From a virus: a stretch of DNA of 64,000 bases. Shown piece by piece: positions 1-64,000 of this stretch. Where the stretch lies: positions 1-64,000 of IMG/VR virus record IMGVR_UViG_3300032092_000023; one strand, written 5' to 3'. Every line of letters begins with the position of its first letter. Position 1 is the first letter of the stretch. The notes beneath the pieces were generated by a model. The model had not been told where the DNA came from. It made no database searches and saw nothing but the letters and a program-made list of their open reading frames with translations. A program made the position numbers and the translations under genes.

Positions 1-66
1 TGTAGTGACATACCCATCGCCCATGATCGACACACCAATGTCAATCTGTTCATCAGTATAAATCAT
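1..66 (-). CDS. Hypothetical protein, 5' part only
   Basis: An ATG at 66-64 directly follows the TAA of the upstream gene and opens 22 codons that run off the window edge (begins MIYTDEQIDIGVS). Only the N-terminus is visible and no family can be named. The tight junction suggests it is co-transcribed and translationally coupled with the preceding structural-type gene. Confidence 0.6.
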   Translation of the reverse strand, partial: MIYTDEQIDIGVSIMGDGYVTT

Positions 67-1203
67 TTAGCTTGCCAACATAATTTTTATTGGAAGATCA
101 TATCCGTGTGGGTTTCTTAGCCAAAGAGATTCAAGGTAAAGGTAATCAGTGTCGGTAACGTCTTGCGCAGTGGTATGAAGATAGAAGTCGCCAATCTTTC
201 TCCACTTTACCGAATTTGGTGAGTAAACGTGATTCATTGGTTGTTCACTGCTTAAGTCACCTACTATAGTATCTGTTGCAAAAAAGTAGCCTTGAACATC
301 GGATATGATACCACGAAGTCCATTGCTTGTTGAGTATGAAGTTAGATCACCATTCTTAAAATGATAACCAAAATGGTCAACACTTGTAGAATCCCATAAC
401 CATTGTTGCCCTAGCGGCTGCGAGTTTAAAACCGGTGAAGTGGATATTGGTGTAGTCGGATTGTTAATCATTTCATATTGATCAGCGTATGCATACTCAA
501 TATATTTCTTATTTGACTTCATATCACCTGATGTATCAATGCAGCCACAGTTTGCAAGAACGCTAGCCTTATAATAATCAGGATAGACCATAAGAATTTT
601 AACTCTTGGCTGATCGTACTTTTGATACGGGGTAATAAGATTTCCCGGATGTATATACGGAAATGGATAATATCCGCCAAATCCTGTAATATCAAACTGA
701 AAAACGTGGCGATATTTGATACCTTTTGCGGAAGCGGTTACCATAATCTCTCCTGATTCTCCGGTAAACTTTGATGCGTCAAAAGAAGCAGTGTTCTTAA
801 TTTGAGTGGAAGTAAGCACTGCTGCCGCAAGAGCTTGCGCAAATGTAGGATTTGTCGAGTTCACTGTAAAAGTGATACTCTCAATCAATGTGTTATTGCT
901 ATCAGAAAGTGTGTATGTATGGCTTGTGCCTAATCCACAATTTGTTGCATCGGCAATGAATTGGTATTTTTCTTGCAGAGGCCAATTTACCCCTAATGAA
1001 GAAACGTCTATCTTTTTTGTTTCTCCGCTTTTTAGAGTCATTTGCCTCTCTTCATAGTTTGTTACAGGAACAAAAAGATCTTGCAAGTCAATTGCAAGTT
1101 GAGTAGAGATACCTTTGACAATTCCAGCCTTCTTACACTCAGTAAGTCTGAATGCTAGAATGCTATAGTCTGGTGGACATTTGATTGGTGGTTTAATTGA
1201 CAT
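67..1203 (-). CDS. Probable virion structural protein, unknown
   Basis: 378 aa, no signal peptide or membrane segment. It is rich in Ser, Thr, Asn, Tyr and Gly, as is common in beta-structured virion or tail-associated proteins, and has a Cys pair in the middle (NCGC). I recognise no enzymatic motif. It is the last complete gene of a minus-strand run that starts near 2755, and the next gene starts immediately after its stop. A structural role is inferred from composition and from the tail genes further upstream; a secreted or host-directed role is not excluded. Confidence 0.4.
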   Translation of the reverse strand: MSIKPPIKCPPDYSILAFRLTECKKAGIVKGISTQLAIDLQDLFVPVTNYEERQMTLKSGETKKIDVSSLGVNWPLQEKYQFIADATNCGLGTSHTYTLSDSNNTLIESITFTVNSTNPTFAQALAAAVLTSTQIKNTASFDASKFTGESGEIMVTASAKGIKYRHVFQFDITGFGGYYPFPYIHPGNLITPYQKYDQPRVKILMVYPDYYKASVLANCGCIDTSGDMKSNKKYIEYAYADQYEMINNPTTPISTSPVLNSQPLGQQWLWDSTSVDHFGYHFKNGDLTSYSTSNGLRGIISDVQGYFFATDTIVGDLSSEQPMNHVYSPNSVKWRKIGDFYLHTTAQDVTDTDYLYLESLWLRNPHGYDLPIKIMLAS

Positions 1204-1221
1204 CTTTCCATGACGGTTCTT

Positions 1222-1884
1222 TTAGACTCTTACACCTGGTATTATATGGAGCGGCGTGCCTCCAGCTTGATCGTTTTTGTTATTAATTATAGATCTTTTC
1301 TTGTAAGTAGCAATATCTTGTGGCGTAAGTTCTTGTCCTGATTCAATATGAGGAATCAAGTCTATGTCTATTGTCTCAATAGGTTCTTCTATTTCTTTTA
1401 CCGTTTCAATAACTTCTGGTGGAGCAACAGCTGTCTGTTGCATCAATGTCTTTGCAGGTTTAATGTAGTCAACCAATGACTTAATAAATCCTAAAGCAAC
1501 CAACGGTAGTACAGCTCCGCTAATAATAGATAGGATTCTTTTCTGATAGATAGGCTCTTCTTCAGTTAGTCCAAAGAGATCAACCCAACCTTGATAATCA
1601 TGTAGATTGGTAAAAGCATAGTATGTATTCCCCATCATCTGCATAAGTGTTAAAGTAATGAACAGGCCCCAAACCAGTGTCTTGCTCATTTTGTCTAAAG
1701 CTATCAGAGAGGCCAAAGAAGCAGCGGCTCCGACCTCAAAGGCGATTGCCAATGAGGTCGCTAACCAGCTGGGATTTGATAGCGTAAAAAAGTCTATCAC
1801 GTGAATTGTAGATATTATGCTAACAATAAAGTACAGCGTAACAAATGTTCCAATGATAAAGTATCTTAAACCGTTTTCTTTCAT
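1222..1884 (-). CDS. Membrane protein with four predicted TM helices
   Basis: 220 aa. Hydrophobic segments at about residues 7-29, 40-62, 70-90 and 115-137 are followed by a charged, Glu/Pro-rich cytoplasmic-like tail from about residue 140. No catalytic motif is recognised. The start overlaps the stop of the upstream small membrane-anchored protein by 4 nt, so the two are probably coupled. The pairing of a polytopic protein with a single-TM coiled-coil partner recalls holin/spanin or inner-membrane complexes, but nothing in the sequence proves this. Confidence 0.5.
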   Translation of the reverse strand: MKENGLRYFIIGTFVTLYFIVSIISTIHVIDFFTLSNPSWLATSLAIAFEVGAAASLASLIALDKMSKTLVWGLFITLTLMQMMGNTYYAFTNLHDYQGWVDLFGLTEEEPIYQKRILSIISGAVLPLVALGFIKSLVDYIKPAKTLMQQTAVAPPEVIETVKEIEEPIETIDIDLIPHIESGQELTPQDIATYKKRSIINNKNDQAGGTPLHIIPGVRV

Positions 1885-2186
1885 TTTCCTTCTAGGTTAA
1901 TTATTTCTTTTTCAATGTCCGACTGACGCTGAACATCAAGAATTTTTCTATCAGTTGATTGGATTAGTCTTTTCTCTACTTTCAAACCTTCAATTCGGAT
2001 TTCTTTTGCAAAATCTTTACTTGTAGGTAGAGCACGAAGTTCGATTCTTAAAGAATCGACTTCTTTTTCCAATTTACGAACAGCTTTAGTGTTTTGACCG
2101 GTGTTGCAGTTATTCATAAAAGAAATGAAGAACAGGGCAAAAAAGAAGCCAATACGAACATTTTTATTATTGATAACTTCTTGCAT
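1881..2186 (-). CDS. Small membrane-anchored coiled-coil protein
   Basis: 101 aa. One hydrophobic segment at about residues 11-26 is followed by a Cys (MNNCNTG) and then a charged heptad-like region (VRKLEKEVDSLRIELRAL). The Cys could be lipidated, but the preceding residues are a poor lipobox. The layout (short N-tail, one anchor, helical ectodomain) is that of an i-spanin or of a membrane-tethered accessory protein. It overlaps the start of the polytopic membrane protein by 4 nt. Confidence 0.45.
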   Translation of the reverse strand: MQEVINNKNVRIGFFFALFFISFMNNCNTGQNTKAVRKLEKEVDSLRIELRALPTSKDFAKEIRIEGLKVEKRLIQSTDRKILDVQRQSDIEKEIINLEGK

Positions 2187-2188
2187 GA

Positions 2189-2755
2189 TTAGATTTCTTT
2201 TAACAATTCTGCTTCAATTTCGGCTACTAAGCTATCTTCATTTTCAAGGTCAGCACCGGATTCAATAGCATTTTCTAATGTACCACGATCACGCATTAAT
2301 TGGTCAATCTCTTCACGGTCATTCTTTGCGCGGCTAAGAGCGTCACTGATAGGCTTTAACAGATTGTTTACATAATCGTTTGCTTGTGTAATACCTACAC
2401 CTTCCACTTTTGTTAAGAAGTAATAAATTGCTTCCAATGCAAGAGATGGAATTAAGAACTGTTTAGTTTTCTTTTTTGTGATATTTGCTTTTGCTTCAGT
2501 TACTTGACGAATGCATTCCATGATTCCTAAAGATTCACTGAATTTCCATTGTGCTTTGTTCTGTATAAAGTCAATAACAGCGTCAGCAACTTTCTCTTCG
2601 CCTTCAATTAAGTAAAGCTTGGATACGATTGTTTTTTCTTTCTGCTCAATCTTTTCAGATAGCATGTCTACCAATTTTTGGCGTTGTTCATTTTTTTCAG
2701 CAATGGCGTCTTTCTTTGAAACCACCTTGAGTGTTTTTGGTTCTGTTGTTTCCAT
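2189..2755 (-). CDS. Hypothetical helical protein
   Basis: 188 aa, highly charged and mostly alpha-helical. The N-terminal 60 residues are Lys/Glu rich, a central block around FLIPSLALEAIYYFLTKV is amphipathic, and the C-terminus is acidic with coiled-coil character. No family recognised. A late-type TATATA box lies about 20 nt upstream of the ATG, so it is probably made late, perhaps as a virion or assembly component. It is the first gene of the 1-2755 unit. Confidence 0.45.
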   Translation of the reverse strand: METTEPKTLKVVSKKDAIAEKNEQRQKLVDMLSEKIEQKEKTIVSKLYLIEGEEKVADAVIDFIQNKAQWKFSESLGIMECIRQVTEAKANITKKKTKQFLIPSLALEAIYYFLTKVEGVGITQANDYVNNLLKPISDALSRAKNDREEIDQLMRDRGTLENAIESGADLENEDSLVAEIEAELLKEI

Positions 2756-2774
2756 ATTGATTGTTTAGTCTATT

Positions 2775-2783
2775 GTATATATC
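2775..2783 (-). promoter_or_regulatory. Late promoter box (GATATATAC)
   Basis: Minus-strand GATATATAC about 20 nt upstream of the ATG at 2755. It matches the box found before the tape measure, tube, sheath and portal genes and resembles the T4 late consensus TATAAATA. Confidence 0.6.
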
Positions 2784-2789
2784 TTGTTG

Positions 2790-3275
2790 TTAAAACATGA
2801 GATTGATAATGTGTGAAATGTATGTAAAACTTTTCTCTAATACTCCATAAAGAAATGTATCAATTTTTGACGCAAAGAAGGTAATAACAGCCGCAATAAA
2901 AAGTATTGACCGCCACACGGTTATTACATTAAAAATGGGATAATAGACAAAAAGGTATGATGCAGATTCTTCTACTTTTTCGTAAGCAAGTGTTACCGAC
3001 TGCCCTAAACCAAGGCTGTCCAAATAAATGCTAATAGGTTTAAGACGTTCAGCGTATTTTAGTCGCATGACTTCATCGTTATCCCCATCATCACCTGGTA
3101 GCTGAGGGTTGAGAACTGTATAAATTCTACCTATCCAGTCAGCACGTAAGTTATATTGCGCCCAGTCAGCAGTCTGTCTGTGCTTGCGAATTATTCCAAG
3201 AACATAAAACCAATTAGTGATTTCGTAGTATGCCACTATCCAGTTTCGAAAAAAGTTCTTAATCCAAGTTATCAT
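2790..3275 (-). CDS. Hypothetical membrane protein
   Basis: 161 aa. The N-terminus is basic and aromatic (WIKNFFRNWIVAYYEITNWF), the middle is soluble and acidic (PGDDGDNDE), and the C-terminal third has one or two hydrophobic segments (about residues 107-130 and 137-158). Its ATG overlaps the TGA of the ECF-type sigma factor gene by 4 nt (ATGA), so the two are co-expressed. A membrane partner next to an ECF-like sigma factor brings anti-sigma factors to mind, but no anti-sigma domain is visible. Confidence 0.5.
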   Translation of the reverse strand: MITWIKNFFRNWIVAYYEITNWFYVLGIIRKHRQTADWAQYNLRADWIGRIYTVLNPQLPGDDGDNDEVMRLKYAERLKPISIYLDSLGLGQSVTLAYEKVEESASYLFVYYPIFNVITVWRSILFIAAVITFFASKIDTFLYGVLEKSFTYISHIINLMF

Positions 3276-3877
3276 AATGCGTCTTGATACATTTTTAGAA
3301 GTTGCGGTTCTTTTTCTTGAATCCCGTAACGAACCAGGTTACGAGCCTTGTGAATACGGGTTCTTACCGTATTTAGTTTCCATCCTAGCATATCGGCAAT
3401 TTCCTCGTATTTTTTCTTATCTACTTCGCGAAGAGTTAAGACGGTACGATACATTTCCGGAAGGGCGCTAATCTCAGAGATAACCGCGTTGGCAAGCTGA
3501 TCAATTGGTGAGCACTCATCGATTTCATCAAGTTCATATGATCCAACCTTAGCCTCCATATTGATTCCCATTTCTTCCATTGCATTGTAGGAATAGGTTT
3601 TTCTTTTACCGCGAAAAAAGAGTAGAGCCTCGTTGCGAGCAATTCGGTAAACCCATGTACTGAAATTGTAATATGAGTCATACTGATGAATCTTGGTCCA
3701 GACTTTGGCAAAAGTAGTAGCAATTACTTCATCGCGATCATCAAAATCCGGAAGCATATCTCGTAAATACATGCTGATACCGGGCTTCATGCGATGGTAC
3801 ATTGTGGTAAAATCTTTCTCCGACCGTGTTGTGTAGAATGCTAGTCCGATTTCTTGTAGGCTTTTTTCTTTTATCAT
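3272..3877 (-). CDS. ECF-type sigma-70 family RNA polymerase sigma factor
   Basis: 201 aa, the usual length of a group 4 (ECF) sigma factor. Region 2 is visible at about residues 25-90: the DRDEVIATTFAKVWTKI helix, then the WVYRIARNEALLFFR segment corresponding to regions 2.3-2.4. Region 4 (about residues 135-190) contains LPEMYRTVLTLREVDKKKYEEIADMLGW followed by the recognition helix NTVRTRIHKARNLVR. It should redirect host RNA polymerase to a subset of phage promoters. A strong early-type promoter sits just upstream, so it is probably made at once after infection. It is distinct from the gp55-like late sigma factor at 29009-29353; which promoters it reads is unknown. Confidence 0.85.
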   Translation of the reverse strand: MIKEKSLQEIGLAFYTTRSEKDFTTMYHRMKPGISMYLRDMLPDFDDRDEVIATTFAKVWTKIHQYDSYYNFSTWVYRIARNEALLFFRGKRKTYSYNAMEEMGINMEAKVGSYELDEIDECSPIDQLANAVISEISALPEMYRTVLTLREVDKKKYEEIADMLGWKLNTVRTRIHKARNLVRYGIQEKEPQLLKMYQDAL

Positions 3878-3904
3878 GCAGAGGTTTATTAAATTTGTTA
3901 AGTA

Positions 3905-3959
3905 TAAAAATAACCATTTTTTCTATACCGAGCAAATTATTGTTCTAAAAGTTATTAAC
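3905..3959 (-). promoter_or_regulatory. Early promoter, Bacteroidota sigma-A type with upstream element
   Basis: Minus strand reads GTTAATAACTTT, 11 nt, TTTGC, 15 nt, TGGT, TATTTTTA. The TTTGC and TAnnTTTA elements are separated by exactly 19 nt, as in the three other copies at 23435, 25973 and 56229. The pattern matches the Bacteroidota -33/-7 consensus (TTTG ... TAnnTTTG). It serves the ECF sigma gene. Confidence 0.75.
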
Positions 3960-3963
3960 ATTG

Positions 3964-4434
3964 TTATGATTGTCCAATGGTTAACTGATAATCCTTGTAC
4001 AACTTTTGCAAGTCGCCATACAGAATACCTTGTGACTGCAAGATTGGCAAATGATTTGTCTCACGGTAGTAATCCAGCCAATAGATATACTTAAATCCAG
4101 CCGTCATGAGAACTTTGGTACAAATCGGACACGGAGAATGTGTTAGCAATATTATGTAATTCTCCGGATCATATTCCCGGAACTTGGCAATCATATTTAC
4201 CTCCGCATGAATAAAGCCAGAATGACCTGGCTCTAGTGACTCTTCTTCGGTTCCTGTTTCTGAATTGGCGGTTGCCCCTGGATAACTTCCATTATAGCCA
4301 AAAGAGGCTATCTTTTGAAACTTCTTATGGACAGCTATCGCTCCTACCTTAAGACGAGATGAAGCGGACAGCTGCGAGATCTCCTGTAGGATTCTCGCAA
4401 ACGTGTCCACTTTTTGAACGATTCTCTCTGTCAT
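3964..4434 (-). CDS. cd: dCMP deaminase
   Basis: 156 aa cytidine/deoxycytidylate deaminase fold. The zinc site is complete: HAE at about residues 76-78 (ligand His and catalytic Glu) and PCPIC about 28 residues later with the two Cys ligands. FGYNGSYPGA and the SRLKVGAIAV strand are typical of the dCMP deaminase branch. The enzyme converts dCMP to dUMP for dTTP synthesis, as T4 Cd does. Its ATG overlaps the TAA of the upstream small gene (TAATG), so they are coupled. The neighbouring kinase and the dUTPase and ribonucleotide reductase elsewhere in the window belong to the same nucleotide supply. Confidence 0.85.
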   Translation of the reverse strand: MTERIVQKVDTFARILQEISQLSASSRLKVGAIAVHKKFQKIASFGYNGSYPGATANSETGTEEESLEPGHSGFIHAEVNMIAKFREYDPENYIILLTHSPCPICTKVLMTAGFKYIYWLDYYRETNHLPILQSQGILYGDLQKLYKDYQLTIGQS

Positions 4435-4718
4435 TAAGCGTTTTCTTCTTCCGCTTCTACAGGTTGAAAACTTGGTGCCTCGCTGCCAGTTACAGTGTTT
4501 TCAGTAACTTGCTTAGAAATTGTTTGGAAGAATTCAGCAACTTCGTTATATGGAAACTCGCCCATAAACTGAATAAGCTGATTCAGCTCTTGCTCATTAA
4601 ATTCAAACCCATCACGGTTGATAAGGTTCATAAAAGGAAACACCGAAGTGAACTTTTTTGTTGAAAGAATGTTTGTTACGTGAGTTTTAAACTCGGGTGA
4701 TACTGTGTAAGTACGCAT
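4434..4718 (-). CDS. Hypothetical protein
   Basis: 94 aa, helical, acidic at the C-terminus (EAEEENA), with no recognised motif. It heads a two-gene unit with dCMP deaminase through a TAATG stop/start overlap. A middle-type promoter (AAGAAC, 14 nt, TATATATAA) lies just upstream, in line with a role in early or middle metabolism, but no function can be assigned. Confidence 0.5.
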   Translation of the reverse strand: MRTYTVSPEFKTHVTNILSTKKFTSVFPFMNLINRDGFEFNEQELNQLIQFMGEFPYNEVAEFFQTISKQVTENTVTGSEAPSFQPVEAEEENA

Positions 4719-4741
4719 AATGAAAATGATTTTGTTTTGAT

Positions 4742-4770
4742 TTATATATATGAAGTGGAAAATAGTTCTT
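4742..4770 (-). promoter_or_regulatory. Middle-type promoter (AAGAAC ... TATATATAA)
   Basis: On the minus strand AAGAAC is followed after 14 nt by TATATATAA, about 25 nt before the ATG at 4718. The same two-part arrangement precedes gp45, gp52, gp39 and hsp20. Confidence 0.5.
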
Positions 4771-5404
4771 AAAAATGTATATCATTTTTTTCATCAGGAA
4801 CCTCTGTTGAAATTTGTCTACGAATGACAAGAGTCCCATCGTTCTCTATGTAATACTTTTTGCGTGATGGAAAATTCATATATTCAATGAGAATTTTATA
4901 GACATCAATAATCTTATAGTAAGGGTCAGAAATTTTGACATCGTAATCTAAGAAATCCACAAAGTCGATTTCGTCAGCCTGCAAACGTCGTTCAACACTG
5001 TCTACATTAGCCTTTCTTGCGTACATGCGTTCACTTCTTTCTTCTTTAGGAATGTCCAAGAAAATAACCAAGGATTCTTCCCTGTCTTCAGATGAAAGGT
5101 GTGACAGGCCAGACGGCGTCATAATAAAGACAGAGTTTTCTGTGTAAAACTGTTCACGCGTGGTTCCATAGTTCCAGCCGTTGAATTTTACATGCTCATA
5201 CCACTTGTCTTCGTTGATCATACGATTAAAAACACGCATGGGAATAAAGTGGTAATCTATGCCATCTTGTTCGTCTTCACGAGGATGACGGGTTGTGTAT
5301 GATATTTGATATGTTAGTCCAAACCACTGTTCACACATCTTACGGGCATAATCTTTGCCTGCTCCGCCTTTTCCTACTAGGATTAGTCGTTTTTTCTTTT
5401 CCAT
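4769..5404 (-). CDS. Guanylate kinase-like (deoxy)nucleoside monophosphate kinase
   Basis: About 211 aa, near the usual length of GMP kinases. P-loop GKGGAGKD at the N-terminus, then the nucleotide-binding segment SYTTRHPREDEQDGIDYHF, the most diagnostic GMP kinase motif, and YGTTREQF in the lid region. It should phosphorylate GMP or dGMP; the substrate range may be wider, as in T4 gp1, which belongs to another family. I chose the ATG at 5404; an upstream TTG would add 4 residues. The start lies inside the 3' end of the preceding membrane protein gene (22-nt overlap). Confidence 0.75.
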   Translation of the reverse strand: MEKKKRLILVGKGGAGKDYARKMCEQWFGLTYQISYTTRHPREDEQDGIDYHFIPMRVFNRMINEDKWYEHVKFNGWNYGTTREQFYTENSVFIMTPSGLSHLSSEDREESLVIFLDIPKEERSERMYARKANVDSVERRLQADEIDFVDFLDYDVKISDPYYKIIDVYKILIEYMNFPSRKKYYIENDGTLVIRRQISTEVPDEKNDIHF

Positions 5405-5664
5405 AGTTTGCTCCAAGGTATAAGAGTTGCAACAAAAACATAAAAGATAAATGCGTCTTTTAATGAAAGAGGCGCAATACCTGCTTTAGTTAAAAGTAAT
5501 TCTTGGACATAATAAAATAGATAAATCTTAGCAGCTGCCATAGCAAGACCGGCTATTGCTACTACGATTACTGTAAAAATTGATTGCGATTTAGACTTGT
5601 CTCCGTCACCTTTTAATTCTTGCAAACGCTGACGGAGTGCATCTGTCTTTTCTTTGTCTATCAT
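5383..5664 (-). CDS. Small membrane protein, two TM helices
   Basis: 93 aa. A charged N-terminus with a short helix (ALRQRLQELKGD) is followed by two hydrophobic segments at about residues 28-52 and 66-83 and a basic C-terminus (WKRKND). No family recognised; size and topology would fit a holin but also many phage membrane proteins. It overlaps the kinase gene and has a middle-type promoter directly upstream, which argues against a purely late lysis role. Confidence 0.45.
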   Translation of the reverse strand: MIDKEKTDALRQRLQELKGDGDKSKSQSIFTVIVVAIAGLAMAAAKIYLFYYVQELLLTKAGIAPLSLKDAFIFYVFVATLIPWSKLWKRKND

Positions 5665-5674
5665 AAGGTTTTTT

Positions 5675-5704
5675 ACTTATATACACAAAGATATAATAGT
5701 TCTT
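5675..5704 (-). promoter_or_regulatory. Middle-type promoter (AAGAAC ... TTTGTGTATATAA)
   Basis: Minus strand: AAGAAC, 15 nt ending in CTTTGTG, then TATATAAG, some 11 nt from the ATG at 5664. The TTTGTG next to the TATA box recurs before 12462, 43498 and 52467. Confidence 0.5.
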
Positions 5705-5747
5705 TAAAAAACGTGATCATTAGATGTCATTAGATGTTAACAGAAAA

Positions 5748-5773
5748 AAGGTATGAGTTATATCCCATACCTT
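5748..5773 (-). terminator. Intrinsic terminator
   Basis: An 8-bp stem AAGGTATG/CATACCTT with a 10-nt loop is followed on the minus strand by a T-run. It lies downstream of the stop at 5804 and closes the unit that starts upstream of 6299. Confidence 0.7.
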
Positions 5774-5803
5774 GTTTGTCATACCTTTAGATGTATTCTA
5801 TTA

Positions 5804-6004
5804 TTAATCGTTTTCATCGAGATCTTTGTTGGTACTCTTAATACCTGGAGTATAATAAGATTTTTGATCGTCAAAGGCTTTCTTAAGTATTGCATATCCT
5901 TTATCCCCTTTTGCAGGTTTAACCAATTGCGTAGGTGGCGGATAGTCATTGGTTGAAGATTTCTCAAAATCTTCAAACGTTTGGGTTTTCTTTTTATTGC
6001 TCAT
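5804..6004 (-). CDS. Small hypothetical protein
   Basis: 66 aa from the ATG at 6004 (MSNKKKTQTFEDF); the open frame extends 16 codons further upstream but this ATG overlaps the 3' end of the preceding gene and gives the tighter coupling. Lys/Asp/Pro-rich and hydrophilic, probably largely unstructured. No motif recognised. Confidence 0.45.
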   Translation of the reverse strand: MSNKKKTQTFEDFEKSSTNDYPPPTQLVKPAKGDKGYAILKKAFDDQKSYYTPGIKSTNKDLDEND

Positions 6005-6299
6005 TGGTTTTTCCTTCGGTTCTGCGTTTTGACGCAATGTCTTTTGCGCCAACTAATTGCTTTCGCTTTTCTTTCAGTTCGTTTTGATCAACTTCTAGCT
6101 TTAAGATCTTAATCTCTATCTCTAAAATCTGTGCTTCAAAATCTTCAGAATTCTTAACGTGTGCTTTTCTTTTTGCTGTAAGATCAGCAATCTGCGCAAG
6201 GAGTTCAGCGTTACTTTGTGACGTTGGCACTTCTTGTTCCTCGGTAACCGCGTTTTGTTTTGCGGACTCCCAATCTTTAAATTTTGTAAACTTTTCCAT
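5994..6299 (-). CDS. Small coiled-coil protein
   Basis: 101 aa. Residues about 25-80 form a strong coiled coil (AELLAQIADLTAKRKAH and onward, rich in Glu, Lys, Leu, Ile). It follows the tape-measure-like gene with its own late-type TATATA box, so an accessory tail or assembly role is possible. No family recognised. Confidence 0.45.
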   Translation of the reverse strand: MEKFTKFKDWESAKQNAVTEEQEVPTSQSNAELLAQIADLTAKRKAHVKNSEDFEAQILEIEIKILKLEVDQNELKEKRKQLVGAKDIASKRRTEGKTNEQ

Positions 6300-6304
6300 A
6301 CAGT

Positions 6305-6313
6305 GTATATATT
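6305..6313 (-). promoter_or_regulatory. Late promoter box (AATATATAC)
   Basis: Minus-strand AATATATAC a few nucleotides upstream of the ATG at 6299, in the gap after the tape measure gene. It matches the late box of the tail genes. Confidence 0.5.
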
Positions 6314-6330
6314 TGCCAATGCTTTTGTTT

Positions 6331-9300
6331 TTAAGAACCTGTAATGATCTTTCCTGTTCTTATTGTTTCTATATTTAAGTTAAGGAATGCATTTTTGATA
6401 GCTGCCTCAATACCTTTGGTATCAATTGATGCCTTCTGTGGTTGTGCTGCAGCCGGTTTTCCTGCAGCAGGTGCCTTCTCGTTTTGCGAATTAATTGCAG
6501 CTTTCTTATCCCCCGCTGAATAGTCCTGTGGGGATTTTTCCGCGCTGGTACTCGATGTACCTCCGCCAAATGCACCATCAACAATCTTATTAACAAAGTC
6601 AATGATAGCCGCACTTTTGTTAATATCGACTTTAGAGATTAGCACCATAGAATCCGTCCAATCTTTAAATGCCATGATGCCATTTGCGTCCATCACACTA
6701 AAGTTTTTCGCAAAGACACCCATGTGCTTGGCCATATCACCAAACGATTTAACAAATCTTTCAAACGGTGAAGCTATTACGGCTAACCGCGTCATCTGTG
6801 TATTAAAAGTAGTAAATTGCTTTAATGTTTTATCGTTCATCCTAGTAGATATTGTCAGTCCAAGCTTATCCATTGATGAAGAGAAAGCAATAATCATATC
6901 CGCAGGTTTTTGCGTATATTGCAATGTGCTATCAAAAAGACCGGCTGCTTGCGAATATTTGTCGGCTGCTGTTAAGAAGTCATCCATTGCTGGCACTATG
7001 ATTTCAGACATAGTTAATGCAACGGTACTACCGCTCAATGTCATCATCTTGTTGACAAATTCAATGATAATGTCCTCTGGTGTTGTTTTAAATGCACTTA
7101 ACTTAGCTAGCGTTTCATTGGCCTTAACATATGTCTCAATAGCTTTAGACATCATTTCAATCGAAGGAACTACGCTATCTTCTAATCCTGCTCGCATGGT
7201 ATCAATTCCTGCAAGGCCGGATTCAATACTATCGGAAATGGTTTCATACTTCTTGCTAAAAATAACTAACTGATTAGGTAGAAAGTTTAGCATATCTGTC
7301 AATGATACCTTTGCTGAGGCTAAAGCTGCTTTAAAGTCTATTACCTTCCCGGGTATTAGCATAGGAGCACCTGTCTTGGGATCCGTGTGTACAACTTTTT
7401 GTTCTATCTGACCGCCACCAATTTTAATTATTAGGTCAGCTAGTTCCACGAGTGGAGAAGATAGCTTAGCCATACCTTCTATACCTTCTCCAACATAGCC
7501 GCTAAAATAACCGTCCATTTCTCTGCCAAACTTATCTAGCGGTTCAACTAATGCATTCAGAATTGTGCCAATGTTGGCAGCTGCCGCTGCAAAATGCGTT
7601 TCATTTAACTTCGTTGATCCAGTAGGTACAAGCTTAGCATCTTTAGTTCCTGGTGCAATAATCCCCATGGTAACAACTTCCAGAGAAGCCATTTTGTAAA
7701 CACCGTCTGCAAGGTTGGTCAGAGATCCAGAGATTTTTGATAATCCTTCAATTCCTTTTTCAATGTACCCTCCGCTAAATATACCTTCGCCGGCGGTCAT
7801 GCTTCGACCAAATTCGGTTAAGACATCAATCAGACCGTTTCCATCACCTCTTATACCAAGAATCGCTTTAATGTTTTCCGCGGCTGCTTTAAAATGCGTT
7901 GCATCCAGCTTCATTGACCCGGTAGGTACAAGCTTAGCATCTTTAGTTCCTGGCGCAATAACCCCCATAGTAACAATTTCTAGAGAAGCCATCTTGTAGA
8001 CTCCTTCTGCTAGGTTTCCTAAAGAAGAAGATAACTTAGTGAACATATCAAGGCCTGTCTCAATATAGCCGTTTGAAAACCAGTTGCTTCCTTGGTCAAC
8101 AGCTTTACCGAAAGCGACCAATGTGTTGATTAATCCGTATTCCCCTTTATCATCAATTCCTAGTATTGCTTTAATGTTATCAGATGCTGCCTTAAAGTCG
8201 GATTCTTTTAACTTACGACTACCTTTAGCAACAAGCTTTTGATCAGGGGTTCCTTTATTAATGACCTCGTATTCAATGACTTCCAGATTAGCCATTCTTC
8301 CTACACCTTCCGCAAGTGCCGCAATTGCACTACCCATTTTGGTTAGCATGTCAATGCCGTAGGAGATTTTCATCCACTTGGCAAATGTAAGATCTTCAAA
8401 GGCATCAGAAAACGCAACAACCACGGATTTAATTGCGTCTTTTATTAATACACCATCTTTTTCTGTGTATTTAACTTTCTTAAAATCCGTCAGTCCAGAA
8501 GACAGCTTAATGATTCCATCAGACATAACATCAACAAGTTGCGCTGTTGCAGCTGCGTCAAGCGCATCAAGAATGCTGGTATTCGCAAACCCAGAAATCA
8601 CCGAAGATATAGCATGACCTATATTGTCACCGTCAGTTTTTGTAAATTTGACTTTCTTAAATGCTGCTAAAGAAAACGCGAGAAGAATTAACGGTCCTGC
8701 AAGGGTAAGCATAGCAATCGCACCTAGCACTATCAAAGGCGACATGAATCCCATTACAGCCGCAGCACCTCCTAGTACCACAAATGTATATCCTATAGAA
8801 TCAGCCCACTCTTCCGTTACTTTTACTTTACTTAAGATTAAGAGAGCTATGGAAAAGATTAGAAGAGATGCTGCTAAAACAACTAAGACCCCTGCTCCTA
8901 ATATGGCAAAAGGTTCTACTGTTGGTTGGCCAAGCACGTAAGCAGCAAGACCTAGTACAACGATTGCACCGGCAACTGCAATTCCACCTAATAATACGTT
9001 GTCCCAATCTTTTATTGTAGACCAGACAAAAATTGCCGCGGTAAAAGCAAGAAGGGGAATAATTAATTCGTCTAATGCTTTTGCGCCTGCAGAGATTTCC
9101 TTTTTAAATTTACCTACGCCATAAGTAACTGCACTGATTAGTCCGATTGCTATTGAAGTAACGATTGCTCCTATTGCTGCTTCTTTGGCAAAATAGCCGG
9201 TTGCTATAAAGACCGCCATCAGAATAGCAATAGGTTTAGCAATATCTTCTAAAACTTTTGCCGCTACCTTTATATTTTTACTGTCTTTACTAACAAACTT

Positions 9301-10662
9301 TAAAACAAGTATCAAAGCGCCAATTGCTAAAATGGTAACCAATGCACCTACTATTGCTCTTTCGGCAAAAAAGCCGGTTGCTATAAAGACCGCCATCAGA
9401 ATAGCAATAGGTTTCGCAATATCTTGTAAAACTTGTGCAGCGGCCTTGGCAGTAGTGAGTTTTTTACCAACTAAATCTAAAACAAATATCATACCCGCAA
9501 TGGCCAGTATGGTTACCAATGCACCAATTGCGATTTCTTTTACAAAATAGCTAGCAACGATAAAGGTTAAGACAAATATTGCTGCACCTATTGCAATCTT
9601 ATTCAGTGAAAGAAGACCCGCATCAATTGGACCAATAAACTTGTTAATAAGAGCAAATGCGGCAATCATACCGCCAATAGCTAAAATGGTAACCAACGCA
9701 CCCATTGCAATTTCCGTTACAAAATAGCTAGCAAGAATAAAGGTTAAGACAAACAAGGCTGCACCTATCGCAATCTTATTCAATGAAGCAAGACCCTTAT
9801 CAATTGGACCGACGGCCTTATTAATCAGTCCAAATACCATAAGCATTGCTCCAACAACAAGAATGAAAACCAGAGCACCCATTGCGATTGTTGGTCCAAG
9901 CAAGCTATAAAAAATCATGGCTAATCCAAAGAGAGCTGCGCCCTTTGCCATATTAAGTACCGCTTGAATACCTTCGGTGGTTTCCGGTTCTAATGTTGCA
10001 GCTTGAGATAAAACCGATGATATTCCTCCAACTATATAAACAAACGCCAACGCACCTAGTGCAATTATTGGAGCAGCTATGCTATAAAAAATCATGGCTA
10101 ATCCAAAGAGGGCTGCACCCTTTGCCATGTCAAGCACTGCTTGAATACCATCGGTTGTTTCTGGTGCTAGCGTAGCTGATTTAGCTAAAATGCTTGTCAT
10201 TGCTACAATGGTAGCAGAAAATAGCATAGCGCCAATAAAAGAAATTGGCGCGATAATAGCAATAAGTGCCATCTCAACCATAAATTTCCCCGCACCTTTT
10301 GTAACAACCTCTATCATTTTACTGATAGAATCAATTTCTTTTACCGTTGCATTGTTTGCCGCTTCTTTAATCCCTTCTGATATGTCAACTATAATTTTTG
10401 CTATGTTTTTTCCCAGATCCTCATCTACATCTCCAGACTTATTAATTGCTTCTATTAACGGCGTCATTGCCGTTGCTAATGAACTAAGATTTTGTACGTC
10501 TTCTGCATTGGTTTTACTTGCTTTACCACCGCCTTTTTCATCCTTTCCCTCCTTCTTACTACGATCAGCAGCCTGCCCTTTTTCCATTAACTTTTCCATT
10601 CGTAAGTTAATGTTAATTAGCTGGTCCAATTTTTGGGTGACCGCTGCTGCTCCTTGGTTCAT
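6331..10662 (-). CDS. Probable tail tape measure protein, 1443 aa
   Basis: The longest gene in the window. It starts with about 110 helical, charged residues, then has a long central part (about residues 125-650) of repeated hydrophobic helices with recurring units such as LNKIAIGAALFVLTFILASYF and GALVTILAIGGMI. The C-terminal half has three tandem repeats of about 110 residues (each with KAAxxNIKAILG ... GYIExGxxxxxKxSxSLxNLAxGVYKMASLE) and ends in a Ser/Ala/Lys/Gln-rich linker. Great length, helical repeats, membrane-active segments and a place after sheath, tube and chaperone-like genes are typical of tape measure proteins, which set tail length. T4 gp29 is 590 aa, so a longer tail is implied if the identity is right. 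No sequence motif proves it. Confidence 0.6.
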   Translation of the reverse strand: MNQGAAAVTQKLDQLININLRMEKLMEKGQAADRSKKEGKDEKGGGKASKTNAEDVQNLSSLATAMTPLIEAINKSGDVDEDLGKNIAKIIVDISEGIKEAANNATVKEIDSISKMIEVVTKGAGKFMVEMALIAIIAPISFIGAMLFSATIVAMTSILAKSATLAPETTDGIQAVLDMAKGAALFGLAMIFYSIAAPIIALGALAFVYIVGGISSVLSQAATLEPETTEGIQAVLNMAKGAALFGLAMIFYSLLGPTIAMGALVFILVVGAMLMVFGLINKAVGPIDKGLASLNKIAIGAALFVLTFILASYFVTEIAMGALVTILAIGGMIAAFALINKFIGPIDAGLLSLNKIAIGAAIFVLTFIVASYFVKEIAIGALVTILAIAGMIFVLDLVGKKLTTAKAAAQVLQDIAKPIAILMAVFIATGFFAERAIVGALVTILAIGALILVLKFVSKDSKNIKVAAKVLEDIAKPIAILMAVFIATGYFAKEAAIGAIVTSIAIGLISAVTYGVGKFKKEISAGAKALDELIIPLLAFTAAIFVWSTIKDWDNVLLGGIAVAGAIVVLGLAAYVLGQPTVEPFAILGAGVLVVLAASLLIFSIALLILSKVKVTEEWADSIGYTFVVLGGAAAVMGFMSPLIVLGAIAMLTLAGPLILLAFSLAAFKKVKFTKTDGDNIGHAISSVISGFANTSILDALDAAATAQLVDVMSDGIIKLSSGLTDFKKVKYTEKDGVLIKDAIKSVVVAFSDAFEDLTFAKWMKISYGIDMLTKMGSAIAALAEGVGRMANLEVIEYEVINKGTPDQKLVAKGSRKLKESDFKAASDNIKAILGIDDKGEYGLINTLVAFGKAVDQGSNWFSNGYIETGLDMFTKLSSSLGNLAEGVYKMASLEIVTMGVIAPGTKDAKLVPTGSMKLDATHFKAAAENIKAILGIRGDGNGLIDVLTEFGRSMTAGEGIFSGGYIEKGIEGLSKISGSLTNLADGVYKMASLEVVTMGIIAPGTKDAKLVPTGSTKLNETHFAAAAANIGTILNALVEPLDKFGREMDGYFSGYVGEGIEGMAKLSSPLVELADLIIKIGGGQIEQKVVHTDPKTGAPMLIPGKVIDFKAALASAKVSLTDMLNFLPNQLVIFSKKYETISDSIESGLAGIDTMRAGLEDSVVPSIEMMSKAIETYVKANETLAKLSAFKTTPEDIIIEFVNKMMTLSGSTVALTMSEIIVPAMDDFLTAADKYSQAAGLFDSTLQYTQKPADMIIAFSSSMDKLGLTISTRMNDKTLKQFTTFNTQMTRLAVIASPFERFVKSFGDMAKHMGVFAKNFSVMDANGIMAFKDWTDSMVLISKVDINKSAAIIDFVNKIVDGAFGGGTSSTSAEKSPQDYSAGDKKAAINSQNEKAPAAGKPAAAQPQKASIDTKGIEAAIKNAFLNLNIETIRTGKIITGS
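7320..8340 (-). repeat. Three tandem ~110-aa repeats within the tape measure gene
   Basis: Near-identical DNA blocks recur about 300 bp apart (for example around 7621 and 7921, both coding for APGTKDAKLVPTGS). Each unit encodes a conserved helix pair with a variable glycine-rich insert. Recent duplication or gene conversion is indicated by identity at synonymous sites. Confidence 0.75.
9170..10190 (-). repeat. Repeated hydrophobic-helix units in the tape measure gene
   Basis: Recurring blocks encode the same pair of hydrophobic helices; for example the stretches around 9901 and 10081 share long near-identical runs, as do those around 9180 and 9360 and around 9540 and 9720. The units look like serial duplications of a transmembrane hairpin. 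Confidence 0.7.
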
Positions 10663-10681
10663 TCTATATAAGTATGTTTTT

Positions 10682-10690
10682 GTATATATC
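10682..10690 (-). promoter_or_regulatory. Late promoter box (GATATATAC)
   Basis: Minus-strand GATATATAC 20 nt upstream of the tape measure ATG at 10662. Same box as before tube, sheath and portal. Confidence 0.65.
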
Positions 10691-10724
10691 CTTTTCTTTA
10701 ATAAATAGAAAAAACAACACTACT

Positions 10725-11168
10725 ATGAAAGATAGACAAATAATTATTGTTGGCGTGATATCTATGGCAGTAACACTCATTACAACTATTGTAGCGGTAA
10801 TAGAAGGTATTACGCTGTCTTCTTTAGCAGGTACTGTATATGAGCCCTTGCTTTTGCTATCAAGTGCTTCTACCGCACTGTCATTTTTCTTGACTAAAAA
10901 ATGGGTAATCCCTTCACTATTTATTACTGTGTTAGCGTCCTTTTCGGTTCACGTGTTTCCTACTGTACATAACGTGTCAGCAACACTTTTTTACGTATCA
11001 GCATTTATAATTATCTTTTTAGATAAGCATATACGGTGGTATAGGTTTATGCTATTAATACCATTTGCTTTTGCTATTTATAGTCTTTTAGCATTTGAGG
11101 TTGCTTCCAATTTGATATTGGTTATGTATCACATTTATTATGTAATTAAACGTCTACAAGCAAAATAA
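10725..11168 (+). CDS. Plus-strand membrane protein, unknown
   Basis: 147 aa from the ATG at 10725 (MKDRQIIIVGVIS), chosen over an upstream in-frame ATG at 10674 because it has an A-rich leader (AAAAAACAACACTACT) like other starts here. It has four or five hydrophobic segments spanning nearly the whole protein and a basic C-terminus (KRLQAK). It is the only gene on this strand in the first 61 kb and sits between the tape measure gene and the chaperone-like gene. No function recognised; an imported cargo gene (for example superinfection exclusion) is possible. Confidence 0.65.
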   Translation: MKDRQIIIVGVISMAVTLITTIVAVIEGITLSSLAGTVYEPLLLLSSASTALSFFLTKKWVIPSLFITVLASFSVHVFPTVHNVSATLFYVSAFIIIFLDKHIRWYRFMLLIPFAFAIYSLLAFEVASNLILVMYHIYYVIKRLQAK

Positions 11169-11185
11169 GAGGGCCGGAGCCCTCT
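11168..11185. terminator. Hairpin between convergent genes
   Basis: A perfect 7-bp stem AGAGGGC/GCCCTCT with loop CGGA lies in the 18-nt gap between the plus-strand membrane gene and the minus-strand gene ending at 11187. It can serve both directions; T-rich flanks are modest on each side. Confidence 0.6.
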
Positions 11186-11186
11186 A

Positions 11187-11546
11187 TTATAATTTGAATC
11201 CTCCAAGATTAGGTAGAGACGGTGTTGGAAGTTTTCCACCCGCGCCTTTCATCATCCGGTTTGCGTCTCTCATCATTGATGATTGATCAAACTTTGGCAT
11301 GTTTTCTGATTGGTCTTCTTCTCTTCTCTTGTTTTGATTGTTTTCTTTATCATTCCAATCTTTAAGTTTTTCCATCAAGATTTCTGCTCGATAAAACTCC
11401 ATTGCATCGAGTTTATCAGGCGGTAGACGTAGAACTTTAAGAAAGATAAACTCAACATCAAACCAATTCTCCAAAGATATCTGAAATAAGGAAAATAGAC
11501 TTGATTCCTCCGGGAAAGTTGAGCGGCGCGGTAGCCTCCTGACCAC
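11187..11546 (-). CDS. Probable tail assembly chaperone, second reading frame (gp51/GT-like)
   Basis: A 119-codon open frame overlapping the 3' 89 nt of the gp26-like gene in the +1 (or -2) frame. The first ATG is only at codon 49, so the open frame begins with GTG, or the region is reached by frameshifting from the upstream gene. The core (NWFDVEFIFLKVLRLPPDKLDAMEFYRAE is about residues 27-55) looks like a genuine folded domain and is already protein-like before that ATG. The C-terminus is Asn/Lys/Met-rich and disordered. In many tailed phages the gene pair between tube and tape measure makes a chaperone and a frameshifted longer form; position and overlap fit, but the slippery site is not certain (CCCG at the overlap is a candidate). 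Confidence 0.5.
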   Translation of the reverse strand: MVRRLPRRSTFPEESSLFSLFQISLENWFDVEFIFLKVLRLPPDKLDAMEFYRAEILMEKLKDWNDKENNQNKRREEDQSENMPKFDQSSMMRDANRMMKGAGGKLPTPSLPNLGGFKL

Positions 11547-12462
11547 CGCTGTTGAAATATCTTACCTGAGGTTTAATTGAAGAAGACAGGATTTCAATAA
11601 GTTTATCCATCACAGATATTTTTATTAGAGACCAGGTATATGAATCTTGTACTGCTTTATCGTATGTTGTTTGATTAACAGACTTCCAATCAGGGAAAAG
11701 AAACGAAGCGTATTTGGTAAATGCCTTGTCAAACGTTTGCCCTGCTTGTTGTTTGCTTTTTAAGAAATTCTTAATAAACATTACAGTACCTAAAGACGGC
11801 ATGTAAATATTAAAGGCTTCCCCGTTTTTCATATTAATTTTAAAGCAGCGTTCATCTGAACTATAATACTTCATTAAACGATCATCTGGATTAAAATAGT
11901 CAATGACATCTTTGTTCACTTCAATTTTTTCTTCAATACCATCGTCACCCGATGCGTTAATAAAGATACGGTTTTCGCCGTTCTTGAAAGTAAAATCACG
12001 AATTGCAAAGATTAGATAGAATCGGTCAATCTCAATGATATCCTTATACGATCCAGGTTTACCTGGCACTTTAATTTTACAGCATTTCTCAATGATAAAG
12101 TTTAGCATGTCATCAATACCAAGAAGGTCATTTTCATCAATCGTAGACCAGTGACGAATCTCAGCAACCGTAGCTGCACGAATAGCAACTTGTGTACCTG
12201 AATCGTAAAAGAATCCTTGCGATGGTAAATTTTCTAGTGGCACGTTTTTCCAACCTAATTCAGCGGCTAGATTTGTAGTATCTTCGTACACTTTGTATTT
12301 TTCTGCTTTGCCTATTGAAGTAATGGTTGCAGCATCTTCAGCCGCGGCTGATGTTTTTACAGTACTAAATAACTGTTCTTCTTTTTCCGCAAGAATCTTA
12401 GACTCTTGTTCAAGTTTATTCTTAAAGTCTTCGTTTTCTTGCGTATTCATTTCGTTTGACAT
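11458..12462 (-). CDS. T4 gp26-like baseplate/tail assembly protein
   Basis: 334 aa. Residues about 78-135 (ENLPSQGFFYDSGTQVAIRAATVAEIRHW, in parts, then DDMLNFIIEKCCKI) follow the pattern LPSkGxFYxxGTxixiRxxTvxExxxxS...IxxxLxxC of the T4 gp26-type baseplate protein family. The protein lies between the tail tube and the tape measure, where tail chaperones are encoded, and overlaps the next frame. The N-terminal 60 residues are charged and probably flexible. A middle-type AAGAAC element and a TATATAA box lie upstream. Confidence 0.6.
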   Translation of the reverse strand: MSNEMNTQENEDFKNKLEQESKILAEKEEQLFSTVKTSAAAEDAATITSIGKAEKYKVYEDTTNLAAELGWKNVPLENLPSQGFFYDSGTQVAIRAATVAEIRHWSTIDENDLLGIDDMLNFIIEKCCKIKVPGKPGSYKDIIEIDRFYLIFAIRDFTFKNGENRIFINASGDDGIEEKIEVNKDVIDYFNPDDRLMKYYSSDERCFKINMKNGEAFNIYMPSLGTVMFIKNFLKSKQQAGQTFDKAFTKYASFLFPDWKSVNQTTYDKAVQDSYTWSLIKISVMDKLIEILSSSIKPQVRYFNSGGQEATAPLNFPGGIKSIFLISDIFGELV

Positions 12463-12481
12463 AATAAAGTTATTTTTTCAA

Positions 12482-12511
12482 TTTATATATCGCACAAAGA
12501 AAAAGGTTCTT
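12482..12511 (-). promoter_or_regulatory. Promoter with AAGAAC element and GATATATAA box
   Basis: Minus strand: AAGAAC, 16 nt including CTTTGTG, then TATATAAATTG, about 20 nt before the ATG at 12462. It combines the middle-type upstream element with a late-type box, so it could be read by both forms of RNA polymerase. Confidence 0.5.
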
Positions 12512-12530
12512 GGATTTCTTAAAAAAACAA

Positions 12531-12555
12531 AAAGAGAGGCAATGAGCCTCTCTTT
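12531..12555 (-). terminator. Intrinsic terminator after tail tube gene
   Basis: A 10-bp perfect stem AAAGAGAGGC/GCCTCTCTTT with a 5-nt loop, followed on the minus strand by a T-rich tail. It ends transcripts of the tube gene just before the next promoter. Confidence 0.8.
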
Positions 12556-12576
12556 GTAAATTTGTTAAAACAGTTC

Positions 12577-13134
12577 TTAAAGAATCGTTTCTTCCCAGTA
12601 ATCGCAGCGAAGAGTGAATCCAGTAATACGATAGATTTCGTTATCGCCGTAGTCACTAGTAATCGGCGTAAGTGGTGTTGTAGGAAAGCAGACAGGAAAC
12701 TTCAATTGACGGAAGATATCGCCATTCTTATTAAAATAGTTAATGATCATTGGCCCACCTGTATAGTCTTTCTTTAATCCCATACGTCCAGTAAGTGGAT
12801 CATAGATTAAATCGCACCATTTACGAAGAGCTTTATAGACATACATGCTGTTTGCTTCATTCAAGTTAACTTCAAAATCAAGAGCAATATCACAGGTTGT
12901 GTTATCAACCATACCACCAGCAAACGATCGCTTAGCTGATTTATATTTTTGCTCAACAATTTCAGGTAAACGATTTACGTCAACGCCATCAACTTTAAGA
13001 ACGTTTTCCATAACTAGGCTCCAGTCAGATACTGCTGGGGGTGGTTGCAAAGTAACTTCGAACTGTGCGTTATACACAGGCTCGAATTTGTTCATTGCAG
13101 CCTTGGAATTTCTATAATGCGGTAGTCCTGCCAT
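12577..13134 (-). CDS. Tail tube protein (gp19-like)
   Basis: 185 aa, close to T4 gp19 (163 aa). The order of elements fits phage tube proteins: an early strand with FEVTL, the loop KVDGVDVNRLPEIVEQKYKSA in parts, the alternating-strand region DIALDFEVNLNEAN, the helix MYVYKALRKWCDLIYDPLTG, and a final strand ITGFTLRCDYWEE. Tube monomers stack as hexameric rings inside the sheath to form the DNA channel. It directly follows the sheath gene, as in most myoviruses, with its own late box upstream and a strong terminator downstream. Confidence 0.8.
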   Translation of the reverse strand: MAGLPHYRNSKAAMNKFEPVYNAQFEVTLQPPPAVSDWSLVMENVLKVDGVDVNRLPEIVEQKYKSAKRSFAGGMVDNTTCDIALDFEVNLNEANSMYVYKALRKWCDLIYDPLTGRMGLKKDYTGGPMIINYFNKNGDIFRQLKFPVCFPTTPLTPITSDYGDNEIYRITGFTLRCDYWEETIL

Positions 13135-13157
13135 TTCAGATTTCTTTTATTTTCTTT

Positions 13158-13166
13158 GTATATATC
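13158..13166 (-). promoter_or_regulatory. Late promoter box (GATATATAC)
   Basis: Minus-strand GATATATAC 24 nt upstream of the tube ATG, placed in the short gap after the sheath stop. It would allow extra tube synthesis relative to sheath. Confidence 0.65.
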
Positions 13167-13169
13167 TTA

Positions 13170-16100
13170 TTAAACAGATGCAAATCCACCTGTTGCGATA
13201 GCTCCTGTCTTAAGAACAGTTATACGATTAATGAATTTCTGTAATCCTCGAGCAGGTTCGATTCCTATGTCAAGAATACCGAAATTTTGATCGATGATTT
13301 CAGGTGTGTTATTAGTTTCATCCATAATTACTGAGTAATCATAGATTCCTCCGCCGTTACGAACCACATCAAGATATGTTTCTACCAGAGTACGGATCTC
13401 CAAACGAGTAGATGCGTCGTTGAATTCAAACAAGTAGTTTTGCAAGATTTCAATTACCGCTTCTTCAATTGTAATTAACAAGTCCCTTACGTGTAAGTTA
13501 TTGAAAGCAGAGATAGTTCTTTGGTAAGCAGTTTGGTTAGCAAAAATCATTGGACCAACATTACGAACCACCACGATAGGGTTAAGACCGATTGGTTCAA
13601 GGTATTCGCGATCTTTAAGTAAGAAGTCGTATTCCATACCTACGAACTTTGGATTCGAGATTACACCGCGGCGAGGGCCAGCAACGATTGCATAAGGTTG
13701 ACCGTTGATAAACTTACGAATAAAGTTGTTTGATACGTCAGCGGCTGGCGGAATGCTCTTGTTCTTGCCATCTTCACGAATGATGATGTTAGGAGTAAAT
13801 ACACCAATAAATTTTGCACCTTGTTCTTCATCAGGTAAACCCCAAGTATAGCTTGGTCCTAATGTAAGATTACCGCCGGTTGCGATATATTCAGTGTTAA
13901 GCACTGGTTTCGGATTCCCCGTTTGCGCATCAGGTAGTTCAGTGAATCGTGGATCATTGCTTGCCTGAAACTCTGCCATTGAAGGAGCGTTTAAGATTGC
14001 CATACACTGTAAACGATTCTTAGCCAAACGACTGAGGTATTGTTTAGGTCCCATTCCTGGTTCAAGACCTCCGTTGAATGTATCTACAATATAACGGAAT
14101 TGAATTACGTCTCGGCTAGAAAGAGTGACACCTACTTGTGTATTCTCCAGAACTCCTAAGATTTTCTCTAGTTGTGCTGGCGATCCAGGTAAGTGATATT
14201 CTGTTAGCTTAAACCCAGAAAGGTTAGTAAATTGGTAGCGATCAACGAATTTCTGAATTGGAGTAAACTTGGTTACGTAATTGATACCACTTAAAGTAGT
14301 AACACCAGGAACTTCAAGAACTGAATACTCAAAGAAAGGAGCACCAGTTATTGGGTCAAGTTTTTTCACCTTTGCAGTAATACGAGTTAGCTTAGGGTTA
14401 TTGATATCATTGTTAACCAAGAAGTCGCCAATGTTAATCTTAGCACCATTAGCATTTGTTAGCTTAAAGGTTTTTCCACCGCCATAAATTCCAGGCGCTT
14501 CAATAGCAACGTTTTCGCTGATATTCTTTGCAAGCGAAGAGTAAATAGCAAAAAGGTTTTCACTAATCACCGGCGCAATCTGTACTGCAGTGTCAACGTA
14601 TGTTGCGTTAAGAGCAGCAAAAGATTCGTTTGCGGGATTAAGAAGTTGCGAATCCGCAAACTCACGAAGTCTAGCACCTACTAAACCGTAAGCAAGCTTA
14701 GAGTATGGATCTTGCGATTGACTCCAAACGATGTCGGAATTAAGGTAATTATACTGAGAAGATCCTACGCCGTATTTTACTCTGTCACCGTCAACGACCA
14801 AACCAGCTACAATGTTCTTTGCAAGTTTAGCGCCAGGGAATGCTTCAATATAAGCAAGAGTAGTAATATCGGATTGTTCCACATTATACAGAGCAGGTGA
14901 TGCTGCAATAGAAAGAACCTTTCCGCGGAAGAATTGTCCTCCAGGAAGTGTAAAGCGAATTACATCACCAACTGCAGCTCCGTTTAACAAGAAAGGATTC
15001 CCTCCTGTTGCGTTGTCCACAACATATAATTGACGGAATGTAATACTTCCACTGTCTAAGTCAACAGCAGGAGTACCAAATCCTGGGTTAATGATGTTAC
15101 CCGCAGAATAAGCGTTGTCAGCAGTTTCGTTATAGATTTCTACAAGGTTTGATGCAGATGCTGTAACGGTTTGACCTAAACCTTCAATGCTAGTGAATTC
15201 AGCAGCTGGTTCAAAAATGTAACCAAACTGATTTCCTGGGAAGATGTTAAGATCAGGAACTAAGAATAAGTTAGCGCCAGCAACAGATGCTTTATAAAGA
15301 GAAACTTTAATATCAGAAGGCTGTACAAATGCTGAGAATTCATCAGCAGCAAATCCACCTACGCACCATTTATTAAGGAAGAGGGGTCCTCCTGTTGAAG
15401 GTGATACGCTGATTACAATTCTATCAACACCCGCAGAAACTGCTGCAGTGAAAGATGCCACTTCAAAGTACTTAGCATATCCAGCAGACTCTACCAAGAT
15501 AACATCTCCAGATGCAGGTGTTAAGTTTGTATAGCTAGAAATATCTAGCGTGTTTGCTGTCACCGGAATTGCTGCAAGAATAGTTTCCTCAATATAATCT
15601 GATTCCGCGCCTGTACCGTATGAATTATAGTAAGCGTTATTGGTATGAAGTGGAGAGCTAAGTTGAACCTGTAACTCTGTACCAGTGTCAATTACATTTT
15701 CCACTTTAACATAATCATTCGCCAATGTACTGTTAATGATATTATCAGTACCAGCTGTTCTAATTAAAGAGTTCTTAGTTAAACCGTCAAGAATTGCTTC
15801 CCATTGTGAAGGTGTGAAAGTAGTATCACCAGGAATTGGTTTTGGAAGAACAAGAACGTTACCAAACTTACCGCTAGTTCCTCCGTAAGGGTATGATTTA
15901 ACGTAAGGTACCGCAGAGCCACTAGCTGGATCGTATGATTTTAAAACCAATTCTGTGTTATCGAGATTACCGTCTTTACCAGTGAAAGACATAATGCTCT
16001 TAATTGGAGTATTGTATGATAAGAAATCAAGAGTATCATCGGTTGTGTTGATAAGATTGTTGCCAATCATATCTACCTTATACTTAGAGTTTGCGTAATC

Positions 16101-17012
16101 GCTTAGTGCATCTTCATTAAGATTAAGGAATAGGCCGGTTAATGCAACGTTTGAGTTAACGATAACATCAATTGATACGTTTGAACCGTTATTGTCAAGG
16201 AAGTTTGGAATGATACACCCAGTGAAAGAACCTAAGAGGGTAATTCCATCTGCGGATAAGAATGCGTCAAGACGATCAACTCTAATTCCACGATTATCAA
16301 AGAATTTGCTATAAGTAGGATCTTTAGCCAATAGAGAGTTTTCCGTCCAATTGCCTTTTACGATGTAAATGTCAACAAAGTAATCTGACATAAAATCTTT
16401 AGGATAAACGTAAGGTGGGATTTCATTTCCTCCGTAGTATTCTTCCGCAGTTACATTATACTGTGATGCGTTTAATGACTTGCGAATAATGATACTAACA
16501 GACTGCTGCGCTAGATTGACTACGTTAAACAGACGTCCGCGATTTGATGGCTTGCTATCAACGGTTGCCTGTAAATAATCTACATCTGGGAACCAAAATC
16601 TTTCTTTATTATAGAAAGATGCGTAGAGAGCACGTGTTAAGTTTCCGTTTTGCTCGTCAGATGCCAAAGCAAAAGAACGGTAATCTATTGCATCGCCACC
16701 TTCATTAACCGGTACATTATTTAACGGTAAAAGGTTTAATGCAAAGATAGGTCCAGTTGACAAGCAAGTTTCTACCGCTCTATGGAAAAAGGATCCACGT
16801 GCTTCGAGACCTAAGTCAATATTTCCGAAGATTCTTCTTGCTGAGCGAATGTCTCTTAAAAAAGTAGGAGCGTTAAAAGGGCCTAGCCTTGAAAACCCTA
16901 CCACTAGACGTATAGTCTGTGTTGAAACTACGATCCTTTCAGATGCATCGAATTCGATAGTGTAAATACCCGATGCTTTAAATCTATTCAGATCAAGTGT
17001 TAGTTTAGCCAT
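13170..17012 (-). CDS. Tail sheath protein, unusually large (1280 aa)
   Basis: N-terminus has the sheath pattern (residues about 30-60: RLVVGFSRLGPFNAPTFL and nearby) and the last 350 residues form the conserved sheath C-terminal domain: DVIQFRYIVDTF, the KNRLQCMAILNAPS segment, NPIVVVRNVGPMIFANQTAYQ and DLLITIEEAVIEILQNYLFE, ending in a strand for inter-subunit locking. T4 gp18 has 659 residues, so this protein is about twice that. The extra length is in the middle (about residues 150-900), rich in Asn, Ser, Gly, Thr and aromatic residues, which probably forms outward-facing decoration domains. It lies between TerL and tube with a late box upstream. Confidence 0.85.
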   Translation of the reverse strand: MAKLTLDLNRFKASGIYTIEFDASERIVVSTQTIRLVVGFSRLGPFNAPTFLRDIRSARRIFGNIDLGLEARGSFFHRAVETCLSTGPIFALNLLPLNNVPVNEGGDAIDYRSFALASDEQNGNLTRALYASFYNKERFWFPDVDYLQATVDSKPSNRGRLFNVVNLAQQSVSIIIRKSLNASQYNVTAEEYYGGNEIPPYVYPKDFMSDYFVDIYIVKGNWTENSLLAKDPTYSKFFDNRGIRVDRLDAFLSADGITLLGSFTGCIIPNFLDNNGSNVSIDVIVNSNVALTGLFLNLNEDALSDYANSKYKVDMIGNNLINTTDDTLDFLSYNTPIKSIMSFTGKDGNLDNTELVLKSYDPASGSAVPYVKSYPYGGTSGKFGNVLVLPKPIPGDTTFTPSQWEAILDGLTKNSLIRTAGTDNIINSTLANDYVKVENVIDTGTELQVQLSSPLHTNNAYYNSYGTGAESDYIEETILAAIPVTANTLDISSYTNLTPASGDVILVESAGYAKYFEVASFTAAVSAGVDRIVISVSPSTGGPLFLNKWCVGGFAADEFSAFVQPSDIKVSLYKASVAGANLFLVPDLNIFPGNQFGYIFEPAAEFTSIEGLGQTVTASASNLVEIYNETADNAYSAGNIINPGFGTPAVDLDSGSITFRQLYVVDNATGGNPFLLNGAAVGDVIRFTLPGGQFFRGKVLSIAASPALYNVEQSDITTLAYIEAFPGAKLAKNIVAGLVVDGDRVKYGVGSSQYNYLNSDIVWSQSQDPYSKLAYGLVGARLREFADSQLLNPANESFAALNATYVDTAVQIAPVISENLFAIYSSLAKNISENVAIEAPGIYGGGKTFKLTNANGAKINIGDFLVNNDINNPKLTRITAKVKKLDPITGAPFFEYSVLEVPGVTTLSGINYVTKFTPIQKFVDRYQFTNLSGFKLTEYHLPGSPAQLEKILGVLENTQVGVTLSSRDVIQFRYIVDTFNGGLEPGMGPKQYLSRLAKNRLQCMAILNAPSMAEFQASNDPRFTELPDAQTGNPKPVLNTEYIATGGNLTLGPSYTWGLPDEEQGAKFIGVFTPNIIIREDGKNKSIPPAADVSNNFIRKFINGQPYAIVAGPRRGVISNPKFVGMEYDFLLKDREYLEPIGLNPIVVVRNVGPMIFANQTAYQRTISAFNNLHVRDLLITIEEAVIEILQNYLFEFNDASTRLEIRTLVETYLDVVRNGGGIYDYSVIMDETNNTPEIIDQNFGILDIGIEPARGLQKFINRITVLKTGAIATGGFASV

Positions 17013-17056
17013 TCTTTTTGAATTATTTTTCTGGACAACTTATGTATCCTTACGAT

Positions 17057-17065
17057 CTATATATC
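17057..17065 (-). promoter_or_regulatory. Late promoter box (GATATATAG)
   Basis: Minus-strand GATATATAG 45 nt upstream of the sheath ATG, in the gap after TerL. Longest leader of the set. Confidence 0.55.
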
Positions 17066-17095
17066 TTCTTTATGTCAAGTAAATTGATAAGACGG

Positions 17096-18934
17096 TTAAT
17101 AATTTCCACGTTTTCCTTTCTTTGATACATTCATTCCAGGATATTTTGGCTGAAAAGATTGTGCTTTATTGTCTATATCCCGAATGACTTGAAATAGGTC
17201 AGATAGCCCTTCCTCATTAGCATCGCCGGCAGACATTCTTTTCTCTACTGCGGAAACAACATATTGATTAACGCTGTCGTAAACATCTTCTACCATTTCA
17301 TAAAAATCTGTAGAGTCAAAGAAAGGTACTAAGTTAACACATGTCATAGCAGTATCATCATTACCAGTTTGTGCTTCATACCGACCAACATTATTTATTC
17401 CAAACGATGAAAGTTCTTCAAAGGTTTTATACTCATTAACAACTATCTTTCTTGTTTGTATCAAATTGCGTAGTTCACGTGCATAAGATTCTTTATTATC
17501 CTTTTGAATCTTAACACCCAATTTAAGAGTGTCATTTGCCATTGAATGCTTAGTAAAAAGAAATATCTCTGGGTAAAATTCTCGGTTTTTTGAAAGACGT
17601 TCAAATACTAGGTTACCTTTAAAGTTAACCTCCATGACTATTTTGATCCGTTCTGGCTGATATATGTCAAAGACAAGGATTTCTAAAGCCTTTGACATAT
17701 CTTCAACTGAGAGAACATTTGATCGAAACATACCTACTTGCTTTAGTCTAAAGAAAGAAGATTCATCATTCCAATTCTTTGTCTTACGAATCATTGCCGG
17801 CGATTTAGGCTCTAGCTTCATAATATTAATCACTGAATAATCTCGACCTACGCCGTCTCCAATATCAACAACAAAAACTATGCTTTCTTTTTTTGCGGCT
17901 GATGATGTAGGGTCATAGTCAGGATGCCAGGTAATTGCTTCAGACAACTCAGAATAATCTATAAAGTCATCAATTTCCCTCCACTTATACTTCTTAGAAA
18001 TTCTTTTCATGTAATGCAAAGTAGATGAAGGTAAGAGCAGTCGAGAACTTGCTAAGAACTGGTTTCCATATTCTTGGTTAAACAGCTCTTCACTTCCTAA
18101 GTTGGCAATTTCTTGCCGTTTCCAATTATCATCGCGCCCGGGGACTTGCCACCAATCAACTCGTATTGAATGATACGCATTCTTTCCTTCTAATGCACCT
18201 TGGTATATCTCGTGAAAGAGATTCATGCCATTTGGTGTGGAAGAAATAATGATACGAGATATCTTGGATGAAGACAGCGTAGGATAAATTGAACGATAGA
18301 AAGACGATAAAAAGTTATTGTGAATATGCGCAAACTCATCGGCGTATAACAAGTGGATGGTAAATCCAATTGCTGCTGTTTTAGTAGTTGCTTGTGAGAA
18401 TAGACGATTCCCATTATCAAACTTCATACCGGTAACTCCACCGGTTGCTGTTCCCGGCTTCATAAAGAAAGGAAGATTCTTTAGAATCGTTTTAATCTTA
18501 TCAACAATTTCATTAGTAGTTGCAAGTTTGTTGGCAACTACCATGACATTTCTATCATAGTGAAAACACAAGTACCATGCAATAAAGATCGACGATGTTA
18601 CTGTCTTACCAATCTGTCGAGAGGCAAGCATGACATTAAACCGGTTTTCCTGAAAGTTTTTAAGCATTTCTTTCTGATAATCACGAAGCGTGATTCGACG
18701 AATACCTTCATCGGTCATTGAAAAACAATACTTTTCACCAAAGTAGACCACGTCATTGGCACACTTTGCTAATTCCTCAATTTCTTCTTGCGAGTATTCA
18801 AAAACAATGTCTCCCGCTCGCATGTCTGTCTTGCCATCAAAAAACGGCGAGTAGTCAGCGGGTAGTCCTGCGTCTATGCGAACGACTTCTTCCGCTATTT
18901 TTTTGCTACTCCAGACTTTTCCTCTATTACTCAT
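17096..18934 (-). CDS. Terminase large subunit (gp17-like)
   Basis: 612 aa, almost the same as T4 gp17 (610). ATPase domain: Walker A variant ASRQIGKT at about residue 106, Walker B LLYADEFA at about 195, coupling motif IISSTPNG at about 231. Nuclease domain: FVVDIGDGVGRDYSVINI with the first metal-binding Asp at about 354 and a distal Asp near GNDDTAMT at about 538. The enzyme drives DNA into the prohead and cuts the concatemer. The start overlaps the stop of the upstream small-subunit candidate by 4 nt. Confidence 0.93.
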   Translation of the reverse strand: MSNRGKVWSSKKIAEEVVRIDAGLPADYSPFFDGKTDMRAGDIVFEYSQEEIEELAKCANDVVYFGEKYCFSMTDEGIRRITLRDYQKEMLKNFQENRFNVMLASRQIGKTVTSSIFIAWYLCFHYDRNVMVVANKLATTNEIVDKIKTILKNLPFFMKPGTATGGVTGMKFDNGNRLFSQATTKTAAIGFTIHLLYADEFAHIHNNFLSSFYRSIYPTLSSSKISRIIISSTPNGMNLFHEIYQGALEGKNAYHSIRVDWWQVPGRDDNWKRQEIANLGSEELFNQEYGNQFLASSRLLLPSSTLHYMKRISKKYKWREIDDFIDYSELSEAITWHPDYDPTSSAAKKESIVFVVDIGDGVGRDYSVINIMKLEPKSPAMIRKTKNWNDESSFFRLKQVGMFRSNVLSVEDMSKALEILVFDIYQPERIKIVMEVNFKGNLVFERLSKNREFYPEIFLFTKHSMANDTLKLGVKIQKDNKESYARELRNLIQTRKIVVNEYKTFEELSSFGINNVGRYEAQTGNDDTAMTCVNLVPFFDSTDFYEMVEDVYDSVNQYVVSAVEKRMSAGDANEEGLSDLFQVIRDIDNKAQSFQPKYPGMNVSKKGKRGNY

Positions 18935-19596
18935 TCTTCTGTCTCCTCATCTTTTATGCTAGCATCGCCTTTTCTTTCTGGGATTGCTTGACGAATCATA
19001 TCCATCAATCCTTTAGTACCACGAAACTGCGTGCTGTTTGGTGAATCGCCAGATTCCACACTGTATTCGCCTGGGCTTAATTGCGTAGGCTCTTCTGATT
19101 TCTTAAGTCGGTAATCTTCTTTAAGATTCTTGTAATTGTTCTCCATGATGACCATGAATTGAGCAAGATGCTTAACGATTTCCATTTTAGATCTTTGCAG
19201 AGATGATAGCACCTCAAAAGTTCTAGGATGAGTATTTCCATTGTCAATTTCTTCAAGTAGTTTAATGATAGCGTGTTCCGCCGTCTTCATTTGGAATAAT
19301 AGGTTTGACACTGTTATTTTGTCAACCGCGTTTTTTTGTCTAACATAAGGTATTTCCGATATGATTGACTTATCTAAATAAAATTCCGCGATTGAGTCGA
19401 CAATACCAGTTGCGGTGCCGTCTGACTCAGTTTTTACTAATTCGTAATTTAGAAATGTTGAAGCTGATCTTTGCGGAAGAACGGATTTTGCTTGATGTAC
19501 TAGAGAAGCTACTTCCGTAACGTCCTGGTTAATCATTTTTTCCAATTCTTCTTTTAATTGCAATTCTTTAACTCTTTCTTCTGTAGGTTTTCTCAT
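18931..19596 (-). CDS. Probable terminase small subunit (gp16-like)
   Basis: 221 aa, helical. The central part (about residues 95-165) has two long amphipathic helices suited to ring oligomerisation, and the C-terminus carries a short conserved-looking FRGTKGLMDMIRQ segment before an acidic tail. I see no strong sequence signature; the call rests on position immediately before TerL with ATGA overlap, length and helical composition. TerS proteins are poorly conserved. Confidence 0.55.
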   Translation of the reverse strand: MRKPTEERVKELQLKEELEKMINQDVTEVASLVHQAKSVLPQRSASTFLNYELVKTESDGTATGIVDSIAEFYLDKSIISEIPYVRQKNAVDKITVSNLLFQMKTAEHAIIKLLEEIDNGNTHPRTFEVLSSLQRSKMEIVKHLAQFMVIMENNYKNLKEDYRLKKSEEPTQLSPGEYSVESGDSPNSTQFRGTKGLMDMIRQAIPERKGDASIKDEETEE

Positions 19597-19598
19597 AC

Positions 19599-21608
19599 TT
19601 ATTTGGTTTTTCCGAAAAACGGCAGATTAAGACGAGATACTGCGTTATCAATTATGATGGCGTATTGCGCATCCTGAACAATAGTTTGATTCAGAATAGT
19701 CATTTGTTTGACTAGGTCGCTCTCTGTCTTATTGAATAATCTAATGTTTGTGTACATGAGATTGCTTGCTGGTAGGCGGTATAAATAATCACCATCACCT
19801 GCTGTTCTGTTTACCGGCTGTGCTATGTATGTCTTTGAGTATATATTCTCTAGATCAGTCGTCCGTTGCGGAGTAGAATCACCTTCTGACCATTTTCTAA
19901 CCCAGACGTCAAGAGACACTTGCTGATAAAAATTATTTATGTTTAAGAAGAAAGCATACCAAGATCCTTCAATTAAGTTATTTGGCAAGATGAATGTAAG
20001 TTTTTCACTTGTCGACTTAAATACAAAATACCGGCTTGCATATATTGATAACTTCCAACCACTCTGTAATATACTATCATAGCCATCAAGTAAAACGGTT
20101 TCGTATGCAGGCTCTAGATGATAACCCGATGTCACGCTAGCGCTAGCCCATCCTGAATAGTATGCGTCCAAGAATGCTATTATTTCAGTGTCAACCTCCA
20201 TTGTGATTAAGAAACCTCCGGCAATTGGAGTAGTACTTAAGAAAGTTCCATATAAAGAAAGACCGTTAAACCGTGTTACTTTTAATAGATCACCTAGCTG
20301 ATAGCTACGTTTCATTGTAATAATAAAACTTATTGCAGTCGTAGTGGTGCTAACAGCACCTTTTTGTATTTGCCCACGGATGACATCCTTAGGCAATGTC
20401 AATTTTGGTTTAATTTCTTTAATCCATCCAAGAAGTGAACGTTCTTCCGTGCTATCGGCAGGAAACACGGATAATGCGCGATATGTAATAGCAGTAGGAT
20501 TATTGGCGGTTGCAAATATTGATCGTAAATCGTACTGAGTTTCGGCAAGAGTTAGATTATAATTTCGTAGGTCTTCTTGGACTATAATTAGGTCATCATT
20601 TACTGAAAGACGGATAGGATCGTAATCGCGCGATCCTAGCTTAGGATCATACTGCTGTGGTTTAGTAATCTTGATTTCATCTTGACGAACTTCTTCGCCA
20701 AACCTTTCTTCGGAATTCCAAGAGATAGAGTCAAGCTCTTCACGTAAATCTTGAGGCTCATAACGATTAGACTTAGGAGCATACTTCTTAAGAGAAACTT
20801 TCCAATAAACCTCACGTTGCATGATATCTTTCCAGAGGTAAGAACTTTCTACTTCATAGATACGATTCGCTAATGGGAAATAGATAATGTCTCTTTTTTG
20901 CGGAGCTGTACCTATTCCAAATACTTCTTCAAAGTAATTCTTAACAATGTGTACCTCAAAAGGCATCTCAAAGTCAAGACCCATTGGCGTGAATTCTATC
21001 TTGCTATCAGGAAATTCATTATTGGGAACTAACAGTTTGACTATGCAAGGATCGTCTACATCATATAGCGTCCATTCATGAAGCGTGAAGTCTTTTCCTA
21101 TTGCCATAGGAACTGCCCGCGCATATTGCACGTCGTGACCAAACAGCTTATTAATAGCGTATGACAATTCTTTATACAGAACAACCGCCGGATTAACTTC
21201 GTACGGTCGAAATGTAAAGTTTTCGATTTTTGTAAGATTGCTGATATTTCCTTTTTCGGAAACAAGGAGAGGCGGACGGTAGCCTAAAAATTTATCAGCA
21301 GCGTCAGCTGATTGCTCATACTCCAGATAGACATCATTAATTATGATAGGTCCTCCGCCAGTTAGCGTATACCGAAAGTCTACGTAGAGATCGTTTTCTG
21401 GATTAAGAATAATTTGGTTTAAGTTTTCTACGGTTAAGTCAATCCAAGAAGCCCGCACTAGGTTAGTCACGCCCCATCTAAATTCCCTTTTCACAGTTCC
21501 TACACCGGAAAGATCTTCAACCCAGTTAAGAAGTTTAGTTACGTAATGGTAAGGCTCTTGCTGTGTGAACTTGGCAAAGTCGCCAACATTCGTTAGTGTT
21601 GCTAACAT
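19599..21608 (-). CDS. Virion protein with gp14-like neck segment
   Basis: 669 aa. Residues about 225-285 (FEEVFGIGTAPQKRDIIYFPLANRIYEV in parts, then a charged strand) match the pattern PKxGDxIYFPxxNxxFEI seen in T4 neck protein gp14. The rest is beta-rich with no enzyme motif, and T4 gp14 is only about 256 aa, so this is a much longer relative or a protein that shares one domain. It lies upstream of TerS/TerL. The start codon and late promoter lie within a 14-bp inverted repeat (see 21606-21644). Confidence 0.5.
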   Translation of the reverse strand: MLATLTNVGDFAKFTQQEPYHYVTKLLNWVEDLSGVGTVKREFRWGVTNLVRASWIDLTVENLNQIILNPENDLYVDFRYTLTGGGPIIINDVYLEYEQSADAADKFLGYRPPLLVSEKGNISNLTKIENFTFRPYEVNPAVVLYKELSYAINKLFGHDVQYARAVPMAIGKDFTLHEWTLYDVDDPCIVKLLVPNNEFPDSKIEFTPMGLDFEMPFEVHIVKNYFEEVFGIGTAPQKRDIIYFPLANRIYEVESSYLWKDIMQREVYWKVSLKKYAPKSNRYEPQDLREELDSISWNSEERFGEEVRQDEIKITKPQQYDPKLGSRDYDPIRLSVNDDLIIVQEDLRNYNLTLAETQYDLRSIFATANNPTAITYRALSVFPADSTEERSLLGWIKEIKPKLTLPKDVIRGQIQKGAVSTTTTAISFIITMKRSYQLGDLLKVTRFNGLSLYGTFLSTTPIAGGFLITMEVDTEIIAFLDAYYSGWASASVTSGYHLEPAYETVLLDGYDSILQSGWKLSIYASRYFVFKSTSEKLTFILPNNLIEGSWYAFFLNINNFYQQVSLDVWVRKWSEGDSTPQRTTDLENIYSKTYIAQPVNRTAGDGDYLYRLPASNLMYTNIRLFNKTESDLVKQMTILNQTIVQDAQYAIIIDNAVSRLNLPFFGKTK

Positions 21609-21644
21609 TAAAAAGGATACTTTTTCTATATATCCTTTTTAATG
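21606..21644 (-). promoter_or_regulatory. Late promoter inside a start-codon hairpin
   Basis: The minus strand holds a perfect 14-bp inverted repeat, CATTAAAAAGGATA and TATCCTTTTTAATG, with an 11-nt loop. The right arm ends in the start codon of the gene at 21608. The late box GATATATAG (21626-21634) spans left arm and loop. Read-through RNA from upstream would fold and hide the start; RNA begun at this promoter would lack the left arm and be translatable. Confidence 0.75.
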
Positions 21645-21652
21645 CTACAGTA

Positions 21653-22069
21653 TTACTTAAGTAGTTCGGAAAACTTTTTTATATCGTTAATCATGCGGTC
21701 CCCTAGTATTTCTATTCCGTCTTCAAGATTTCTGCGGGAAATTTTATGAACCTCGCAGTAAGTTTTTAAAACCTCTTCTGTTACCGATAGCGCAGCAGCT
21801 TTCTTTTCTTTCTCTTTTTTTGTTTTGACATACATCCAAGACGGCGTTCGGTTGTACCTCTTACTTAGGAGTTCCTGCCAAAAAGTAACAGCCTGTGCTG
21901 GGTTAATCTTAATATGATTGAAAGCTGCTGCTTGGACAGGAAAGTTAATACTTGACAAACGATTGACCATAAAGAAGTGTCTTGCTCGTTCATGCATTTT
22001 AGTTTTCTTAAACTCTTCGGGTTTAGAAAACATTCCGTTGATGAATTCGAATAGGTCAGGTGCTGCCAT
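21653..22069 (-). CDS. Clamp loader small subunit (gp62-like)
   Basis: 138 aa. It follows the pattern of phage clamp loader A subunits: N-terminal LFEFINGMFSKPEEF, then FFMVNRLSSINFPVQAAAFN (the MVNR motif with a following helix), a middle segment with a Tyr/Lys-rich WMYVKTKKEKEKK, and a C-terminal helical segment beginning LKTYCEVHKISRRNLED. In T4 this protein pairs with gp44 in a 4:1 complex that loads the gp45 clamp; the large subunit is encoded 1.9 kb upstream (23963-24913). It is shorter than T4 gp62 (187 aa). Confidence 0.65.
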   Translation of the reverse strand: MAAPDLFEFINGMFSKPEEFKKTKMHERARHFFMVNRLSSINFPVQAAAFNHIKINPAQAVTFWQELLSKRYNRTPSWMYVKTKKEKEKKAAALSVTEEVLKTYCEVHKISRRNLEDGIEILGDRMINDIKKFSELLK

Positions 22070-22078
22070 ATATTGTTT

Positions 22079-22309
22079 TTATTCAGCTTTAGATTTTAGT
22101 TCTTTGCTTATTTCGTCAAGTCTGTTATTAATTCCTTTGTACTCTTTTTCAATCCACATGCTAAAGGTGAAGAAAGTAACCCACATCTGCCAATTAAGGC
22201 ATTCTTCAAAAGGTATTGATTGAAAAGTTGATCGCGCAAGAGAAGAAACAATTATTATGCAGATTGCTATGAGAATAACTATTTTAAGTATGATTCCAAT
22301 AAGTTTCAT
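22079..22309 (-). CDS. Small single-pass membrane protein
   Basis: 76 aa. Hydrophobic residues 4-25 form one TM helix, then a Trp-rich patch (LNWQMWVTFFTFSMW) that may be a second membrane-associated segment, and a charged helical tail. No family recognised. It lies between the FEN nuclease and the clamp loader small subunit genes, 2-9 nt from each, so it is co-transcribed with replication genes. Confidence 0.45.
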   Translation of the reverse strand: MKLIGIILKIVILIAICIIIVSSLARSTFQSIPFEECLNWQMWVTFFTFSMWIEKEYKGINNRLDEISKELKSKAE

Positions 22310-22311
22310 GG

Positions 22312-23418
22312 TTACATTTTAAATTGTGAAAAGATATCTGCTTCAAAGGTTCGTCCACCGCTAATGAAACGAGTACCTTCAAGAATAACGCTCATATCGT
22401 ATTTCTGTGCACTTAATTCTTTTGTATCTTCTTCCTTAGAATAAGCAACAGTAAATGCTTCTTGAATGTCAGTAGGAATAATTCGTTTATCCAAGTAAAC
22501 CAATTTAAGATTTCTTTCCAATCGCGAGCGGATTGCTTCAGCGGGAGCAACTTGTTTACACGCAGCTGATATACCATTGGCAACCTCGATGCAGCGTGAT
22601 GGCAAGTCCATAACATCATTAATAGGATTTGACATTTGCATGATTTCATAAATCCTTGCAGCTTTGGATCCTGTCACGCGGTATGTCTTACCTTTATTTT
22701 CCCATGTCCAGATTGATGGTACTGCGTCTCCTGCGTCTCCAGTAATTACTTTCTCAAAGATCATATACGCTGCGTCAATTTCTTCTACAGTAACTGCGGA
22801 AAGAGCTTCTGCAATAAGATCCTTATTACGATTCATAAAGGTTGATGCGTCAAAGAGATCGTATTCTTCTGCTTTTAACCATTGTGAAAACCCTTGCGGA
22901 GCAACAATCTTGCGATTCTTAGAATTAGGATTATAGACAACGATAAAGTTTTTTCCGTTAAACTTAACGCACTGTGTTAAATCTTTATCACCGGTAACAA
23001 TCACGCTATCTTGGCCGTCTTGAAAGAAGCGATCAGCCCATAGGTACATAAGATCATCGCCTTCGGCGCGTTCCTCTTTGGAAATGATAAAACCTTTCTT
23101 GGCAAGGATTGTTCCAAATTCATTCATGCATTTATAGAAAACGTCCCAATCAATAGCGGACTCATCTTTCTCACGATTTGACTTATAGCCGCCTTCTTCA
23201 ATCTCAATGTCTTTACGCCAAGAACGCGAGTCAATGGTAAAGATTACACGTGATGGATTGCCAAACGTTCGAATGGCGTGTGAAAGGTCAGTGGCTACTT
23301 TACGCATGAACATCTCTTGATCTGTGTTTGAGCTAAGTAGCTTACCACCTTTGGAATAGCCACCAAAGATAAAGAGTGTTTTGTAAAATAGGTAATTTCC
23401 GTCTACGATGATATTCAT
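22312..23418 (-). CDS. rnh: RNase H / 5'-3' exonuclease of the FEN family
   Basis: 368 aa. FEN-type metal-binding motifs are in order: IVDGNYLFYK at the N-terminus, GYKSNR at about residue 77 (DNA-binding Lys/Arg), ERAEGDDLMYLWA with paired acidic residues, VTGDKDLTQ, and ITGDAGDAVPS with two more Asp. A helix-hairpin-helix-like region follows. T4 RNase H (305 aa) removes Okazaki primers and belongs to this family. An early-type promoter lies directly upstream and the protein belongs with the clamp loader genes. Confidence 0.85.
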   Translation of the reverse strand: MNIIVDGNYLFYKTLFIFGGYSKGGKLLSSNTDQEMFMRKVATDLSHAIRTFGNPSRVIFTIDSRSWRKDIEIEEGGYKSNREKDESAIDWDVFYKCMNEFGTILAKKGFIISKEERAEGDDLMYLWADRFFQDGQDSVIVTGDKDLTQCVKFNGKNFIVVYNPNSKNRKIVAPQGFSQWLKAEEYDLFDASTFMNRNKDLIAEALSAVTVEEIDAAYMIFEKVITGDAGDAVPSIWTWENKGKTYRVTGSKAARIYEIMQMSNPINDVMDLPSRCIEVANGISAACKQVAPAEAIRSRLERNLKLVYLDKRIIPTDIQEAFTVAYSKEEDTKELSAQKYDMSVILEGTRFISGGRTFEADIFSQFKM

Positions 23419-23434
23419 GTTTTTAAGATTTAAG

Positions 23435-23466
23435 TAAATTTAACCAAAAGATTTGACATATGCAAA
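23435..23466 (-). promoter_or_regulatory. Early promoter, TTTGC / TAAATTTA
   Basis: Minus strand: TTTGC, 15 nt, TGGT, TAAATTTA; spacer exactly 19 nt. It lacks the GTTAATAACTTT upstream element of the other three copies because the preceding gene ends there. It drives the FEN nuclease gene. Confidence 0.65.
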
Positions 23467-23472
23467 TTTATT

Positions 23473-23721
23473 TTACACATAATGCCATTTTTGTAAGATG
23501 GCACGAACATTATTTTCAAAAGCTTTTTTCAGTGCAGGAAGATCATTAATTGCTGGCAGGTTTCCTTGAAAAACGATTCCTCTTTGAAGGTTTCCTTCTG
23601 TGTCTACCAGATAAATGTATGTTCTTACTCCTATCTTAACAATATCAAACTTTTTTTCGTTTAGTCTTGGATAGTTGTTTTTGATGTATTCTTTAACATC
23701 ACTTACTCGACGTATCTCCAT
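23473..23721 (-). CDS. Small hypothetical protein
   Basis: 82 aa, begins MEIRRVSDVKEYI. A mixed alpha/beta pattern with strands FDIVKIGVRTYIYLVD and a C-terminal helix. No family recognised. It overlaps the end of the upstream small gene by 23 nt. Lies among clamp loader genes, so an early or middle accessory role is likely. Confidence 0.45.
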   Translation of the reverse strand: MEIRRVSDVKEYIKNNYPRLNEKKFDIVKIGVRTYIYLVDTEGNLQRGIVFQGNLPAINDLPALKKAFENNVRAILQKWHYV

Positions 23722-23953
23722 CTTCTATTTCTATTTTTGCGTATGGTTTTTTTCCACGCAGTTTTTGATTGAAAAATGCACCTTGCGATTCAGCTGCGCA
23801 GAATTCATTATATTCTTCTTGAGTTACTTCTCCGTACAAATACATGTTGCTGTTTGTCAACTCAACATACAGCTCTAGATCATCAGGATTGTACTCAGTT
23901 TTTTTAATAACGGATGAATTCCAAATTCTTCCTTCAGTAGTGATAATTTTCAT
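23699..23953 (-). CDS. Small hypothetical protein, KTSC-like pattern possible
   Basis: 84 aa. WNSSVIKKTEYNPDDLELYVEL, in parts, followed by YLYGEVTQEEYNEFCAAESQGAFFNQ. The layout (S-x-I ... Y-x-L-x-v-x-f ... Y-x-Y-x-x-V-x-x-x-x-Y-x-x-f-x-x-A-x-S-x-G-x-x-f-N) resembles KTSC domains, small modules common in phages and near lysyl-tRNA synthetase genes. Lies between clamp loader subunit genes. Function not known. Confidence 0.5.
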   Translation of the reverse strand: MKIITTEGRIWNSSVIKKTEYNPDDLELYVELTNSNMYLYGEVTQEEYNEFCAAESQGAFFNQKLRGKKPYAKIEIEDGDTSSK

Positions 23954-23962
23954 ATATGTATT

Positions 23963-24913
23963 TTAAGAATTAAAAATCATTTGACATTCATAAACCGCAG
24001 CAAGCATTGATATTGTAGGATCAATAACTGTCACACGTTGTGATTGGTAATGAGCTGTCTTGATAACAATTTGCGGAATTTTGGATACTTTTGTTGGATG
24101 GTTTTCTCGGATGTACTCCGGCAATTCACCTCCTAATGAAGCTAGCACTTCATCGACTTTTGAACCGTAATTTGTCATGAGAAACTTATAGTTCTCATGA
24201 GCATCACCGGTCTTAGTACAGAGCTCAAAGATATCGCGGAAAGAATAGTTTAATTGCTTAATGTCTTCAACTCGGATTTCTTTAACACCCTGAATAATAA
24301 AGTTTTGTGTCTTATTGAGAATTGAGCGCATGTCAGGAAAGTTTCTCTTAACGAATTCAATGACTGCGTCTCTCTCAATTGCGATTCCCGCATTCTTAAG
24401 AATTGACCAAGTTCGCTTAATGAACTCAACCATAACTTCTTTTTCCTCTTCTTTAGTAACAAAGTCAAAAGATAAGCAAGTAAATCTTGACTGTACTGGC
24501 TCCGGTACTTTATTGATATAGTTGCATGTGCCAATGAATCTTGCAGTGGAAGCAAACTTTTCAATGGTAGCGCGAAGTGCTTTATAGAATTGGTCGCTGG
24601 CGCCGTCCATCTCATCAAGAATAACCACTTTATATTTTTCTGCTCCGTCTAGGAGAGATATTGTTGAACACCAGTTAGTTATCTTATCACGAATCACATC
24701 AACCGAACTTTCATCAGAAACATTGATATAGAGATAAGGATAGTTGCTTGCGAGGACTTTAGCAAGAGATGTCTTACCTAGGCCAGGGGATCCATAAAAA
24801 AGATAATTTTGATGCAGCTCGCCTCCTCCAACGCTCTTGCGAATCCTGTCGGGTAGGATCATTTGCTCCAGAGTTTTTGGACGGTACTTTTCGGTAAATA
24901 ATTCTTGAATCAT
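23963..24913 (-). CDS. Clamp loader large subunit (gp44-like AAA+ ATPase)
   Basis: 316 aa, equal to T4 gp44 (319). AAA+ signatures: FTEKYRPKTLEQMILP at the N-terminus, Walker A FYGSPGLGKTSLAK at about residues 40-53, Walker B VVILDEMDGA at about 95, sensor 1 FIGTCNYINKV, and the SRF arginine finger motif at about 142. The C-terminal part is the helical collar. With the gp62-like subunit it opens and loads the gp45-like clamp at primer ends. Confidence 0.92.
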   Translation of the reverse strand: MIQELFTEKYRPKTLEQMILPDRIRKSVGGGELHQNYLFYGSPGLGKTSLAKVLASNYPYLYINVSDESSVDVIRDKITNWCSTISLLDGAEKYKVVILDEMDGASDQFYKALRATIEKFASTARFIGTCNYINKVPEPVQSRFTCLSFDFVTKEEEKEVMVEFIKRTWSILKNAGIAIERDAVIEFVKRNFPDMRSILNKTQNFIIQGVKEIRVEDIKQLNYSFRDIFELCTKTGDAHENYKFLMTNYGSKVDEVLASLGGELPEYIRENHPTKVSKIPQIVIKTAHYQSQRVTVIDPTISMLAAVYECQMIFNS

Positions 24914-24914
24914 T

Positions 24915-25142
24915 TTATGATCTTAGGGATTGGTTAGAAAGTTTTGCTTCAATATCAGTAACCGCTGTGTGCTTATCTTTAGCATCAACGTACTGTTGAA
25001 CAAGTTTGTCCATCTCCTCGGTAATCTGCGGATGTTCTCCAATTCCTACTGCGTTGTTTGCATAAATTGAAAGACGCGCGATTGCGTCAAGTTCGTCTGC
25101 TTTATATCGTGCTTTCAGAGCATCAAAAAGTAATCTATTCAT
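24915..25142 (-). CDS. Small hypothetical protein
   Basis: 75 aa, helical (MNRLLFDALKARYKADELDA and onward), no motif recognised. It ends one base before the gp44-like start, so it is translated together with the clamp loader. A small accessory replication factor is a guess from context only. Confidence 0.5.
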   Translation of the reverse strand: MNRLLFDALKARYKADELDAIARLSIYANNAVGIGEHPQITEEMDKLVQQYVDAKDKHTAVTDIEAKLSNQSLRS

Positions 25143-25194
25143 AGAGGGATTTTTCTTTATTGGTTATATTCAAAAAGTATACTATAGTTTTCTA

Positions 25195-25761
25195 TTAATG
25201 AAAATTTTCTCCGCCAAACCAAGCAACTAGGATTTTCTTAGTACCGCTGCTGACTTTTTCCACCGCGTTAACAACATATCCAGGGAAAGCTGTTATTGTT
25301 CCCAATGATCTTGATGTAGTCAGTAGTTCTCCGATATTAATGACCAGCTGTCCTCCGCGGTATTCATCGCTAGAAGATAGGTTGAGAATCATTACCAGCT
25401 TTCTACCAGAAAAGGGTATTCCTGTTGCAATATCACAATGCCAGTCCAAGTAATCTTCGGTAGAGAACTCATAGTACCACATATGTTCCACCATGTCAAG
25501 CGGATCAAACTTATACATTTCCTCATTAATCTTTAGAGCAAGATCATACATTTTTCCATAGATCCACGCTGTTGTATCGTCATAATGTACAAAAGAACCC
25601 TGAAACTTTCCATGTTTCTCAGGCTCAAATGTTTGAAGTGATAAGTTAGATGTAATCTCTAAAATCTTGCGGCTGTCTTCGGTATCAAAGCCTTCTTCAA
25701 TACAAGAAGGAGTTATGGGAGCTACAAGGTCAACGGTTTTGTGGTTTCCTATGTCTATCAT
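25195..25761 (-). CDS. 2-oxoglutarate/Fe(II) oxygenase-like protein with altered metal site
   Basis: 188 aa with a double-stranded beta-helix dioxygenase pattern: YEFSTEDYLDWHCDIATG holds the HxD motif (His and Asp at about residues 110-112), then LVMILNLSSSDEYRGGQLVI and TITAFPGYVVNAVEKVSSGTKKILVAWFGG. In active members the last segment has the second metal His in place of Asn (FPxxxxHxVxxVxxGxRxxLxxW) and an Arg that binds 2-oxoglutarate; here they are Asn and Lys. It may be a binding-only or altered enzyme. Phage relatives are often thought to modify DNA or proteins. Confidence 0.7.
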   Translation of the reverse strand: MIDIGNHKTVDLVAPITPSCIEEGFDTEDSRKILEITSNLSLQTFEPEKHGKFQGSFVHYDDTTAWIYGKMYDLALKINEEMYKFDPLDMVEHMWYYEFSTEDYLDWHCDIATGIPFSGRKLVMILNLSSSDEYRGGQLVINIGELLTTSRSLGTITAFPGYVVNAVEKVSSGTKKILVAWFGGENFH

Positions 25762-25764
25762 AGA

Positions 25765-25953
25765 TTAGAATTTATTAACAGCTTTCCAAATTTCGTCAAG
25801 CTTTTTTTCAGAGATCTTTTCCGAAGAGCTTTTAGTCATTAAGATTTGTTTGATAAATTGCAAACGGATTGCTGCAGTTTTAGGGTTTAACGTGGTTTCA
25901 ATAATTGCATCCGATAACTGGGATTGAATAACAAGGCTGACAGATATTTTCAT
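25765..25953 (-). CDS. Small hypothetical protein
   Basis: 62 aa, helical, begins MKISVSLVIQSQLSD. No family recognised. It is the first gene after a strong early-type promoter and ends 3 nt before the oxygenase-like gene, so the pair is likely expressed immediately after infection. Confidence 0.5.
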   Translation of the reverse strand: MKISVSLVIQSQLSDAIIETTLNPKTAAIRLQFIKQILMTKSSSEKISEKKLDEIWKAVNKF

Positions 25954-25972
25954 AGTTAATTAAATTGATAGT

Positions 25973-26027
25973 TAAAAATAACCAATCTATTTGAACCATG
26001 CAAACTTTTATTCATAAAGTTATTAAC
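25973..26027 (-). promoter_or_regulatory. Early promoter with upstream element
   Basis: Minus strand: GTTAATAACTTT, 11 nt, TTTGC, 15 nt, TGGT, TATTTTTA. All spacings equal those at 3905-3959 and 56229-56283. It sits right after the terminator of the portal gene. Confidence 0.75.
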
Positions 26028-26059
26028 AAAAAATCCCAGAAGGTTTATACCCTCTGGGA
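26027..26059 (-). terminator. Intrinsic terminator after portal gene
   Basis: Minus strand TCCCAGA ... TCTGGGA (7-bp stem, inner GG/CC pairs) followed by TTTTTTG. It separates late portal transcripts from the early promoter that begins at its end. Confidence 0.8.
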
Positions 26060-26078
26060 CTGTTAATCTTTTTGTTTA

Positions 26079-27707
26079 TTAAAATCCTCCCATTCCTCCG
26101 TCTGACTGCTGTTGAATCTGCTGTGCAAGTTTCATGTCAGCTAAATCTTTCTCTGCCTGCTCAGCCTTCATTCTTTCATTTGCCGCAATGTCATCTTGTG
26201 AAAGCTTGAGGTATTTCTCTATAACAAATCGTGGTGTAAAGTAAGGAACATCAACGTCCATGCCGGTAGCGTCCTTTTTCTTGTCCATGATTTGCATCAT
26301 ATTGGAAGCAAAGTCAAGTCGCTTACCTAACATATCCATTTGCTTAAGCTCTTCAAATATGTTATCTTTATTGTAAGTAATTGCCAAAGTAGATTTAAAC
26401 AATTCATCTTCTGCAAGTTCTGGGTAAATAAGGCCCATTTGAATAAATAGTGGCTTGAGAACAATTTCTTGATAGATTGAGCGTAGTCGAGTAATAAACT
26501 TGAAGAAACGAATTTCTTCTCGGTCAATACCGTCGGCTGATATTGAATACTGGCCGCCGCCGCCACCTCCCATACCTTTATCAAATCTTGAACCAGGTAT
26601 CTTAGAATCCTCAATTAATTTATCTTTAAAGTATTGTAGCTGTGCAGGATCGCTTAGGTCAAATCCTTCACCTCCCATAACAGATATGTCGGGTGACTCA
26701 CCGTTCTTAGATGGAAACAAATAGTTCTTGTAAAATTGCATTGAAGGAGAGCCGTTAATTGAAAGCTCACCTGAATCTTGGTTAAGATTAACGTCTTCTT
26801 TATAAATGTTAATCATTTCCGCAAGAGCCTCTTTAGCTTTTTGCGGAGACTTGGTTCCTATAGGTACCACCATCTTCATGCGGTAACTGGCGTTCATGAT
26901 GTTCCAGATGACCCGGCTGTTTTCCATAATGCGCAATAGATTGAATGAACGTACCATTCTCTCCACATACGAAACACGGCCTGTGAAGTTACCTTTAGCG
27001 TATGATATGTAAATTACTTGTGAATCAAGGAGAACTCGTTTCATCGCAGGAATATCTTCATACTGTACCCAGATTTTTTTATATGTTCCGTCACTTGCCT
27101 TTTCTACACCAGGGCGTAAAGAAATTGGGTCCAACTCTTTAAAACCTACAATGTTTTTTCCATCTGGGTCAAATATGATTTCAAACGAAATGAAACCGTC
27201 AATTAAGAGCTGACGAAAATACGCCCAAGCATCGTGCCCACCGGAAAAATGAAAGTGTGCATAGATTTTCTTAAACTGTTGATTAAGCTCGGATATGACT
27301 TCTTTTTGATTGTCCGGAGAAAGCACCTCTCTTACTTTACCGATGTCAACATTACAAAAGTAATTGGAGTCATCATAAACAATTGCTTCATCGGCAATGG
27401 TATCTACAACAAATTCTATCTCAGGGTTCATTGCAAATTTTCTAAGATAGTCGCGTCTTGCTTTATAGTCTTTATCAAAAAACGCAATAAACTTTTTCTG
27501 ACCTACATCAGAAAGAGCTAATGAATATAAGAATTCTTCAGGTAAATATCCTTGGTTACCAAATTCTGCTTCTGTAACACCAATCGCTCTTGACTGCTTT
27601 ACGACCATATCTTCGTATCGCATACCAAGATTGGCTAAATTCTTTAGACTTTTTGAAATCTGTCCAAACACGGGATTCACCCCAATTCTATCAATAAAAC
27701 CTGCCAT
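26079..27707 (-). CDS. Portal protein (gp20-like)
   Basis: 542 aa, near T4 gp20 (524). Typical elements are the N-terminal helical region, YLRKFAMNPEIEFVVDTIADEAI with the following cysteine-containing strand, GFKELDPISLRPG, the long central helical part with VSYVERMVRSFNLLRIMENSRVIW in pieces, and the C-terminal Met/Gln-rich tail. Portal rings occupy one capsid vertex, nucleate head assembly and dock terminase and neck. A late box lies 15 nt upstream, and a terminator follows. Confidence 0.85.
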   Translation of the reverse strand: MAGFIDRIGVNPVFGQISKSLKNLANLGMRYEDMVVKQSRAIGVTEAEFGNQGYLPEEFLYSLALSDVGQKKFIAFFDKDYKARRDYLRKFAMNPEIEFVVDTIADEAIVYDDSNYFCNVDIGKVREVLSPDNQKEVISELNQQFKKIYAHFHFSGGHDAWAYFRQLLIDGFISFEIIFDPDGKNIVGFKELDPISLRPGVEKASDGTYKKIWVQYEDIPAMKRVLLDSQVIYISYAKGNFTGRVSYVERMVRSFNLLRIMENSRVIWNIMNASYRMKMVVPIGTKSPQKAKEALAEMINIYKEDVNLNQDSGELSINGSPSMQFYKNYLFPSKNGESPDISVMGGEGFDLSDPAQLQYFKDKLIEDSKIPGSRFDKGMGGGGGGQYSISADGIDREEIRFFKFITRLRSIYQEIVLKPLFIQMGLIYPELAEDELFKSTLAITYNKDNIFEELKQMDMLGKRLDFASNMMQIMDKKKDATGMDVDVPYFTPRFVIEKYLKLSQDDIAANERMKAEQAEKDLADMKLAQQIQQQSDGGMGGF

Positions 27708-27721
27708 GTATTTTTCTTTTT

Positions 27722-27730
27722 GTATATATT
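27722..27730 (-). promoter_or_regulatory. Late promoter box (AATATATAC)
   Basis: Minus-strand AATATATAC 15 nt upstream of the portal ATG; the leader is A-rich without a Shine-Dalgarno sequence. Confidence 0.6.
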
Positions 27731-27731
27731 C

Positions 27732-28451
27732 TTACTTTCCAGGACGGATGTATTTCTTCTTATCTTTTGCTGTCTTAACTTTGTCAGGTACTTTTTTGTT
27801 TAACAGCCCCTTTACTTGAATGTACTCTTTCCAAACAGCTGCAGGAGGTTTTCCATTAAATTCCTTTGGCATGAAATACGGTATCATTTCCCAATCTTCC
27901 AATTCAATAATAACCGGCTGCGTGATTCGGGGGATTATGTAATTTCGATATGCCCATTGATAACCAATCTTTCCTTGCTGATTGAATATCTTTATTGTAA
28001 AATACCAATCGGTTAAGAACTTCCATGCACCTCTTAAACGTCCAATTGCTCCTTCATTTACCAGTTCCTCCGCATCTTTGAGATCATTCTTATAGATATC
28101 ATAAAATATCTGCAATGTTTGTACTCTTTGTAGTTCGGGTAAAAAATTAAGGTTCAGCCCTTGAACTATCATATTACCTTCTTTAGAGATAAACTGAGAA
28201 TGAACAAGAACCATAGGTCGCTTATCGTAAAAGTCCAATACATCTTTATAGAGAGGGTCGTATTTCCAAGTGTAAATTCTGCCAGGAAGAAAAAACTTAA
28301 GTTGCTTTACACTACCTCGTTCAAAAGTTTCTAGAAACCCGGTATCTGTGTACGGTTTTTTAAAATACTTGTCGTTAAAAAACTGATAGCCGTTCTTGCG
28401 AAGTTGATCCTTTCTATCGGCTTCGCGGTATGCTTCAAGAGGTGCTTTCAT
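27732..28451 (-). CDS. Conserved-looking phage protein, probably virion-associated
   Basis: 239 aa. The segment GRIYTWKYDPLYKDVLDFYDKRPMVLV (taken in parts) followed by GLNLNFLPELQRVQ is a pattern I associate with hypothetical structural proteins of T4-like phages (YD-x(7)-LPYYDxxPxVL ... GLNxHYLP). The C-terminus is Lys-rich. Its start overlaps the stop of the gp4-like gene by 4 nt (ATGA) and the portal gene follows, so a head or neck role is likely, but I cannot name the T4 counterpart. Confidence 0.45.
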   Translation of the reverse strand: MKAPLEAYREADRKDQLRKNGYQFFNDKYFKKPYTDTGFLETFERGSVKQLKFFLPGRIYTWKYDPLYKDVLDFYDKRPMVLVHSQFISKEGNMIVQGLNLNFLPELQRVQTLQIFYDIYKNDLKDAEELVNEGAIGRLRGAWKFLTDWYFTIKIFNQQGKIGYQWAYRNYIIPRITQPVIIELEDWEMIPYFMPKEFNGKPPAAVWKEYIQVKGLLNKKVPDKVKTAKDKKKYIRPGK

Positions 28452-28969
28452 CTGCTAAACAAAAAATCTTCGGTAACTATAACAAACTTATAACCTCTTT
28501 CAGCAGCAAAAAGTTTTGCAGCGGAAAACTTAGCACGATTGACTAGCCAAGTCTTAAGAGCATAGTTATAGTTCTTGATTTTTTTGGTGGTTATTTTCTG
28601 TCCTTCAAGAAGAGGCTTTGTTAAAGATGCCTCCGGTTTTACTTCAGCCAAATAATCAACCTCGTTCTCTCCTTCTTTAACCCGCAAATAAAAGTCTACA
28701 TAATAAGTATGTGTCTTGTTACCTGCTGGGTTGTCGAGAGGACTAACATATTTTATACCAACGGGCTCCGATGACCATCGGATAACATTTTCATTGGTAT
28801 CGCAATACACGCAAAATCGATGCTCCCAAGAAGAACGATATATGATTTGCGACGTATCACCAATGTACTTTTCCGTGTTAACTAATTTGTAATATCCTTG
28901 ACGAAACCCGCTTTTGTGACTGGGTTTATTTGACTTAATATCACTCACAATGATTGCTTTATTATACAT
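28448..28969 (-). CDS. Head completion protein/nuclease (gp4-like)
   Basis: 173 aa, close to T4 gp4 (150). Characteristic segments: FRQGYYKLVNTEKYIGDTSQ, then IIYRSSWEHRFCVYCDTNENVI, with VRWSSEPVGIKYVSPLDN-like continuation, THTYYVDFYL and DYLAEVKPEAS. The Asp in YVDF and the Glu-x-Lys in EVKP form a PD-(D/E)xK-like nuclease site. gp4 acts on the packaged head before tail joining. The 5' end overlaps a duplicated initiation region (28949-29012). Confidence 0.85.
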   Translation of the reverse strand: MYNKAIIVSDIKSNKPSHKSGFRQGYYKLVNTEKYIGDTSQIIYRSSWEHRFCVYCDTNENVIRWSSEPVGIKYVSPLDNPAGNKTHTYYVDFYLRVKEGENEVDYLAEVKPEASLTKPLLEGQKITTKKIKNYNYALKTWLVNRAKFSAAKLFAAERGYKFVIVTEDFLFSR

Positions 28970-29012
28970 TAATGTCTTTTTTCATCATAATGATTACTTT
29001 ATTATACATTAA
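28949..29012 (-). repeat. Duplicated translation-initiation segment, two 24-bp copies
   Basis: Copies at 28949-28972 and 28989-29012, 40 bp apart, differ at one base. Each holds TTAATG followed by TATAATAAAG; the upstream copy overlaps the gp55 stop and opens a 15-codon frame, the downstream copy starts the gp4-like gene. The first copy looks like a relic or a coupling leader. Confidence 0.8.
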
Positions 29013-29353
29013 ATACTGTAAAGGTTTTCGTTACTTAAAGAGATTTTTGATGTTGCACTTAACGGATGAAGCTTACGCCATCCTTTAGCAAATCCGTGTT
29101 TTATAATCTGCGTGTAATACGCAAAAGGATAATTTGATTTTTCTGGGTTATAACTTCTCCAGTATTTAATAACATCCATTAAAGCAAAAGCAATGCAATC
29201 TTTGCGATCCTCTTCATCTTTATACTTTAGTTTTTTTGATGTTTCTTTTGCCATAAGCATGAACATTTCCACTGCTCGTGGAGTAAGCTCGTCGTTTTCT
29301 TTTGAGATAAGAATCTCTTTCTTAAGCTCTTCTGGGTTTATGTAATTTGCCAT
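29009..29353 (-). CDS. Late sigma factor (gp55-like)
   Basis: 114 aa. Residues about 27-95 align by eye with T4 gp55: the helix AVEMFMLMAKETSKKLKY (T4: AIMLIAEGLSKRFNFSGY), DRKDCIAFALMDVIKYWRSYNPEKSNYPFAYYTQIIKHGF (T4: [39 protein letters not shown]) in the region-2-like part, given here in pieces below 20 residues: DRKDCIAFALMDVIKYWRS, NYPFAYYTQIIKHGF. T4 gp55 (185 aa) recognises TATAAATA late promoters together with gp33 and the gp45 clamp. This one is shorter; the C-terminal clamp-binding part may be lost or very short (LYSI at the end). Confidence 0.7.
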   Translation of the reverse strand: MANYINPEELKKEILISKENDELTPRAVEMFMLMAKETSKKLKYKDEEDRKDCIAFALMDVIKYWRSYNPEKSNYPFAYYTQIIKHGFAKGWRKLHPLSATSKISLSNENLYSI

Positions 29354-29361
29354 AGTTAGTA

Positions 29362-29981
29362 TTAGTTAGTGTTTGCAGAAGATGATACTTCCGATTCGTC
29401 ATCAAGACTCTTAACATACGATTGAAGTTCTGCCATGCAAACATTTAATGAATCAAATGAAAGCTTGCTGTTTTCTTCAACTGTCTTTTTTAATTCTGCA
29501 AGCTCTCCTATGATTCCATTAACGGAATCAGTTAAGCCTGCAAGAAATCCTGTGAGTTCATCGGGTTTGTTTTCCCCTGTTTTGGGGTTAGCAGCGATAT
29601 CATTCTCTGAATTATATACACCTACTTCATTTAGTTCTAGGTGCTTCTTTTTTACCCGTGACTTTCTTGTGCCATCAATAATAATTTCGATATCGTCATT
29701 ATCGCCTTTTGATGTATAATCAACTGCCTTGATTAAAACGGGGAAACCTGCTTCTTTACCTGGATAAGTTTTACCTAAAGATCCTTTAACAAAACCATAG
29801 GCCTCGCGAATTCCTACCGTTGCTCCGTCTCCCTGAGATTGTATCTCAAGGTCGTTTCCTGGTTTGGATTCTGAGGCCTTCTTGGTTACTTTAATGTCTG
29901 CTGGTTTGACGGTTTCTGTTGTTCCGTCGTCAAACTTAATTACAATAGTTTTTCCTGCTCCGCTTAAGCTAGTGACTACTG
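29362..29981 (-). CDS. C-terminal extension read only after -1 frameshifting
   Basis: An open frame of 206 codons ending at a TAA at 29362-29364, with no ATG, GTG or TTG near its beginning. The first in-frame ATG is within its last 30 codons. Its start AVVTSLSGAGKTIVIKFDDG completes the domain begun at the end of the 528-aa frame (GDEVEYLKKK), giving a barrel-like GDEVxYLxxxxVVTSLxGxGxxIVIKFDDGTxExVxxxDI pattern. The remainder is Lys/Glu-rich with a C-terminal coiled coil. It is expressed either by -1 frameshift at 29982-29991 or the reading frame is broken there by an indel. Confidence 0.75.
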
Positions 29982-31562
29982 CTTTTTTTTTAAGTATTCA
30001 ACTTCGTCACCTGCATTTACACCTAATCCTTCAGTCACATGAGTGAAAGCATTTATGGCATTCTTTGCATTGTAGTATTCTTCTCTAACAGAGTCAACCT
30101 CTTCTTGAATTGCGGCAATAAGTTCTTTTACTTCAGAAGATTCGCGAACATCTACATCTGTAATGGATTCAAGAATATTCTTTCTTTCTTCTAAGTAATT
30201 GATTGCGTCCATACATTCAGTAGCCTTTTCTTGAAGATCAACAATTGTTTTATCTTCTTTAGATAGAAGCTCTTTAAACGTTAATCCTAAATCATAGCTA
30301 GCAAACTCCATAACAAGATTTCTACTTTGCGATGCATTGCAATTAGGATAGAATCGTGTTTCATTCATTAGGTTGTCAGCAGTGAAGATAAAAGTGTTTT
30401 CGTTTAACTTAAAAACATCAGCACGACGATGAGGCATTCCTTTTGGATAAATTGACTTCGTAAAGTCAAGCTCAAAGATAGCATCCCAATGTTCAACCAA
30501 TTGGCCGACTGCGCTAATTACTTCTCTTTCCTCCATACGGAAAACACCGGAATTAAGATACACACGGTGGAATTCATCTTTAGTTACTTTCTTGTTATTA
30601 ACAAAGATAGCAAGACCTTCGGATTCTTCGACAAGTTCCACCTTTTTATCACGAGAGAAAACCTTAATGGAGTTTTCTAAAATCTCTACATTATTTTGCG
30701 ATAAGAAAGATGAGATAAATGTAAAGTAAGAAGGGAGTTTGGCATTTTCATCTTCGGTTAACGGTCGCATTTTGTTGCCGTTCTTTACGTAGGCTACACC
30801 GTTTACCGCAAAAATTTCGTCGTTCTCTGAAATGATTACCGGTGAGTATGATTTCTTGACAATTACGTCAGCACCAGTTGCTTTAAGTTGAAAAGAATTT
30901 TCAGATTCTATTACAACATTATGTAAATTGCGAATTGCTTTGTCATGCAAGTATTTACCAAGCGATTCGATTAGAGCAACACGATTTGTTGGTGTTCTGT
31001 GATTAAGATATTCATTGATATGTTTTTCAATCCCTGTCATTAAGAAAGCAGAGCTAGAATTGTTTTTTGCTTCGTGAACAGCTTTATAAATCTTGATGTC
31101 TTCAGAATATTTCTTGCTGTTTACGGTTAATTCATCAATAGCTTGTTTTACCGTAGGATCCCACGAAAACGGTGCCAAAGATTCAAGTACGTGATCAACG
31201 ATCAGCCACTCAGGAAGGCTTTCTACTTTGGAAAGTTTTTCCAACATGTATAATGCAGTAGGATGTTTTGCCAGCTCAGATTCTCTAATGCTCTTAAGCG
31301 ATTTCTTTACACCCAAATTGTGCATTTCGGTAATACGTGTGATTTCCGTAACGAAATTGACTACATCGCTATCATTGATGTTTTCGAGATCGCTAATCAG
31401 TCCTTCTGAGATTTTCATCTCAATTTGCTCAACAGCTTCCGGTGAAATGTTGAAGATAGAGTATTCGGTGCACTTCTTGAGAGCCTCTGTACAAACGTTT
31501 TTAGCTTCTTCTGAAGAAGTAGAGGAGATTAGCCCTTCAATTCTTTTTCTCAAATTTGACAT
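29976..31562 (-). CDS. Hypothetical virion-type protein, 528 aa; 733 aa when frameshifted
   Basis: The zero-frame product is 528 aa, helical in the first 170 residues, with a beta-rich middle (about 215-350) and a helical segment (about 435-510). It has no enzymatic motif I recognise. The last residues GDEVEYLKKKQ are cut off within an apparent beta-barrel domain whose second half is encoded in the -1 frame downstream. The 19-nt window in which both frames are open contains A AAA AAG. A late box lies 23 nt upstream. Neighbours are gp55-like and gp15-like genes, so a structural or assembly role is inferred. Confidence 0.6.
   Translation of the reverse strand: MSNLRKRIEGLISSTSSEEAKNVCTEALKKCTEYSIFNISPEAVEQIEMKISEGLISDLENINDSDVVNFVTEITRITEMHNLGVKKSLKSIRESELAKHPTALYMLEKLSKVESLPEWLIVDHVLESLAPFSWDPTVKQAIDELTVNSKKYSEDIKIYKAVHEAKNNSSSAFLMTGIEKHINEYLNHRTPTNRVALIESLGKYLHDKAIRNLHNVVIESENSFQLKATGADVIVKKSYSPVIISENDEIFAVNGVAYVKNGNKMRPLTEDENAKLPSYFTFISSFLSQNNVEILENSIKVFSRDKKVELVEESEGLAIFVNNKKVTKDEFHRVYLNSGVFRMEEREVISAVGQLVEHWDAIFELDFTKSIYPKGMPHRRADVFKLNENTFIFTADNLMNETRFYPNCNASQSRNLVMEFASYDLGLTFKELLSKEDKTIVDLQEKATECMDAINYLEERKNILESITDVDVRESSEVKELIAAIQEEVDSVREEYYNAKNAINAFTHVTEGLGVNAGDEVEYLKKKQ
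29982..29991 (-). promoter_or_regulatory. -1 ribosomal frameshift site (A AAA AAG in an A9G run)
   Basis: Zero-frame codons TTA AAA AAA AAG CAG TAG contain the heptamer A AAA AAG, the E. coli dnaX slippery site. Slipping back one base continues as GCA GTA GTC ACT into a 206-codon frame. The -1 frame has a TGA four codons upstream of the run and the zero frame stops two codons after it, so the shift must happen here. Confidence 0.75.
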
Positions 31563-31584
31563 CTTTTATATGTTTATTTTCTTG

Positions 31585-31594
31585 TTTATATATC
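31585..31594 (-). promoter_or_regulatory. Late promoter box (GATATATAAA)
   Basis: Minus-strand GATATATAAA 23 nt upstream of the ATG at 31562. Confidence 0.6.
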
Positions 31595-31615
31595 TCGAGT
31601 TTACTCAAGTTTTTA

Positions 31616-33169
31616 TCACTGTATGTAGATTTTTCCAATCGTTGATGATGTAATATAAGACCCACCAGTGATTTGCGCGTTTACATTATTATTTATACCT
31701 AATCTGTTTTGGATAGGATCAGCATATGTAATCGTTGATCCTGGTGGGACACCTATACCTTCAACGGTTAACCCAATAAGCAAAGACTTATCAAGTAAAG
31801 ATGATACAGCAGGATTAACATTTTTGATATATGCGTTTCCTGGAGCAGGAAGCGTACTGTCCACATCTCCGGTAAAACTTAGCTCTTCATTAAGTTCTTT
31901 ATATGTAAGTTCAGAGTTAGCGTCTTCTATCTTAAGTTCAATTTCAGTTAAAGATGAAGGAGTAAATCCTGCGCCTTGATTAACGATTGTGTAACCTACA
32001 ACTTCTCCGCCAATGACGTTAGCCTGGATCACAGGTTCAATAAAATTGGCAGGAAGAACAGGAGGCGTAGGGAAGATACCCACTTCTATGATATCAGTCG
32101 AGCCGTATGAAAATCCTTTATCAAAAATAATGATTTTTTCGACTTCGCCTAATGCGTTAATGATAGGCCGCGTTTTTCCACCTCTTCCACTAGATGTGGT
32201 TATTGAAGATCTTTGCGGTTCAAATACAATTTCGTTTCCGCTAGAATTAAAGAACGGTAGTTCCCAATTGTAATATCCGTTGTTTACTTGATTCTTGGCA
32301 ATGGGAATCCATGTGTCGGTGCCCGCTATTCTATAATAGAGGTTAACTCGCAAAATAGGTCCGGTGTTTGTCCAAGTAATTGGTAGGGAGCCGCCGGAAA
32401 AGAAAGTTTCTTGTGAGATTGGTGATTCAAAGGAAAATGTAGAAGGCTTTGGGCGCCCAGGAAAGGTTTCATCAAGTGAAGCTGAATTTCCTCCGATATC
32501 CATTCGGTTTGCGTTACTTCTTAATGTAGTAGAATCAAGTACTGGGTAATATGTTTCTACTTCAATATTAAACTTGACTAGGATTCTTTCATTTGATTGA
32601 TAGCTAAATTGAAAAGTTTTTTCTACACCAAATTCTTCAGAGAATCCTGCTTGACACGGAATTCTAAATCCTCGAAAATTAACAGAGAAAACTTGTGTCT
32701 TATAGAAAGTTTCCATAAGAGCCTGCTCAACCTTAAATGCGTCAAGATTACTATCAACTTCTACCTCAATAGTAAATGTCATTGAGAGAGGAAGAGAATT
32801 TATGAAAGCGTTAAATTGCTGTATCTCACCATTGACCTCTTTAACAAAAGTACCACGAACAAACCTATGAGTTAGTTTTGAACTGTCAATACTTTTTGAG
32901 TCCATTGTTACAATACCACGGGGTATGACATCGTAATTCCCGTCTGCATGCCGAGGATGAATGCAATCATTCCACTGTAAAAAGTAGTCCTGTAAAAATC
33001 TTTCGTCACCTCCCATATTGTAGAAGAACGGAACATAGACAATATCTATGACGCTGTCTGACAAAACATTTTCAAAGAAAACCTTGCTATTCAGTAGATT
33101 AACGATTCCAACAATGACAGCTCGTGAGTGTACATTATCTGTGTTGTACTTGTGGAGGAAGTTTCCCAT
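31616..33169 (-). CDS. Tail terminator/sheath stabiliser (gp15-like) with long C-terminal extension
   Basis: 517 aa against 272 in T4 gp15. The first 240 residues keep the gp15 order: a helix AVIVGIVNLLNSKVFFENV, strand DIVYVPFFYNM, DVIPRGIVTMDS, then LSMTFTIEVEVDSNLDAFKVEQAL (in pieces) and ILVKFNIEVETYYPVLD (T4: IEWSLTFEVNGWMYPPVDD). The extension has an Ig-like region (GGSLPITWTNTGP ... YRIAGTDTWIPIA ... GYYNWELP) and Gly-rich repeats (KGFSYGSTD, NQGAGFTPSS), probably surface-exposed. gp15 rings cap the tail and join it to the neck. Confidence 0.6.
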   Translation of the reverse strand: MGNFLHKYNTDNVHSRAVIVGIVNLLNSKVFFENVLSDSVIDIVYVPFFYNMGGDERFLQDYFLQWNDCIHPRHADGNYDVIPRGIVTMDSKSIDSSKLTHRFVRGTFVKEVNGEIQQFNAFINSLPLSMTFTIEVEVDSNLDAFKVEQALMETFYKTQVFSVNFRGFRIPCQAGFSEEFGVEKTFQFSYQSNERILVKFNIEVETYYPVLDSTTLRSNANRMDIGGNSASLDETFPGRPKPSTFSFESPISQETFFSGGSLPITWTNTGPILRVNLYYRIAGTDTWIPIAKNQVNNGYYNWELPFFNSSGNEIVFEPQRSSITTSSGRGGKTRPIINALGEVEKIIIFDKGFSYGSTDIIEVGIFPTPPVLPANFIEPVIQANVIGGEVVGYTIVNQGAGFTPSSLTEIELKIEDANSELTYKELNEELSFTGDVDSTLPAPGNAYIKNVNPAVSSLLDKSLLIGLTVEGIGVPPGSTITYADPIQNRLGINNNVNAQITGGSYITSSTIGKIYIQ

Positions 33170-33173
33170 CTAA

Positions 33174-33182
33174 GTATATATC
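33174..33182 (-). promoter_or_regulatory. Late promoter box (GATATATAC) 5 nt from the start codon
   Basis: Minus-strand GATATATAC ends 4 bases before the ATG at 33169 and overlaps the gp46 stop codon. If transcription starts where T4 late transcripts do, the mRNA would be nearly leaderless. Confidence 0.6.
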
Positions 33183-34857
33183 ATTGTATTTTTTCCACGG
33201 TTACATTAGAGAATCCGTTGTTTTTTGATATTTCTAATCGGTAATCAAATATTTCGGTAGGTAACTGACTATGATTAATCACAAATATGTTTAGGTTAAG
33301 GTCCTTACAAGTTTTGTGAAGGACTCCTAAAATATGATAGATACCATCGCTATCAATGGATGAAAAGATTTCATCTAAGAAGACTAAGTTAACGCCAGCA
33401 AATTTCATCTTCATCATTCGGATTAATGCTATCAATGCAGCAAAGTCAACTTTCTTTCGTTCACCGGTGCTTAGTTGCTCAGGTGCTACCTTAAATCCAA
33501 GATGTTGAATGTCAGCTTCAAACTCTTCATTAAAAGTTACTCGGTAATCCATATTAAGATCAGCAAGAACCCTTTTAATTTCTGAGTTCAGCAATGGCAA
33601 GATTCTTCGTAAAGCAAGAAGCTTAATTCCTTTATCGCCAAAGATGTCTTCCACTATTTTGTAAAAGTTAGCCTTTCTCTCTTCTACATCTTTACGAGTC
33701 CGTGCCTCTTCTTGTTTCTTTTGCGAATCATCAATGATGTTCTTTAACGATGATGTTTGCTCATCGCTGCCGTTAGACACATTCATCTTGGTTAGCTCTG
33801 CATGAATTCCGTCTATCTTTGCCTTTGCGGTTATCTTCTTGCGATTGGTTTCATCGTATAAACCCTTTAGATGTTTTCTTTTTCCTTGTAGATCTATTTG
33901 CAGTACCTTTATTTCATCAATCTCTGCTTTTACATCAAGGTTTTGTTTTTTGTATTCTTGTAAGATACCTTGATAATAATCAGTGGTTAAATCAGATTCG
34001 CAGGTAGGGCACTTTCCTTTTTCATAAAGACTTATTTTTTCTGACCGATGACGGCATTCCCATTCTAACTTTGAAGTACTTTTATTCCAAGTCTCTAACG
34101 ATTCGCTTAAGTCTTTATCTTTATCTTCAATTTGTGATAAGTGTGACTGCGCTTTTTCTATATACCCATTTAACTTATTTAAGCTTTCTAATAATTCTTC
34201 CCGTTTTTCTTCACCAGCAATCTTTAGTTTTTCATTAAGCGAATCGAGTTCTTCGTTTGATTTTTGAATAGTTCGGTCAAGAACAGATATCTCAGTAGTG
34301 ATGAGTTCTGCCTGTTCTTTCAATAGCTTAACCTGATAACGAACTTTCCATTTAACAGCGCCAATAATCTCTAAGCCAAAGAGTCTATCAATTATCATCC
34401 TCTTATCATGAACACGCATGCTGATAAAACTTTTAAAATCGTTGATTGAGAGGCTGATCATATTATTGAACACATAGTACGGAATACCTAAGATTTCCTC
34501 TTCTAGGAATTCCTGCATATTTTTCTTTCCTGCTTGGTCGTATTCAATTCCATTAATGAAGAGACGAAAAACGCTAGGTGCTAAACCTCTTTCAATAGTT
34601 ACCAGAGTTGTAGGATTCTTTTCAACTACAATCTTGACATGTGCGTTTCCGTTAAACCTATTAGGTATGTCACGCAACGATTTTGAATCAACCTTGCCGT
34701 AAAGTCCAAACTTAATAACGTCAGAAATTGTAGACTTACCCGCTCCGTTTGAGCCTACAACAAGAAAGAAACTCCCTTCTTGATCGTCAAACGTAATGTT
34801 CTGTGACTTATTTCCGTATGACCCAAAATTCTTAAATGATATACTACGTATTTTCAT
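33181..34857 (-). CDS. Recombination endonuclease subunit (gp46, Rad50/SbcC-like)
   Basis: 558 aa from the ATG at 34857 (MKIRSISFKNFGSYG); T4 gp46 has 560. Walker A VVGSNGAGKST at about residues 33-43, two long coiled coils flanking the zinc hook GKCPTCESDL at about 286-295, ABC signature STGERKKVDFAALIALI, and Walker B LVFLDEIFSS. Paired with gp47 it processes DNA ends for recombination-dependent replication. Its start lies within the last codons of gp47. An in-frame TTG six codons upstream is less likely. Confidence 0.93.
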   Translation of the reverse strand: MKIRSISFKNFGSYGNKSQNITFDDQEGSFFLVVGSNGAGKSTISDVIKFGLYGKVDSKSLRDIPNRFNGNAHVKIVVEKNPTTLVTIERGLAPSVFRLFINGIEYDQAGKKNMQEFLEEEILGIPYYVFNNMISLSINDFKSFISMRVHDKRMIIDRLFGLEIIGAVKWKVRYQVKLLKEQAELITTEISVLDRTIQKSNEELDSLNEKLKIAGEEKREELLESLNKLNGYIEKAQSHLSQIEDKDKDLSESLETWNKSTSKLEWECRHRSEKISLYEKGKCPTCESDLTTDYYQGILQEYKKQNLDVKAEIDEIKVLQIDLQGKRKHLKGLYDETNRKKITAKAKIDGIHAELTKMNVSNGSDEQTSSLKNIIDDSQKKQEEARTRKDVEERKANFYKIVEDIFGDKGIKLLALRRILPLLNSEIKRVLADLNMDYRVTFNEEFEADIQHLGFKVAPEQLSTGERKKVDFAALIALIRMMKMKFAGVNLVFLDEIFSSIDSDGIYHILGVLHKTCKDLNLNIFVINHSQLPTEIFDYRLEISKNNGFSNVTVEKIQ

Positions 34858-35947
34858 AACTCCGTTTTTCTTCAAGTTCTTTAGAGGCTTCGTGATAGAA
34901 ACGAACGCTGACCTCTTTTAGTTTTTCTTTTACCTGTTCGCTGTAAGGTAAGCCTTCAACATAATTTTCAATCATACTAAGAATGCTGATTTCCTGGCCA
35001 TCTTCTACATCCTGTTGCGTATCGTCGGCAGATTCTTCATCCGTTATGATAATGTGATTAATTCTTCGATACCCCGTAAAGTTTTCAATAAAGGTTGAGA
35101 AAGGAAACTTCAAAGCCCACTGCGGACTTATTAGTATATCAACAAAATTGTTATTGAAAAGATCCTGCAGTTCTTCCACATTCTTTTCCAAAATCCATTC
35201 TAATCGGTATCGCAAAAACTTAGGTGATACGGTATTTTCCCAGCAACGTTCTTCATTGGTTTCTAAGTCAAGCAGCCAAATTGCTTTCGTGTTTCCCATG
35301 TCTGACCGAGTCAGTTCATAAGGTGCACCTAACATCCGTACGTTCTTTTTCTTTTGTGAGTAGTGGATGTGACCAGAGTAAACACGTTCATATCCGCCAA
35401 AAACATCAATATCAGCGCCGTGTTCAATTTTGGTGTAACGATTAAATGAAAGACCGCTAACGTCTGCGTGGCAAAACAGAATGTCCGCCGAATTCTTTGG
35501 GTCCTTAATGATTTGCGTTAGCTCATCATGTTCCTCAACCCAAGGAAGAAAAAACATTTTCTTACCTGCATGATTGGTTATCATTTGCGGTTCTTCAAAC
35601 ACATGAAAGTTGGATAAGTGTTTGAATATCTTCATTGAGTTAACCTCATTGGAATACTTCATAAAGATATCATGGTTACCCACAATCGTATAAACCGGCA
35701 TAATAGCTGCAATGTCTTCCATAATAGACATTGCACGGTTCATCACATATAAGTTAATTGACTGCCGTGAGTCAAATGTATCTCCGCAATGGACAATGAT
35801 ATCGCCTGGGCGCCCTTCAGTTTTTAGGAGAGGAATAAACTGTTCGCGAAAGAAGCTTTCAATAATGTCCATCCACTCTCGTGAATTTGAACGTACACCA
35901 AAATGTGTATCGGTTATCAGCCAAACTCTGTTTGCTTCAATCTTCAT
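34844..35947 (-). CDS. Recombination endonuclease subunit (gp47, Mre11/SbcD-like)
   Basis: 367 aa (T4 gp47 is 339). Metallophosphoesterase motifs in order: WLITDTHFGV (D, H), HCGDTFDSR (GD), TIVGNHD (GNHD), FCHADVSG and YSGHIHYSQ (GHxH). The C-terminal part is the capping and Rad50-binding region. It overlaps gp46 by 14 nt and takes its own ATG from a TAATG overlap with the preceding gene. Confidence 0.93.
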   Translation of the reverse strand: MKIEANRVWLITDTHFGVRSNSREWMDIIESFFREQFIPLLKTEGRPGDIIVHCGDTFDSRQSINLYVMNRAMSIMEDIAAIMPVYTIVGNHDIFMKYSNEVNSMKIFKHLSNFHVFEEPQMITNHAGKKMFFLPWVEEHDELTQIIKDPKNSADILFCHADVSGLSFNRYTKIEHGADIDVFGGYERVYSGHIHYSQKKKNVRMLGAPYELTRSDMGNTKAIWLLDLETNEERCWENTVSPKFLRYRLEWILEKNVEELQDLFNNNFVDILISPQWALKFPFSTFIENFTGYRRINHIIITDEESADDTQQDVEDGQEISILSMIENYVEGLPYSEQVKEKLKEVSVRFYHEASKELEEKRSYENT

Positions 35948-36375
35948 TAGAACAATCGTTTAATTTTATGTTTGGTAAAAATTGCATACTTACCGTCAAG
36001 TTCCCGGAGAAGGGTTTCTTTATACGTAGGAGCAAGTTCTTGATACAAAACTTCATATGCAATGGTCATAAAGTCAGCAATACTAATAAATTTGTCAATA
36101 GCAGTTATTTCTGCGCTTTCCGGTAAACGGGAATCAAAGTAATAAAAGATTTCAGCAACTTCACCTCTTGGAACCTTTTTGGGTTTGTGATATTCATCGT
36201 AGTACTTAGAAGCTACAAATATCTCGTAGATGTCTTGTTGCATTTTGCTTTCGTTGTATTCATCAAAAGCATCGGGTGAAGTAAACTCATCAACTATGTT
36301 AATCTTGCCAAAGACTTCGTATTCTAAGTCGCCTGAGTTAAACTTGTTGTTAAAAATTTTATCATCTTTCATCAT
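35947..36375 (-). CDS. Hypothetical protein in replication operon
   Basis: 142 aa, acidic N-terminal half and helical C-terminal half ending in a basic KHKIKRLF. No motif recognised. It is locked between helicase gp41 (ATGA overlap) and gp47 (TAATG overlap), which points to a role with recombination or replication enzymes, for instance as a helicase accessory protein; the sequence itself does not show which. Confidence 0.55.
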   Translation of the reverse strand: MMKDDKIFNNKFNSGDLEYEVFGKINIVDEFTSPDAFDEYNESKMQQDIYEIFVASKYYDEYHKPKKVPRGEVAEIFYYFDSRLPESAEITAIDKFISIADFMTIAYEVLYQELAPTYKETLLRELDGKYAIFTKHKIKRLF

Positions 36376-37673
36376 TCATTGATTATTGGTGAATCAGGGT
36401 CTTCAGTAATTCGCATAAGATCATAATTGATCATAAACTTTTTCCTACTGTTTTTATACCCGTCGTCCCTGTTTGCGATGAGTTTTAATATGTACTCTCG
36501 ATTTGCATGCATGACTTCATCTTGTATGATACCAAACATGGCATCAACCGTATGTCCTAATGCAGCTGATTCCGAAATGTTATTTGCGGATAAATCGGTA
36601 CTTCCAAAACCAGAACGATTAACCTGTGTTGCTGTGATAATAGCCCAATCATTCCTCATTGCCATAGCACGTAGATCTTCGGCAATTTGTTTGATCTTCA
36701 TGTAAGTATTCTCTGTGTTGGGATTTCTCCAGTTCTTAAGAATGTTAACATAGTCAAGAACAATTACTTTAAACTTAAATCCTTTGAGCTCTTCCATCTT
36801 CTTTAGCCATCCTTCAATATCGGGAACACCCGCGGCAGAAGTAGGGAATTCTTTAACATAAAGTTTTCCTGGTATCTGTAGAGAATCATATCCAATATCC
36901 GAAAGTTTCTTTTTCATAGAGACATCATCATCGGCAACACTGCCATATTCTTTCATGTTGATTCCCATTAAGTTGGCACCTAGACGTTTAACCACCTTGC
37001 GATCTCTCATCTCTAATGAGATAACCGCGGTATTGTAACCCATCCGAACACTGTTTGCCGCAATGTTTGCCAGCCAAATTGACTTTCCAATTTTCATTTC
37101 CCCAATAAAACAGAAAAGTGCTTTTGAATAGAATCCTCCACCCAGAACAAGATCAATGTAAGAATACCCAGACGAAAAAGTATCGGTGGATAGCTGAGTA
37201 TGCGATTGTGGATTAAAGAAGTCAAGGCCTTCATCAAAGCCAAACTGAATGTTATTCCTATCAGAAATAATAGACTTTGCTGTCTGTACAACTTCGCTAA
37301 CATTTTCGGTGTTAATCTTGGTTGTCTTAAGATATGCAATTAGATCATAAACCGAAAGGTCAAGATTTTTATATTCAATCCAAGAGCGAGCTGATTCTTG
37401 TAGCCAATCATTATCGTATTCTTTCAGATTGGTTTCGTATAATAGGTCTAGCTTATTACTACTGAGTTCTTCACCTAAACCTCTTTGTTTTGCAAGTTCC
37501 ACCAATTGTGATTTTTTAGGTGGAGACCCGTATTTTTGAATGAATTCAAGTGAAAGCTCATAAGACTTTTTAATGTCTTCTGACTCAAAGAACCGCGGCT
37601 TGACTATGTTAGTCAGTTCTCGGTTATCCATTAAGTAGTGATAGAATATTTTTTCTAAGTGCGTGCTGACCAT
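36372..37673 (-). CDS. Replicative DNA helicase (gp41, DnaB-like)
   Basis: 433 aa; T4 gp41 has 475. The N-terminal domain (1-140) is helical. The RecA-like core has DTFSSGYSYIDLVLGGGF, Walker A FIGEMKIGKSIWLANIA at about residues 188-204, then NTAVISLEMRDRKVVKRLGANLMG (in pieces), Walker B VIVLDYVNIL and the sensor-like AIITATQVNRSG. It unwinds DNA at the fork as a hexamer. A separate primase (gp61) is not seen in the window. Confidence 0.9.
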   Translation of the reverse strand: MVSTHLEKIFYHYLMDNRELTNIVKPRFFESEDIKKSYELSLEFIQKYGSPPKKSQLVELAKQRGLGEELSSNKLDLLYETNLKEYDNDWLQESARSWIEYKNLDLSVYDLIAYLKTTKINTENVSEVVQTAKSIISDRNNIQFGFDEGLDFFNPQSHTQLSTDTFSSGYSYIDLVLGGGFYSKALFCFIGEMKIGKSIWLANIAANSVRMGYNTAVISLEMRDRKVVKRLGANLMGINMKEYGSVADDDVSMKKKLSDIGYDSLQIPGKLYVKEFPTSAAGVPDIEGWLKKMEELKGFKFKVIVLDYVNILKNWRNPNTENTYMKIKQIAEDLRAMAMRNDWAIITATQVNRSGFGSTDLSANNISESAALGHTVDAMFGIIQDEVMHANREYILKLIANRDDGYKNSRKKFMINYDLMRITEDPDSPIINE

Positions 37674-37706
37674 ATAGTTATTTTATACAAAAATGAGAAA
37701 TTAGTT

Positions 37707-38024
37707 TCACATCCATTCATGTGATTCTAAACGGTAGGAATTTGCGGAAGTCTTATTACCTTTAAGGTAAAAACTTTTTATGTCGGATAGATCATCTGGA
37801 TGGAATAAGTACTCAAGGAATCCACGAAGGTCTTCAAGAGTACCTAAACAGGTTTTCATCCCAGGCCAAACGTTTTCTGCTGTAAAATCTTTTTCCAACA
37901 GGTCTCTGTCTTGCAGCGTCCGTAACAGGACATACTGCAAGTCAGAGTGGCTGGGATAACCTGGTACCTCTTGATAGATGTCAAGATAGTACTTAACAGG
38001 AAGTTTCTTGGTATTAATCCTCAT
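37707..38024 (-). CDS. Hypothetical protein between uvsX and gp41
   Basis: 105 aa, alpha/beta, with WPGMKTCLGTLEDLRGFLEYLF as the most distinctive part. It overlaps the 3' end of uvsX by 11 nt. T4 has helicase-loading or recombination mediators (gp59, UvsY) with helical folds of 137-217 aa; this protein is in the right neighbourhood but I see no convincing similarity. Confidence 0.5.
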   Translation of the reverse strand: MRINTKKLPVKYYLDIYQEVPGYPSHSDLQYVLLRTLQDRDLLEKDFTAENVWPGMKTCLGTLEDLRGFLEYLFHPDDLSDIKSFYLKGNKTSANSYRLESHEWM

Positions 38025-39273
38025 TTCCTGTTACGTCTTCGTCAAGTTCAAGATCATCGGCAATTTCGCTTAAATCATCCATAGAAGTTATGTTAGGTAA
38101 CATAAAGGTTTTCTTAATGACCTTTTCATCGATTTCTCGAAGAACATCTTCGGTAATTACTTTTGAAGTAAACAGTTCTGCAGGTTTAACAGTAGCACCT
38201 AAATGTCTAACTGCTAAAGATTTTGCCGTAGGCTTATCTTCAAAGTAAAGGAATGTTTGTTCGCCAGCTTCTTCTCTATGAACAAATCGGTTCTTTATCA
38301 TGCCTTCGCGTTTTTCGCTGCCTTCAGGATACCATTTATCAAATTCTTTTTGATTAAGTAATTTCCCTCTCTGGATTCCGCAGGTTTCCCAGTTAATGTA
38401 TTGTTCTAACCCAACATACGGATTCATACCTCGGTAAAAGCTAATATGAAACTTGATAGTAAGTGGACGAGCGAAACGATTCTTAGCAGGTTTCGAAGTA
38501 ACCACGATTCCGGTTTTCATAGCAAATCCGTTAGAGCCAACTTCGCCTTCTTTCAATCCTGCCTTTGATAGCTGAACAATAATAGATGCGTTGTAAATTG
38601 CTCCTCCGCCACCAGATATGGTTTGTCCAGGAATGAATGAACCAATACTTGCATACGTATGGTTAGTAAAAATGAAAGGAATCTTAAATTCAGCAAGATC
38701 CGTGGTAATCACTCGGAAGAGAGAACGAAGATCTTGTTGTTTTGTCATATCTTTCTTTTCACTACCTGATGCTGCGTCAGCGCGTTCTTTGGTTGTTGCT
38801 AGGTTTCCTAAAGAATCTAAGACTAACATAATCTTAGGAACTTCAGCACCTTTTGCGCGTGCTGTTTTTAGCTGATCACAGAGGTTAGAGACAAAGTGTC
38901 GAACTTCCAAAGAAGTACCTACTGGTTGGTAACGAACCCGGTCAGGATCAATCCCAAAGTTCTTCATGGTAGTTTCGTCAACCGCAGCTTCTGAATCACA
39001 ATAGATAATATAGTAGCCCATCTTTTGTGCTTCTCGACAAGCATTCAGAGTCAAGAATGTTTTCCCAGTTCCCGATTCTCCTGCAAAGCAAATAGATCGG
39101 CTGTTAGGTATACCTCCAAAGAGTGATCCTGTTAACTGTGCGTTAAACATGTAATTCCCCGTAGGGATGTACTCATCGACTTTGGAAAAGGTATTAGATG
39201 TAATAATTGATCCCTTTGGATTGATCTTAGTCAACGCAGCATCGAGATCATTAAATGAAAATTGTTTTGCCAT
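38014..39273 (-). CDS. uvsX: Recombinase UvsX (RecA family)
   Basis: 419 aa from the ATG at 39273 (MAKQFSFNDLDAALTKI), preferred to upstream starts because of its A-rich leader and the usual UvsX N-terminus. Features: YIPTGNYMFNAQLTGSLFGG, Walker A FAGESGTGKTFLTLN, YCDSEAAVDE, Walker B KIMLVLDSLGNLA, and FTNHTYAS. The protein coats ssDNA and drives strand invasion. The frame is open upstream to 39399 (TTG), and a separate 39-codon ORF (39290-39409) overlaps it in another frame. Confidence 0.92.
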   Translation of the reverse strand: MAKQFSFNDLDAALTKINPKGSIITSNTFSKVDEYIPTGNYMFNAQLTGSLFGGIPNSRSICFAGESGTGKTFLTLNACREAQKMGYYIIYCDSEAAVDETTMKNFGIDPDRVRYQPVGTSLEVRHFVSNLCDQLKTARAKGAEVPKIMLVLDSLGNLATTKERADAASGSEKKDMTKQQDLRSLFRVITTDLAEFKIPFIFTNHTYASIGSFIPGQTISGGGGAIYNASIIVQLSKAGLKEGEVGSNGFAMKTGIVVTSKPAKNRFARPLTIKFHISFYRGMNPYVGLEQYINWETCGIQRGKLLNQKEFDKWYPEGSEKREGMIKNRFVHREEAGEQTFLYFEDKPTAKSLAVRHLGATVKPAELFTSKVITEDVLREIDEKVIKKTFMLPNITSMDDLSEIADDLELDEDVTGNED

Positions 39274-39289
39274 TTTCTTATTGGTGTTT

Positions 39290-39409
39290 TTAGTTGTTTC
39301 TGCAATGGAAACTGCAGTAGCGTCTTCTTCTAACCATGAAGACATTGGTCCGATTTTTTTTATCATATGAATCAGAGTCATCCGTCCATGATGATCCAAA
39401 CATTGCCAT
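39290..39409 (-). CDS. Possible 39-aa ORF ahead of uvsX
   Basis: An ATG right after the polymerase stop (TAATATGG) opens 39 codons (MAMFGSSWTDDSDSYD, later VRRRRYCSFHC). It could be a small protein, a leader peptide, or the true N-terminus of UvsX in the case of a frameshift. Support is only its good start position and protein-like first half. Confidence 0.25.
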   Translation of the reverse strand: MAMFGSSWTDDSDSYDKKNRTNVFMVRRRRYCSFHCRNN

Positions 39410-39410
39410 A

Positions 39411-40589
39411 TTAAAAAAGTTGAGTTCTAACTATTAGTTCAGGCGGAAGAGGAGGAAGGCCTGTTGCAGCAATAAAACGATTAATAGGATCAATGATACA
39501 TTTTGCAAATTGCGTATCATAATCAACAGGCGGCGCAAACTCAGATGGAAAGTTTCCTGGAAGGTATGCAAAAACATTCTGCCCACCTTCTTCTTGTCTT
39601 GCATAATAGTACCTTACCTTATCACCGCTTTTAATTAATTGATATTTTGACTTCCACTTTGAATTGTTTAAGGTATAATTATAGTAACCTGCTGCGCGAA
39701 CATGCATAGGGCAGTGTTCATTAATCACAAACTTTTTTCTATCTTCGCCTATACCTTTTTCATAATCGCTAATACTTGATGACATTGAAACGTTTTCCAC
39801 ATTGTCAAGCATAAACGATTCTTTCTCTTTCTTTAAGAGGTCAGCAAACTTTCGCATGTTAAGCTTACCTCTTTCTTGGAAGATTATTTTTAGGAGTTCC
39901 ATCAGTTTCTTTCGAGCAAATGCAGGAGTGGAAGACTGTACAATTTCCACTCCTTTTGCATCAATTTTTTTCTGCGGCTCGTAATATGTTCCTCCACCAG
40001 CACCTGATTTCCAGGCTTTATCCATCACATACTTTTTCTTTTTCAAAAAGATAGCACTGTGCGATATGGTTTCCATCTCCAGATCTTGAATGTTTTCTGT
40101 CCCAGCTTGGTTTGCCATTGCTGTAAAGTTTTTATCCAAGTAATCCTTTAAGCGATGTTCATATATCAAATGGATAAGTTTTCTCGGATCTTCTGTCCAG
40201 TCGGTTCCTTTGACGACGTCTTGGAAAGATACATAGCAAGAATCGGTATCTCCGTAAACCGCAACCTCATCTTTGATTTTAGTGGCTTTGGTTATTCCAA
40301 TTTTTTCGTGAAGCTGTGTGTCACGATACCAAAAATCTGTGAAGTAGCGATTAATGATCTTGCTTACATACTTAATCATTTCTTGCCCTTGCAAGGTAAT
40401 GGCTTCTGCAACACGAACATTGTAACCTACGAAATACGGAGACGCAGTAGCACCGTAGACCGAGTTGATGAAAATTTTGATAGCCTGCTCCTCATTCTTT
40501 TTCAGATTCATCAACCAGGTCAGTCGATTGATCTCCGCAACGATTTCTTCTTTGCTTGCTGTATTTGGATCAATCTTACAGTACTTCAT
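39411..40589 (-). CDS. DNA polymerase family B, C-terminal half (gp43B-like)
   Basis: 392 aa. It begins within the fingers (MKYCKIDPNTASKEEIV ... LKKNEEQAIKIFINSVYGA, motif B, Kx(6)YG), continues with motif C VYGDTDSCYVSF at about residues 116-127, the KKKKYVMDKAW motif near 190, and the thumb. The exonuclease and motif A are missing here and are encoded at 59902-61284. The gene is coupled to the clamp gene by TAATG, as clamp and polymerase work together. Both halves keep their catalytic residues, so they probably assemble into one enzyme. Confidence 0.9.
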   Translation of the reverse strand: MKYCKIDPNTASKEEIVAEINRLTWLMNLKKNEEQAIKIFINSVYGATASPYFVGYNVRVAEAITLQGQEMIKYVSKIINRYFTDFWYRDTQLHEKIGITKATKIKDEVAVYGDTDSCYVSFQDVVKGTDWTEDPRKLIHLIYEHRLKDYLDKNFTAMANQAGTENIQDLEMETISHSAIFLKKKKYVMDKAWKSGAGGGTYYEPQKKIDAKGVEIVQSSTPAFARKKLMELLKIIFQERGKLNMRKFADLLKKEKESFMLDNVENVSMSSSISDYEKGIGEDRKKFVINEHCPMHVRAAGYYNYTLNNSKWKSKYQLIKSGDKVRYYYARQEEGGQNVFAYLPGNFPSEFAPPVDYDTQFAKCIIDPINRFIAATGLPPLPPELIVRTQLF

Positions 40590-41359
40590 TAATCAGCTTT
40601 TCCGATTATCATCTTGGTATCAGTCTCAATTGAATGGAAGATCAAACGATCTTGATTCATATAGACCATTGTATCTTCTTTATCGATGTAAGCAAATTGC
40701 GATTTGTAAACTGAAACGTTTACATCCGCTGATGCATTACCTACACTAAGAAGAGAAAGATCATAGCTCTTACCGCTAGCTTTTACTTGACCCTCTTTAA
40801 CGCTGATGGTTAAAAGTTTTTGATCTGAATCAATTCCAGTTAGTGAATTAATTCGGCCTTGTAATTCTTTGGTTAAAACAAAGTTTACTTCAGAAGTACC
40901 AGTGTCGGCAATACGATCCATCATTTCATCTGTGATATGGGTGAAGAGACGTAAAGATGCACACTGAAAGTTAATCTTTAACGATTCATTGCGAAGGATG
41001 AGGTCAGTACCTACAGTTCCTTCAGACGTATTTTCCATCTGAATGATAAAATCAAGAGCGTATCCTTCAAAGTGTGAGAACGACTTAATCAATTTATCAA
41101 CCGAGTATACACCAAAGATGATGTTGCTCATTTCCGTTGCATCCGGGTCAATGTTAAAGACACGATTAATTTCGATCTTTGAAGACTTAACCACACTTCT
41201 TTCAGGTGTATGAGTTTTTGCTTTCAGATAACCGTCAGACATTTCTATTAGTAGACTACCAGAGATCGATGAGAATCGCTTTAAGAAGTTAACAAACTCA
41301 GCAGCATCGGACATCTGCAGAACCATTTGTTTTTGTTTTGTCATTTCTAATGTTTCCAT
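40589..41359 (-). CDS. Sliding clamp (gp45-like)
   Basis: 256 aa; T4 gp45 has 228. The two-domain clamp pattern is visible: FVNFLKRFSSISGSLLIEMSDGYLKAKTHTP (in pieces) at the start, VYSVDKLIKSFSHFEG, SEVNFVLTKELQGRINSLTGID in the second domain and VNVSVYKSQFAYIDKEDTM near the end. Clamp trimers encircle DNA, tether polymerase, and in T4 also activate late transcription with gp55. A middle-type promoter is upstream. Confidence 0.8.
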   Translation of the reverse strand: METLEMTKQKQMVLQMSDAAEFVNFLKRFSSISGSLLIEMSDGYLKAKTHTPERSVVKSSKIEINRVFNIDPDATEMSNIIFGVYSVDKLIKSFSHFEGYALDFIIQMENTSEGTVGTDLILRNESLKINFQCASLRLFTHITDEMMDRIADTGTSEVNFVLTKELQGRINSLTGIDSDQKLLTISVKEGQVKASGKSYDLSLLSVGNASADVNVSVYKSQFAYIDKEDTMVYMNQDRLIFHSIETDTKMIIGKAD

Positions 41360-41379
41360 TTTTAATTGATTTGTTTTTG

Positions 41380-41408
41380 TTTATATTAAGTTTGAGAATA
41401 AAAGTTCT
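41380..41408 (-). promoter_or_regulatory. Middle-type promoter (AGAAC ... TAATATAAAC)
   Basis: Minus strand AGAAC, 18 nt, TATAAAC, about 20 nt before the clamp ATG. It overlaps the end of clpP. Confidence 0.5.
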
Positions 41409-42075
41409 AAATTATTTGATCAGCTAAACCATGTTTAACGCAGGTCTTTGCATTCCACCAAATGTCTCGTGATAAGATTTTGTCAATTTCTTTTTTTGGT
41501 AGCTTTGTCTTTTCACCGTACCAATCCTTAATTGTCTTCATGATAGTTGTGTTACTATTATGATCATCAGTAAGATCGGTATATGCACCCCATGTTCCAG
41601 CTCTTAGCTCATGAACCAACATAAATGCGTTTTTGCGAATAAGTCTGCGTGTTGCTGCAATTGACATAAAGGTTGCACCTGATGCAGCACATCCTTCAAC
41701 AATGGTTATGATTGGCACAATCTGGCTGATTCTTTCAATAGTATCCGCAACAGCAAAAGAAGAGAATACTTCTCCGCCGTATGAATTGATGTGTAACCAA
41801 ATAGGTGCAGGTGTTCCTACTTCTTGCATTGAACTAAATGCGGTAGGAGCAAGTCTCATTGATAAGTCCTGTAAAGAACGGTTAAGGCTCATTGCTGATG
41901 ATGGCGTAATTGGCGAATAAAACCAGATATGATCACCGAGAACGGTAATGCCTTGCTCCCCTGATTCTTCCCCATCATCACTGTGCTTCCCTCTAACGGG
42001 AGGTACTGTCATAGACAATAATCCTGGATTAGTTGTCTGATTAATTGTCGTTTTCGGTTTCGTGTTCTTCTTCAT
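41407..42075 (-). CDS. ClpP-like serine protease
   Basis: 222 aa from the ATG at 42075; another in-frame ATG at 42132 lies deep inside gp52. Motifs: WLHINSYGGEVFSSFAVADTI with the oxyanion-hole Gly-Gly, EGCAASGATFMSIAA with the catalytic Ser, and NAFMLVHELRAG with the catalytic His; the acidic residue is further on. ClpP folds serve in phages as capsid maturation proteases or act with Clp ATPases. Here it lies in the replication operon (overlapping gp52 and followed by the clamp), not near head genes, so a proteostasis role is possible; Hsp20 is also encoded. Confidence 0.85.
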   Translation of the reverse strand: MKKNTKPKTTINQTTNPGLLSMTVPPVRGKHSDDGEESGEQGITVLGDHIWFYSPITPSSAMSLNRSLQDLSMRLAPTAFSSMQEVGTPAPIWLHINSYGGEVFSSFAVADTIERISQIVPIITIVEGCAASGATFMSIAATRRLIRKNAFMLVHELRAGTWGAYTDLTDDHNSNTTIMKTIKDWYGEKTKLPKKEIDKILSRDIWWNAKTCVKHGLADQII

Positions 42076-43498
42076 GTTTATTGTTATTGGTGCTATTGGT
42101 GAAAACTTCAATTCCGTCAATTTCTTCTTCATCGGAAAATAAGTCGGTTATACTATTACTGCGATTTTGTGTTGCTCTTTTTAATGCGGTATCTTCCATT
42201 GAGTCAAATACTCGTCTTGCTTCTGTTAATTCAATTTCTTGGCGGGCAACCTCAACTTTAAGTTCAGCAATCTTTTTTCTTGTTCTATCAAGTTCTTCTT
42301 CGGAAAGTGAGCGTAAGAGAATTGCGTCAAGTCTTCGTTGAACCTGTTCGTATCCTTTTGTTAAATCTTTCAAGAAGACGCTTATCTCTTCATCAGTTCG
42401 CATGCGCTTACCTTTTGTTTCCAACATGAAAAGAAGATACTTTTCTTTAAACATTTGGAATAAGAGCTCTTCATCATTAACACGCTTAAAGTAATCTAGC
42501 TTACGAACTTGTAAATCAGCTAAGCGATAGCGGTAATCATTAACATAATCTTCAATACGGTCGTATTCTATAACAAGGCCGTCTTTAATAAAGACAGGTG
42601 TTTCTGTAACCAAGATCTTATTTGAGCGATCTACCTGCATGACAAACGACTGCCATTCTTCTAATGATCCGCGGAATCTTAAAAGAAGATCTATGTTGGT
42701 AGAAGAATTGTTGGTTAAAGAAACGTTAGCATAATTTGACATTACGCTATCCAGCTTTCTGAGAAAGCTGCCGTACTTCATAAGAGGAGGTATCTCTGTA
42801 ATATGGATTGTACGCTCAGAATCGTTAACCTTCACAACCCCTTCAATTAGCCAAGTCTTATCCATTCCTTTGTACCGTGTGATCTTGCCGGTAAACCCGC
42901 GAAATTTGGGATGTACTTCTTTAATCTTTCCGTTAAGAAACTTCTGAATGTCATCGAGACTTCTTGGCAAAACTGTCGTCTTGTAACCTACGGCAATACC
43001 CACAATAGTATTTGTTAGTCCGATGGGAAGGTCAACCCATAGAGGATTCCATGAGCCTTCTTCATTTTTCTCATTTAAGAAATTGTTCTTGCGAATGATT
43101 TCCGCAATTTTTGGATTGATCTTGATTGATGTGTAACGAGCAGCAGATGCTTCGTGATTGATTGGCGTACCAAAAAAACCATCGCCTAATAGTAATTGAT
43201 CGCTGTTACCAAATGGTCTTGCCAACTTATTGATTGCTCCGGTTAGCGATTTATCACCGTGATGATAACCGTCGCTGATACAAGAACCTACAAGAGAAAT
43301 TGTTTTATTGTAATTCGTTGGAGCGTTTATCATAATGAAACGCTGAACATTAGTCAGACCATCATAAAAGGACGGAATCCCACGGTTCTCTAAAACATAG
43401 AGAGCGTAGTTTCGGAAGTTCGTATCGATCTGCCGAGAGATGTTAAGAGGATAAGATTTATGTTTCAAGATTCTCAGATTATTTGTGTTTATATACAC
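42041..43498 (-). CDS. DNA topoisomerase II, gp52-like subunit (GyrA type)
   Basis: Up to 485 aa; T4 gp52 has 442. Matches: GIPSFYDGLTNVQRFIM, YHHGDKSLTGAINKLARP, LLGDGFFGTPINHEASAARYTSIKI (in pieces) with the active Tyr in AARYT, and a coiled coil in the last 150 residues. The open frame starts with GTG at 43498, but that codon lies inside the TATATAA box, so an internal start such as the TTG at 43468 is more probable. It works with the gp39-like subunit at 52506-54305. Confidence 0.88.
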   Translation of the reverse strand: MYINTNNLRILKHKSYPLNISRQIDTNFRNYALYVLENRGIPSFYDGLTNVQRFIMINAPTNYNKTISLVGSCISDGYHHGDKSLTGAINKLARPFGNSDQLLLGDGFFGTPINHEASAARYTSIKINPKIAEIIRKNNFLNEKNEEGSWNPLWVDLPIGLTNTIVGIAVGYKTTVLPRSLDDIQKFLNGKIKEVHPKFRGFTGKITRYKGMDKTWLIEGVVKVNDSERTIHITEIPPLMKYGSFLRKLDSVMSNYANVSLTNNSSTNIDLLLRFRGSLEEWQSFVMQVDRSNKILVTETPVFIKDGLVIEYDRIEDYVNDYRYRLADLQVRKLDYFKRVNDEELLFQMFKEKYLLFMLETKGKRMRTDEEISVFLKDLTKGYEQVQRRLDAILLRSLSEEELDRTRKKIAELKVEVARQEIELTEARRVFDSMEDTALKRATQNRSNSITDLFSDEEEIDGIEVFTNSTNNNKHEEEHETENDN

Positions 43499-43517
43499 AA
43501 AGTAATCGCGAGTTCTT
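43487..43517 (-). promoter_or_regulatory. Middle-type promoter (AAGAAC ... TTTGTGTATATAAAC)
   Basis: Minus strand AAGAAC, 16 nt ending in CTTTGTG, TATATAAAC. It lies across the apparent 5' end of the gp52 frame. Confidence 0.55.
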
Positions 43518-44385
43518 AAAGCCTGATTAGGCTATTCTGCCAGATGATATCGGCAATTTTCTTCGATATTAAAGTATCGGATGGATAGTGAATTCCCGTA
43601 AGTTCTCGACTCTCTGCTATTCTTTGTCCTAGCGCTTTAATGTCGGATGCAGCATCGGGATACTTTCTTGCATAGTGTTCACTCATAACATACGCGGTTA
43701 ACGCGTGACCACTAGGATACGCAGCTGACATTGCATCAGTACGTATTAAGGGATAAAGAGGGTAGTTATAGTACTTTGCAAGTTGATAGGGGCGAGGACG
43801 ATTGATGACATCTTTCAGAAAATGTAAAAGTCCTTCTGTCTGCTGATCTACTCTAAAGAAACTTCCCATGTCTTCTTTATGACCCTTTTCATCTAATAGA
43901 TCAATGAAGGTTTGCGCAAGATTGCTAACATCATCAACATGACGAGCAAATGTAATTTCTTCTGCGGTTGCCTTTGCGGTTCTGTCTACCAAATACTCCA
44001 GATCTTTTTTTGTTGTGATGCTGTCATTAACCGGGCTTTCTTCTTTGATCTTTTCGCATAGTCCTTTCTGCACAAACCAATCTTTAATATAATCGTCGGG
44101 CCGCTCCATAATTTCAATGTATTCACGAGGAGGATTACCGTAATTTACTTGATTGATGTCAAGACTAGAATCTAAAACACTCACCTGTGCTTCGTAAAGG
44201 TCCGTCTTCTTTTTCTTCCCTTTGTCAGGACCGCCTTCATGAGGTATCATTCCTTGGGCAATAAGAGAAGTCTTTACGCCAAAAGGAATGTCTTTGCCTT
44301 CTTCATACTCTGCCTTGTACTTTTGCAGAGTTTCTTCTTTGTAAGGAGACTTTTTCTCACTGATGAAATCTTTATAGTTTTTCAT
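43516..44385 (-). CDS. PAP2-type acid phosphatase with capsid-targeting-like N-terminus
   Basis: 289 aa. The PAP2/vanadium haloperoxidase signature is complete: KDVINRPRPYQLA (KxxxxxxRP), YPSGHALTAY (PSGH) and SRELTGIHYPSDT (SRxxxxxHxxxD). No TM helix or signal peptide is seen, so it is a soluble type. The first ten residues MKNYKDFISE are very close to the T4 internal-protein targeting peptide MKTYQEFIAE, with a likely cut after FISE. The substrate is unknown; soluble PAP2 enzymes act on phosphate monoesters, nucleotides or lipids. Confidence 0.85.
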   Translation of the reverse strand: MKNYKDFISEKKSPYKEETLQKYKAEYEEGKDIPFGVKTSLIAQGMIPHEGGPDKGKKKKTDLYEAQVSVLDSSLDINQVNYGNPPREYIEIMERPDDYIKDWFVQKGLCEKIKEESPVNDSITTKKDLEYLVDRTAKATAEEITFARHVDDVSNLAQTFIDLLDEKGHKEDMGSFFRVDQQTEGLLHFLKDVINRPRPYQLAKYYNYPLYPLIRTDAMSAAYPSGHALTAYVMSEHYARKYPDAASDIKALGQRIAESRELTGIHYPSDTLISKKIADIIWQNSLIRL

Positions 44386-44396
44386 TTAGCTTTATG

Positions 44397-44801
44397 TTAT
44401 TGTTCATTATTGTGTTTGCATTTGTGGCACATGTAAGGATCATTTCCACCGGTAACAATATCCCATTGCCACCCACAGCCATCACAAGTAATAACACCAT
44501 CTTTAATACTTTCCATTAAATCCTTTCGTCCAAGTTGTTTGTAAACTTCTTGTCGAACCTTTTCCATTTTATCAGCGTACTCCGGATCTTCTTTTCGATT
44601 AAAAACAATTTGTTGAGTAATGCTACCGCTAATCTTTTTCACATCTTTATTGCGTGTTTTAATAAGCCACGCAGCTAAGTCTTTAATTCCTAAATCACGG
44701 AAACGTCCTTCAGCATCTGGAGCGTCGCTATCTTTCCAATCAGGAGCACCTGCAGGTTTCTTTTCAATTAGCCAGTCTTCAAATAGTTTAAGATGTTTCA
44801 T
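44397..44801 (-). CDS. Zinc-ribbon protein with capsid-targeting-like N-terminus
   Basis: 134 aa from the ATG at 44801 (MKHLKLFEDWLIEK); a TTG 3 codons upstream is less likely. The C-terminus has a zinc ribbon, CDGCGW ... MCHKCKH, with four Cys. The middle region is helical (RFRDLGIKDLAAWLIKTRNKD in pieces). The N-terminal WLIE ends like a prohead protease site. It probably binds nucleic acid or protein, but the function is unknown. Confidence 0.6.
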   Translation of the reverse strand: MKHLKLFEDWLIEKKPAGAPDWKDSDAPDAEGRFRDLGIKDLAAWLIKTRNKDVKKISGSITQQIVFNRKEDPEYADKMEKVRQEVYKQLGRKDLMESIKDGVITCDGCGWQWDIVTGGNDPYMCHKCKHNNEQ

Positions 44802-44817
44802 AATTTGCAAACTTTAA

Positions 44818-45072
44818 TTATGGCATAGACATATACTCATTGCACATCTTCTCAACAACTTTCATCATTTCTTTAAGCTTTTCGTTGCATTCAGCTTTGT
44901 AACTTTCTGCAGTTTTTTCTGTTTCGTCTTCGTGACAAGCTTTCATTTCTTCACACATAGCTTCACACATTTCATTACATTTTTCCATCATGGCTTCTGA
45001 CATGCATCCGCCTTCTGACATAGTAGATTCGTGCATACTTGTAAATTCCTGGAATGATTTAAAGTTTTTCAT
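44818..45072 (-). CDS. Small Cys/Met/Glu-rich protein
   Basis: 84 aa with 7 Cys and 13 Met. Repeated CxxMCEAMCEEM-type spacing suggests metal binding (copper or other soft metal) or disulfide clusters. It begins MKNFKSFQEF, a variant of the shared N-terminal peptide, without a clear [LI]xE site. No known family recognised. Confidence 0.55.
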   Translation of the reverse strand: MKNFKSFQEFTSMHESTMSEGGCMSEAMMEKCNEMCEAMCEEMKACHEDETEKTAESYKAECNEKLKEMMKVVEKMCNEYMSMP

Positions 45073-45093
45073 GGTTTCTTGTTTTTTATTAGT

Positions 45094-45654
45094 TTATAGT
45101 TTTGAGTCGTGACCTCCGTCTCTTACTTCTTTGGCAAGATCTTTATCAGCCTTGCCCCATGTGCCTTTACCTTTGGTTAAAAAGCTATTTACTCTAGCAT
45201 ACGCCCATTGTGCTTGTGGAATACCTGGACGGTGCCCACTTTTCCAAGCAGCCATTCCGCGTCTCATTACAGCTCTAAGAATTCCTATAGGAACACCTGT
45301 CTCTTCTTGTTTATTCTTAAGCCCAGCTTCCAGCTTTTCATCATCAATAGGTGTACGGTCGGTCGACTGCTTATCTTCATCATCAGCTTCAAACAGAGAT
45401 AGCTCATCTGCAGCTTCCCACATAAAGTTTTCATCTTTGCTAAACTTATCATGGTAAGTATTGGTATGCTTTGACTGTTTTTGCATTGACTTTCCTTTAG
45501 TGTCTCCTGGCATTTCTTTGTATGCTTCAGGATCATCATCAGCCATTGCAGCTTGATCTTTCATCTGTGCTTTTTTCTTAGCCGCAGTTGACTTACTAAT
45601 TCCTTTGAAGTAGTCTTCACTTAAAAAGCTTTCAAATGTGTGTAGATGTTTCAT
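45094..45654 (-). CDS. Capsid-targeting-like N-terminus plus DUF5824-like domain
   Basis: 186 aa. MKHLHTFESFLSE at the start, then a Lys/Gln/Asp-rich linker (about 15-105), then VPIGILRAVMRRGMAAWKSGHRPG followed by QWAYARVNSFLTKGKGTWGKADKDLA (both in shortened form here). The last part is a small domain seen in many phage proteins, which I recall as DUF5824. Its function is not known. It overlaps the dehydrogenase-like gene by 4 nt. Confidence 0.65.
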   Translation of the reverse strand: MKHLHTFESFLSEDYFKGISKSTAAKKKAQMKDQAAMADDDPEAYKEMPGDTKGKSMQKQSKHTNTYHDKFSKDENFMWEAADELSLFEADDEDKQSTDRTPIDDEKLEAGLKNKQEETGVPIGILRAVMRRGMAAWKSGHRPGIPQAQWAYARVNSFLTKGKGTWGKADKDLAKEVRDGGHDSKL

Positions 45655-46703
45655 CTTCCTTGAAATTTATTTATATTTTGGTTAATAACAACCCCTGATT
45701 TGATGTCTATTGAGCCGGCTATTACAGGCTCGGTTTCCCATTTAGTAGAATCCATAATCGTACTTAAATACGGCAGTAACGCATTTGAGATTTCTCGTGA
45801 TGCTGCGTTCCACAGATATGTTGGTGTGTGATCTACTGAATAGTAAGAAATACCACGACCCATATCAATAAGAGGTTTTTCAAATGTGGTTGGCTCTGCA
45901 AAATAGAAACCCATACCTTTATCACAGCTAATGTCAATAATTGCTGTGTTGTTCTTTAATGCATTCAGTTCCACTTCATTTTTGATGTGCATTAACGGTG
46001 CATTTACATCTTGAAGTACTCCGTTAAAAATAATGTCAGCGCCCATTAAGTCTTCCATTAAATCGTCAGTGTTAAAGGACTTGTACCACACGTCCGGATT
46101 TTTATCGCCTACCATGTGTGAAGGCCTTTGAGTATAAACTGTGATATTGTTAAATCCTCGGCCTTGCAGAGCATAGATTGCTCCGCGACTAACTGAGCCA
46201 TAACCTAGAATTACCACCTTTTTGCGTGGACCATAGTGTCCGTCCATTCCTTTTAACTCCAGAAAATGTAAAACTCCTGCATAACCAGCCAACTCGTTGT
46301 TGCGATAGAATGTATGAAGCTTTCCGTGTTTATTGACAATGTTCATTTCTTCCCACGCTAGTAGAGTCAGTTTCTTTTGTATTGCCAATTCCGCAATGTC
46401 TCTTTGTTGAACCGCGTGTGTCCAACCGCAAAGAGTTGTTTCGTCTCTCATCTGTTCCAAATCAGCAGCTACTGGTTTTGGTAATATGATTAGGTCGCAT
46501 TTTTTAAATAAGTCTTCTCGCTCTGCAAGGGAACATCCCCATTTTTCTAGCAGCTCGTCTGTGTAACCATAGTCTTCTCCATAGCCTTTTTCAAAAATAA
46601 GTTCGGAGAGTAGATTGCGGTCAAGTGTACGAATTGCATCTGGATATATTGGAACCCGCTTTTCGTTTTCTTTGTATGATGTTTTGAATATTCCTGTTTT
46701 CAT
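45651..46703 (-). CDS. N5-(carboxyethyl)ornithine synthase-like dehydrogenase
   Basis: 350 aa of the alanine dehydrogenase/transhydrogenase superfamily. Features: NEKRVPIYP at the N-terminus, the Rossmann loop VVILGYGSVSRGAIYAL at about residues 165-181, NGVLQD, and DISCDKGMGFYFAEPTTF with YYSVDHTPTYLW near the end, which I associate with N5-(carboxyethyl)ornithine synthase. Such enzymes join pyruvate to the side-chain amine of ornithine or lysine with NAD(P)H. Overlaps its neighbours on both sides by 4 nt. It has no capsid-targeting-like N-terminus. Confidence 0.75.
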   Translation of the reverse strand: MKTGIFKTSYKENEKRVPIYPDAIRTLDRNLLSELIFEKGYGEDYGYTDELLEKWGCSLAEREDLFKKCDLIILPKPVAADLEQMRDETTLCGWTHAVQQRDIAELAIQKKLTLLAWEEMNIVNKHGKLHTFYRNNELAGYAGVLHFLELKGMDGHYGPRKKVVILGYGSVSRGAIYALQGRGFNNITVYTQRPSHMVGDKNPDVWYKSFNTDDLMEDLMGADIIFNGVLQDVNAPLMHIKNEVELNALKNNTAIIDISCDKGMGFYFAEPTTFEKPLIDMGRGISYYSVDHTPTYLWNAASREISNALLPYLSTIMDSTKWETEPVIAGSIDIKSGVVINQNINKFQGR

Positions 46704-47791
46704 TTAGCGTCAAGATTAAAAAAGTAGCGGTATCCGTCTTTAGCTTTTGGGTCTGTAAGTATTTCGTAGTCCATTGGCCATTGCGATGACTCTATTTCTT
46801 TTTTGTATTTTGGATAGTAGTTTTGGTGGCCAGGCACCGTGTAATTTTTGTATATGCTTTCTAAGAATTTATCTGGCAGCGGTTTACCGTAAAAGTCTTC
46901 ATAGATAGCTTTATAAACTTCAGTCATTTTAACGCTACCTAGCCCGGTTGCAGATGAGGTTTCCATCACCCAGAGTTTCCCTTTTTTGTCTACCACCACA
47001 TCAAGACCCCAAAGATCCAGGTCAAGAAATGTTTTAACATCTTTACAGATTGAGGTTACTTGTTTAATAAATTCAGGGTCAACTTTATTTTGATCTTGGT
47101 AGACGTAGGTAAAACTAATTTTTTCTTTTGCCTTTTTTGTACGAATTGAGCGGTTGTCATCAATTGTTGGTACTCTTTCGTTAATTACAATAATCTTGTC
47201 TCGGCAAAACATAACACGGTATTCTCTGTCAAAATCTATAAATTGGCAAAAGAGATCAAACTTTTCTTTGCTCTTTTCTAATTCTTTAGCGTCATCAAAC
47301 TTTTGAATACCTAAACCGCTGTGTCCGTCTTTAATTTTTGCAATTACAGGAAAACCTACTGCGCCATCAACAGCCTCCTTTTTTGAAAACACGGTTTTTG
47401 GAAGCCAGCTAAATTTATTTGCTTTCTCGGCAAAGGTTACTTTGTTTCCTGAAAGAGGAAGAAGTTCTTGTTGGTTATATATGTTCTTTTTATTAACCTT
47501 TTTGTTTTTGATAAACAGCGTAGATTCTTCATTGCTTGGACCACCTCCATACCAAAGAATTGGAATGTCATTAGGAACTACCACATCATCTTTATCGTAT
47601 TCGTCTTTTGTTGAAAAGTTTAAGAATAGATTACCTTTTGCTGCAACGTTGTACTTTTTTTCCCGAGAGTTTGTATCACCCGATGTTGCGTGGATATTAT
47701 GTGACATCATTACCCAAGCCACGCGTTTTGCGTTTGTATCTTTTAGATTTTCTTCGTAGATAAATTCCTCAAACAGTTTAACGTGGTTCAT
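46700..47791 (-). CDS. ATP-grasp ligase with capsid-targeting-like N-terminus
   Basis: 363 aa. ATP-grasp elements are FPVIAKIKDGHSGLGIQKF (lid strand and Gly-rich loop), FDREYRVMF, and LWGLDVVVDKKGKLWVMETSS with the metal-binding Glu (RimK-like). These enzymes make amide or peptide bonds through an acyl phosphate. The first residues MNHVKLFEEFIYE match the shared peptide. Followed by the dehydrogenase-like gene (ATGA overlap) and preceded within 2 nt by a GATase-like gene, it is the core of a probable biosynthetic cassette. Confidence 0.75.
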   Translation of the reverse strand: MNHVKLFEEFIYEENLKDTNAKRVAWVMMSHNIHATSGDTNSREKKYNVAAKGNLFLNFSTKDEYDKDDVVVPNDIPILWYGGGPSNEESTLFIKNKKVNKKNIYNQQELLPLSGNKVTFAEKANKFSWLPKTVFSKKEAVDGAVGFPVIAKIKDGHSGLGIQKFDDAKELEKSKEKFDLFCQFIDFDREYRVMFCRDKIIVINERVPTIDDNRSIRTKKAKEKISFTYVYQDQNKVDPEFIKQVTSICKDVKTFLDLDLWGLDVVVDKKGKLWVMETSSATGLGSVKMTEVYKAIYEDFYGKPLPDKFLESIYKNYTVPGHQNYYPKYKKEIESSQWPMDYEILTDPKAKDGYRYFFNLDAK

Positions 47792-47792
47792 C

Positions 47793-48416
47793 TTAGTTTG
47801 TAATGGATTTTTTATGATCTATATATTTGAAGATTTTAGCCAATTCTTCTTTTATGCCATCAGAAGATTTTTCTAGATGCGGGCTGAACAGACTTACACA
47901 ACCACTTCCAAAAAGATTAAACGTAATAGATGGAGTGCCTTTCATATCATAATAGCCGCCTTCTGCTATAAAATTGCTATTGTATCTAGCAATTATTTCC
48001 ACATTAGGATTACCATCCAGAGTAAAAACCGGACCGTTATGATAGTTTACCGTATGATCTATTCCATGCATTTGTATACTAGCCTCATGCAGACCACGCT
48101 CCCAAGCTTTATCTGGTATAGTAAGCGGTGTAATCATTAAGTGGTTTGCTGCTAAATATGCACCCGCGCAAACACCAATGTAGGATCCGCCATTGCGCAC
48201 CCATTCAATAATATTTGCAGACATATTACCTAATCTTTCATAAAACGCTGATCCCGAACCGCCGGGGAAAAGTACATGGTCGGGATTACTGTCCAAGATT
48301 TGCTCGGCATTGCATAATCGCAATTCCCATTCGGGCAGGTATTTGGAAAAAAAGCTAATCCAAATTTGCGTGGTAGGAGAACTTTCGTCAGTATGAACGT
48401 ATAGGTTTACCGTCAT
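47793..48416 (-). CDS. Class I GATase-like protein of the BPL_N type
   Basis: 207 aa. VLFPGGSGSAFYERLG, then WVRNGGSYIGVCAGAYLAA with the nucleophile Cys in the GVCAGA elbow, VNYHNGPVF, and CVSLFSPHLE near the end (His-x-Glu as the rest of the triad). This pattern belongs to the biotin-ligase-N type branch of GATase/DJ-1-like folds. It may supply ammonia or cleave an amide for the adjacent ATP-grasp enzyme. Two nucleotides separate the two genes. Confidence 0.7.
   Translation of the reverse strand: MTVNLYVHTDESSPTTQIWISFFSKYLPEWELRLCNAEQILDSNPDHVLFPGGSGSAFYERLGNMSANIIEWVRNGGSYIGVCAGAYLAANHLMITPLTIPDKAWERGLHEASIQMHGIDHTVNYHNGPVFTLDGNPNVEIIARYNSNFIAEGGYYDMKGTPSITFNLFGSGCVSLFSPHLEKSSDGIKEELAKIFKYIDHKKSITN
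47819..47828 (-). promoter_or_regulatory. Possible late promoter box (AATATATAG)
   Basis: Minus-strand AATATATAGATC within the last codons of the GATase-like gene, about 28 nt upstream of the ATP-grasp ATG. It may drive the ATP-grasp/dehydrogenase pair. Confidence 0.4.
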
Positions 48417-48457
48417 CTTAGTAACTTACATTATTCATTAAAAGGCTTAATCCAATC

Positions 48458-48817
48458 TTACTTAAGAGTCAATAGATACTTTAACTTCATTAAGTCTGCG
48501 CGGATTTCATCGCGGATGTTTGCCAATTCGCTGTCTTGTTCAGCCATGAAAGCACCTGCCATAAAATCATCCATGCTTTCAATGAAAGAATCAATCTTTA
48601 AGTTTTCATAGTCAGCAAAACTAATTTCTTTAACTCCGCCAAATTTCGGGCGCTTATACTTTCCGCTGTAGACTTCAATGATTCGATCAAAACGATCAGA
48701 GAGACTTTCATAAATGTCGCCAAACGCATTATGTTCTGCAAATGATTCAGTTTGCCAGTGAAGAACCTTCATCTGCATTTGAACTTGAACGATGTTTGCC
48801 AATAGTTCTTTTTCCAT
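48458..48817 (-). CDS. Ferritin-like small helical protein (DUF5856-like)
   Basis: 119 aa. MQMKVLHWQTESFAEHNAFG, DIYESLSDRFDRIIEVYSG: the HWQTxSxxxH and D-x(2)-IE spacing resembles Dps/ferritin-like four-helix bundles found in small phage proteins I recall as DUF5856. Iron binding is possible but not proven. The start lies within the 3' end of the DUF5522-like gene. Confidence 0.65.
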   Translation of the reverse strand: MEKELLANIVQVQMQMKVLHWQTESFAEHNAFGDIYESLSDRFDRIIEVYSGKYKRPKFGGVKEISFADYENLKIDSFIESMDDFMAGAFMAEQDSELANIRDEIRADLMKLKYLLTLK

Positions 48818-48956
48818 GATATTGATTATTTGTGTTTTTGTATGGGCAGTGTCGGCAACCGTTATTACAACAGTAGCCTCTTTTTAAATGATATTTTTCC
48901 GTAAATACACGGTAGCCATTTTCTTCATAGTAATCTTCTCCTTCAAGTAAAGGCAT
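48747..48956 (-). CDS. Cys-rich DUF5522-like protein
   Basis: 69 aa. DYYEENGYRVFTEKYHLKRG then YCCNNGCRHCPYKN: the GYCCxxGCRHCPY cluster is typical of short bacterial proteins (DUF5522) common in Bacteroidota, likely binding a metal through the four Cys. The last 20 residues overlap the next gene and are not part of the domain. It looks like a host-derived gene. Confidence 0.7.
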   Translation of the reverse strand: MPLLEGEDYYEENGYRVFTEKYHLKRGYCCNNGCRHCPYKNTNNQYHGKRTIGKHRSSSNADEGSSLAN

Positions 48957-48957
48957 G

Positions 48958-49356
48958 TTAACTTCTCTGTTTAACCCAATCTAAGAAAAGGCCTATCTTA
49001 CGAATTGTGTACATAGAAAGATTTTTTCTAGCTGCGGCATAATCCTGAGAAAACTCCACACCGTCAATCTGTGCTGTTCTCCACTCATTAGATGTATCTT
49101 GAGCAAAAAGCGGGCTATCGCGGAGATCACGAAGAAGAAGTTTCATTGCCTCATCATCGTTATTTTTTACTGCGTGATCAAGTTTTTCTTTCTTTTCCTC
49201 ATACATTTCTGCCCTTGCACTTTCCCCTCGCCAGTCCTCTTTTTGCGGATCAGCATACACTTTAATGTTTCCTGCTTCCATCTCAATAAAGATAGGACTT
49301 GACAGATCACGCTCTAAGAGCCAATCTTCAAAAAGTTTTGTGTGTTGGTATCGCAT
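48958..49356 (-). CDS. Hypothetical protein with capsid-targeting-like N-terminus
   Basis: 132 aa, begins MRYQHTKLFEDWLLERD with a WLLE site. The rest is charged and helical (EEKKEKLDHAVKNNDDEAM) with a C-terminal LFLDWVKQRS. No known domain. A late box lies only 5 nt upstream of the ATG. Confidence 0.5.
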   Translation of the reverse strand: MRYQHTKLFEDWLLERDLSSPIFIEMEAGNIKVYADPQKEDWRGESARAEMYEEKKEKLDHAVKNNDDEAMKLLLRDLRDSPLFAQDTSNEWRTAQIDGVEFSQDYAAARKNLSMYTIRKIGLFLDWVKQRS

Positions 49357-49360
49357 TACA

Positions 49361-49370
49361 TTTATATATC
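49361..49370 (-). promoter_or_regulatory. Late promoter box (GATATATAAA) close to the start codon
   Basis: Minus-strand GATATATAAATGTAATG: box, 5 nt, ATG at 49356. The predicted leader is a few nucleotides at most. Confidence 0.6.
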
Positions 49371-50733
49371 AATCATGCAGTATAGGTTGTAAAGGATTAG
49401 GAAATGGTATTACCACAATAGGTAGTTGAATTGAAGTTAGGCAACCGTTAAAGGAAACCAGGTTTAGCTGATATGTTGTACTTACTACCGGCGTAACAGT
49501 GATACTTGTTGTTGTTTGATTTCCAGGTAACCACACATATGACTGATATCCCGAAGGAACGGTAAGAACTACCGATTCACCAATGCAGATCGTATCAGGA
49601 AATGCTTGCAATAGCGAAGGTGCACAGTTAGCGTCAATGTATGCGTATCCGTAATGCGCTCCTTGGCTGCAGTCACCAGTGGTAAATTCCGCAGTGACTT
49701 TCTGACCTATGTAATTAGTGAGGTCAACGTTTACAGAGCTCCAGGGTTTGTATCTAACGCCGGTGCAAGTTGGCGAATTAAAGAAACCTGGTAGGTTTCC
49801 TGCCGCAGATACCGCAAAGTCAGAGCAAGAAATGATTGCGCCATTTTGGTCTCTTAACACGGCACGAAAAAAAGGCTGTTCATTAGAATTATGGCCAGGA
49901 TCTTCAAAGACAACCGCGTATCGATATGTAAAGCTGCTGTTGGAAGGAGAAACCATAAAGGTTTGTGTCAGCTGTTCTGCTTGCGAATTGACATCATTGT
50001 TACCTAGACGAACAGAGAAAGGTGATCCTGACGGATCGACACGAGGAAATCCTCCGCAAGGATCGTTTCCACCTCCCATGATTGTGTGTCTTCCGTTAAC
50101 AATTCCCAGTGTGGTTGAATTGTAATTGGGTGTCTGTGATCCAGCGGGTGATATTGTGGAAAGGCCCGTCGTGCCAAACCATCCTACGAAAGAGTTTGCA
50201 TTAAAGTTAATGTTGGTACAGGAAGGCTGTGCTACAACCGGCGTAAATTGCATGCTGAGGTCAAACTGATAGCAGTTGGGAAAGAAGTTTGACCAAGTAA
50301 ACGCATCAACTAAAACATAATAGGTCTGTCCAGCTTCTACGTGTCTGACAAGCGATCCGCCTCCTTGCGTAGGATCGCATTGAATAAAACCTACGCAGGC
50401 GCCGGCAGTACCGGGGCATGCCGATAAAAGAGAAATTGTAGGATAAGCAAAGCCGGCGGATACTATATCGTTAAGAACAACGTTAACATATCCGTCTTGA
50501 CTCGGAGTAAAGCTGTATAACCAATCTTGTCCTCCATAATAGTTTCCAGTACTTGTAGCTATGCAAGGATTAGCTCCCGTATAATCATTTCCATCTCCAC
50601 AAGTGGATTGGTTGTTACCAAAGAATGGAAGTGTTATAGGATTAGCAGCAGCTCCTGCACAGGTATTAGATCCTTGTGCGCTAAGTTTAGAACAGAAAAT
50701 CAGGAATAATGATATGTACTTAAGTATTTTCAT
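49369..50733 (-). CDS. Secreted, Bacteroidota-type surface protein
   Basis: 454 aa. Signal peptide: MKILKYISLFLIFCSKLSAQ, cleavage after AQ as is common in Bacteroidota. Then a beta-rich domain (WLYSFTPSQDGYVNVVL, ACPGTAGACVGFIQC, YYVLVDAF) of the type found in their extracellular proteins, a jellyroll-like middle (residues 190-390), and an Ig/PKD-like end (PDTICIGESVVLTVPSGYQSYVW in pieces). It stops abruptly after this repeat, without the type IX sorting domain its bacterial relatives often carry. A late box 8 nt upstream means expression late in infection. Probably captured from a host. Confidence 0.75.
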   Translation of the reverse strand: MKILKYISLFLIFCSKLSAQGSNTCAGAAANPITLPFFGNNQSTCGDGNDYTGANPCIATSTGNYYGGQDWLYSFTPSQDGYVNVVLNDIVSAGFAYPTISLLSACPGTAGACVGFIQCDPTQGGGSLVRHVEAGQTYYVLVDAFTWSNFFPNCYQFDLSMQFTPVVAQPSCTNINFNANSFVGWFGTTGLSTISPAGSQTPNYNSTTLGIVNGRHTIMGGGNDPCGGFPRVDPSGSPFSVRLGNNDVNSQAEQLTQTFMVSPSNSSFTYRYAVVFEDPGHNSNEQPFFRAVLRDQNGAIISCSDFAVSAAGNLPGFFNSPTCTGVRYKPWSSVNVDLTNYIGQKVTAEFTTGDCSQGAHYGYAYIDANCAPSLLQAFPDTICIGESVVLTVPSGYQSYVWLPGNQTTTSITVTPVVSTTYQLNLVSFNGCLTSIQLPIVVIPFPNPLQPILHD

Positions 50734-50740
50734 TTACTGA

Positions 50741-50749
50741 GTATATATC
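50741..50749 (-). promoter_or_regulatory. Late promoter box (GATATATAC) close to the start codon
   Basis: Minus-strand GATATATACTCAGTAAATG; the box ends 7 bases before the ATG at 50733. It follows directly on the terminator of the upstream gene. Confidence 0.65.
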
Positions 50750-50774
50750 AAAAAGAGGAGGCAAGCGCCTCCTC
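50750..50774 (-). terminator. Intrinsic terminator
   Basis: An 8-bp stem GAGGAGGC/GCCTCCTC followed on the minus strand by TTTTT. It ends the transcript of the 50808-52467 gene group. Confidence 0.8.
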
Positions 50775-50807
50775 ACAATTAGATTGATTAGTGTTAGTTA
50801 GGTAGAT

Positions 50808-51401
50808 TTAATTCAATTTAACATTTAAGAATTTCTTTGCAGCTGCAATTAAGTCATCAGCGGTTTGAATATATTTTGGAGGTTGATTACGTTTTCTTTG
50901 AGTATCGGTAGTAATTTGCTCGTTGTCTTTATACAATTCAACATATACACCGTTTAGAGGGCTATCTACAATTCTTATCATTACATTTTTCTTTGCAGAG
51001 TTTTCATAATCAAAGTAACGAATAGTTCCGCTTGGATAACCAGGTGAGTTTCTAGTGCCGACTTCTTTCCAATCGTTTTTGGCTAAAATGTCATCAAAAA
51101 GACTAACATCATTTGCCTCGTTTATAGATTCACTCATCCATTCATAACCGTACGCTTTGTATTTACTATGTACTTCTTTAGGAGTTTTATCTTTATGCCA
51201 GGCTGAACCAATTGCTTTGGCTACGCCCATTTTAACTGCCTCGCGTTCAATAGCATCCAATTTTTTAATTTCAGCCATGTTATAGTTAGAATCCTTTACT
51301 TTTTGACTTTGTGCATGTAACTCATCAAGAAGTTTTTCCACTTTCTTGGGGTCTAGGCCTTCGTTTAAGAAGCTTTCAAACGTGTGTACGTATTGTTTCA
51401 T
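50808..51401 (-). CDS. Hypothetical protein with capsid-targeting-like N-terminus
   Basis: 197 aa, begins MKQYVHTFESFLNEGL, identical over 14 residues to the next gene. Residues 20-90 are helical and charged, 95-197 form an alpha/beta domain (IRYFDYENSAKKNVMIRIV, GVYVELYKDNEQ). There is a second internal MSESINEAN-like site. No known family. Confidence 0.55.
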   Translation of the reverse strand: MKQYVHTFESFLNEGLDPKKVEKLLDELHAQSQKVKDSNYNMAEIKKLDAIEREAVKMGVAKAIGSAWHKDKTPKEVHSKYKAYGYEWMSESINEANDVSLFDDILAKNDWKEVGTRNSPGYPSGTIRYFDYENSAKKNVMIRIVDSPLNGVYVELYKDNEQITTDTQRKRNQPPKYIQTADDLIAAAKKFLNVKLN

Positions 51402-51405
51402 GGTT

Positions 51406-51861
51406 TTACTTTGGGTCTAATCCATATTTTTCAGGGTCTTTAGTAACAGCTGCTTTAATATGAATAATCATTTGATCATACTGGTCAGATGAGCAAAGCG
51501 ATTCGCCATTTAATGACACGATATCATAGTTACCTTTGCTTTTAGCACCAATTTTTAAATCAGCTTGTTTAACATCATAGCCAAGTTCTTTAAGAGCGGC
51601 AACTACGGTACTTTTGTAAAAAGAGATGTTTCCTTCATCTAAAAAACTTTCAGCCATATTGGAAATAGCTACATCAGGAAGATCTTCCCAATTAGCAGTA
51701 ACATATTGTTCGTAATCATCAGGATCTTTAATCGCTCCGCTTAACCATTCTTCTCGCTGATCTTCACTAGCTTTATCCCACTTTTGTTTTGTTATAAGTT
51801 TTCTTCCTTCGTTTATGCTTTCATTCAGAAAACTTTCAAACGTGTGTACGTATTGTTTCAT
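51406..51861 (-). CDS. Hypothetical protein with capsid-targeting-like N-terminus
   Basis: 151 aa, begins MKQYVHTFESFLNESINEG. Contains ASEDQREEWLSGAIKDPDDYE and ISNMAESFLDEGNISFYKSTVVAAL (in pieces), mostly helical, with a C-terminal alpha/beta part. Another FLDE lies inside, which might be a second protease site. No known family. Confidence 0.55.
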   Translation of the reverse strand: MKQYVHTFESFLNESINEGRKLITKQKWDKASEDQREEWLSGAIKDPDDYEQYVTANWEDLPDVAISNMAESFLDEGNISFYKSTVVAALKELGYDVKQADLKIGAKSKGNYDIVSLNGESLCSSDQYDQMIIHIKAAVTKDPEKYGLDPK

Positions 51862-51876
51862 TGTTTTGCTATGTTT

Positions 51877-52467
51877 TTATTGTTTTGCAGAAAATACAAT
51901 ACCAGAACTGCCATTGTCCGAATCAACCTCAGTAAATTTTAATCCGGCTTTGTTAGCTGCATCACGCACATCTTCGGCAGACCCAACTGCGTCAAAGAAA
52001 CAAACAATTGCTTCTTTGGCGTCAATATTTAATGATTTAATAGCCGAACCCCATTCTTTAGGAAGGTTTTCTTCGCCCCCATTTGCATCAGTAAACCAAT
52101 CCCATTCATCTATAATATTGTCAAAACGTTTTGTTTTAGGTCCAAGCGCAGTGCTAGCCTCATTTAAAAAGCTTTCATTCATAGAAACTAAAGCTTTTAG
52201 TTTTCCTGTTGGATCAAAGTTTTTTAGATAGTTTTTTATTGTAGATGTAAAAACTTTAGCATCAGAATCTTTAACACTTAAGTCGCTAATCATATCTGCA
52301 ATTACAACCGTAAAGGCTGTTTTTTTACCAAAAGATGTAATTTTTGTATTAATGTAATCTTCTGGATTTGCTGGATTTGGAAAATAATTTCTAATTTTAG
52401 CCCATACATCAGATTCGTTTAATTTTACCTCATTTAAGAAGCCTTCAAATGTTTTAAGGTGTTTCAT
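51877..52467 (-). CDS. Hypothetical protein with capsid-targeting-like N-terminus
   Basis: 196 aa from the ATG at 52467 (MKHLKTFEGFLNEVKLNE). The frame is open 20 codons further, but a late/middle-type TATATAC box at 52488 lies inside that stretch, so the shorter start is right. The C-terminal part (FDNIIDEWDWFTDANGGEEN, AIVCFFDAVGSAEDVRDAA) resembles a small ferredoxin-like or ACT-like fold, but no family is recognised. Confidence 0.55.
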   Translation of the reverse strand: MKHLKTFEGFLNEVKLNESDVWAKIRNYFPNPANPEDYINTKITSFGKKTAFTVVIADMISDLSVKDSDAKVFTSTIKNYLKNFDPTGKLKALVSMNESFLNEASTALGPKTKRFDNIIDEWDWFTDANGGEENLPKEWGSAIKSLNIDAKEAIVCFFDAVGSAEDVRDAANKAGLKFTEVDSDNGSSGIVFSAKQ

Positions 52468-52487
52468 TGTATGCGTTTTTTTGTAAA

Positions 52488-52508
52488 GTATATATCCACA
52501 AAGTTCTA
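52488..52508 (-). promoter_or_regulatory. Promoter (AGAAC, TTTGTG, GATATATAC)
   Basis: Minus strand AGAACTTTGTGGATATATAC, 21 nt upstream of the ATG at 52467. The AGAAC-TATA spacing is shorter than at the middle promoters, so the late-type box may be what counts. Confidence 0.5.
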
Positions 52509-54305
52509 CACTGTTCCTGCCAGCCAACGTTTTCTCTTGTCAGCAGAAGCGCCAAAAGCTATGTCAATATACTTGGCTGCTGAGCGATCAACTCGTATCT
52601 TAAACATTTTTCTTTCACCCATTACTTTTTCCCAATCTTCAATACTTAGAGATCCTAGACCTTTAAGGTAGCGAACATTTTTATAAGCAGCGCCACTTTT
52701 CTCAAACTCTGCCCATTCATGCATTGAATAAAAGTACTGACGTTTGTTTTTAACCTCAGCAGAGACAAGCGGCGTAATTAGAATACTTAATTTTCCGCTT
52801 TCAATTACCTGCGGAAACCACTTATAGAAAAGATTAATGACTAGAGAAGCAATGTGACCAATTCCATCCGGGTCCCAATCGGTAGATATAGCAATATTAG
52901 AAAAAGAACATTTACTGCCATCACGAGGTTCCAGGTTAAGAATGTTCATTAAGTCAATAATCTCGTTGTTGGAACTTAAGTCCGATAGGCTACGAGCATT
53001 CTTAATCTTTCCTTTTAATGAATAGACTGCATCAATCCGTGGATCTCTCTTCTGTAGAATTGAACCCATTGCTGATGATCCTTCCACAATAAAGAGGGTT
53101 CCTTTACTTTGCGATGGTGGAAAGTACTTATCGCTGATTTTCTTAGCGGATGCTTTCTTTTTATTCTTAATGTTATTTAGATGTTGCTGTGCTGTTCTCT
53201 CTTCAATGATTTTCTTAACGTCTTCAAAGAATTGCGTTCTTGGGATTGAACGGTCAATCTTTTTCTTAAACTCTTTTTCCAAGAGTGGAAGAATTTCCCA
53301 ACGACCTGCTGCATACTTGGTTTTATTTTGATCACCAAACTTAACTAGCTTAGATGGAAAATTAAGAATGATAAAGGATTGATAAAAGTGATGCGCGTAT
53401 TGGTAATTAAAGAGTTCATTAATCCATTCGGTAAAGATTCTTTGATGTGGACCTGTACAGAGTGCACCATTAATGAAGGAAGCACTTGCCGCGTTTTCAT
53501 ATCCTTTCCACACAGCAATCATTCCTAATTTTGAAGGGATGACTACCGCATCTTCAGGAATAAAGGGAATCTCCAAGTTCATTAGCTGTCCGTCAAAGTA
53601 GAACTCAATAATTAAGTTGCTAATAATAGGATCTTGCTTTTTAAGAAACTCACGAAAGATAAAAGTAGTATGCAAGTATTCTTTATCCCATGTACATCCT
53701 TTAAAGATATCCTTTCTTGGGATGTATGTAACCGCAGTTCCTGTTGGTAATTTTTTATTGCGGACTTTATTGTATTCGTCTTTCTTAACAAACCTCTCCC
53801 ACTCAACTCCATACTCAATGTCTTTATTTACGGTAACGATTGAGAACTTATCTGATAGCATGTTAACTAATGCAGCACCTACACCGTTAGTGCCAATCAG
53901 GGTATCTTCCGATCCTTCGTTGTAAAAGTTGGAACCAGCGCGTAACATTGACATTGCGGTTTCCACATTTGATGCGCCTGTCTTGGGATTTGGTTTTTCG
54001 GCATTAGTAAATCCACCACCTGTATCAATAACAGTTACCTCATTGGTTTTACTGTTGATCTTTACAATAATCTTTGGCATAGCGCCTTTCATTCTCTTAG
54101 CTTCGTCAAACGCATTGTCAACAATTTCGTTAAGCATCTTATAGAAACCTACGGAGACGATCTTATTTTTTTCAATGAGTTTCCCAGGCTCAACAATTTG
54201 TACCTTTTCTTCCGATTTCTCGACAGAACCGATATACATAGTAGGCCGGTGGAGAACGTGTTCAAAATCGCTTAGGGCGACAATTTCCTTGTTACTTTGT
54301 GTCAT
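52506..54305 (-). CDS. DNA topoisomerase II, gp39-like large subunit (GyrB type)
   Basis: 599 aa in one piece, where T4 splits the subunit into gp39 and gp60. ATPase domain: EIVDNAFDEA, VIDTGGGF, GTNGVGAALVNMLSD. TOPRIM domain: TLFIVEGSSAMGS and AISTDWDPDGIGHIASL with the acidic triad, then YLKGLGSLS. It pairs with the gp52-like subunit to form the phage type II topoisomerase used at replication forks. Confidence 0.92.
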   Translation of the reverse strand: MTQSNKEIVALSDFEHVLHRPTMYIGSVEKSEEKVQIVEPGKLIEKNKIVSVGFYKMLNEIVDNAFDEAKRMKGAMPKIIVKINSKTNEVTVIDTGGGFTNAEKPNPKTGASNVETAMSMLRAGSNFYNEGSEDTLIGTNGVGAALVNMLSDKFSIVTVNKDIEYGVEWERFVKKDEYNKVRNKKLPTGTAVTYIPRKDIFKGCTWDKEYLHTTFIFREFLKKQDPIISNLIIEFYFDGQLMNLEIPFIPEDAVVIPSKLGMIAVWKGYENAASASFINGALCTGPHQRIFTEWINELFNYQYAHHFYQSFIILNFPSKLVKFGDQNKTKYAAGRWEILPLLEKEFKKKIDRSIPRTQFFEDVKKIIEERTAQQHLNNIKNKKKASAKKISDKYFPPSQSKGTLFIVEGSSAMGSILQKRDPRIDAVYSLKGKIKNARSLSDLSSNNEIIDLMNILNLEPRDGSKCSFSNIAISTDWDPDGIGHIASLVINLFYKWFPQVIESGKLSILITPLVSAEVKNKRQYFYSMHEWAEFEKSGAAYKNVRYLKGLGSLSIEDWEKVMGERKMFKIRVDRSAAKYIDIAFGASADKRKRWLAGTV

Positions 54306-54342
54306 TAGAATACTTTAGAGGTTCTTTTTTAGTTATGTAATA

Positions 54343-54372
54343 ATTATATTAAGATACAAATAAAAAGTTCTT
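54343..54372 (-). promoter_or_regulatory. Middle-type promoter (AAAGAAC ... TAATATAATTA)
   Basis: Minus strand AAAGAAC, 18 nt, TATAATTA, some 40 nt before the gp39 ATG. Confidence 0.5.
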
Positions 54373-54386
54373 TAGAATCATTCTAT

Positions 54387-56207
54387 TTATATCTCCGAGT
54401 AAAGTATGATCTTTACACCTAAGGATCTTGCTTTATCCATTTTTGAACTGGCAGAACTAAGATCATCAGTAAAGAGCACTTTAGCTTCTTTCAGTCCTGT
54501 GTGATAGTAGCCTTTCGACTTTGCATAGGCAAGAAATTCTTCCTTGGTCTTGTAGCCAGCAGATTTTGGAGAACCTGTAAATTCGCAAGGAATTGCATCT
54601 TCAGCAATTTTCTCCGGCATGACGATCCGCAAGTAGCCTTGCAAGTTTTCTACCAATTTTTCGTAAGCAATTCGTTTTTCACCAGTTGGTTCAAAACCAG
54701 CAATTACAGATTTCTCTAGACCAGAGAAGTTATGCGGTACGCCTGATATGTAATTTCCTAGCTGTTTTGCAGTAGTGGAACCCATACCTTCAATTCCCAT
54801 AGTTGCTATAATAGCCGCTGGAGTAATTTCGGTAACTTTGGTAAGTTCCTTATAGAGGTTATCAAGAACCTTCCCTCCTTTAACACCTAAGCTAATTAAC
54901 CTGTCACGGTTCATTAACTCTGGATTAAATAGCTCCAAAGCATTACGGAATCCTGCATCCCAGAATTGTTGAATTAATGCACCGCCTGCTCCGTCAAGAT
55001 CGAGCGAGCGGACACCTAAGTAAAACTTGTACCATTCTTTAACCGTACAATCATTTGCTGGGCAATGTAAATGGATTCCATCAATTACTAAGTCAGTACC
55101 GCACTGACAGGTTTTAGGATGTTCAAGAGCCTCGGTACCCGGCGTAATTACTCGGGTAATTTGCGGAATGATATCACCAGATTTGGCAATCGCCACGGTA
55201 GCTCCTGGATATGCGCCAATTGCTTTGATGTAGCCGTAGTTAAAGAGAGATGCCCGAGAAACTGTTGAACCGTCAAGATCAATAGGTTCCATGATGGCTA
55301 CCGGGCAGAGTTCACCGGTTTTTCCATACTGCCAAGATATACTAACAATTTTGGTAATTGCTTCTTTTGGTGGAAACTTAATGGCAACTGCCCAGTTAGG
55401 ATCGTGGCTATTTTCGCCCCAGACAGGACGGATTCCTTCGGGTGCTTTAATTACAAATCCGTCTAATTGGTAATCGCTGTTTTTGCGATAGTCAGACATA
55501 TTTTGGTAGACCGTTTCGAAAGAATCCAGTCCGCAGTAAAAGATATGCGCTCTGTGTAAGAATCCTGGAATTAGTGGAGCAATGTAAATAGTTTCGCCGT
55601 CTTGTTGTTGGCGAACTTCCAAGGGAATAAAGTCAAGACCAGCCAATACTTCCGCTGGATTCTCATCTCGGTTAAGAACACCTGCAACGTAATTTCTAGG
55701 GTTCTTGAAAGATGAATATTTTTCGTTAAATGTAGAAATCTTAATAACTACTTCTCCGCGAACTTCCACAGTACCAGCAAGATCAATCCGTTGAGGTATG
55801 CTGTGTCGTACCTTGTCAGTAATATCACGGCCTTTGGTTCCGTTACCACGAGTTAGCACCTGTAATAATCGTCCTTCTTGATAGATTGCATTAGCCGCGT
55901 TACCATCATATTTCGGAGTAATCTCAAACGAGGTAGCTCCAAACTTTTTCATCCAGTTTGTTGCAGATTCCGTAGGAGGAATACCGCTAACGGAAGCCTG
56001 AAACTTAGCAAGAGAAAGCATTGGACTAGGATGTGAATACTTAGCCTTGCGATCATCGGCACCTACAACGTGAGGTGCATCAGATCCAAGAGTTATTAAT
56101 TCTTTTTCCAATTGGTCGAACTCATCATCATTCATAATGGGTTCACCTGAGTAGTAAGCCTCCTTGGCTGTAAAATAGAGCTGTTCTAAATCAAACCGTT
56201 TACTCAT
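54387..56207 (-). CDS. ligA: NAD-dependent DNA ligase (LigA type)
   Basis: 606 aa. The NAD-binding domain Ia is present (LYFTAKEAYYSGEPIMNDDEFD in pieces), then the adenylation motif KYDGNA with the nucleophile Lys at about residue 99, VEVRGEVVI, FVIKAPEG, AIKFPP, the four-Cys zinc finger (CQCGTDLV ... LHCPANDC), HhH region and a BRCT-like C-terminus (KEAKVLFTDDLSSASSKMDKA in pieces). T4 itself uses an ATP-dependent ligase. It has its own early promoter. Confidence 0.9.
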   Translation of the reverse strand: MSKRFDLEQLYFTAKEAYYSGEPIMNDDEFDQLEKELITLGSDAPHVVGADDRKAKYSHPSPMLSLAKFQASVSGIPPTESATNWMKKFGATSFEITPKYDGNAANAIYQEGRLLQVLTRGNGTKGRDITDKVRHSIPQRIDLAGTVEVRGEVVIKISTFNEKYSSFKNPRNYVAGVLNRDENPAEVLAGLDFIPLEVRQQQDGETIYIAPLIPGFLHRAHIFYCGLDSFETVYQNMSDYRKNSDYQLDGFVIKAPEGIRPVWGENSHDPNWAVAIKFPPKEAITKIVSISWQYGKTGELCPVAIMEPIDLDGSTVSRASLFNYGYIKAIGAYPGATVAIAKSGDIIPQITRVITPGTEALEHPKTCQCGTDLVIDGIHLHCPANDCTVKEWYKFYLGVRSLDLDGAGGALIQQFWDAGFRNALELFNPELMNRDRLISLGVKGGKVLDNLYKELTKVTEITPAAIIATMGIEGMGSTTAKQLGNYISGVPHNFSGLEKSVIAGFEPTGEKRIAYEKLVENLQGYLRIVMPEKIAEDAIPCEFTGSPKSAGYKTKEEFLAYAKSKGYYHTGLKEAKVLFTDDLSSASSKMDKARSLGVKIILYSEI

Positions 56208-56228
56208 ATAGTGTTTTTATTAATAGAG

Positions 56229-56283
56229 TAAAATTAACCATTCTATTCTTACCAAGCAAATATTTTTTCTTAAAGTTATTAAC
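56229..56283 (-). promoter_or_regulatory. Early promoter with upstream element
   Basis: Minus strand: GTTAATAACTTT, 11 nt, TTTGC, 15 nt, TGGT, TAATTTTA. Same spacings as at 3905 and 25973. Drives the ligase gene. Confidence 0.75.
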
Positions 56284-56285
56284 AA

Positions 56286-56960
56286 TTACGTTGCTGGAAT
56301 GTGGTCATCAACTTGCACACGATTTCGAGTGGACATAATATCTTCCAACTCTTTTAGTGAGTAGGGACGAAACTCCGGATGTGTATCAATACCTACATCA
56401 AGTGTCTTGCCGTTTGCATGTTGCGTAGGATGCGAGCCTTCGGCCAGCTGACGTAGTTCATTAAAGCGTTTCTTGTCTAGAAGTGCTGTAATCATGGGTC
56501 CAGGTACCATTGGACTGAGAGAACCATGGCTATGACCGTGTAACATCCAAGAACCGCGATGTGATTCGTTCCACACACGAAATCCATAATGTGACAGTAT
56601 AATTTTTTGACCGTTCAGATTAATTTCCCGATAGAATTCATTGGTTTCAAAGAGATCTTGCAGATCAGATTCATTGGTATAGATCCGCTTATCATGGTTC
56701 CCATAAATAAGATGGACTTGCTTACAGCGTAACTTATAACGAAATTCACGGTAGCCTTTTGGATCGCCAAAGGCAAAGTCCCCTAGGTGAAAAAGAATAT
56801 CATCTTCTTTTACTACTCTGTTAATTCCATCTACAATAGCAGTGTTCATTTCCTCTATTGTGTTGAAGTCACGACAGCCATCTTTGTTGGACCAGGACGA
56901 TACACCACGAACTATGTTTTTGTGGTTGTAGTGGGTATCTGCGGTGAAGAATATTTCCAT
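56286..56960 (-). CDS. Metallophosphoesterase
   Basis: 224 aa from the ATG at 56960; the frame is open to a TTG at 56978, but that part is within the terminator hairpin. Motifs: FFTADTHYNHKNI (D, H), FHLGDFAFGD (GD), IYGNHDKR (GNHD), LSHYGF and MLHGHSHGSL (GHxH). Similar small phosphoesterases in phages act on nucleotides, 2',3'-cyclic phosphates or cell-signal molecules; the substrate cannot be told from sequence. Confidence 0.8.
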   Translation of the reverse strand: MEIFFTADTHYNHKNIVRGVSSWSNKDGCRDFNTIEEMNTAIVDGINRVVKEDDILFHLGDFAFGDPKGYREFRYKLRCKQVHLIYGNHDKRIYTNESDLQDLFETNEFYREINLNGQKIILSHYGFRVWNESHRGSWMLHGHSHGSLSPMVPGPMITALLDKKRFNELRQLAEGSHPTQHANGKTLDVGIDTHPEFRPYSLKELEDIMSTRNRVQVDDHIPAT

Positions 56961-56975
56961 ATCTATTTTATACAA

Positions 56976-57003
56976 CAAAGGCCCGATTGTTTTCGGGCCT
57001 TTG
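56976..57003 (-). terminator. Intrinsic terminator
   Basis: A perfect 11-bp stem CAAAGGCCCGA/TCGGGCCTTTG with a 6-nt loop between the genes at 57011 and 56960; T-rich on the minus side. Confidence 0.85.
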
Positions 57004-57010
57004 GTTTGTG

Positions 57011-57679
57011 TTAATCTTCAAGAACTTTTTGCAAATGAGCGCACTTTTCATATTCTTCTTGAGCAATGAAATACTCAATCATTTGTGTTATCATCTTGCG
57101 TTTATCCTCGTGACTATCAATCTTTACTAACAGTTGTGCATCAGAAAGTAAAACGTTTTTCTTAAAGTCTTTCGGGTTATCTTTTAGATAATCATAGACT
57201 TGCCGGTAAAAATCCTGCGTATTCTCATCGATTGCATCTTTGTCTGTTGGTTTGTAAGTCCATTCTTCAATGGGCATAAAGCGGGAATTAAGTTTTTCTA
57301 CGTTCTCATCACCACCGCCTGAACCAAAAACTCGGTTATGAATTAATGCTGTTTGCAATGATAGTAAAAAACCATTATCAATGTCGTCGGATGTGTATCG
57401 ATAATCCTCAGGTTCTAACAGATCCCAATCACTAGGAAATTGATGAGGAGATACCACAAGAACTGTTCCGTACATAGGAACACCAAAGAAAAAAGAGGCA
57501 AGCTGGTTAAGCGGCTCGCCGGATTCTTTGGCTTTTTCGTGGTACATAATCCACACTGGACCTATTTTCAAGGGTTCAACAAAACCATTAACGTGATCGT
57601 TTAATTCTTGCAAATTAAACTTACGTTCCACTGGACGAACCATCCTTACAATACAGTCTGTTGAAATTTTGATAGCCAT
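57011..57679 (-). CDS. Hypothetical protein with DUF3846-like N-terminus
   Basis: 222 aa. FNLQELNDHVNGFVEPLKIG, WIMYHEKAKESGEPLNQLAS, VPMYGTVLVVSPHQF: this is the pattern of a small phage domain I recall as DUF3846 (LQ-x-x-VGG-x-IE ... NExGK-x-x-LPxN ... GTVLV). The C-terminal end (MIEYFIAQEEYEKCAHLQKVL) resembles a UVR motif, a helical hairpin for protein-protein contact. Function not known. Confidence 0.55.
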   Translation of the reverse strand: MAIKISTDCIVRMVRPVERKFNLQELNDHVNGFVEPLKIGPVWIMYHEKAKESGEPLNQLASFFFGVPMYGTVLVVSPHQFPSDWDLLEPEDYRYTSDDIDNGFLLSLQTALIHNRVFGSGGGDENVEKLNSRFMPIEEWTYKPTDKDAIDENTQDFYRQVYDYLKDNPKDFKKNVLLSDAQLLVKIDSHEDKRKMITQMIEYFIAQEEYEKCAHLQKVLED

Positions 57680-57690
57680 AGTCTTAATAA

Positions 57691-59550
57691 TTAGATGTTA
57701 ATTTCGCATGCATTCCCAGCGCAAGCAGCTTCTCCTTTTAGGTCAGTTGCGTCGTCATCTTCATGAATACTTGTCAGATTAACATTGGTTATATTTTCTG
57801 CCAACTTATAAAACTCTTCTTCGGTAATATCCTCAAAAGGTGCTTGAATGTAAGATCCGCCATCATATGGAAGAACGCTTAACCCATTGTAGCAATGTTT
57901 GTTTTTCCACATCCATTCACCAACCGTTTCCCAATCGTTTTCTTTAATTGAAATTGTTGCAGAAACATTGTGCGTATTACTTCCTGTAATATGTCCTACT
58001 TTAATCCACTCCAAATAGACTTTCTTAACACGCTCAAGTAATTCCATTGAAGACTCGGTGCGTAAGATTGCACCAGCAGGTGCTTTAATTGGAATCTCAA
58101 TAACAGCAGTAGTATGAGGAGAAAAGTATTCGTCTTTAACCAACTCTGGATGCATAACTGAAAGGTATTGGTAAATTGCTTCATTCTTACCTACACGCAT
58201 GCGGCGGATATAGTAATCATTGTGCCAAGCATGAATTCCAGAAGAACATCCTAGAACAAGCGAAGATGTTCCGCTAGGTTTTACCGTGGTAGTACGAGCT
58301 GCTTTATTAATTCCTATGATTGCAGCAATTCTAACGTTTTCTTCTTTAACCGCAGTTGCTGCTGCTTTCATATCAAGCTCAAGAACTCGGCCTGAACCGA
58401 TTCCTGTCATACCTACACCAATTAACGCATCCTTTTCGGTATTACGTTTCCAGATAGGACGAAGGTAATGGAAGTCAGTATAGCCTGCTTGTAGCGTTCC
58501 AATGAAAGATGCTGCCCGGCAGCGAGCCTCATAATCTTCTTGTGATTCCAAATCATCAACATTAACTTCCGTTAAGTTACAGAATTGATTTGGACGAAGA
58601 GCAATTTCGCAGCAAGGATTAGTGCCCCAGTCTTTATCGTTATTAAAATAGATGCCTGGCTCGCCCGATCCGCTAGCTTCAATCTTTTTCCAGAGATCCA
58701 TGAAATCTTCTTTCTCAATACGATTTCTCAAGATAACTGCAGAGTTATTAGAACGTCCTCTTTGCGGATTCAATTCCCACCAGTTACCAAACTTACAAGT
58801 AAGCATATCTTCATCATCAAACGAAAAGAGTGAGATAAGAGCCGCTCGGCGAATACCGCCTGCAAGCACAGCATCGGCAATAAAGCAGACAACATCATGA
58901 ACCTCAATAGCTGTTAGCTGTTCGCCGTTATTCTTACGCTCCATGATAAGTTCAATGTTCATTAAACATCTTTTCAATGGTTCTGGACCGGGTGCCTTTC
59001 CACCTGATGTAATTAGTCTTGCACCTTTAGGACGAATGTCGCGAAAATCAAAGTCGGGTTTAACACCGCCAGTGAAGTACGACTTTATTAAATATTTTAC
59101 CGCGTCTGCCCAGCCTTCAATTGAATCTCCTACTAGGTAACGACGAGTCTTTTTAGGTTTGTTTATTTCTGGAAGTTTTTCTATGTGGTGGCTCTGTACA
59201 CTGTAACCTACGCCAGTTCCGCCAAGAAGCAAGAACATAATCTCGCCAAATGCACGCCAGTCATCAACAGGAAGGTATGCGCAGTTAAAGACGCGGTTTG
59301 GCGACATCTCGATAGGTTTTCCACCAAACTGTAAAGATCGCATAGAAGGAAGAACCTTCTTTGTCTTTACAAAGTTATCATAGACATTGGTAATTTCATC
59401 AGCAAGCATCGGATACTTTTTGATGTGCATTTCTTTGTTTCGGTCGACTATCTCTTCCCAGTTTTCTCTGCGGTTTTTTTCTGGTAAGTACTTTGCATAC
59501 TTGGTAAAAACTGTAATTTCACTTAATACATCAATTGATTTGTCCTTCAT
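57691..59550 (-). CDS. nrdJ: Class II (adenosylcobalamin-dependent) ribonucleotide reductase
   Basis: 619 aa of the monomeric type. VFNCAYLPVDD (redox Cys), LLLGGTGVGYSVQ, NPCCEIALRPNQFCNLTEVN (radical Cys and Glu in CxE, then the second redox Cys), KPSGTSSLVLGCSSGIHAWH (in pieces), and the C-terminal pair ACAGNACEINI for re-reduction. No separate NrdB-type radical subunit is seen in the window, as expected for class II. It makes dNTPs or dNDPs in both oxic and anoxic conditions when the host supplies cobalamin. Confidence 0.85.
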   Translation of the reverse strand: MKDKSIDVLSEITVFTKYAKYLPEKNRRENWEEIVDRNKEMHIKKYPMLADEITNVYDNFVKTKKVLPSMRSLQFGGKPIEMSPNRVFNCAYLPVDDWRAFGEIMFLLLGGTGVGYSVQSHHIEKLPEINKPKKTRRYLVGDSIEGWADAVKYLIKSYFTGGVKPDFDFRDIRPKGARLITSGGKAPGPEPLKRCLMNIELIMERKNNGEQLTAIEVHDVVCFIADAVLAGGIRRAALISLFSFDDEDMLTCKFGNWWELNPQRGRSNNSAVILRNRIEKEDFMDLWKKIEASGSGEPGIYFNNDKDWGTNPCCEIALRPNQFCNLTEVNVDDLESQEDYEARCRAASFIGTLQAGYTDFHYLRPIWKRNTEKDALIGVGMTGIGSGRVLELDMKAAATAVKEENVRIAAIIGINKAARTTTVKPSGTSSLVLGCSSGIHAWHNDYYIRRMRVGKNEAIYQYLSVMHPELVKDEYFSPHTTAVIEIPIKAPAGAILRTESSMELLERVKKVYLEWIKVGHITGSNTHNVSATISIKENDWETVGEWMWKNKHCYNGLSVLPYDGGSYIQAPFEDITEEEFYKLAENITNVNLTSIHEDDDATDLKGEAACAGNACEINI

Positions 59551-59582
59551 ATTTAAAAAATGTTTTTGGTGCTTGGTTTGAT

Positions 59583-59885
59583 TTATTGGTTCGTAAAGTA
59601 TTCTATTGCCTTTTCGATACGTGTTGATATTATGTGGGTACGATATTCCTCGTTAAGATAAACCTGAATCATAAAGACTGGTTTAAAAGTTTCCGTATCA
59701 ATCCACGTATGAATGTCAAAGTCCTCGTACTTACCTTGGTGTTGTTGAAGGTATTCAGCAATTTCCTTCAGGCGGTCAGGATTGTCTTGGAGTTCTTCAA
59801 TTGAGAACTTAAAGAACTTATATAGTGACGGCCGGTCAACGCTTTGCTGCAAGCGTTCTGTAATTTGGTGGTATATGGTATTCAT
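59583..59885 (-). CDS. Hypothetical protein
   Basis: 100 aa, alpha/beta: an N-terminal helical half and strands FDIHTWIDTETFKPVFMIQVYL in pieces, followed by a helix (IISTRIEKAIEYFTNQ). No family recognised. It lies between the polymerase N-half and the reductase, with a late-type box 9 nt before the ATG. Confidence 0.5.
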   Translation of the reverse strand: MNTIYHQITERLQQSVDRPSLYKFFKFSIEELQDNPDRLKEIAEYLQQHQGKYEDFDIHTWIDTETFKPVFMIQVYLNEEYRTHIISTRIEKAIEYFTNQ

Positions 59886-59893
59886 TTTGGATT

Positions 59894-59902
59894 GTATATA
59901 TT
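59894..59902 (-). promoter_or_regulatory. Late promoter box (GAATATATAC) close to the start codon
   Basis: Minus-strand AATATATACAATCCAAAATG; box, 8 nt, ATG at 59885. Overlaps the stop region of the polymerase N-half. Confidence 0.55.
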
Positions 59903-61284
59903 CATAAAGTGTTCATTTTCGCCTTCAATTGTTCAATTTCGTCCTCAATTTCTATATAAATTTTCTTGGATGCCTTTCTTTTTCCGTAATACTCAGAAAG
60001 AATGGTTCGGAAAACACTGTCTTCGTCTTTCTTAAATACTGCGCCCGACGAACAATAAATTTCGGTTTCAGGGTTTACCTGTGCCTGGTCTTCCACATTT
60101 CTTAAATAAGATTCAGGTGATATGTTCCACTGGCGCATGATTGACGGATATAGCGAAGCAAAGTCAAAAGATACCACCCACTCATAGAGGCCTGTCTTAG
60201 GTTCTACAACAAACGCTCCTTCATAAGATTCGCGCTTTTTCTTAGCAGCGTCTGACTTAGGGAATACTTTCCCTCTTCTTTGAAACTCTCTTGCCATCGC
60301 AGCTTCTGCCATCCAAATAGGGCTATATGCTCGGTTAGCTTCCACTTTGGTAATGTTTCCTAATGTTAGGAAAGTTTGCAATGTGTTTAGCTTGCGGTCA
60401 ATCATTTCGACAAGTTTGGTATCGACTGCATTGTAAAAGATGTATGATTCAAAATCGTTTTGATACAAGTCTTGGAGCGTTCCGTTGTACTTTACTTTAG
60501 GAATTCCTAAAGCAGCGCTAGCAACAAAGTCAAGCGTATTGTTTTCTTTAATGTCAATGACACGATCCCATTTCTTATAGACATCAAGATAATCGACTAC
60601 CATGCGGTGCATAGGTAATTGTGCATCTCCTACTATACGATTAGATATTGAGCAAGCGCTAGGATCAATGTTGAGACGTTTACATCGATTCATTAGGTAA
60701 GCCCAGTCATATCCGACAAAATTCCACCCAGTTAGCAAAGGCATCTTAAGAACCGCTTTATAGAAAAAGCTAACCATCATATCATACTCACTCTGAAAGG
60801 GAAGATACGTAAATTCCACTTCTTCTTTTAAGTGTTCTTCTATTCTTTTCTTGATGCTGGCAATTTGCTTTGCCGTCAGCGGGCGGGTTGCCATTGAAAA
60901 GATGCGGTTACCATTGCAAAAGGTTATTGCGGTAACAGGAAATTTTGCAGTGTCAGGCTTTGGCCATTCATCGCCAACCTCAACCTCAATATCGAGAAAA
61001 AACTTTTTGGGTGCATGTGTTGAATAAATGTTTCGTGTCCTTTCTTCAGGCAGTGACCCAAGAAATTCCTCAATTCTCCACTTACTTAAGTATCGAGCCC
61101 GTCTTTTTCTAACGGGCTTGCCATCCCATGATTGAGCGCCAGGATGCGGTTTTTCTCCTAATGCACAGTATTCCCACTCAAACATTTGGTCAGCAGGAAT
61201 ATCAATCTTATCAATTGCAATTTCACCGTTTTCATCAAAGTAAGATATCTTGAGCGATGAGTCGTGTTGTTCTATGTCTATCAT
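59902..61284 (-). CDS. DNA polymerase family B, N-terminal half (gp43A-like)
   Basis: 460 aa. The 3'-5' exonuclease motifs are present: FFLDIEVEV (Exo I, DIE), GWNFVGYDWAYLMNR (Exo II) and FYNAVDTKLVEMID (Exo III), followed by polymerase motif A VVSFDFASLYPSIMRQW at about residues 378-394. It ends in the first fingers helix (SEYYGKRKASKKIYIEIEDE and a few more residues). Motifs B and C are encoded 19 kb away at 39411-40589. A bona fide end is supported by a promoter directly after the stop. The dUTPase gene lies 3 nt upstream. Confidence 0.9.
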   Translation of the reverse strand: MIDIEQHDSSLKISYFDENGEIAIDKIDIPADQMFEWEYCALGEKPHPGAQSWDGKPVRKRRARYLSKWRIEEFLGSLPEERTRNIYSTHAPKKFFLDIEVEVGDEWPKPDTAKFPVTAITFCNGNRIFSMATRPLTAKQIASIKKRIEEHLKEEVEFTYLPFQSEYDMMVSFFYKAVLKMPLLTGWNFVGYDWAYLMNRCKRLNIDPSACSISNRIVGDAQLPMHRMVVDYLDVYKKWDRVIDIKENNTLDFVASAALGIPKVKYNGTLQDLYQNDFESYIFYNAVDTKLVEMIDRKLNTLQTFLTLGNITKVEANRAYSPIWMAEAAMAREFQRRGKVFPKSDAAKKKRESYEGAFVVEPKTGLYEWVVSFDFASLYPSIMRQWNISPESYLRNVEDQAQVNPETEIYCSSGAVFKKDEDSVFRTILSEYYGKRKASKKIYIEIEDEIEQLKAKMNTL

Positions 61285-61287
61285 ATA

Positions 61288-61725
61288 TTAGTTTTCGCCG
61301 GTTGAACCAAATCCTCCTTCACCACGTTGAGTAACTTCTCGGTATAAGTTGTCCATGATTACTTCTTGCGGTTCTGCGTAATTAACAGGAACAAGAATGA
61401 ATTGTGTTAGTTTATCTCCTGGACGGATTAGTTGTCCAATGTCAGATGTGTTAATCATATTCAAATGGATTTCTCCTTGATAGTCTTCATCAACTACGCA
61501 AGCACCTACAATCATTCCTGTCTTGCTAGCAACACCGCTCTTGTTAAAAGCTATTAGTGCATAGCCATCAGGAAGGGAAACTTTAATTCCGCTAGGAATC
61601 AGGGTTCTTTGATTTGGCAGAACCGTCATTTCGATAAAATCATTAGGTACAAAAAAGTCGATCCCTGCGGATAGCGCAGTGCCACGTGACGGCGACTTTA
61701 CATCTCTTACTTTAGAAAATTTCAT
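61288..61725 (-). CDS. dut: dUTPase
   Basis: 145 aa, the standard trimeric dUTPase length. The five motifs are GIDFFVPND (1), NKSGVASKTG (2, with Asn where Pro-Arg is usual), GACVVDEDYQGEI (3, catalytic Asp), RPGDKLTQFIL (4) and RGEGGFGSTG (5, P-loop-like). It removes dUTP and yields dUMP, complementing dCMP deaminase. Its leader contains no clear promoter of the classes described. Confidence 0.9.
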   Translation of the reverse strand: MKFSKVRDVKSPSRGTALSAGIDFFVPNDFIEMTVLPNQRTLIPSGIKVSLPDGYALIAFNKSGVASKTGMIVGACVVDEDYQGEIHLNMINTSDIGQLIRPGDKLTQFILVPVNYAEPQEVIMDNLYREVTQRGEGGFGSTGEN

Positions 61726-61777
61726 AATACTTTTATTGTTATATTCTCTATAAGATTTATAGTTTCTGCCAAAGTTT

Positions 61778-61807
61778 AAGAACTATTTTTCAAATTCTGA
61801 ATAAAAC
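61778..61807 (+). promoter_or_regulatory. Middle-type promoter for hsp20 (AAGAAC ... AATAAAA)
   Basis: Plus strand AAGAAC, 16 nt, AATAAAAC. Orientation and spacing equal those of the minus-strand middle promoters. It predicts a transcript start near 61815 and a leader of about 145 nt. Confidence 0.45.
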
Positions 61808-61818
61808 TATCATGGGAT

Positions 61819-61872
61819 GGTTGTCCGAGGACTACTATTAGTCGACACGAGATTATTGACACAATGACAACC
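61819..61872 (+). ncRNA. Possible structured RNA element in the hsp20 leader
   Basis: Three helices can be drawn: GGTTGTC/GACAACC closing (61819-61825 with 61866-61872), GACTA/TAGTC (61830-61834 with 61839-61843) and ATTG/CAAT (61855-61858 with 61862-61865), a three-way junction. A further hairpin TTGTC/GACAA follows at 61876-61893. It is not a tRNA (54 nt, no T arm). It may be a regulatory leader, since hsp20 leaders are often thermosensitive. Confidence 0.35.
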
Positions 61873-61960
61873 CGTTTGTCTTAAGAGTGACAAGATGACC
61901 TCTTTTGGATTCTTTCCGTGAACTGGCATACATATTGGGATAATAGAAATAAAAAACAAT

Positions 61961-62314
61961 ATGTATATGAAAAGATCAAACTTTTTTAATCTATTTGATG
62001 AAATGACAGGATTATCACATGGACTTAACCGTAACATGGAAGTCAAAAAAGATGATGATTCTTATGTGGTTACAATGATGTTACCTGGATTTGCTAAAGA
62101 AGATATCGCTATTGACACGGAAGGAGACATGCTGGAGGTAACTGCTAAAACAGACCGTCCGTTGCCATCTTTTGTCAACAAAGAGTTTTCACAACGTCTT
62201 TATCTAGAAAACCTAGACTCGGAAAGTATAAAAGGAAAATTGGAAAATGGTGTGTTAACATTAACTCTAGCCACTAAAAAGAAAAAGGACAGCAGAAAAA
62301 TCTTGCTGTCCTAA
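61961..62314 (+). CDS. Small heat shock protein Hsp20 (alpha-crystallin)
   Basis: 117 aa. The alpha-crystallin domain starts at about residue 28: DDSYVVTMMLPGFAKEDIAI, DMLEVTAKTD, then FSQRLYLENLDSESIKGKLENGVLTLTLA (in pieces) with the LENGVLTLTL motif. The C-terminus KKKKDSRKILLS has an I-x-L-like IL end for oligomer contacts. It holds unfolding proteins and may help virion assembly; T4-like cyanophages carry relatives. The reading frame ends inside a terminator hairpin that works on the other strand. Confidence 0.9.
   Translation: MYMKRSNFFNLFDEMTGLSHGLNRNMEVKKDDDSYVVTMMLPGFAKEDIAIDTEGDMLEVTAKTDRPLPSFVNKEFSQRLYLENLDSESIKGKLENGVLTLTLATKKKKDSRKILLS
62286..62312 (-). terminator. Terminator embedded in the 3' end of hsp20
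   Basis: A 9-bp stem AGGACAGCA/TGCTGTCCT with a 9-nt loop. On the minus strand it is followed by TTTTTCTTTTT, so it ends transcripts of the 63870-62338 group. On the plus strand the same bases code for the last hsp20 residues. Confidence 0.7.
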
Positions 62315-62337
62315 AAAAGTAATTGTTGTAAAGTATT

Positions 62338-62709
62338 TTAGAATTTCATGGAATACGATTCAATTCTTCCATCTTGTATCAATCGATGTAGAAGTCCATC
62401 ACTAACTTTAAAAGCTTTTTCAGCACCTATCGGTCTGACCATAATAGTATCGCTGCCGACAAGAATACCTATACTTGGACCAAATACTTGTTTTCCACCC
62501 GCCCAAACAAAATTGGGAAAGTACATGAAAGACGTATCAGACCAGGTGTATTTTTCTTTCTTTAAATAATCTAAAAAATCAGCAGCGGCTTTTTTAATCT
62601 CTTTTGCGTCTTCGGAGAATTCGGTTTCTTTCTTAGAGAATACAAATGACTTTACCATTTCATTTATATTTTCGTTGACAAAGCTGTCAAATGTATGTAT
62701 GTGTTTCAT
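62338..62709 (-). CDS. Hypothetical protein with capsid-targeting-like N-terminus
   Basis: 123 aa, begins MKHIHTFDSFVNENINE. The rest is alpha/beta (FSEDAKEIKKAAADFLDYL, GPSIGILVGSDTIMVRPIG). The ATG overlaps the stop of the preceding gene (ATGA). No known family. Confidence 0.55.
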   Translation of the reverse strand: MKHIHTFDSFVNENINEMVKSFVFSKKETEFSEDAKEIKKAAADFLDYLKKEKYTWSDTSFMYFPNFVWAGGKQVFGPSIGILVGSDTIMVRPIGAEKAFKVSDGLLHRLIQDGRIESYSMKF

Positions 62710-63062
62710 ATCTTTGATATTTTGATAAGTTTAGCAGAAGCTTGTCCCATCTTATTTGTAATAGTGACTTTAAAGTCAGAATCTTTAATAAAAGGAAGCT
62801 GCGCTACTATGGTAAAACTTTCGTTTTCTAAGCTTGCTTCATTTCCTCCGGATACTGTTAGACCATTTGGGAGGCTCTTGTTAGACATCCAATAATCAAT
62901 TAACGCTTTTGCTACCTTAGCTGAATTTTTATCAGCAATAATCATTGATGCAGGAAACCCTGGTAAATCTACTGGGCTATATGTAGTATCTCCATTACTA
63001 GATTTCCAAGTTTCTAGTTTGCCTTCATTTAAAAAACTTTCAAATGTATGTATGTGTTTCAT
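62706..63062 (-). CDS. Hypothetical protein with capsid-targeting-like N-terminus
   Basis: 118 aa, begins MKHIHTFESFLNEGK. Beta-rich small domain: TWKSSNGDTTYSPVDLPGF, SFTIVAQLPFIKDSDFKV. The first 26 nt of the gene nearly equal those of the next gene downstream, a sign of shared origin of the leader. No known family. Confidence 0.55.
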   Translation of the reverse strand: MKHIHTFESFLNEGKLETWKSSNGDTTYSPVDLPGFPASMIIADKNSAKVAKALIDYWMSNKSLPNGLTVSGGNEASLENESFTIVAQLPFIKDSDFKVTITNKMGQASAKLIKISKI

Positions 63063-63063
63063 A

Positions 63064-63870
63064 TTACAATTCTTTATTTACTTCATCGCTATACGGATTC
63101 GTAAGATCGATTTCCCCGTTAGCTAACATTTGTTTTACTTTTGCAACTTCATCCGGACCAATGACAGGCATCTCTACTCTTGGCGGAGCACCTGGCATAA
63201 TTTTCTTTGGTAAGGAATCAGCGTTTTTCATCATCAGAGCTTTGCCTTTTTCAAAATCTCCATTAGCACCTGGCATATTACCTAAGCTTTCTTTAACCTG
63301 TTCAGGCGTGATAGGGAACTTTCCTTGAATCCCATTTTCCAAAAAGTTGTCTAACAGGGCCCCGATGTTTTTTCCAGTAAAATCTTTAATGTTACCATCT
63401 CCGGAATTACCACCGCGATTAAACATGCCAACAGTGATTGTATTTAATGCTGTTACTAAAGACTTGCCCGGTAAGTCAATTTGTGTTGCTTCTACTTTAG
63501 CGTTCGGATCACATAAAAATGTAGCAGCCCATCGATGATGTCCATCCATAATGAAATTATCTTCGGAAACAATTGAGCCTAAATCACCACCAATTTTTGT
63601 AGGTTTGGCGTTTAACATGGTACCAATAGCCATCCCAATAGCCTTTTCAGCAATAATCTCTGTTTGTGCAGCTTGAAGATTTTTAACAGCAATGCTTGCT
63701 TTTTTTCCACCTACTACGTCATCTTTTCGATCTCCGTCATTTCCACCTCTTCCAATAGAAGCATTTGCTGCTCTTTTGTTAATCCGGCTCAAGGGAACAA
63801 CATCACGCATTTTAAGAATCTCTATTGAGTCTTCTAGCAAATAACTTTCAAAGGTTTTTACATACTTCAT
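63064..63870 (-). CDS. ParB/Srx-like protein with capsid-targeting-like N-terminus
   Basis: 268 aa, begins MKYVKTFESYLLEDS. VPLSRINK and DNFIMDGHHRWAATFL form the ParB/sulfiredoxin-type core (I-x-DGHHRW-A), as in ParB-like nucleases and CTPases. The C-terminal part is Pro/Gly/Asn-rich with a helical end. Phages use such domains in DNA modification, nicking or partition; as a packaged protein it could act on host DNA on entry. Not proven. Confidence 0.65.
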   Translation of the reverse strand: MKYVKTFESYLLEDSIEILKMRDVVPLSRINKRAANASIGRGGNDGDRKDDVVGGKKASIAVKNLQAAQTEIIAEKAIGMAIGTMLNAKPTKIGGDLGSIVSEDNFIMDGHHRWAATFLCDPNAKVEATQIDLPGKSLVTALNTITVGMFNRGGNSGDGNIKDFTGKNIGALLDNFLENGIQGKFPITPEQVKESLGNMPGANGDFEKGKALMMKNADSLPKKIMPGAPPRVEMPVIGPDEVAKVKQMLANGEIDLTNPYSDEVNKEL

Positions 63871-63881
63871 TTTACTAGCCT

Positions 63882-64000
63882 TTATATTTTTTTAGAAAGA
63901 TCTCTGTAATTGGCAATTGCGGTTTCTAATTCTTTATCACCTTTATCTTTAGCCAGCTTTTTAATTTTTTTCCAAGAGGTTTCCGGAATGTCTCTCCCTA
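63882..64000 (-). CDS. Hypothetical protein, 3' part only
   Basis: The last 38 codons of a gene that begins beyond the window (GRDIPETSWKKIKKLAKDKG, then DKELETAIANYRDLSKKI). Lys-rich and helical, ending 11 nt before the ParB-like gene. The N-terminus is not visible, so it cannot be said whether it has the shared targeting-like peptide. Confidence 0.55.
   Translation of the reverse strand, partial: GRDIPETSWKKIKKLAKDKGDKELETAIANYRDLSKKI

Follow-up and report, generated by a model that had tools for sequence, protein, structure and literature searches.

A conserved nine-adenine slippage site predicted to give two products of one gene in a group of huge phages

The dnaX gene of Thermus thermophilus carries a run of nine adenines on its sense strand, the effect of which depends on the run length; stop codons of the other frames lie nearby, and two products with different C-termini are formed (PMC1088944, PMC5009743). 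Slippage in vivo at nine A or T, as well as in Thermus dnaX itself, is established (PMC5009743), and conservation of the length of a 9A run among homologues is considered a sign of purposeful transcriptional slippage (Baranov 2005, PMC1088944). The zero frame of Thermus dnaX gives the long product and slippage truncates it, whereas Shigella mxiE has a short zero frame that is extended by the shift. In Escherichia coli dnaX the heptamer A_AAA_AAG stands in phase, with a stop nearby (PMC3711429 and general knowledge). Phages T3, A2, A118, A500 and PSA extend coat or other proteins by frameshifting, so that one gene also produces a minor long form carrying a C-terminal beta domain of the Ig type (PMC5009743). 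In tail assembly chaperones (lambda gpG/gpGT) a conserved -1 fusion is found within the phage assembly region. The shift in E. coli dnaX is stimulated by a Shine-Dalgarno-like (SD-like) element and by a hairpin located 5-9 nt downstream.

The gene considered here is encoded on the minus strand of a 71.5-kb virus record, of which a stretch of 64,000 nucleotides, further referred to as the window, was analysed (Table 1). A preliminary description had joined a 528-aa frame to a 206-codon -1 frame lacking a start codon, and this arrangement is confirmed. The zero frame ends with GAA TAC TTA AAA AAA AAG CAG TAG; the slippage site contains two heptamers, A_AAA_AAA and A_AAA_AAG, and is the sole A9/T9 of the record. 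The -1 frame is closed by a stop 5 codons ahead of the site, and its first ATG, GTG or TTG is codon 182, hence it has no usable start; the third frame shuts 3 codons on. Reading in -1 at A_AAA_AAG gives EYLKKK-AVVTSLSGAGKTIVIKFDDG and a fused product of 527 + 206 = 733 aa, the junction-spanning peptide of which covers EYLKKKAVVTSLSGAGK. Runs of 8 or 11 A, earlier named as the lengths that would betray an assembly error, were miscounted: they lead to the third frame and would not fuse the frames, for which the run must gain one A or lose two. Lak phages use TAG as a glutamine codon. Such a reassignment was rejected for the window gene, as its zero frame soon meets further, non-TAG stops and the homologous continuation lies in -1.

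With Thermus dnaX the gene shares the sense-strand A9, the nearby stops and the predicted two C-terminal forms, but its zero frame is the short one, as in mxiE, and the protein is unrelated. The phase of the heptamer and the close stop are those of E. coli dnaX; however, the run there has six A's rather than nine, the shift shortens the product instead of lengthening it, and the window site has no SD-like element or hairpin. The gain of a beta domain at the C-terminus of a minor long form recalls the Ig-extension phages, although here the extension is SH3-like with a helical hairpin, not Ig-like, and the site is an A9; the zero-frame product has no match to a capsid family. The likeness to gpG/gpGT is confined to a conserved -1 fusion in an assembly region, given that the size and the slippery site differ and that the gene is not located between the tail tube and tape-measure genes.

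Table 1. Features of the window and of related contigs (contig names precede contig positions)
Feature	Position	Strand	Details
Zero-frame ORF (short product)	29976..31562	-	528 aa including the last Q
A9 slippage site AAAAAAAAAG, codons NNA AAA AAA AAG	29982..29991	-	A9 proper 29991-29983
Zero-frame stop TAG	29976..29978	-	One codon past the site
-1 extension, 206 codons and stop	29362..29982	-	Open 29982-29365, stop 29364-29362
Late sigma factor, T4 gp55-like	29009..29353	-	PHROG 234, E 1.4e-12
Head closure protein, gp4-like	28448..28969	-	PHROG 218, E 6.5e-44
DNA end protector, gp2-like	27732..28451	-	PHROG 429, E 1.4e-14
Portal protein	26079..27707	-	PHROG 213, E 3.6e-63
Second A9 in the extension	L011 4547; L045 8108; L047 8109; L015/L017/L018 8087; L016 191; L019 7703; L020 5288; L022/L023 8088		
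Clade B hairpin in the tail			L049, L052, L055-L057, L059, L061, L062, L071, L072, L075, L077

We are almost certain that this is a conserved two-product gene relying on slippage of one kind or the other, by RNA polymerase or by the ribosome. The 733-aa and 528-aa products proposed earlier are strongly supported by the conservation of the run, the stop and the extension. Of the level at which the shift occurs we are less sure, and lean towards the reading in which it is made mainly by RNA polymerase at A9, while both levels may act. The majority of transcripts would be read to the zero-frame stop, giving the 528-aa protein. As the polymerase copies A9, some mRNAs would gain an extra A, and the fraction shifted to -1 would give the 733-aa protein with the SH3-like domain(s) and the helical hairpin added. 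The protein might help to assemble the head or neck, or act in the virion, of a T4-like huge-phage group, the extension perhaps being needed in part of the copies only.

A search with the 528-aa protein found no close relatives, only distant kin in Lak megaphages and the 462-kb LR756500. Relatives were fetched by the portal gene, four genes downstream of the slippage gene, and both halves were run by tblastn against the resulting 78 viral loci. In 32 loci, the shortest fragments among which contain just part of the N half, the N half occupies one frame and the extension lies in -1, the two meeting at the same base. An additional contig with the same site (site A), L113, brings the number of other contigs to 33, and these are further referred to as clade A. 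The junction is AAA AAA AAG in 33/33 of them; the clade comprises about 22 distinct sequences, several loci being near-duplicates, and since the sequences of this clade and of clade B, described below, are related, site counts overstate the independent observations. The heptamer A_AAA_AAG, which stands in the phase of the zero frame, is invariant throughout clade A. The zero-frame stop is situated 0-2 codons past the run and is TAA, TAG or TGA depending on the lineage. Full-length N proteins share 38-58% identity with that of the window, and the contigs originate from many different metagenomes. The run is A10 in L011, L045 and L047, with the extension still exactly in -1.

Homopolymer runs are classically prone to indel errors and the window comes from an IMG/VR-type virus record, and the frame break might be suspected to stem from faulty sequencing or assembly, or to mark a gene that was broken only recently. 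However, the frame relation recurs unchanged in the 33 other contigs, which come from many samples and show the protein identity given above, and likewise in the 21 contigs of clade B, and the extension is under purifying selection. Conservation across relatives from many metagenomes excludes an assembly error, and the probability of this explanation as a whole is vanishingly small. Long A runs are mutable, and changes of the run length in the population could switch the extension on and off by phase variation. This is very improbable: no clade A relative has an in-frame run length, and in the three A10 contigs the extension remains in -1, so that it is the out-of-frame state itself that is kept.

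A second A9 is present within the -1 extension of several lineages, before the helical tail (Table 1). A further -1 shift there would stop translation in 0-3 codons and leave a tail-less form. In one lineage the N-terminal ~210 residues are tandemly duplicated (L015/L017/L018 5515-7905, L019 5134-7521).

The extension could also be translated separately, by reinitiation past the zero-frame stop. Such an explanation would suit L034, L035, L036 and L040, where the junction is AAGTGA and a -1 GTG overlaps the zero-frame TGA, and L042, where the possible tail is a separate ORF with its ATG overlapping the stop. Against it, most clade A relatives have no start codon in the first 12-100 codons of the -1 frame, the earliest one of the window lies far inside the extension, and the first SH3-like strand appears to precede the junction; reinitiation in place of slippage is highly unlikely. 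In the sub-clade of the four AAGTGA contigs, coupled reinitiation could add a free extension.

The extension is under purifying selection as judged by pairwise dN/dS (omega) of 0.05-0.25, values similar to those of the N half in these pairs. There are 54 invariant-residue columns in the N half, and a single codon is used in only four of them, three of which hold the lysines encoded by the run; in the two remaining invariant Lys columns AAA and AAG are freely exchanged (13:8 each). The first AAA codon is preceded by an A in 21/21 clade A sequences, although the codon ending in this A is TTA, CTA, GGA or GAA. The proximity of the zero-frame stop to the run is non-random in both clades (0/5000 synonymous-codon redraws, p < 2e-4). 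Third-frame stops are found 1-9 codons from the run, and their proximity is modestly non-random in clade A (p about 0.01, assuming independence) and not significant in clade B.

Clade B consists of 21 contigs with A9 at a different place in the homologous protein (L048-L052, L055-L057, L059-L062, L069, L071, L072, L075, L077, L080, L082, L119 and L126). Its zero frame traverses the SH3-like stretch and then a region of Ala-Pro-Gly-rich repeats, and ends with (ACA/TCA/GCA) AAA AAA AAG TAA; in L059, L060 and L080 it ends with AAA AAA AAC TAA, C and not G following the run. The base before the first AAA is A here too (ACA, TCA, GCA, TTA). The -1 tail of about 80 codons (53 codons in L080, where homology is not clear) closes the gene ahead of the late sigma gene, same as in the window. 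When this tail was compared with the end of the window extension, hhalign gave E 1.3e-4 and a probability of 53% in a single comparison, and the tails of the two clades are probably homologous. Repeats of the NLAEAPG/HNLA type are observed in L071 (6065-8326) and other clade B proteins; their sequence is similar to that of the sites cut by the T4 prohead protease (L/I-x-E before A/G), and multiple cleavage is possible.

No slippage site was found in L041, L003, L076, L079, L084-L087 and Lak. L042 and L046 have a single long frame bearing SH3-like repeats, and the match of their tails in the tail comparison is not significant or marginal. In the more distant relatives, Lak megaphages and LR756500, the protein is encoded in one frame or lacks the tail. 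On the maximum-likelihood tree clade A forms one branch (98/98), clade B is placed elsewhere, and unshifted relatives lie between and around them. The simplest reading of this tree is that the slippage site arose twice, the alternative being loss and shift of the site.

In programmed -1 ribosomal frameshifting at A_AAA_AAG (with A_AAA_AAA), of the kind known from E. coli dnaX, both products would be made from one mRNA. The heptamer is in phase and the zero-frame stop is near in all relatives, and A_AAA_AAC, seen in L059, L060 and L080, is likewise established as a heptamer of insertion sequences (PMC4066793). In clade B a 13-bp hairpin (GAGTTCGTT..AACGAACTC) with three pairs changed on both sides is located ~28 nt past the run, and single folds give z of about -4 to -7. 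This strong covarying structure also counts against the polymerase level, though its distance is far outside the usual spacing of 5-9 nt. The clade B hairpin, followed by a T run in several contigs, has the look either of an intrinsic terminator or of a stimulator that promotes frameshifting from a distance. At site A no consensus pairs were obtained over 20 sequences, single folds are mostly near the shuffled energy (up to z -2.5), and no purine-rich, SD-like element ~10 nt upstream is conserved in the upstream 30 nt inspected by eye. The absence of a hairpin and of an SD-like stimulator in clade A favours polymerase slippage.

The length of the run points in the same direction, as it is conserved including the wobble base outside the heptamer, whereas the ribosome would require no more than A_AAA_AAG: all three A's beyond the heptamer are invariant, and A9, or A10 in the three contigs named above, is found throughout clades A and B, in agreement with the published sign of transcriptional slippage. 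The tolerance of C in place of G directly past the run, in L059, L060 and L080, likewise suits the polymerase. The third-frame stops of clade A, closer to the run than random, would fit it too, while the modest size of this effect and its absence in clade B count against it. On the other hand, A9 holds two overlapping ribosomal heptamers, which would equally explain its length. Polymerase slippage is also favoured by the in-frame heptamer being tolerated elsewhere while A9 is almost absent. In-frame A_AAA_AAG is not specially avoided in these genomes (107 vs 126 expected), whereas 33 of the 34 cases of NNA_AAA_AAA_AAN in 592 ORFs are in the slippage gene (the 33 include L066, read from the list). 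A/T runs of at least 9 number 63 in 1.14 Mb of loci vs 92-177 expected, and 55 of the 63 fall in the slippage gene (counted from the listing, with near-duplicate loci kept in); some whole records have a few further A9 runs. Avoidance of A9 in bacterial genes has mutational reasons too.

Ribosomal frameshifting is therefore retained as a realistic but less probable reading; of the earlier label "dnaX-type", the -1 shift at the site stands, and the ribosomal level, lacking the dnaX stimulators, is the less likely of the two. If RNA polymerase makes the shift, it could tentatively be proposed that late-gene polymerase slippage is productive in a tailed phage and evolved twice, and that the second A9 of some lineages leads to a third, tail-less product.

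No family match for the protein was found by sequence in PHROGs, Pfam and PDB, and literature searches gave no description of the slippage site; nor was a description of the protein family found in the libraries searched. The AlphaFold model of the N part (mean pLDDT 82) is helical, then beta, and then a long coiled coil. Foldseek/VIA comparison of this part with PDB yielded coiled-coil or single-domain matches only (Z 8.1 at most), while its fold relatives in BFVD (E 1.7e-25 to 1.7e-14) are uncharacterised phage proteins, one of them from Tenacibaculum phage PTm1. The N-part fold is also matched by BFVD entry A0A1B4XWW4, a 936-aa protein of Tenacibaculum phage pT24 that carries the name "DNA ligase 1" and is possibly misannotated. 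A profile search of PTm1, PAU and MA9V-2 gave no sequence match to the slippage protein. MA9V2_197, which adjoins a sigma gene in a similar-looking layout, was considered as a candidate and missed by the profile built in this analysis. The extension contains an SH3-like domain (residues 60-120 of the model, Z about 6-7 vs SH3 domains) and a C-terminal helical hairpin, with a conserved linker GVYNSE..NPKTGENKPD; in the model a further, first SH3-like domain is probably split by the junction.

The slippage gene is flanked by a gene for a 517-aa protein on one side and by the late sigma, gp4, gp2 and portal genes on the other. The neighbourhood in LR756500 is similar as judged from ORF size and position. 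From this gene order the protein could plausibly serve in the virion or in the assembly of head and neck, the position in the module being compatible with a structural or assembly protein. Judged by the portal, the nearest cultured phages are those of Tenacibaculum, Sphingomonas and Chryseobacterium, and for lake phages that look related, hosts among the Bacteroidetes have been predicted (PMC9723584). Elsewhere in the window, a T4-type family B DNA polymerase is apparently split into two genes 19 kb apart, at 39411-40589 (PHROG 262 positions 496-838) and 59902-61284 (positions 102-496), and a 2OG-Fe(II) oxygenase-like gene (25195-25761) is located between the portal and clamp-loader genes.

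The gene thus adds a family not described before to the conserved head/neck-type region of huge phages, Lak among them, and the C-terminus of this protein would be supplied by slippage via two routes that are apparently independent. The extension is broken up or missed by standard gene callers. The two clades together with the single-frame relatives form a natural experiment on the way in which a phage sets the ratio between two forms of a protein and on the reasons for it, and the pair of clades may also serve to test whether that ratio is set by the ribosome or by RNA polymerase.

Follow-up and report, generated by a model that had tools for sequence, protein, structure and literature searches.

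A putative head-directed opine-amide module, composed of an ATP-grasp ligase and a carboxyethylornithine-synthase-like dehydrogenase, in T4-like phages

Phage T4 loads its head with internal proteins (IPI-III, also Alt) that carry an N-terminal leader of the pattern MKxYxEFIxE, IPII and IPIII both starting with MKTYQEFIAEA. The prohead protease cleaves off the leader; the head proteins are then injected and have anti-restriction roles. Another described group of phage proteins, the R2K ATP-grasp peptide ligases of jumbo phages, are predicted protein modifiers in which the linker lysine has been lost, with another lysine in the RAGNYA domain taking its place (PMC7824862, PMC4431377). More generally, an ExR motif marks the peptide-ligase assemblage of ATP-grasp enzymes (PMC4431377). 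As for opine chemistry, N5-(carboxyethyl)ornithine synthase (CEOS) is defined by the NAD(P)H-dependent joining of pyruvate to ornithine or lysine; the enzyme of Lactobacillales belongs to the alanine dehydrogenase (AlaDH)/PNT superfamily, apart from AlaDH itself. Among described glycans is the N-epsilon-(1-carboxyethyl)-lysine amide of galacturonic acid (GalA; PMC10609480).

The locus analyzed here lies in a stretch of 64,000 nucleotides (positions 1 to 64,000 of the IMG/VR record IMGVR_UViG_3300032092_000023), referred to below as the window, and comprises the following features:

45094..45654, minus strand: DUF5824 protein with leader MKHLHTFESFLSE; 4-nt overlap with the CEOS-like gene
45651..46703, minus strand: CEOS-like (carboxyethylornithine-synthase-like; alanine dehydrogenase/PNT fold) dehydrogenase, 350 aa; ATG start, without leader
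46700..47791, minus strand: predicted ATP-grasp amide ligase, 363 aa; ArgX/LysX/RimK-like fold, N-terminal leader, ATG start
47753..47791, minus strand: leader MNHVKLFEEFIYE of the ATP-grasp protein, T4 capsid-targeting-like, with an IxE motif at its end
47793..48416, minus strand: BPL_N (GATase-like) protein, 207 aa; C83-H180-E182 triad, ATG start; optional third gene
48958..49356, minus strand: small leader-bearing protein (MRYQHTKLFEDWLLE), first gene of the run
49363..49370, minus strand: GATATATA motif, candidate late promoter, the nearest one upstream of the cassette's gene run

A preliminary description of this DNA had presented the BPL_N, ATP-grasp and CEOS-like genes as a tightly joined cassette of three. 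The coordinates, minus-strand orientation, ATG starts and lengths (207, 363 and 350 aa) of these open reading frames were confirmed, and so was the 4-nt overlap between the ATP-grasp and CEOS-like genes (46700-46703), while the 2-nt junction claimed between the BPL_N and ATP-grasp genes is actually a single intervening base. Since the DUF5824 gene also overlaps the CEOS-like gene, the unit extends beyond these three; DUF5824 is a neighbour in the same run that is not retained with the ATP-grasp and CEOS-like genes in other records.

The trio did not hold as a fixed set, the amidotransferase-like gene being present in just 2 of the 14 records searched, whereas the claimed association of an amide-forming ligase with a CEOS-like dehydrogenase proved to be a conserved unit. 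Apart from a 17th locus (L064), where the ATP-grasp and CEOS-like genes are two genes apart and inverted, all phage CEOS-like genes found in IMG/VR adjoin this ATP-grasp gene, which lies directly upstream (16 loci). The pair occurs in several different neighbourhoods (at least three) and is under purifying selection (dN/dS 0.03-0.15), and no earlier report of it in phages was found in the open-access literature. A conserved pair of ATP-grasp and CEOS-like genes, optionally joined by a third gene, is a better description of the cassette. The product of that third gene matched PF09825 (BPL_N) at 57.2 bits (cut-off 24.2) and the generic GATase family (PF00117) at 21.0 bits, below the cut-off of 22.8; for this protein, initially designated an amidotransferase-like Cys enzyme, BPL_N is thus a better name than generic GATase. 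The Cys-His-Glu triad (C83, H180, E182), read by eye, is retained in both members. A homologue with 66% identity was found at the same place in L001 alone, and a viral scan with BPL_N alone as the query gave no match. Amidoligase_2 was considered as a hidden third member and rejected, as its gene, although directly upstream of ATP-grasp in L064, is elsewhere in six other records, and in the four of these that were inspected it lies among baseplate-like genes, away from the pair.

The CEOS-like assignment was supported by Pfam domains, phylogeny and conserved residues. The protein matched the N- and C-terminal AlaDh_PNT domains above cut-off (PF05222, 57.8 bits; PF01262, 38.4 bits) and, by profile comparison, AlaDH structures (E 1e-31). 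In the tree, CEOS-like proteins and AlaDH were split at 100/100, and the phage proteins fell in a clade (97/98) that includes two CEOS-annotated proteins and bacterial members too; an identity as plain alanine dehydrogenase is thus not favoured by the tree. R16, H96, D257 and D261 are invariant in 23 aligned proteins, and K76 is invariant within the CEOS-like clade and lies, by eye, within about one column in the other aligned proteins. Matches at about 22% identity were found in a Staphylococcus phage record and in Synechococcus phage S-N03, the protein of the latter clustering with AlaDH in the tree.

The ATP-grasp protein matched several ATP-grasp Pfam models, all below cut-off, and its assignment was therefore secured by structure prediction. 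The AlphaFold2 (AF2) model (pLDDT 86.7, pTM 0.88; a run fed close homologues alone reached pLDDT 47 and was set aside) was closest to ArgX (3vpb; Z 16.9, rmsd 4.0, 246 residues, VIA), followed by LysX (Z 16.5) and RimK (Z 16.1), the alignments spanning 237-250 residues, so that the ATP-grasp identity given in the preliminary description was borne out at Z values of about 16-17. K117, K152, E190, R192, E205, R206, D264 and E277 are invariant in 19 sequences, E190-x-R192 forming the ExR motif, and the second metal-binding Asn, the third metal ligand, is Ser (S279) in the pair clade and Asn in most distant relatives. In both the ATP-grasp and the CEOS-like proteins, the catalytic residues are thus largely retained on alignment. 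Judged by its model, the phage protein resembles the RimK/LysX/ArgX-type amide ligases, a type defined by the transfer of an amino acid to a carboxylate of a protein. Membership of the R2K clade was rejected, because the linker lysine lost in that clade corresponds to the invariant K117 and the R2K_2 model scored 20.4 bits against a cut-off of 26.2. A plasmid search with the ATP-grasp protein as the query gave no match.

The model also matched dipeptide ligases such as BacD (Z 14.8), and a carrier or acceptor gene is not obvious. Both points are in line with the pair making a free small molecule late in infection, namely a soluble opine-containing dipeptide that could serve as an osmolyte, chelator or inhibitor; we consider this highly unlikely, as it leaves the leader of the ligase unexplained and no export gene is retained with the pair.

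The leader itself, noted in the preliminary description as a capsid-targeting-like peptide, turned out to be real, of T4 type and retained mostly across the ATP-grasp family, including relatives of 28-47% identity; it is disordered in the AF2 model. Such leaders are present in 10 of the 68 minus-strand genes of the window, compared with about 0.16 expected from internal matches. A gp21-type prohead protease (Peptidase_S77, PF03420) scored above cut-off in 8 of the 14 related records and was not found in the 71.5-kb record containing the window, which is possibly a fragment. The GATATATA motif occurs in the window 11 times on the minus strand and never on the opposite one, against 2.8 expected for the two strands together, and it also precedes the tail sheath, tail tube and head-closure genes, which makes it a candidate late promoter. 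In 15 relatives it lies 4-23 nt upstream of the ATP-grasp gene, and in the window it is four genes before that gene, not directly upstream. Sigma-70-type promoters and terminators showed no excess over shuffles in the region 44000-49600. Since the ATP-grasp protein bears a T4-type head-loading tag, it may act as a modification enzyme carried in the virion, and since the CEOS-like protein is without leader, the two proteins may work in different places.

The genes around the pair were also compatible with DNA hypermodification (HMUDK/aGPT type), in which the two enzymes would put an amino-acid or opine group on a hydroxymethylated pyrimidine of phage DNA, or on its nucleotide. Most large relatives encode a second thymidylate-synthase homologue with Asp replacing the dUMP-binding Asn, a mark of dCMP hydroxymethylase; in L071-L081 such a dCMP-hydroxymethylase-like gene is placed just upstream of ATP-grasp, in four records an HMUDK_hel protein is encoded some 5 kb upstream of the pair, and genes of the Nrd, dUTPase-like and dCMP-deaminase-like kinds often lie nearby. 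However, HMUDK_hel was found in 4 of the 9 pair-bearing records tested and not in G002 (202 kb) and G008 (218 kb), both possibly incomplete, and a head-targeting leader is unexpected on a nucleotide enzyme. Furthermore, the ATP-grasp gene has its own late-type motif, which in L071-L081 falls within the terminal part of the hydroxymethylase gene, and is therefore separable from the nucleotide genes. A search for ADDT gave no match in the controls either and therefore carries no weight. On balance, we regard DNA hypermodification as improbable.

CEOS was present in 1 of 17 records with distant ATP-grasp homologues and absent from the other 16, which makes ATP-grasp a wider, independent component; with CEOS missing beside most of these relatives, the ligase there must use another ligand. 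This distribution, and the fact that the CEOS-like fold is the AlaDH fold, might also mean that a packaged ATP-grasp protein and an AlaDH-like enzyme for nitrogen or redox supply are two unconnected late accessory genes, co-inherited by chance. Yet among the phage loci searched in IMG/VR, CEOS-like genes were never found without ATP-grasp, even after the rearrangement in L064, the same combination recurs in exopolysaccharide (EPS) clusters of E. coli, and the CEOS-like clade is well apart from AlaDH. Chance co-inheritance thus appears slightly less probable still than hypermodification.

In those plasmid-borne E. coli clusters, an ATP-grasp gene (WP_429138958) is directly upstream of and overlaps a CEOS-annotated gene (WP_338385361), genes for a nucleotide-sugar dehydrogenase and an epimerase being close by, and in a Merdimonas polysaccharide cluster a CEOS-like gene adjoins a TupA ATP-grasp gene. 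By analogy, the ATP-grasp and CEOS pair would yield the known N-epsilon-(1-carboxyethyl)-lysine amide of galacturonic acid in the EPS setting. This match between genes and a described glycan raises the prospect that the phage pair makes N-(carboxyethyl)amino-acid amides of uronic acids in the host capsule or LPS, for instance for superinfection exclusion. Nevertheless, a comparison of neighbourhoods revealed no sugar-nucleotide or glycosyltransferase gene retained beside the phage pair, the leader and the late motif fit badly with such a role, and the E. coli and phage ligases are not demonstrably related; we find surface-glycan modification just as unlikely as the free dipeptide.

We give about an even chance to the pair being a late-expressed, head-directed two-enzyme opine-amide module of T4-like phages. 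Points that weigh against this reading are the absence of CEOS from most records with distant ATP-grasp relatives, the leaderless state of the CEOS-like protein, S279 in the pair clade, the lack of a measurable relationship between the E. coli and phage ligases, and the position of the motif in the window, four genes ahead of ATP-grasp. From the pairing, conservation, folds, catalytic residues, leader and upstream late-type motif, we infer the module's substrates, activity, cleavage, packaging and acceptor as follows. The CEOS-like enzyme would reductively couple an amino acid of the lysine or ornithine type, through its amino group, to a 2-oxo acid that is probably pyruvate; the product would be an N-(carboxyalkyl)amino acid (opine). 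The ATP-grasp enzyme would activate a carboxylate with ATP and then form an amide bond between this product and an acceptor, most likely a protein that belongs either to the virion or to the host just infected. The leader would direct the ligase into the prohead, with cleavage probably after [I/L]xE, and the enzyme would consequently act on or in the virion, or enter the host with the DNA. Where BPL_N is present, hydrolysis of the conjugate or provision of ammonia is a possible role for it. In its most specific form, which we hold to be rather unlikely, the virion-packaged ligase tags a head or host protein with the opine made by its partner, in the head or at the onset of infection. To our knowledge, opine tagging of proteins is a modification not described in any phage.

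If the opine-amide module is real, T4-type head packaging delivers, besides small inhibitors, a biosynthetic ligase coupled to an opine maker, and the pair is a first testable case of phage opine chemistry. It would also account for an ATP-grasp family that is otherwise unassigned in T4-like phages, and two enzymes for making peptide-like amide bonds would become available. Leader and motif together offer, in addition, a simple route to list candidate injected proteins of these uncultured phages.

Compared with the known systems, the CEOS-like protein shares with the Lactobacillales enzymes the superfamily, the separation from AlaDH and the conserved Arg, His and Asp; it differs in length (349-353 aa in phages, 310-314 aa in Lactobacillales) and in the motif VDHTP, as Lactobacillales CEOS and AlaDH have P-N or A-N where the phage proteins have D-H. 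The CEOS-like proteins of the E. coli EPS pair are 41% identical to the phage ones (286 bits), but that pair has a polysaccharide context on a plasmid and its ATP-grasp protein is without a head-targeting leader. Common descent of this ATP-grasp protein (P0001) and the phage ligase family was rejected for want of a significant profile match, so the analogy is one of chemistry, not of descent. With RimK, LysX and ArgX, the phage ligase has in common the ATP-grasp fold over most of the protein, the ExR motif, the catalytic Lys and the metal-ligand positions, whereas the identity is about 13-15% and the phage protein adds the leader and extra C-terminal helices. It resembles the R2K ligases of jumbo phages in being a phage-encoded, predicted protein modifier. 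Finally, its leader follows the pattern of the T4 internal head proteins, which are small inhibitors, whereas here, where packaging is deduced from sequence, that leader is borne by a predicted amide ligase.

The window is a section of a 71.5-kb virus record with T4-like replication genes, a terminase, a tail sheath, and a tail tube. The preliminary description had proposed a cassette of three genes, all of which were found where it placed them:

47793-48416, minus strand, BPL_N protein (207 aa), earlier called GATase-like
46700-47791, minus strand, ATP-grasp protein (363 aa)
45651-46703, minus strand, carboxyethylornithine-synthase-like (CEOS-like) dehydrogenase (350 aa)

The 4-nt overlap of the ATP-grasp and CEOS-like genes was confirmed, while the supposed 2-nt junction turned out to be a single base between BPL_N and ATP-grasp; the CEOS-like gene also overlaps the next gene (DUF5824) by 4 nt. 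Scanning viral sequences for the CEOS-like protein yielded 16 loci (69-81% identity), and the ATP-grasp gene lies directly upstream in all 16 (the L002 copy is cut by the contig end). The whole trio is rare: BPL_N accompanies the pair in only one of these loci (L001), and a search for its family was positive in 2/14 records. The flanks of the pair vary: L004-type loci have ribonucleotide reductase and clamp-like genes, the L003/L010 type has cytidylyltransferase-like and ferritin-like ones, and L009 and the window have other proteins with the leader described below. Values of dN/dS, where dS was estimable, are 0.03-0.15 and show purifying selection on both members of the pair. A wider scan, based on an ATP-grasp alignment including a distant phage homologue, retrieved 22 further loci, 21 of which had 28-47% identity. 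Among 17 records of this set, a CEOS-like gene (50% identity) occurred only in L064 (217.7 kb), two genes away and on the opposite strand; thus, the ATP-grasp family is wider, and only part of it has CEOS-like partners. No CEOS-like gene lacking an ATP-grasp gene was found in the viral scans or the wider-scan records checked. We conclude that ATP-grasp and CEOS-like genes form a real, conserved two-gene module in which BPL_N is optional; that they are two unconnected genes is a possible alternative.

Both AlaDh_PNT domains were found in the CEOS-like protein. In a maximum-likelihood tree, the window and L064 proteins share a clade (97/98) with proteins of bacterial origin (Planctomycetota, Chloroflexota, Gemmatimonadota, Streptomyces, and one E. 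coli plasmid). Alanine dehydrogenases split from this clade at 100/100, and two of its bacterial members are annotated as N(5)-(carboxyethyl)ornithine synthase. The Lactobacillales CEOS form a neighboring group, whose counterpart of the phage VDHTP motif differs. The phage enzyme may use either pyruvate or 2-oxoglutarate. In the Phycisphaerae genome L053 (4545-7143), a saccharopine-dehydrogenase-family gene overlaps the CEOS-like gene, hinting at a lysine-related substrate.

The ATP-grasp structure predicted from a diverse alignment had a pLDDT of 86.7 and a pTM of 0.88, with low confidence in the leader region. Its top structural match was ArgX-LysW (Z 16.9, rmsd 4.0, 246 residues), followed by LysX (Z 16.5) and RimK (Z 16.1); since PurK and inositol kinases came close behind, the assigned reaction type rests also on sequence features. 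Loss of catalytic residues had been named as a possible objection, but all 19 sequences compared retain the ExR motif, the two ATP lysines, and the Asp and Glu that bind metal; a caution is that the third metal ligand is Ser, not Asn, in the pair clade. ExR is tied to ligases forming peptide-like bonds (Burroughs et al., PMC4431377). An Amidoligase_2 gene immediately precedes ATP-grasp in L064 (4482-5909), and Amidoligase_2 (COOH-NH2 ligase) also occurs among baseplate-like genes in L129, L130, L131, and L132.

The capsid-targeting-like peptide noticed earlier on the ATP-grasp protein recurs across its relatives as M-K-x-x-K-[LT]-F-[EN]-[ED]-F-[LIM]-x-E or a close variant, the terminal [IL]xE being absent in L077, L080, L081, and L068. 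T4 internal proteins start alike (IPII and IPIII, MKTYQEFIAEA; IPI, MKTFKEF). T4 uses such leaders to direct proteins into its prohead; gp21 cleaves the leaders off, and the proteins, of which IP1-3 block restriction systems, are injected (PMC5694885, PMC12373910). Of 14 related records, 8 have a match above cut-off to Peptidase_S77, the gp21 family. The ligase carries a predicted head-targeting leader; the CEOS-like and BPL_N proteins have none. Ten of the 68 minus-strand genes in the window encode the leader (0.16 expected). The following otherwise unrelated window proteins share it and are candidate injected proteins:

43516-44385, leader-bearing protein
44397-44810, leader-bearing protein
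45094-45654, minus strand, leader-bearing DUF5824 protein
48958-49356, minus strand, leader-bearing protein
50808-51401, leader-bearing protein
51406-51861, leader-bearing protein
51877-52467, leader-bearing protein
62338-63870, leader-bearing protein

One leader-bearing window protein is a PAP2-type phosphatase.

In the window, all 11 copies of the octamer GATATATA are on the coding strand, with none on the opposite strand (2.8 expected for both together):

2776-52496, minus strand, 11 GATATATA sites a short way upstream of structural genes and leader genes

It shortly precedes the tail sheath, tail tube, head-closure, and two leader genes. Across loci, it was found before 17/86 leader genes vs 21/411 others (p 3e-5, an optimistic value because related loci were counted separately). 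The ATP-grasp start follows it at a distance of 18-23 nt in L004-L008, L011, L013, L015, L065, L071, L074, L077, L081, and L083, and of 4 nt in L084. In the window, the closest copy (49363-49370) heads a run of closely spaced genes, of which ATP-grasp is the fifth. The T4 late promoter motif is TATAAATA, and GATATATA is a candidate for the comparable late promoter of this phage group. Its reader could be encoded by a gene that by eye resembles those of sigma factors and lies two genes after ATP-grasp in L071 (7568-8194) and at the same place in L077, L081, and L082; in the window, a sigma-70-like gene occupies 3272-3877. A 454-aa secreted-looking protein (49369-50733), preceded by GATATATA and adjoining leader genes, has by eye an Ig-like C-terminus of Bacteroidota type, which hints at such a host.

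The most serious alternative is that the pair hypermodifies DNA. Relatives encode a probable dCMP hydroxymethylase (Asp in place of Asn, with the catalytic Cys retained), whose gene adjoins ATP-grasp in L071-L081, and an HMUDK_hel protein lies near the pair in four L004-type records; against this, some pair-bearing records have no HMUDK match, the ATP-grasp protein bears the leader, and its gene has a separate late-type motif, which in L071-L081 overlaps the end of the preceding hydroxymethylase-like gene. The Asp-for-Asn form, which we take as a sign of dCMP hydroxymethylase, was seen in a second thymidylate-synthase homologue in L113-L117 and L120, suggesting hydroxymethylcytosine DNA there. 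The HMUDK_hel protein (L004 1024-2214, also L007 and L008; ~396 aa, no obvious P-loop), encoded near a DNA polymerase gene, is possibly a base-modification enzyme. Family B DNA polymerase seems divided between two distant genes (window 59902-61284 and 39411-40589; L004 2723-4120 and, by eye, about 10309-11505), and in L004-type phages these two parts flank the pair, ribonucleotide reductase, and a clamp-like gene.

The pair may also make a free small molecule, or modify a glycan, which agrees with the chemistry but not with the gene context or the leader. A constituent of the O antigen of Providencia rustigianii O14 is N-epsilon-[(S)-1-carboxyethyl]-lysine joined to galacturonic acid by an amide bond (PMC10609480), the product that a CEOS-like enzyme and an amide ligase would be expected to give. 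A TupA-type ATP-grasp gene adjoins a CEOS-like gene in a Merdimonas polysaccharide cluster, and on two plasmids of E. coli the gene preceding CEOS (annotated as ATP-grasp in one) overlaps it, within an EPS cluster containing nucleotide-sugar dehydrogenase and epimerase genes. Since no kinship between the E. coli plasmid and phage ATP-grasps was measurable, the same chemistry looks to have been assembled more than once. Both enzyme families and their pairing in polysaccharide clusters are already known; here the pairing is in phages, and the ligase bears a predicted head-targeting leader.
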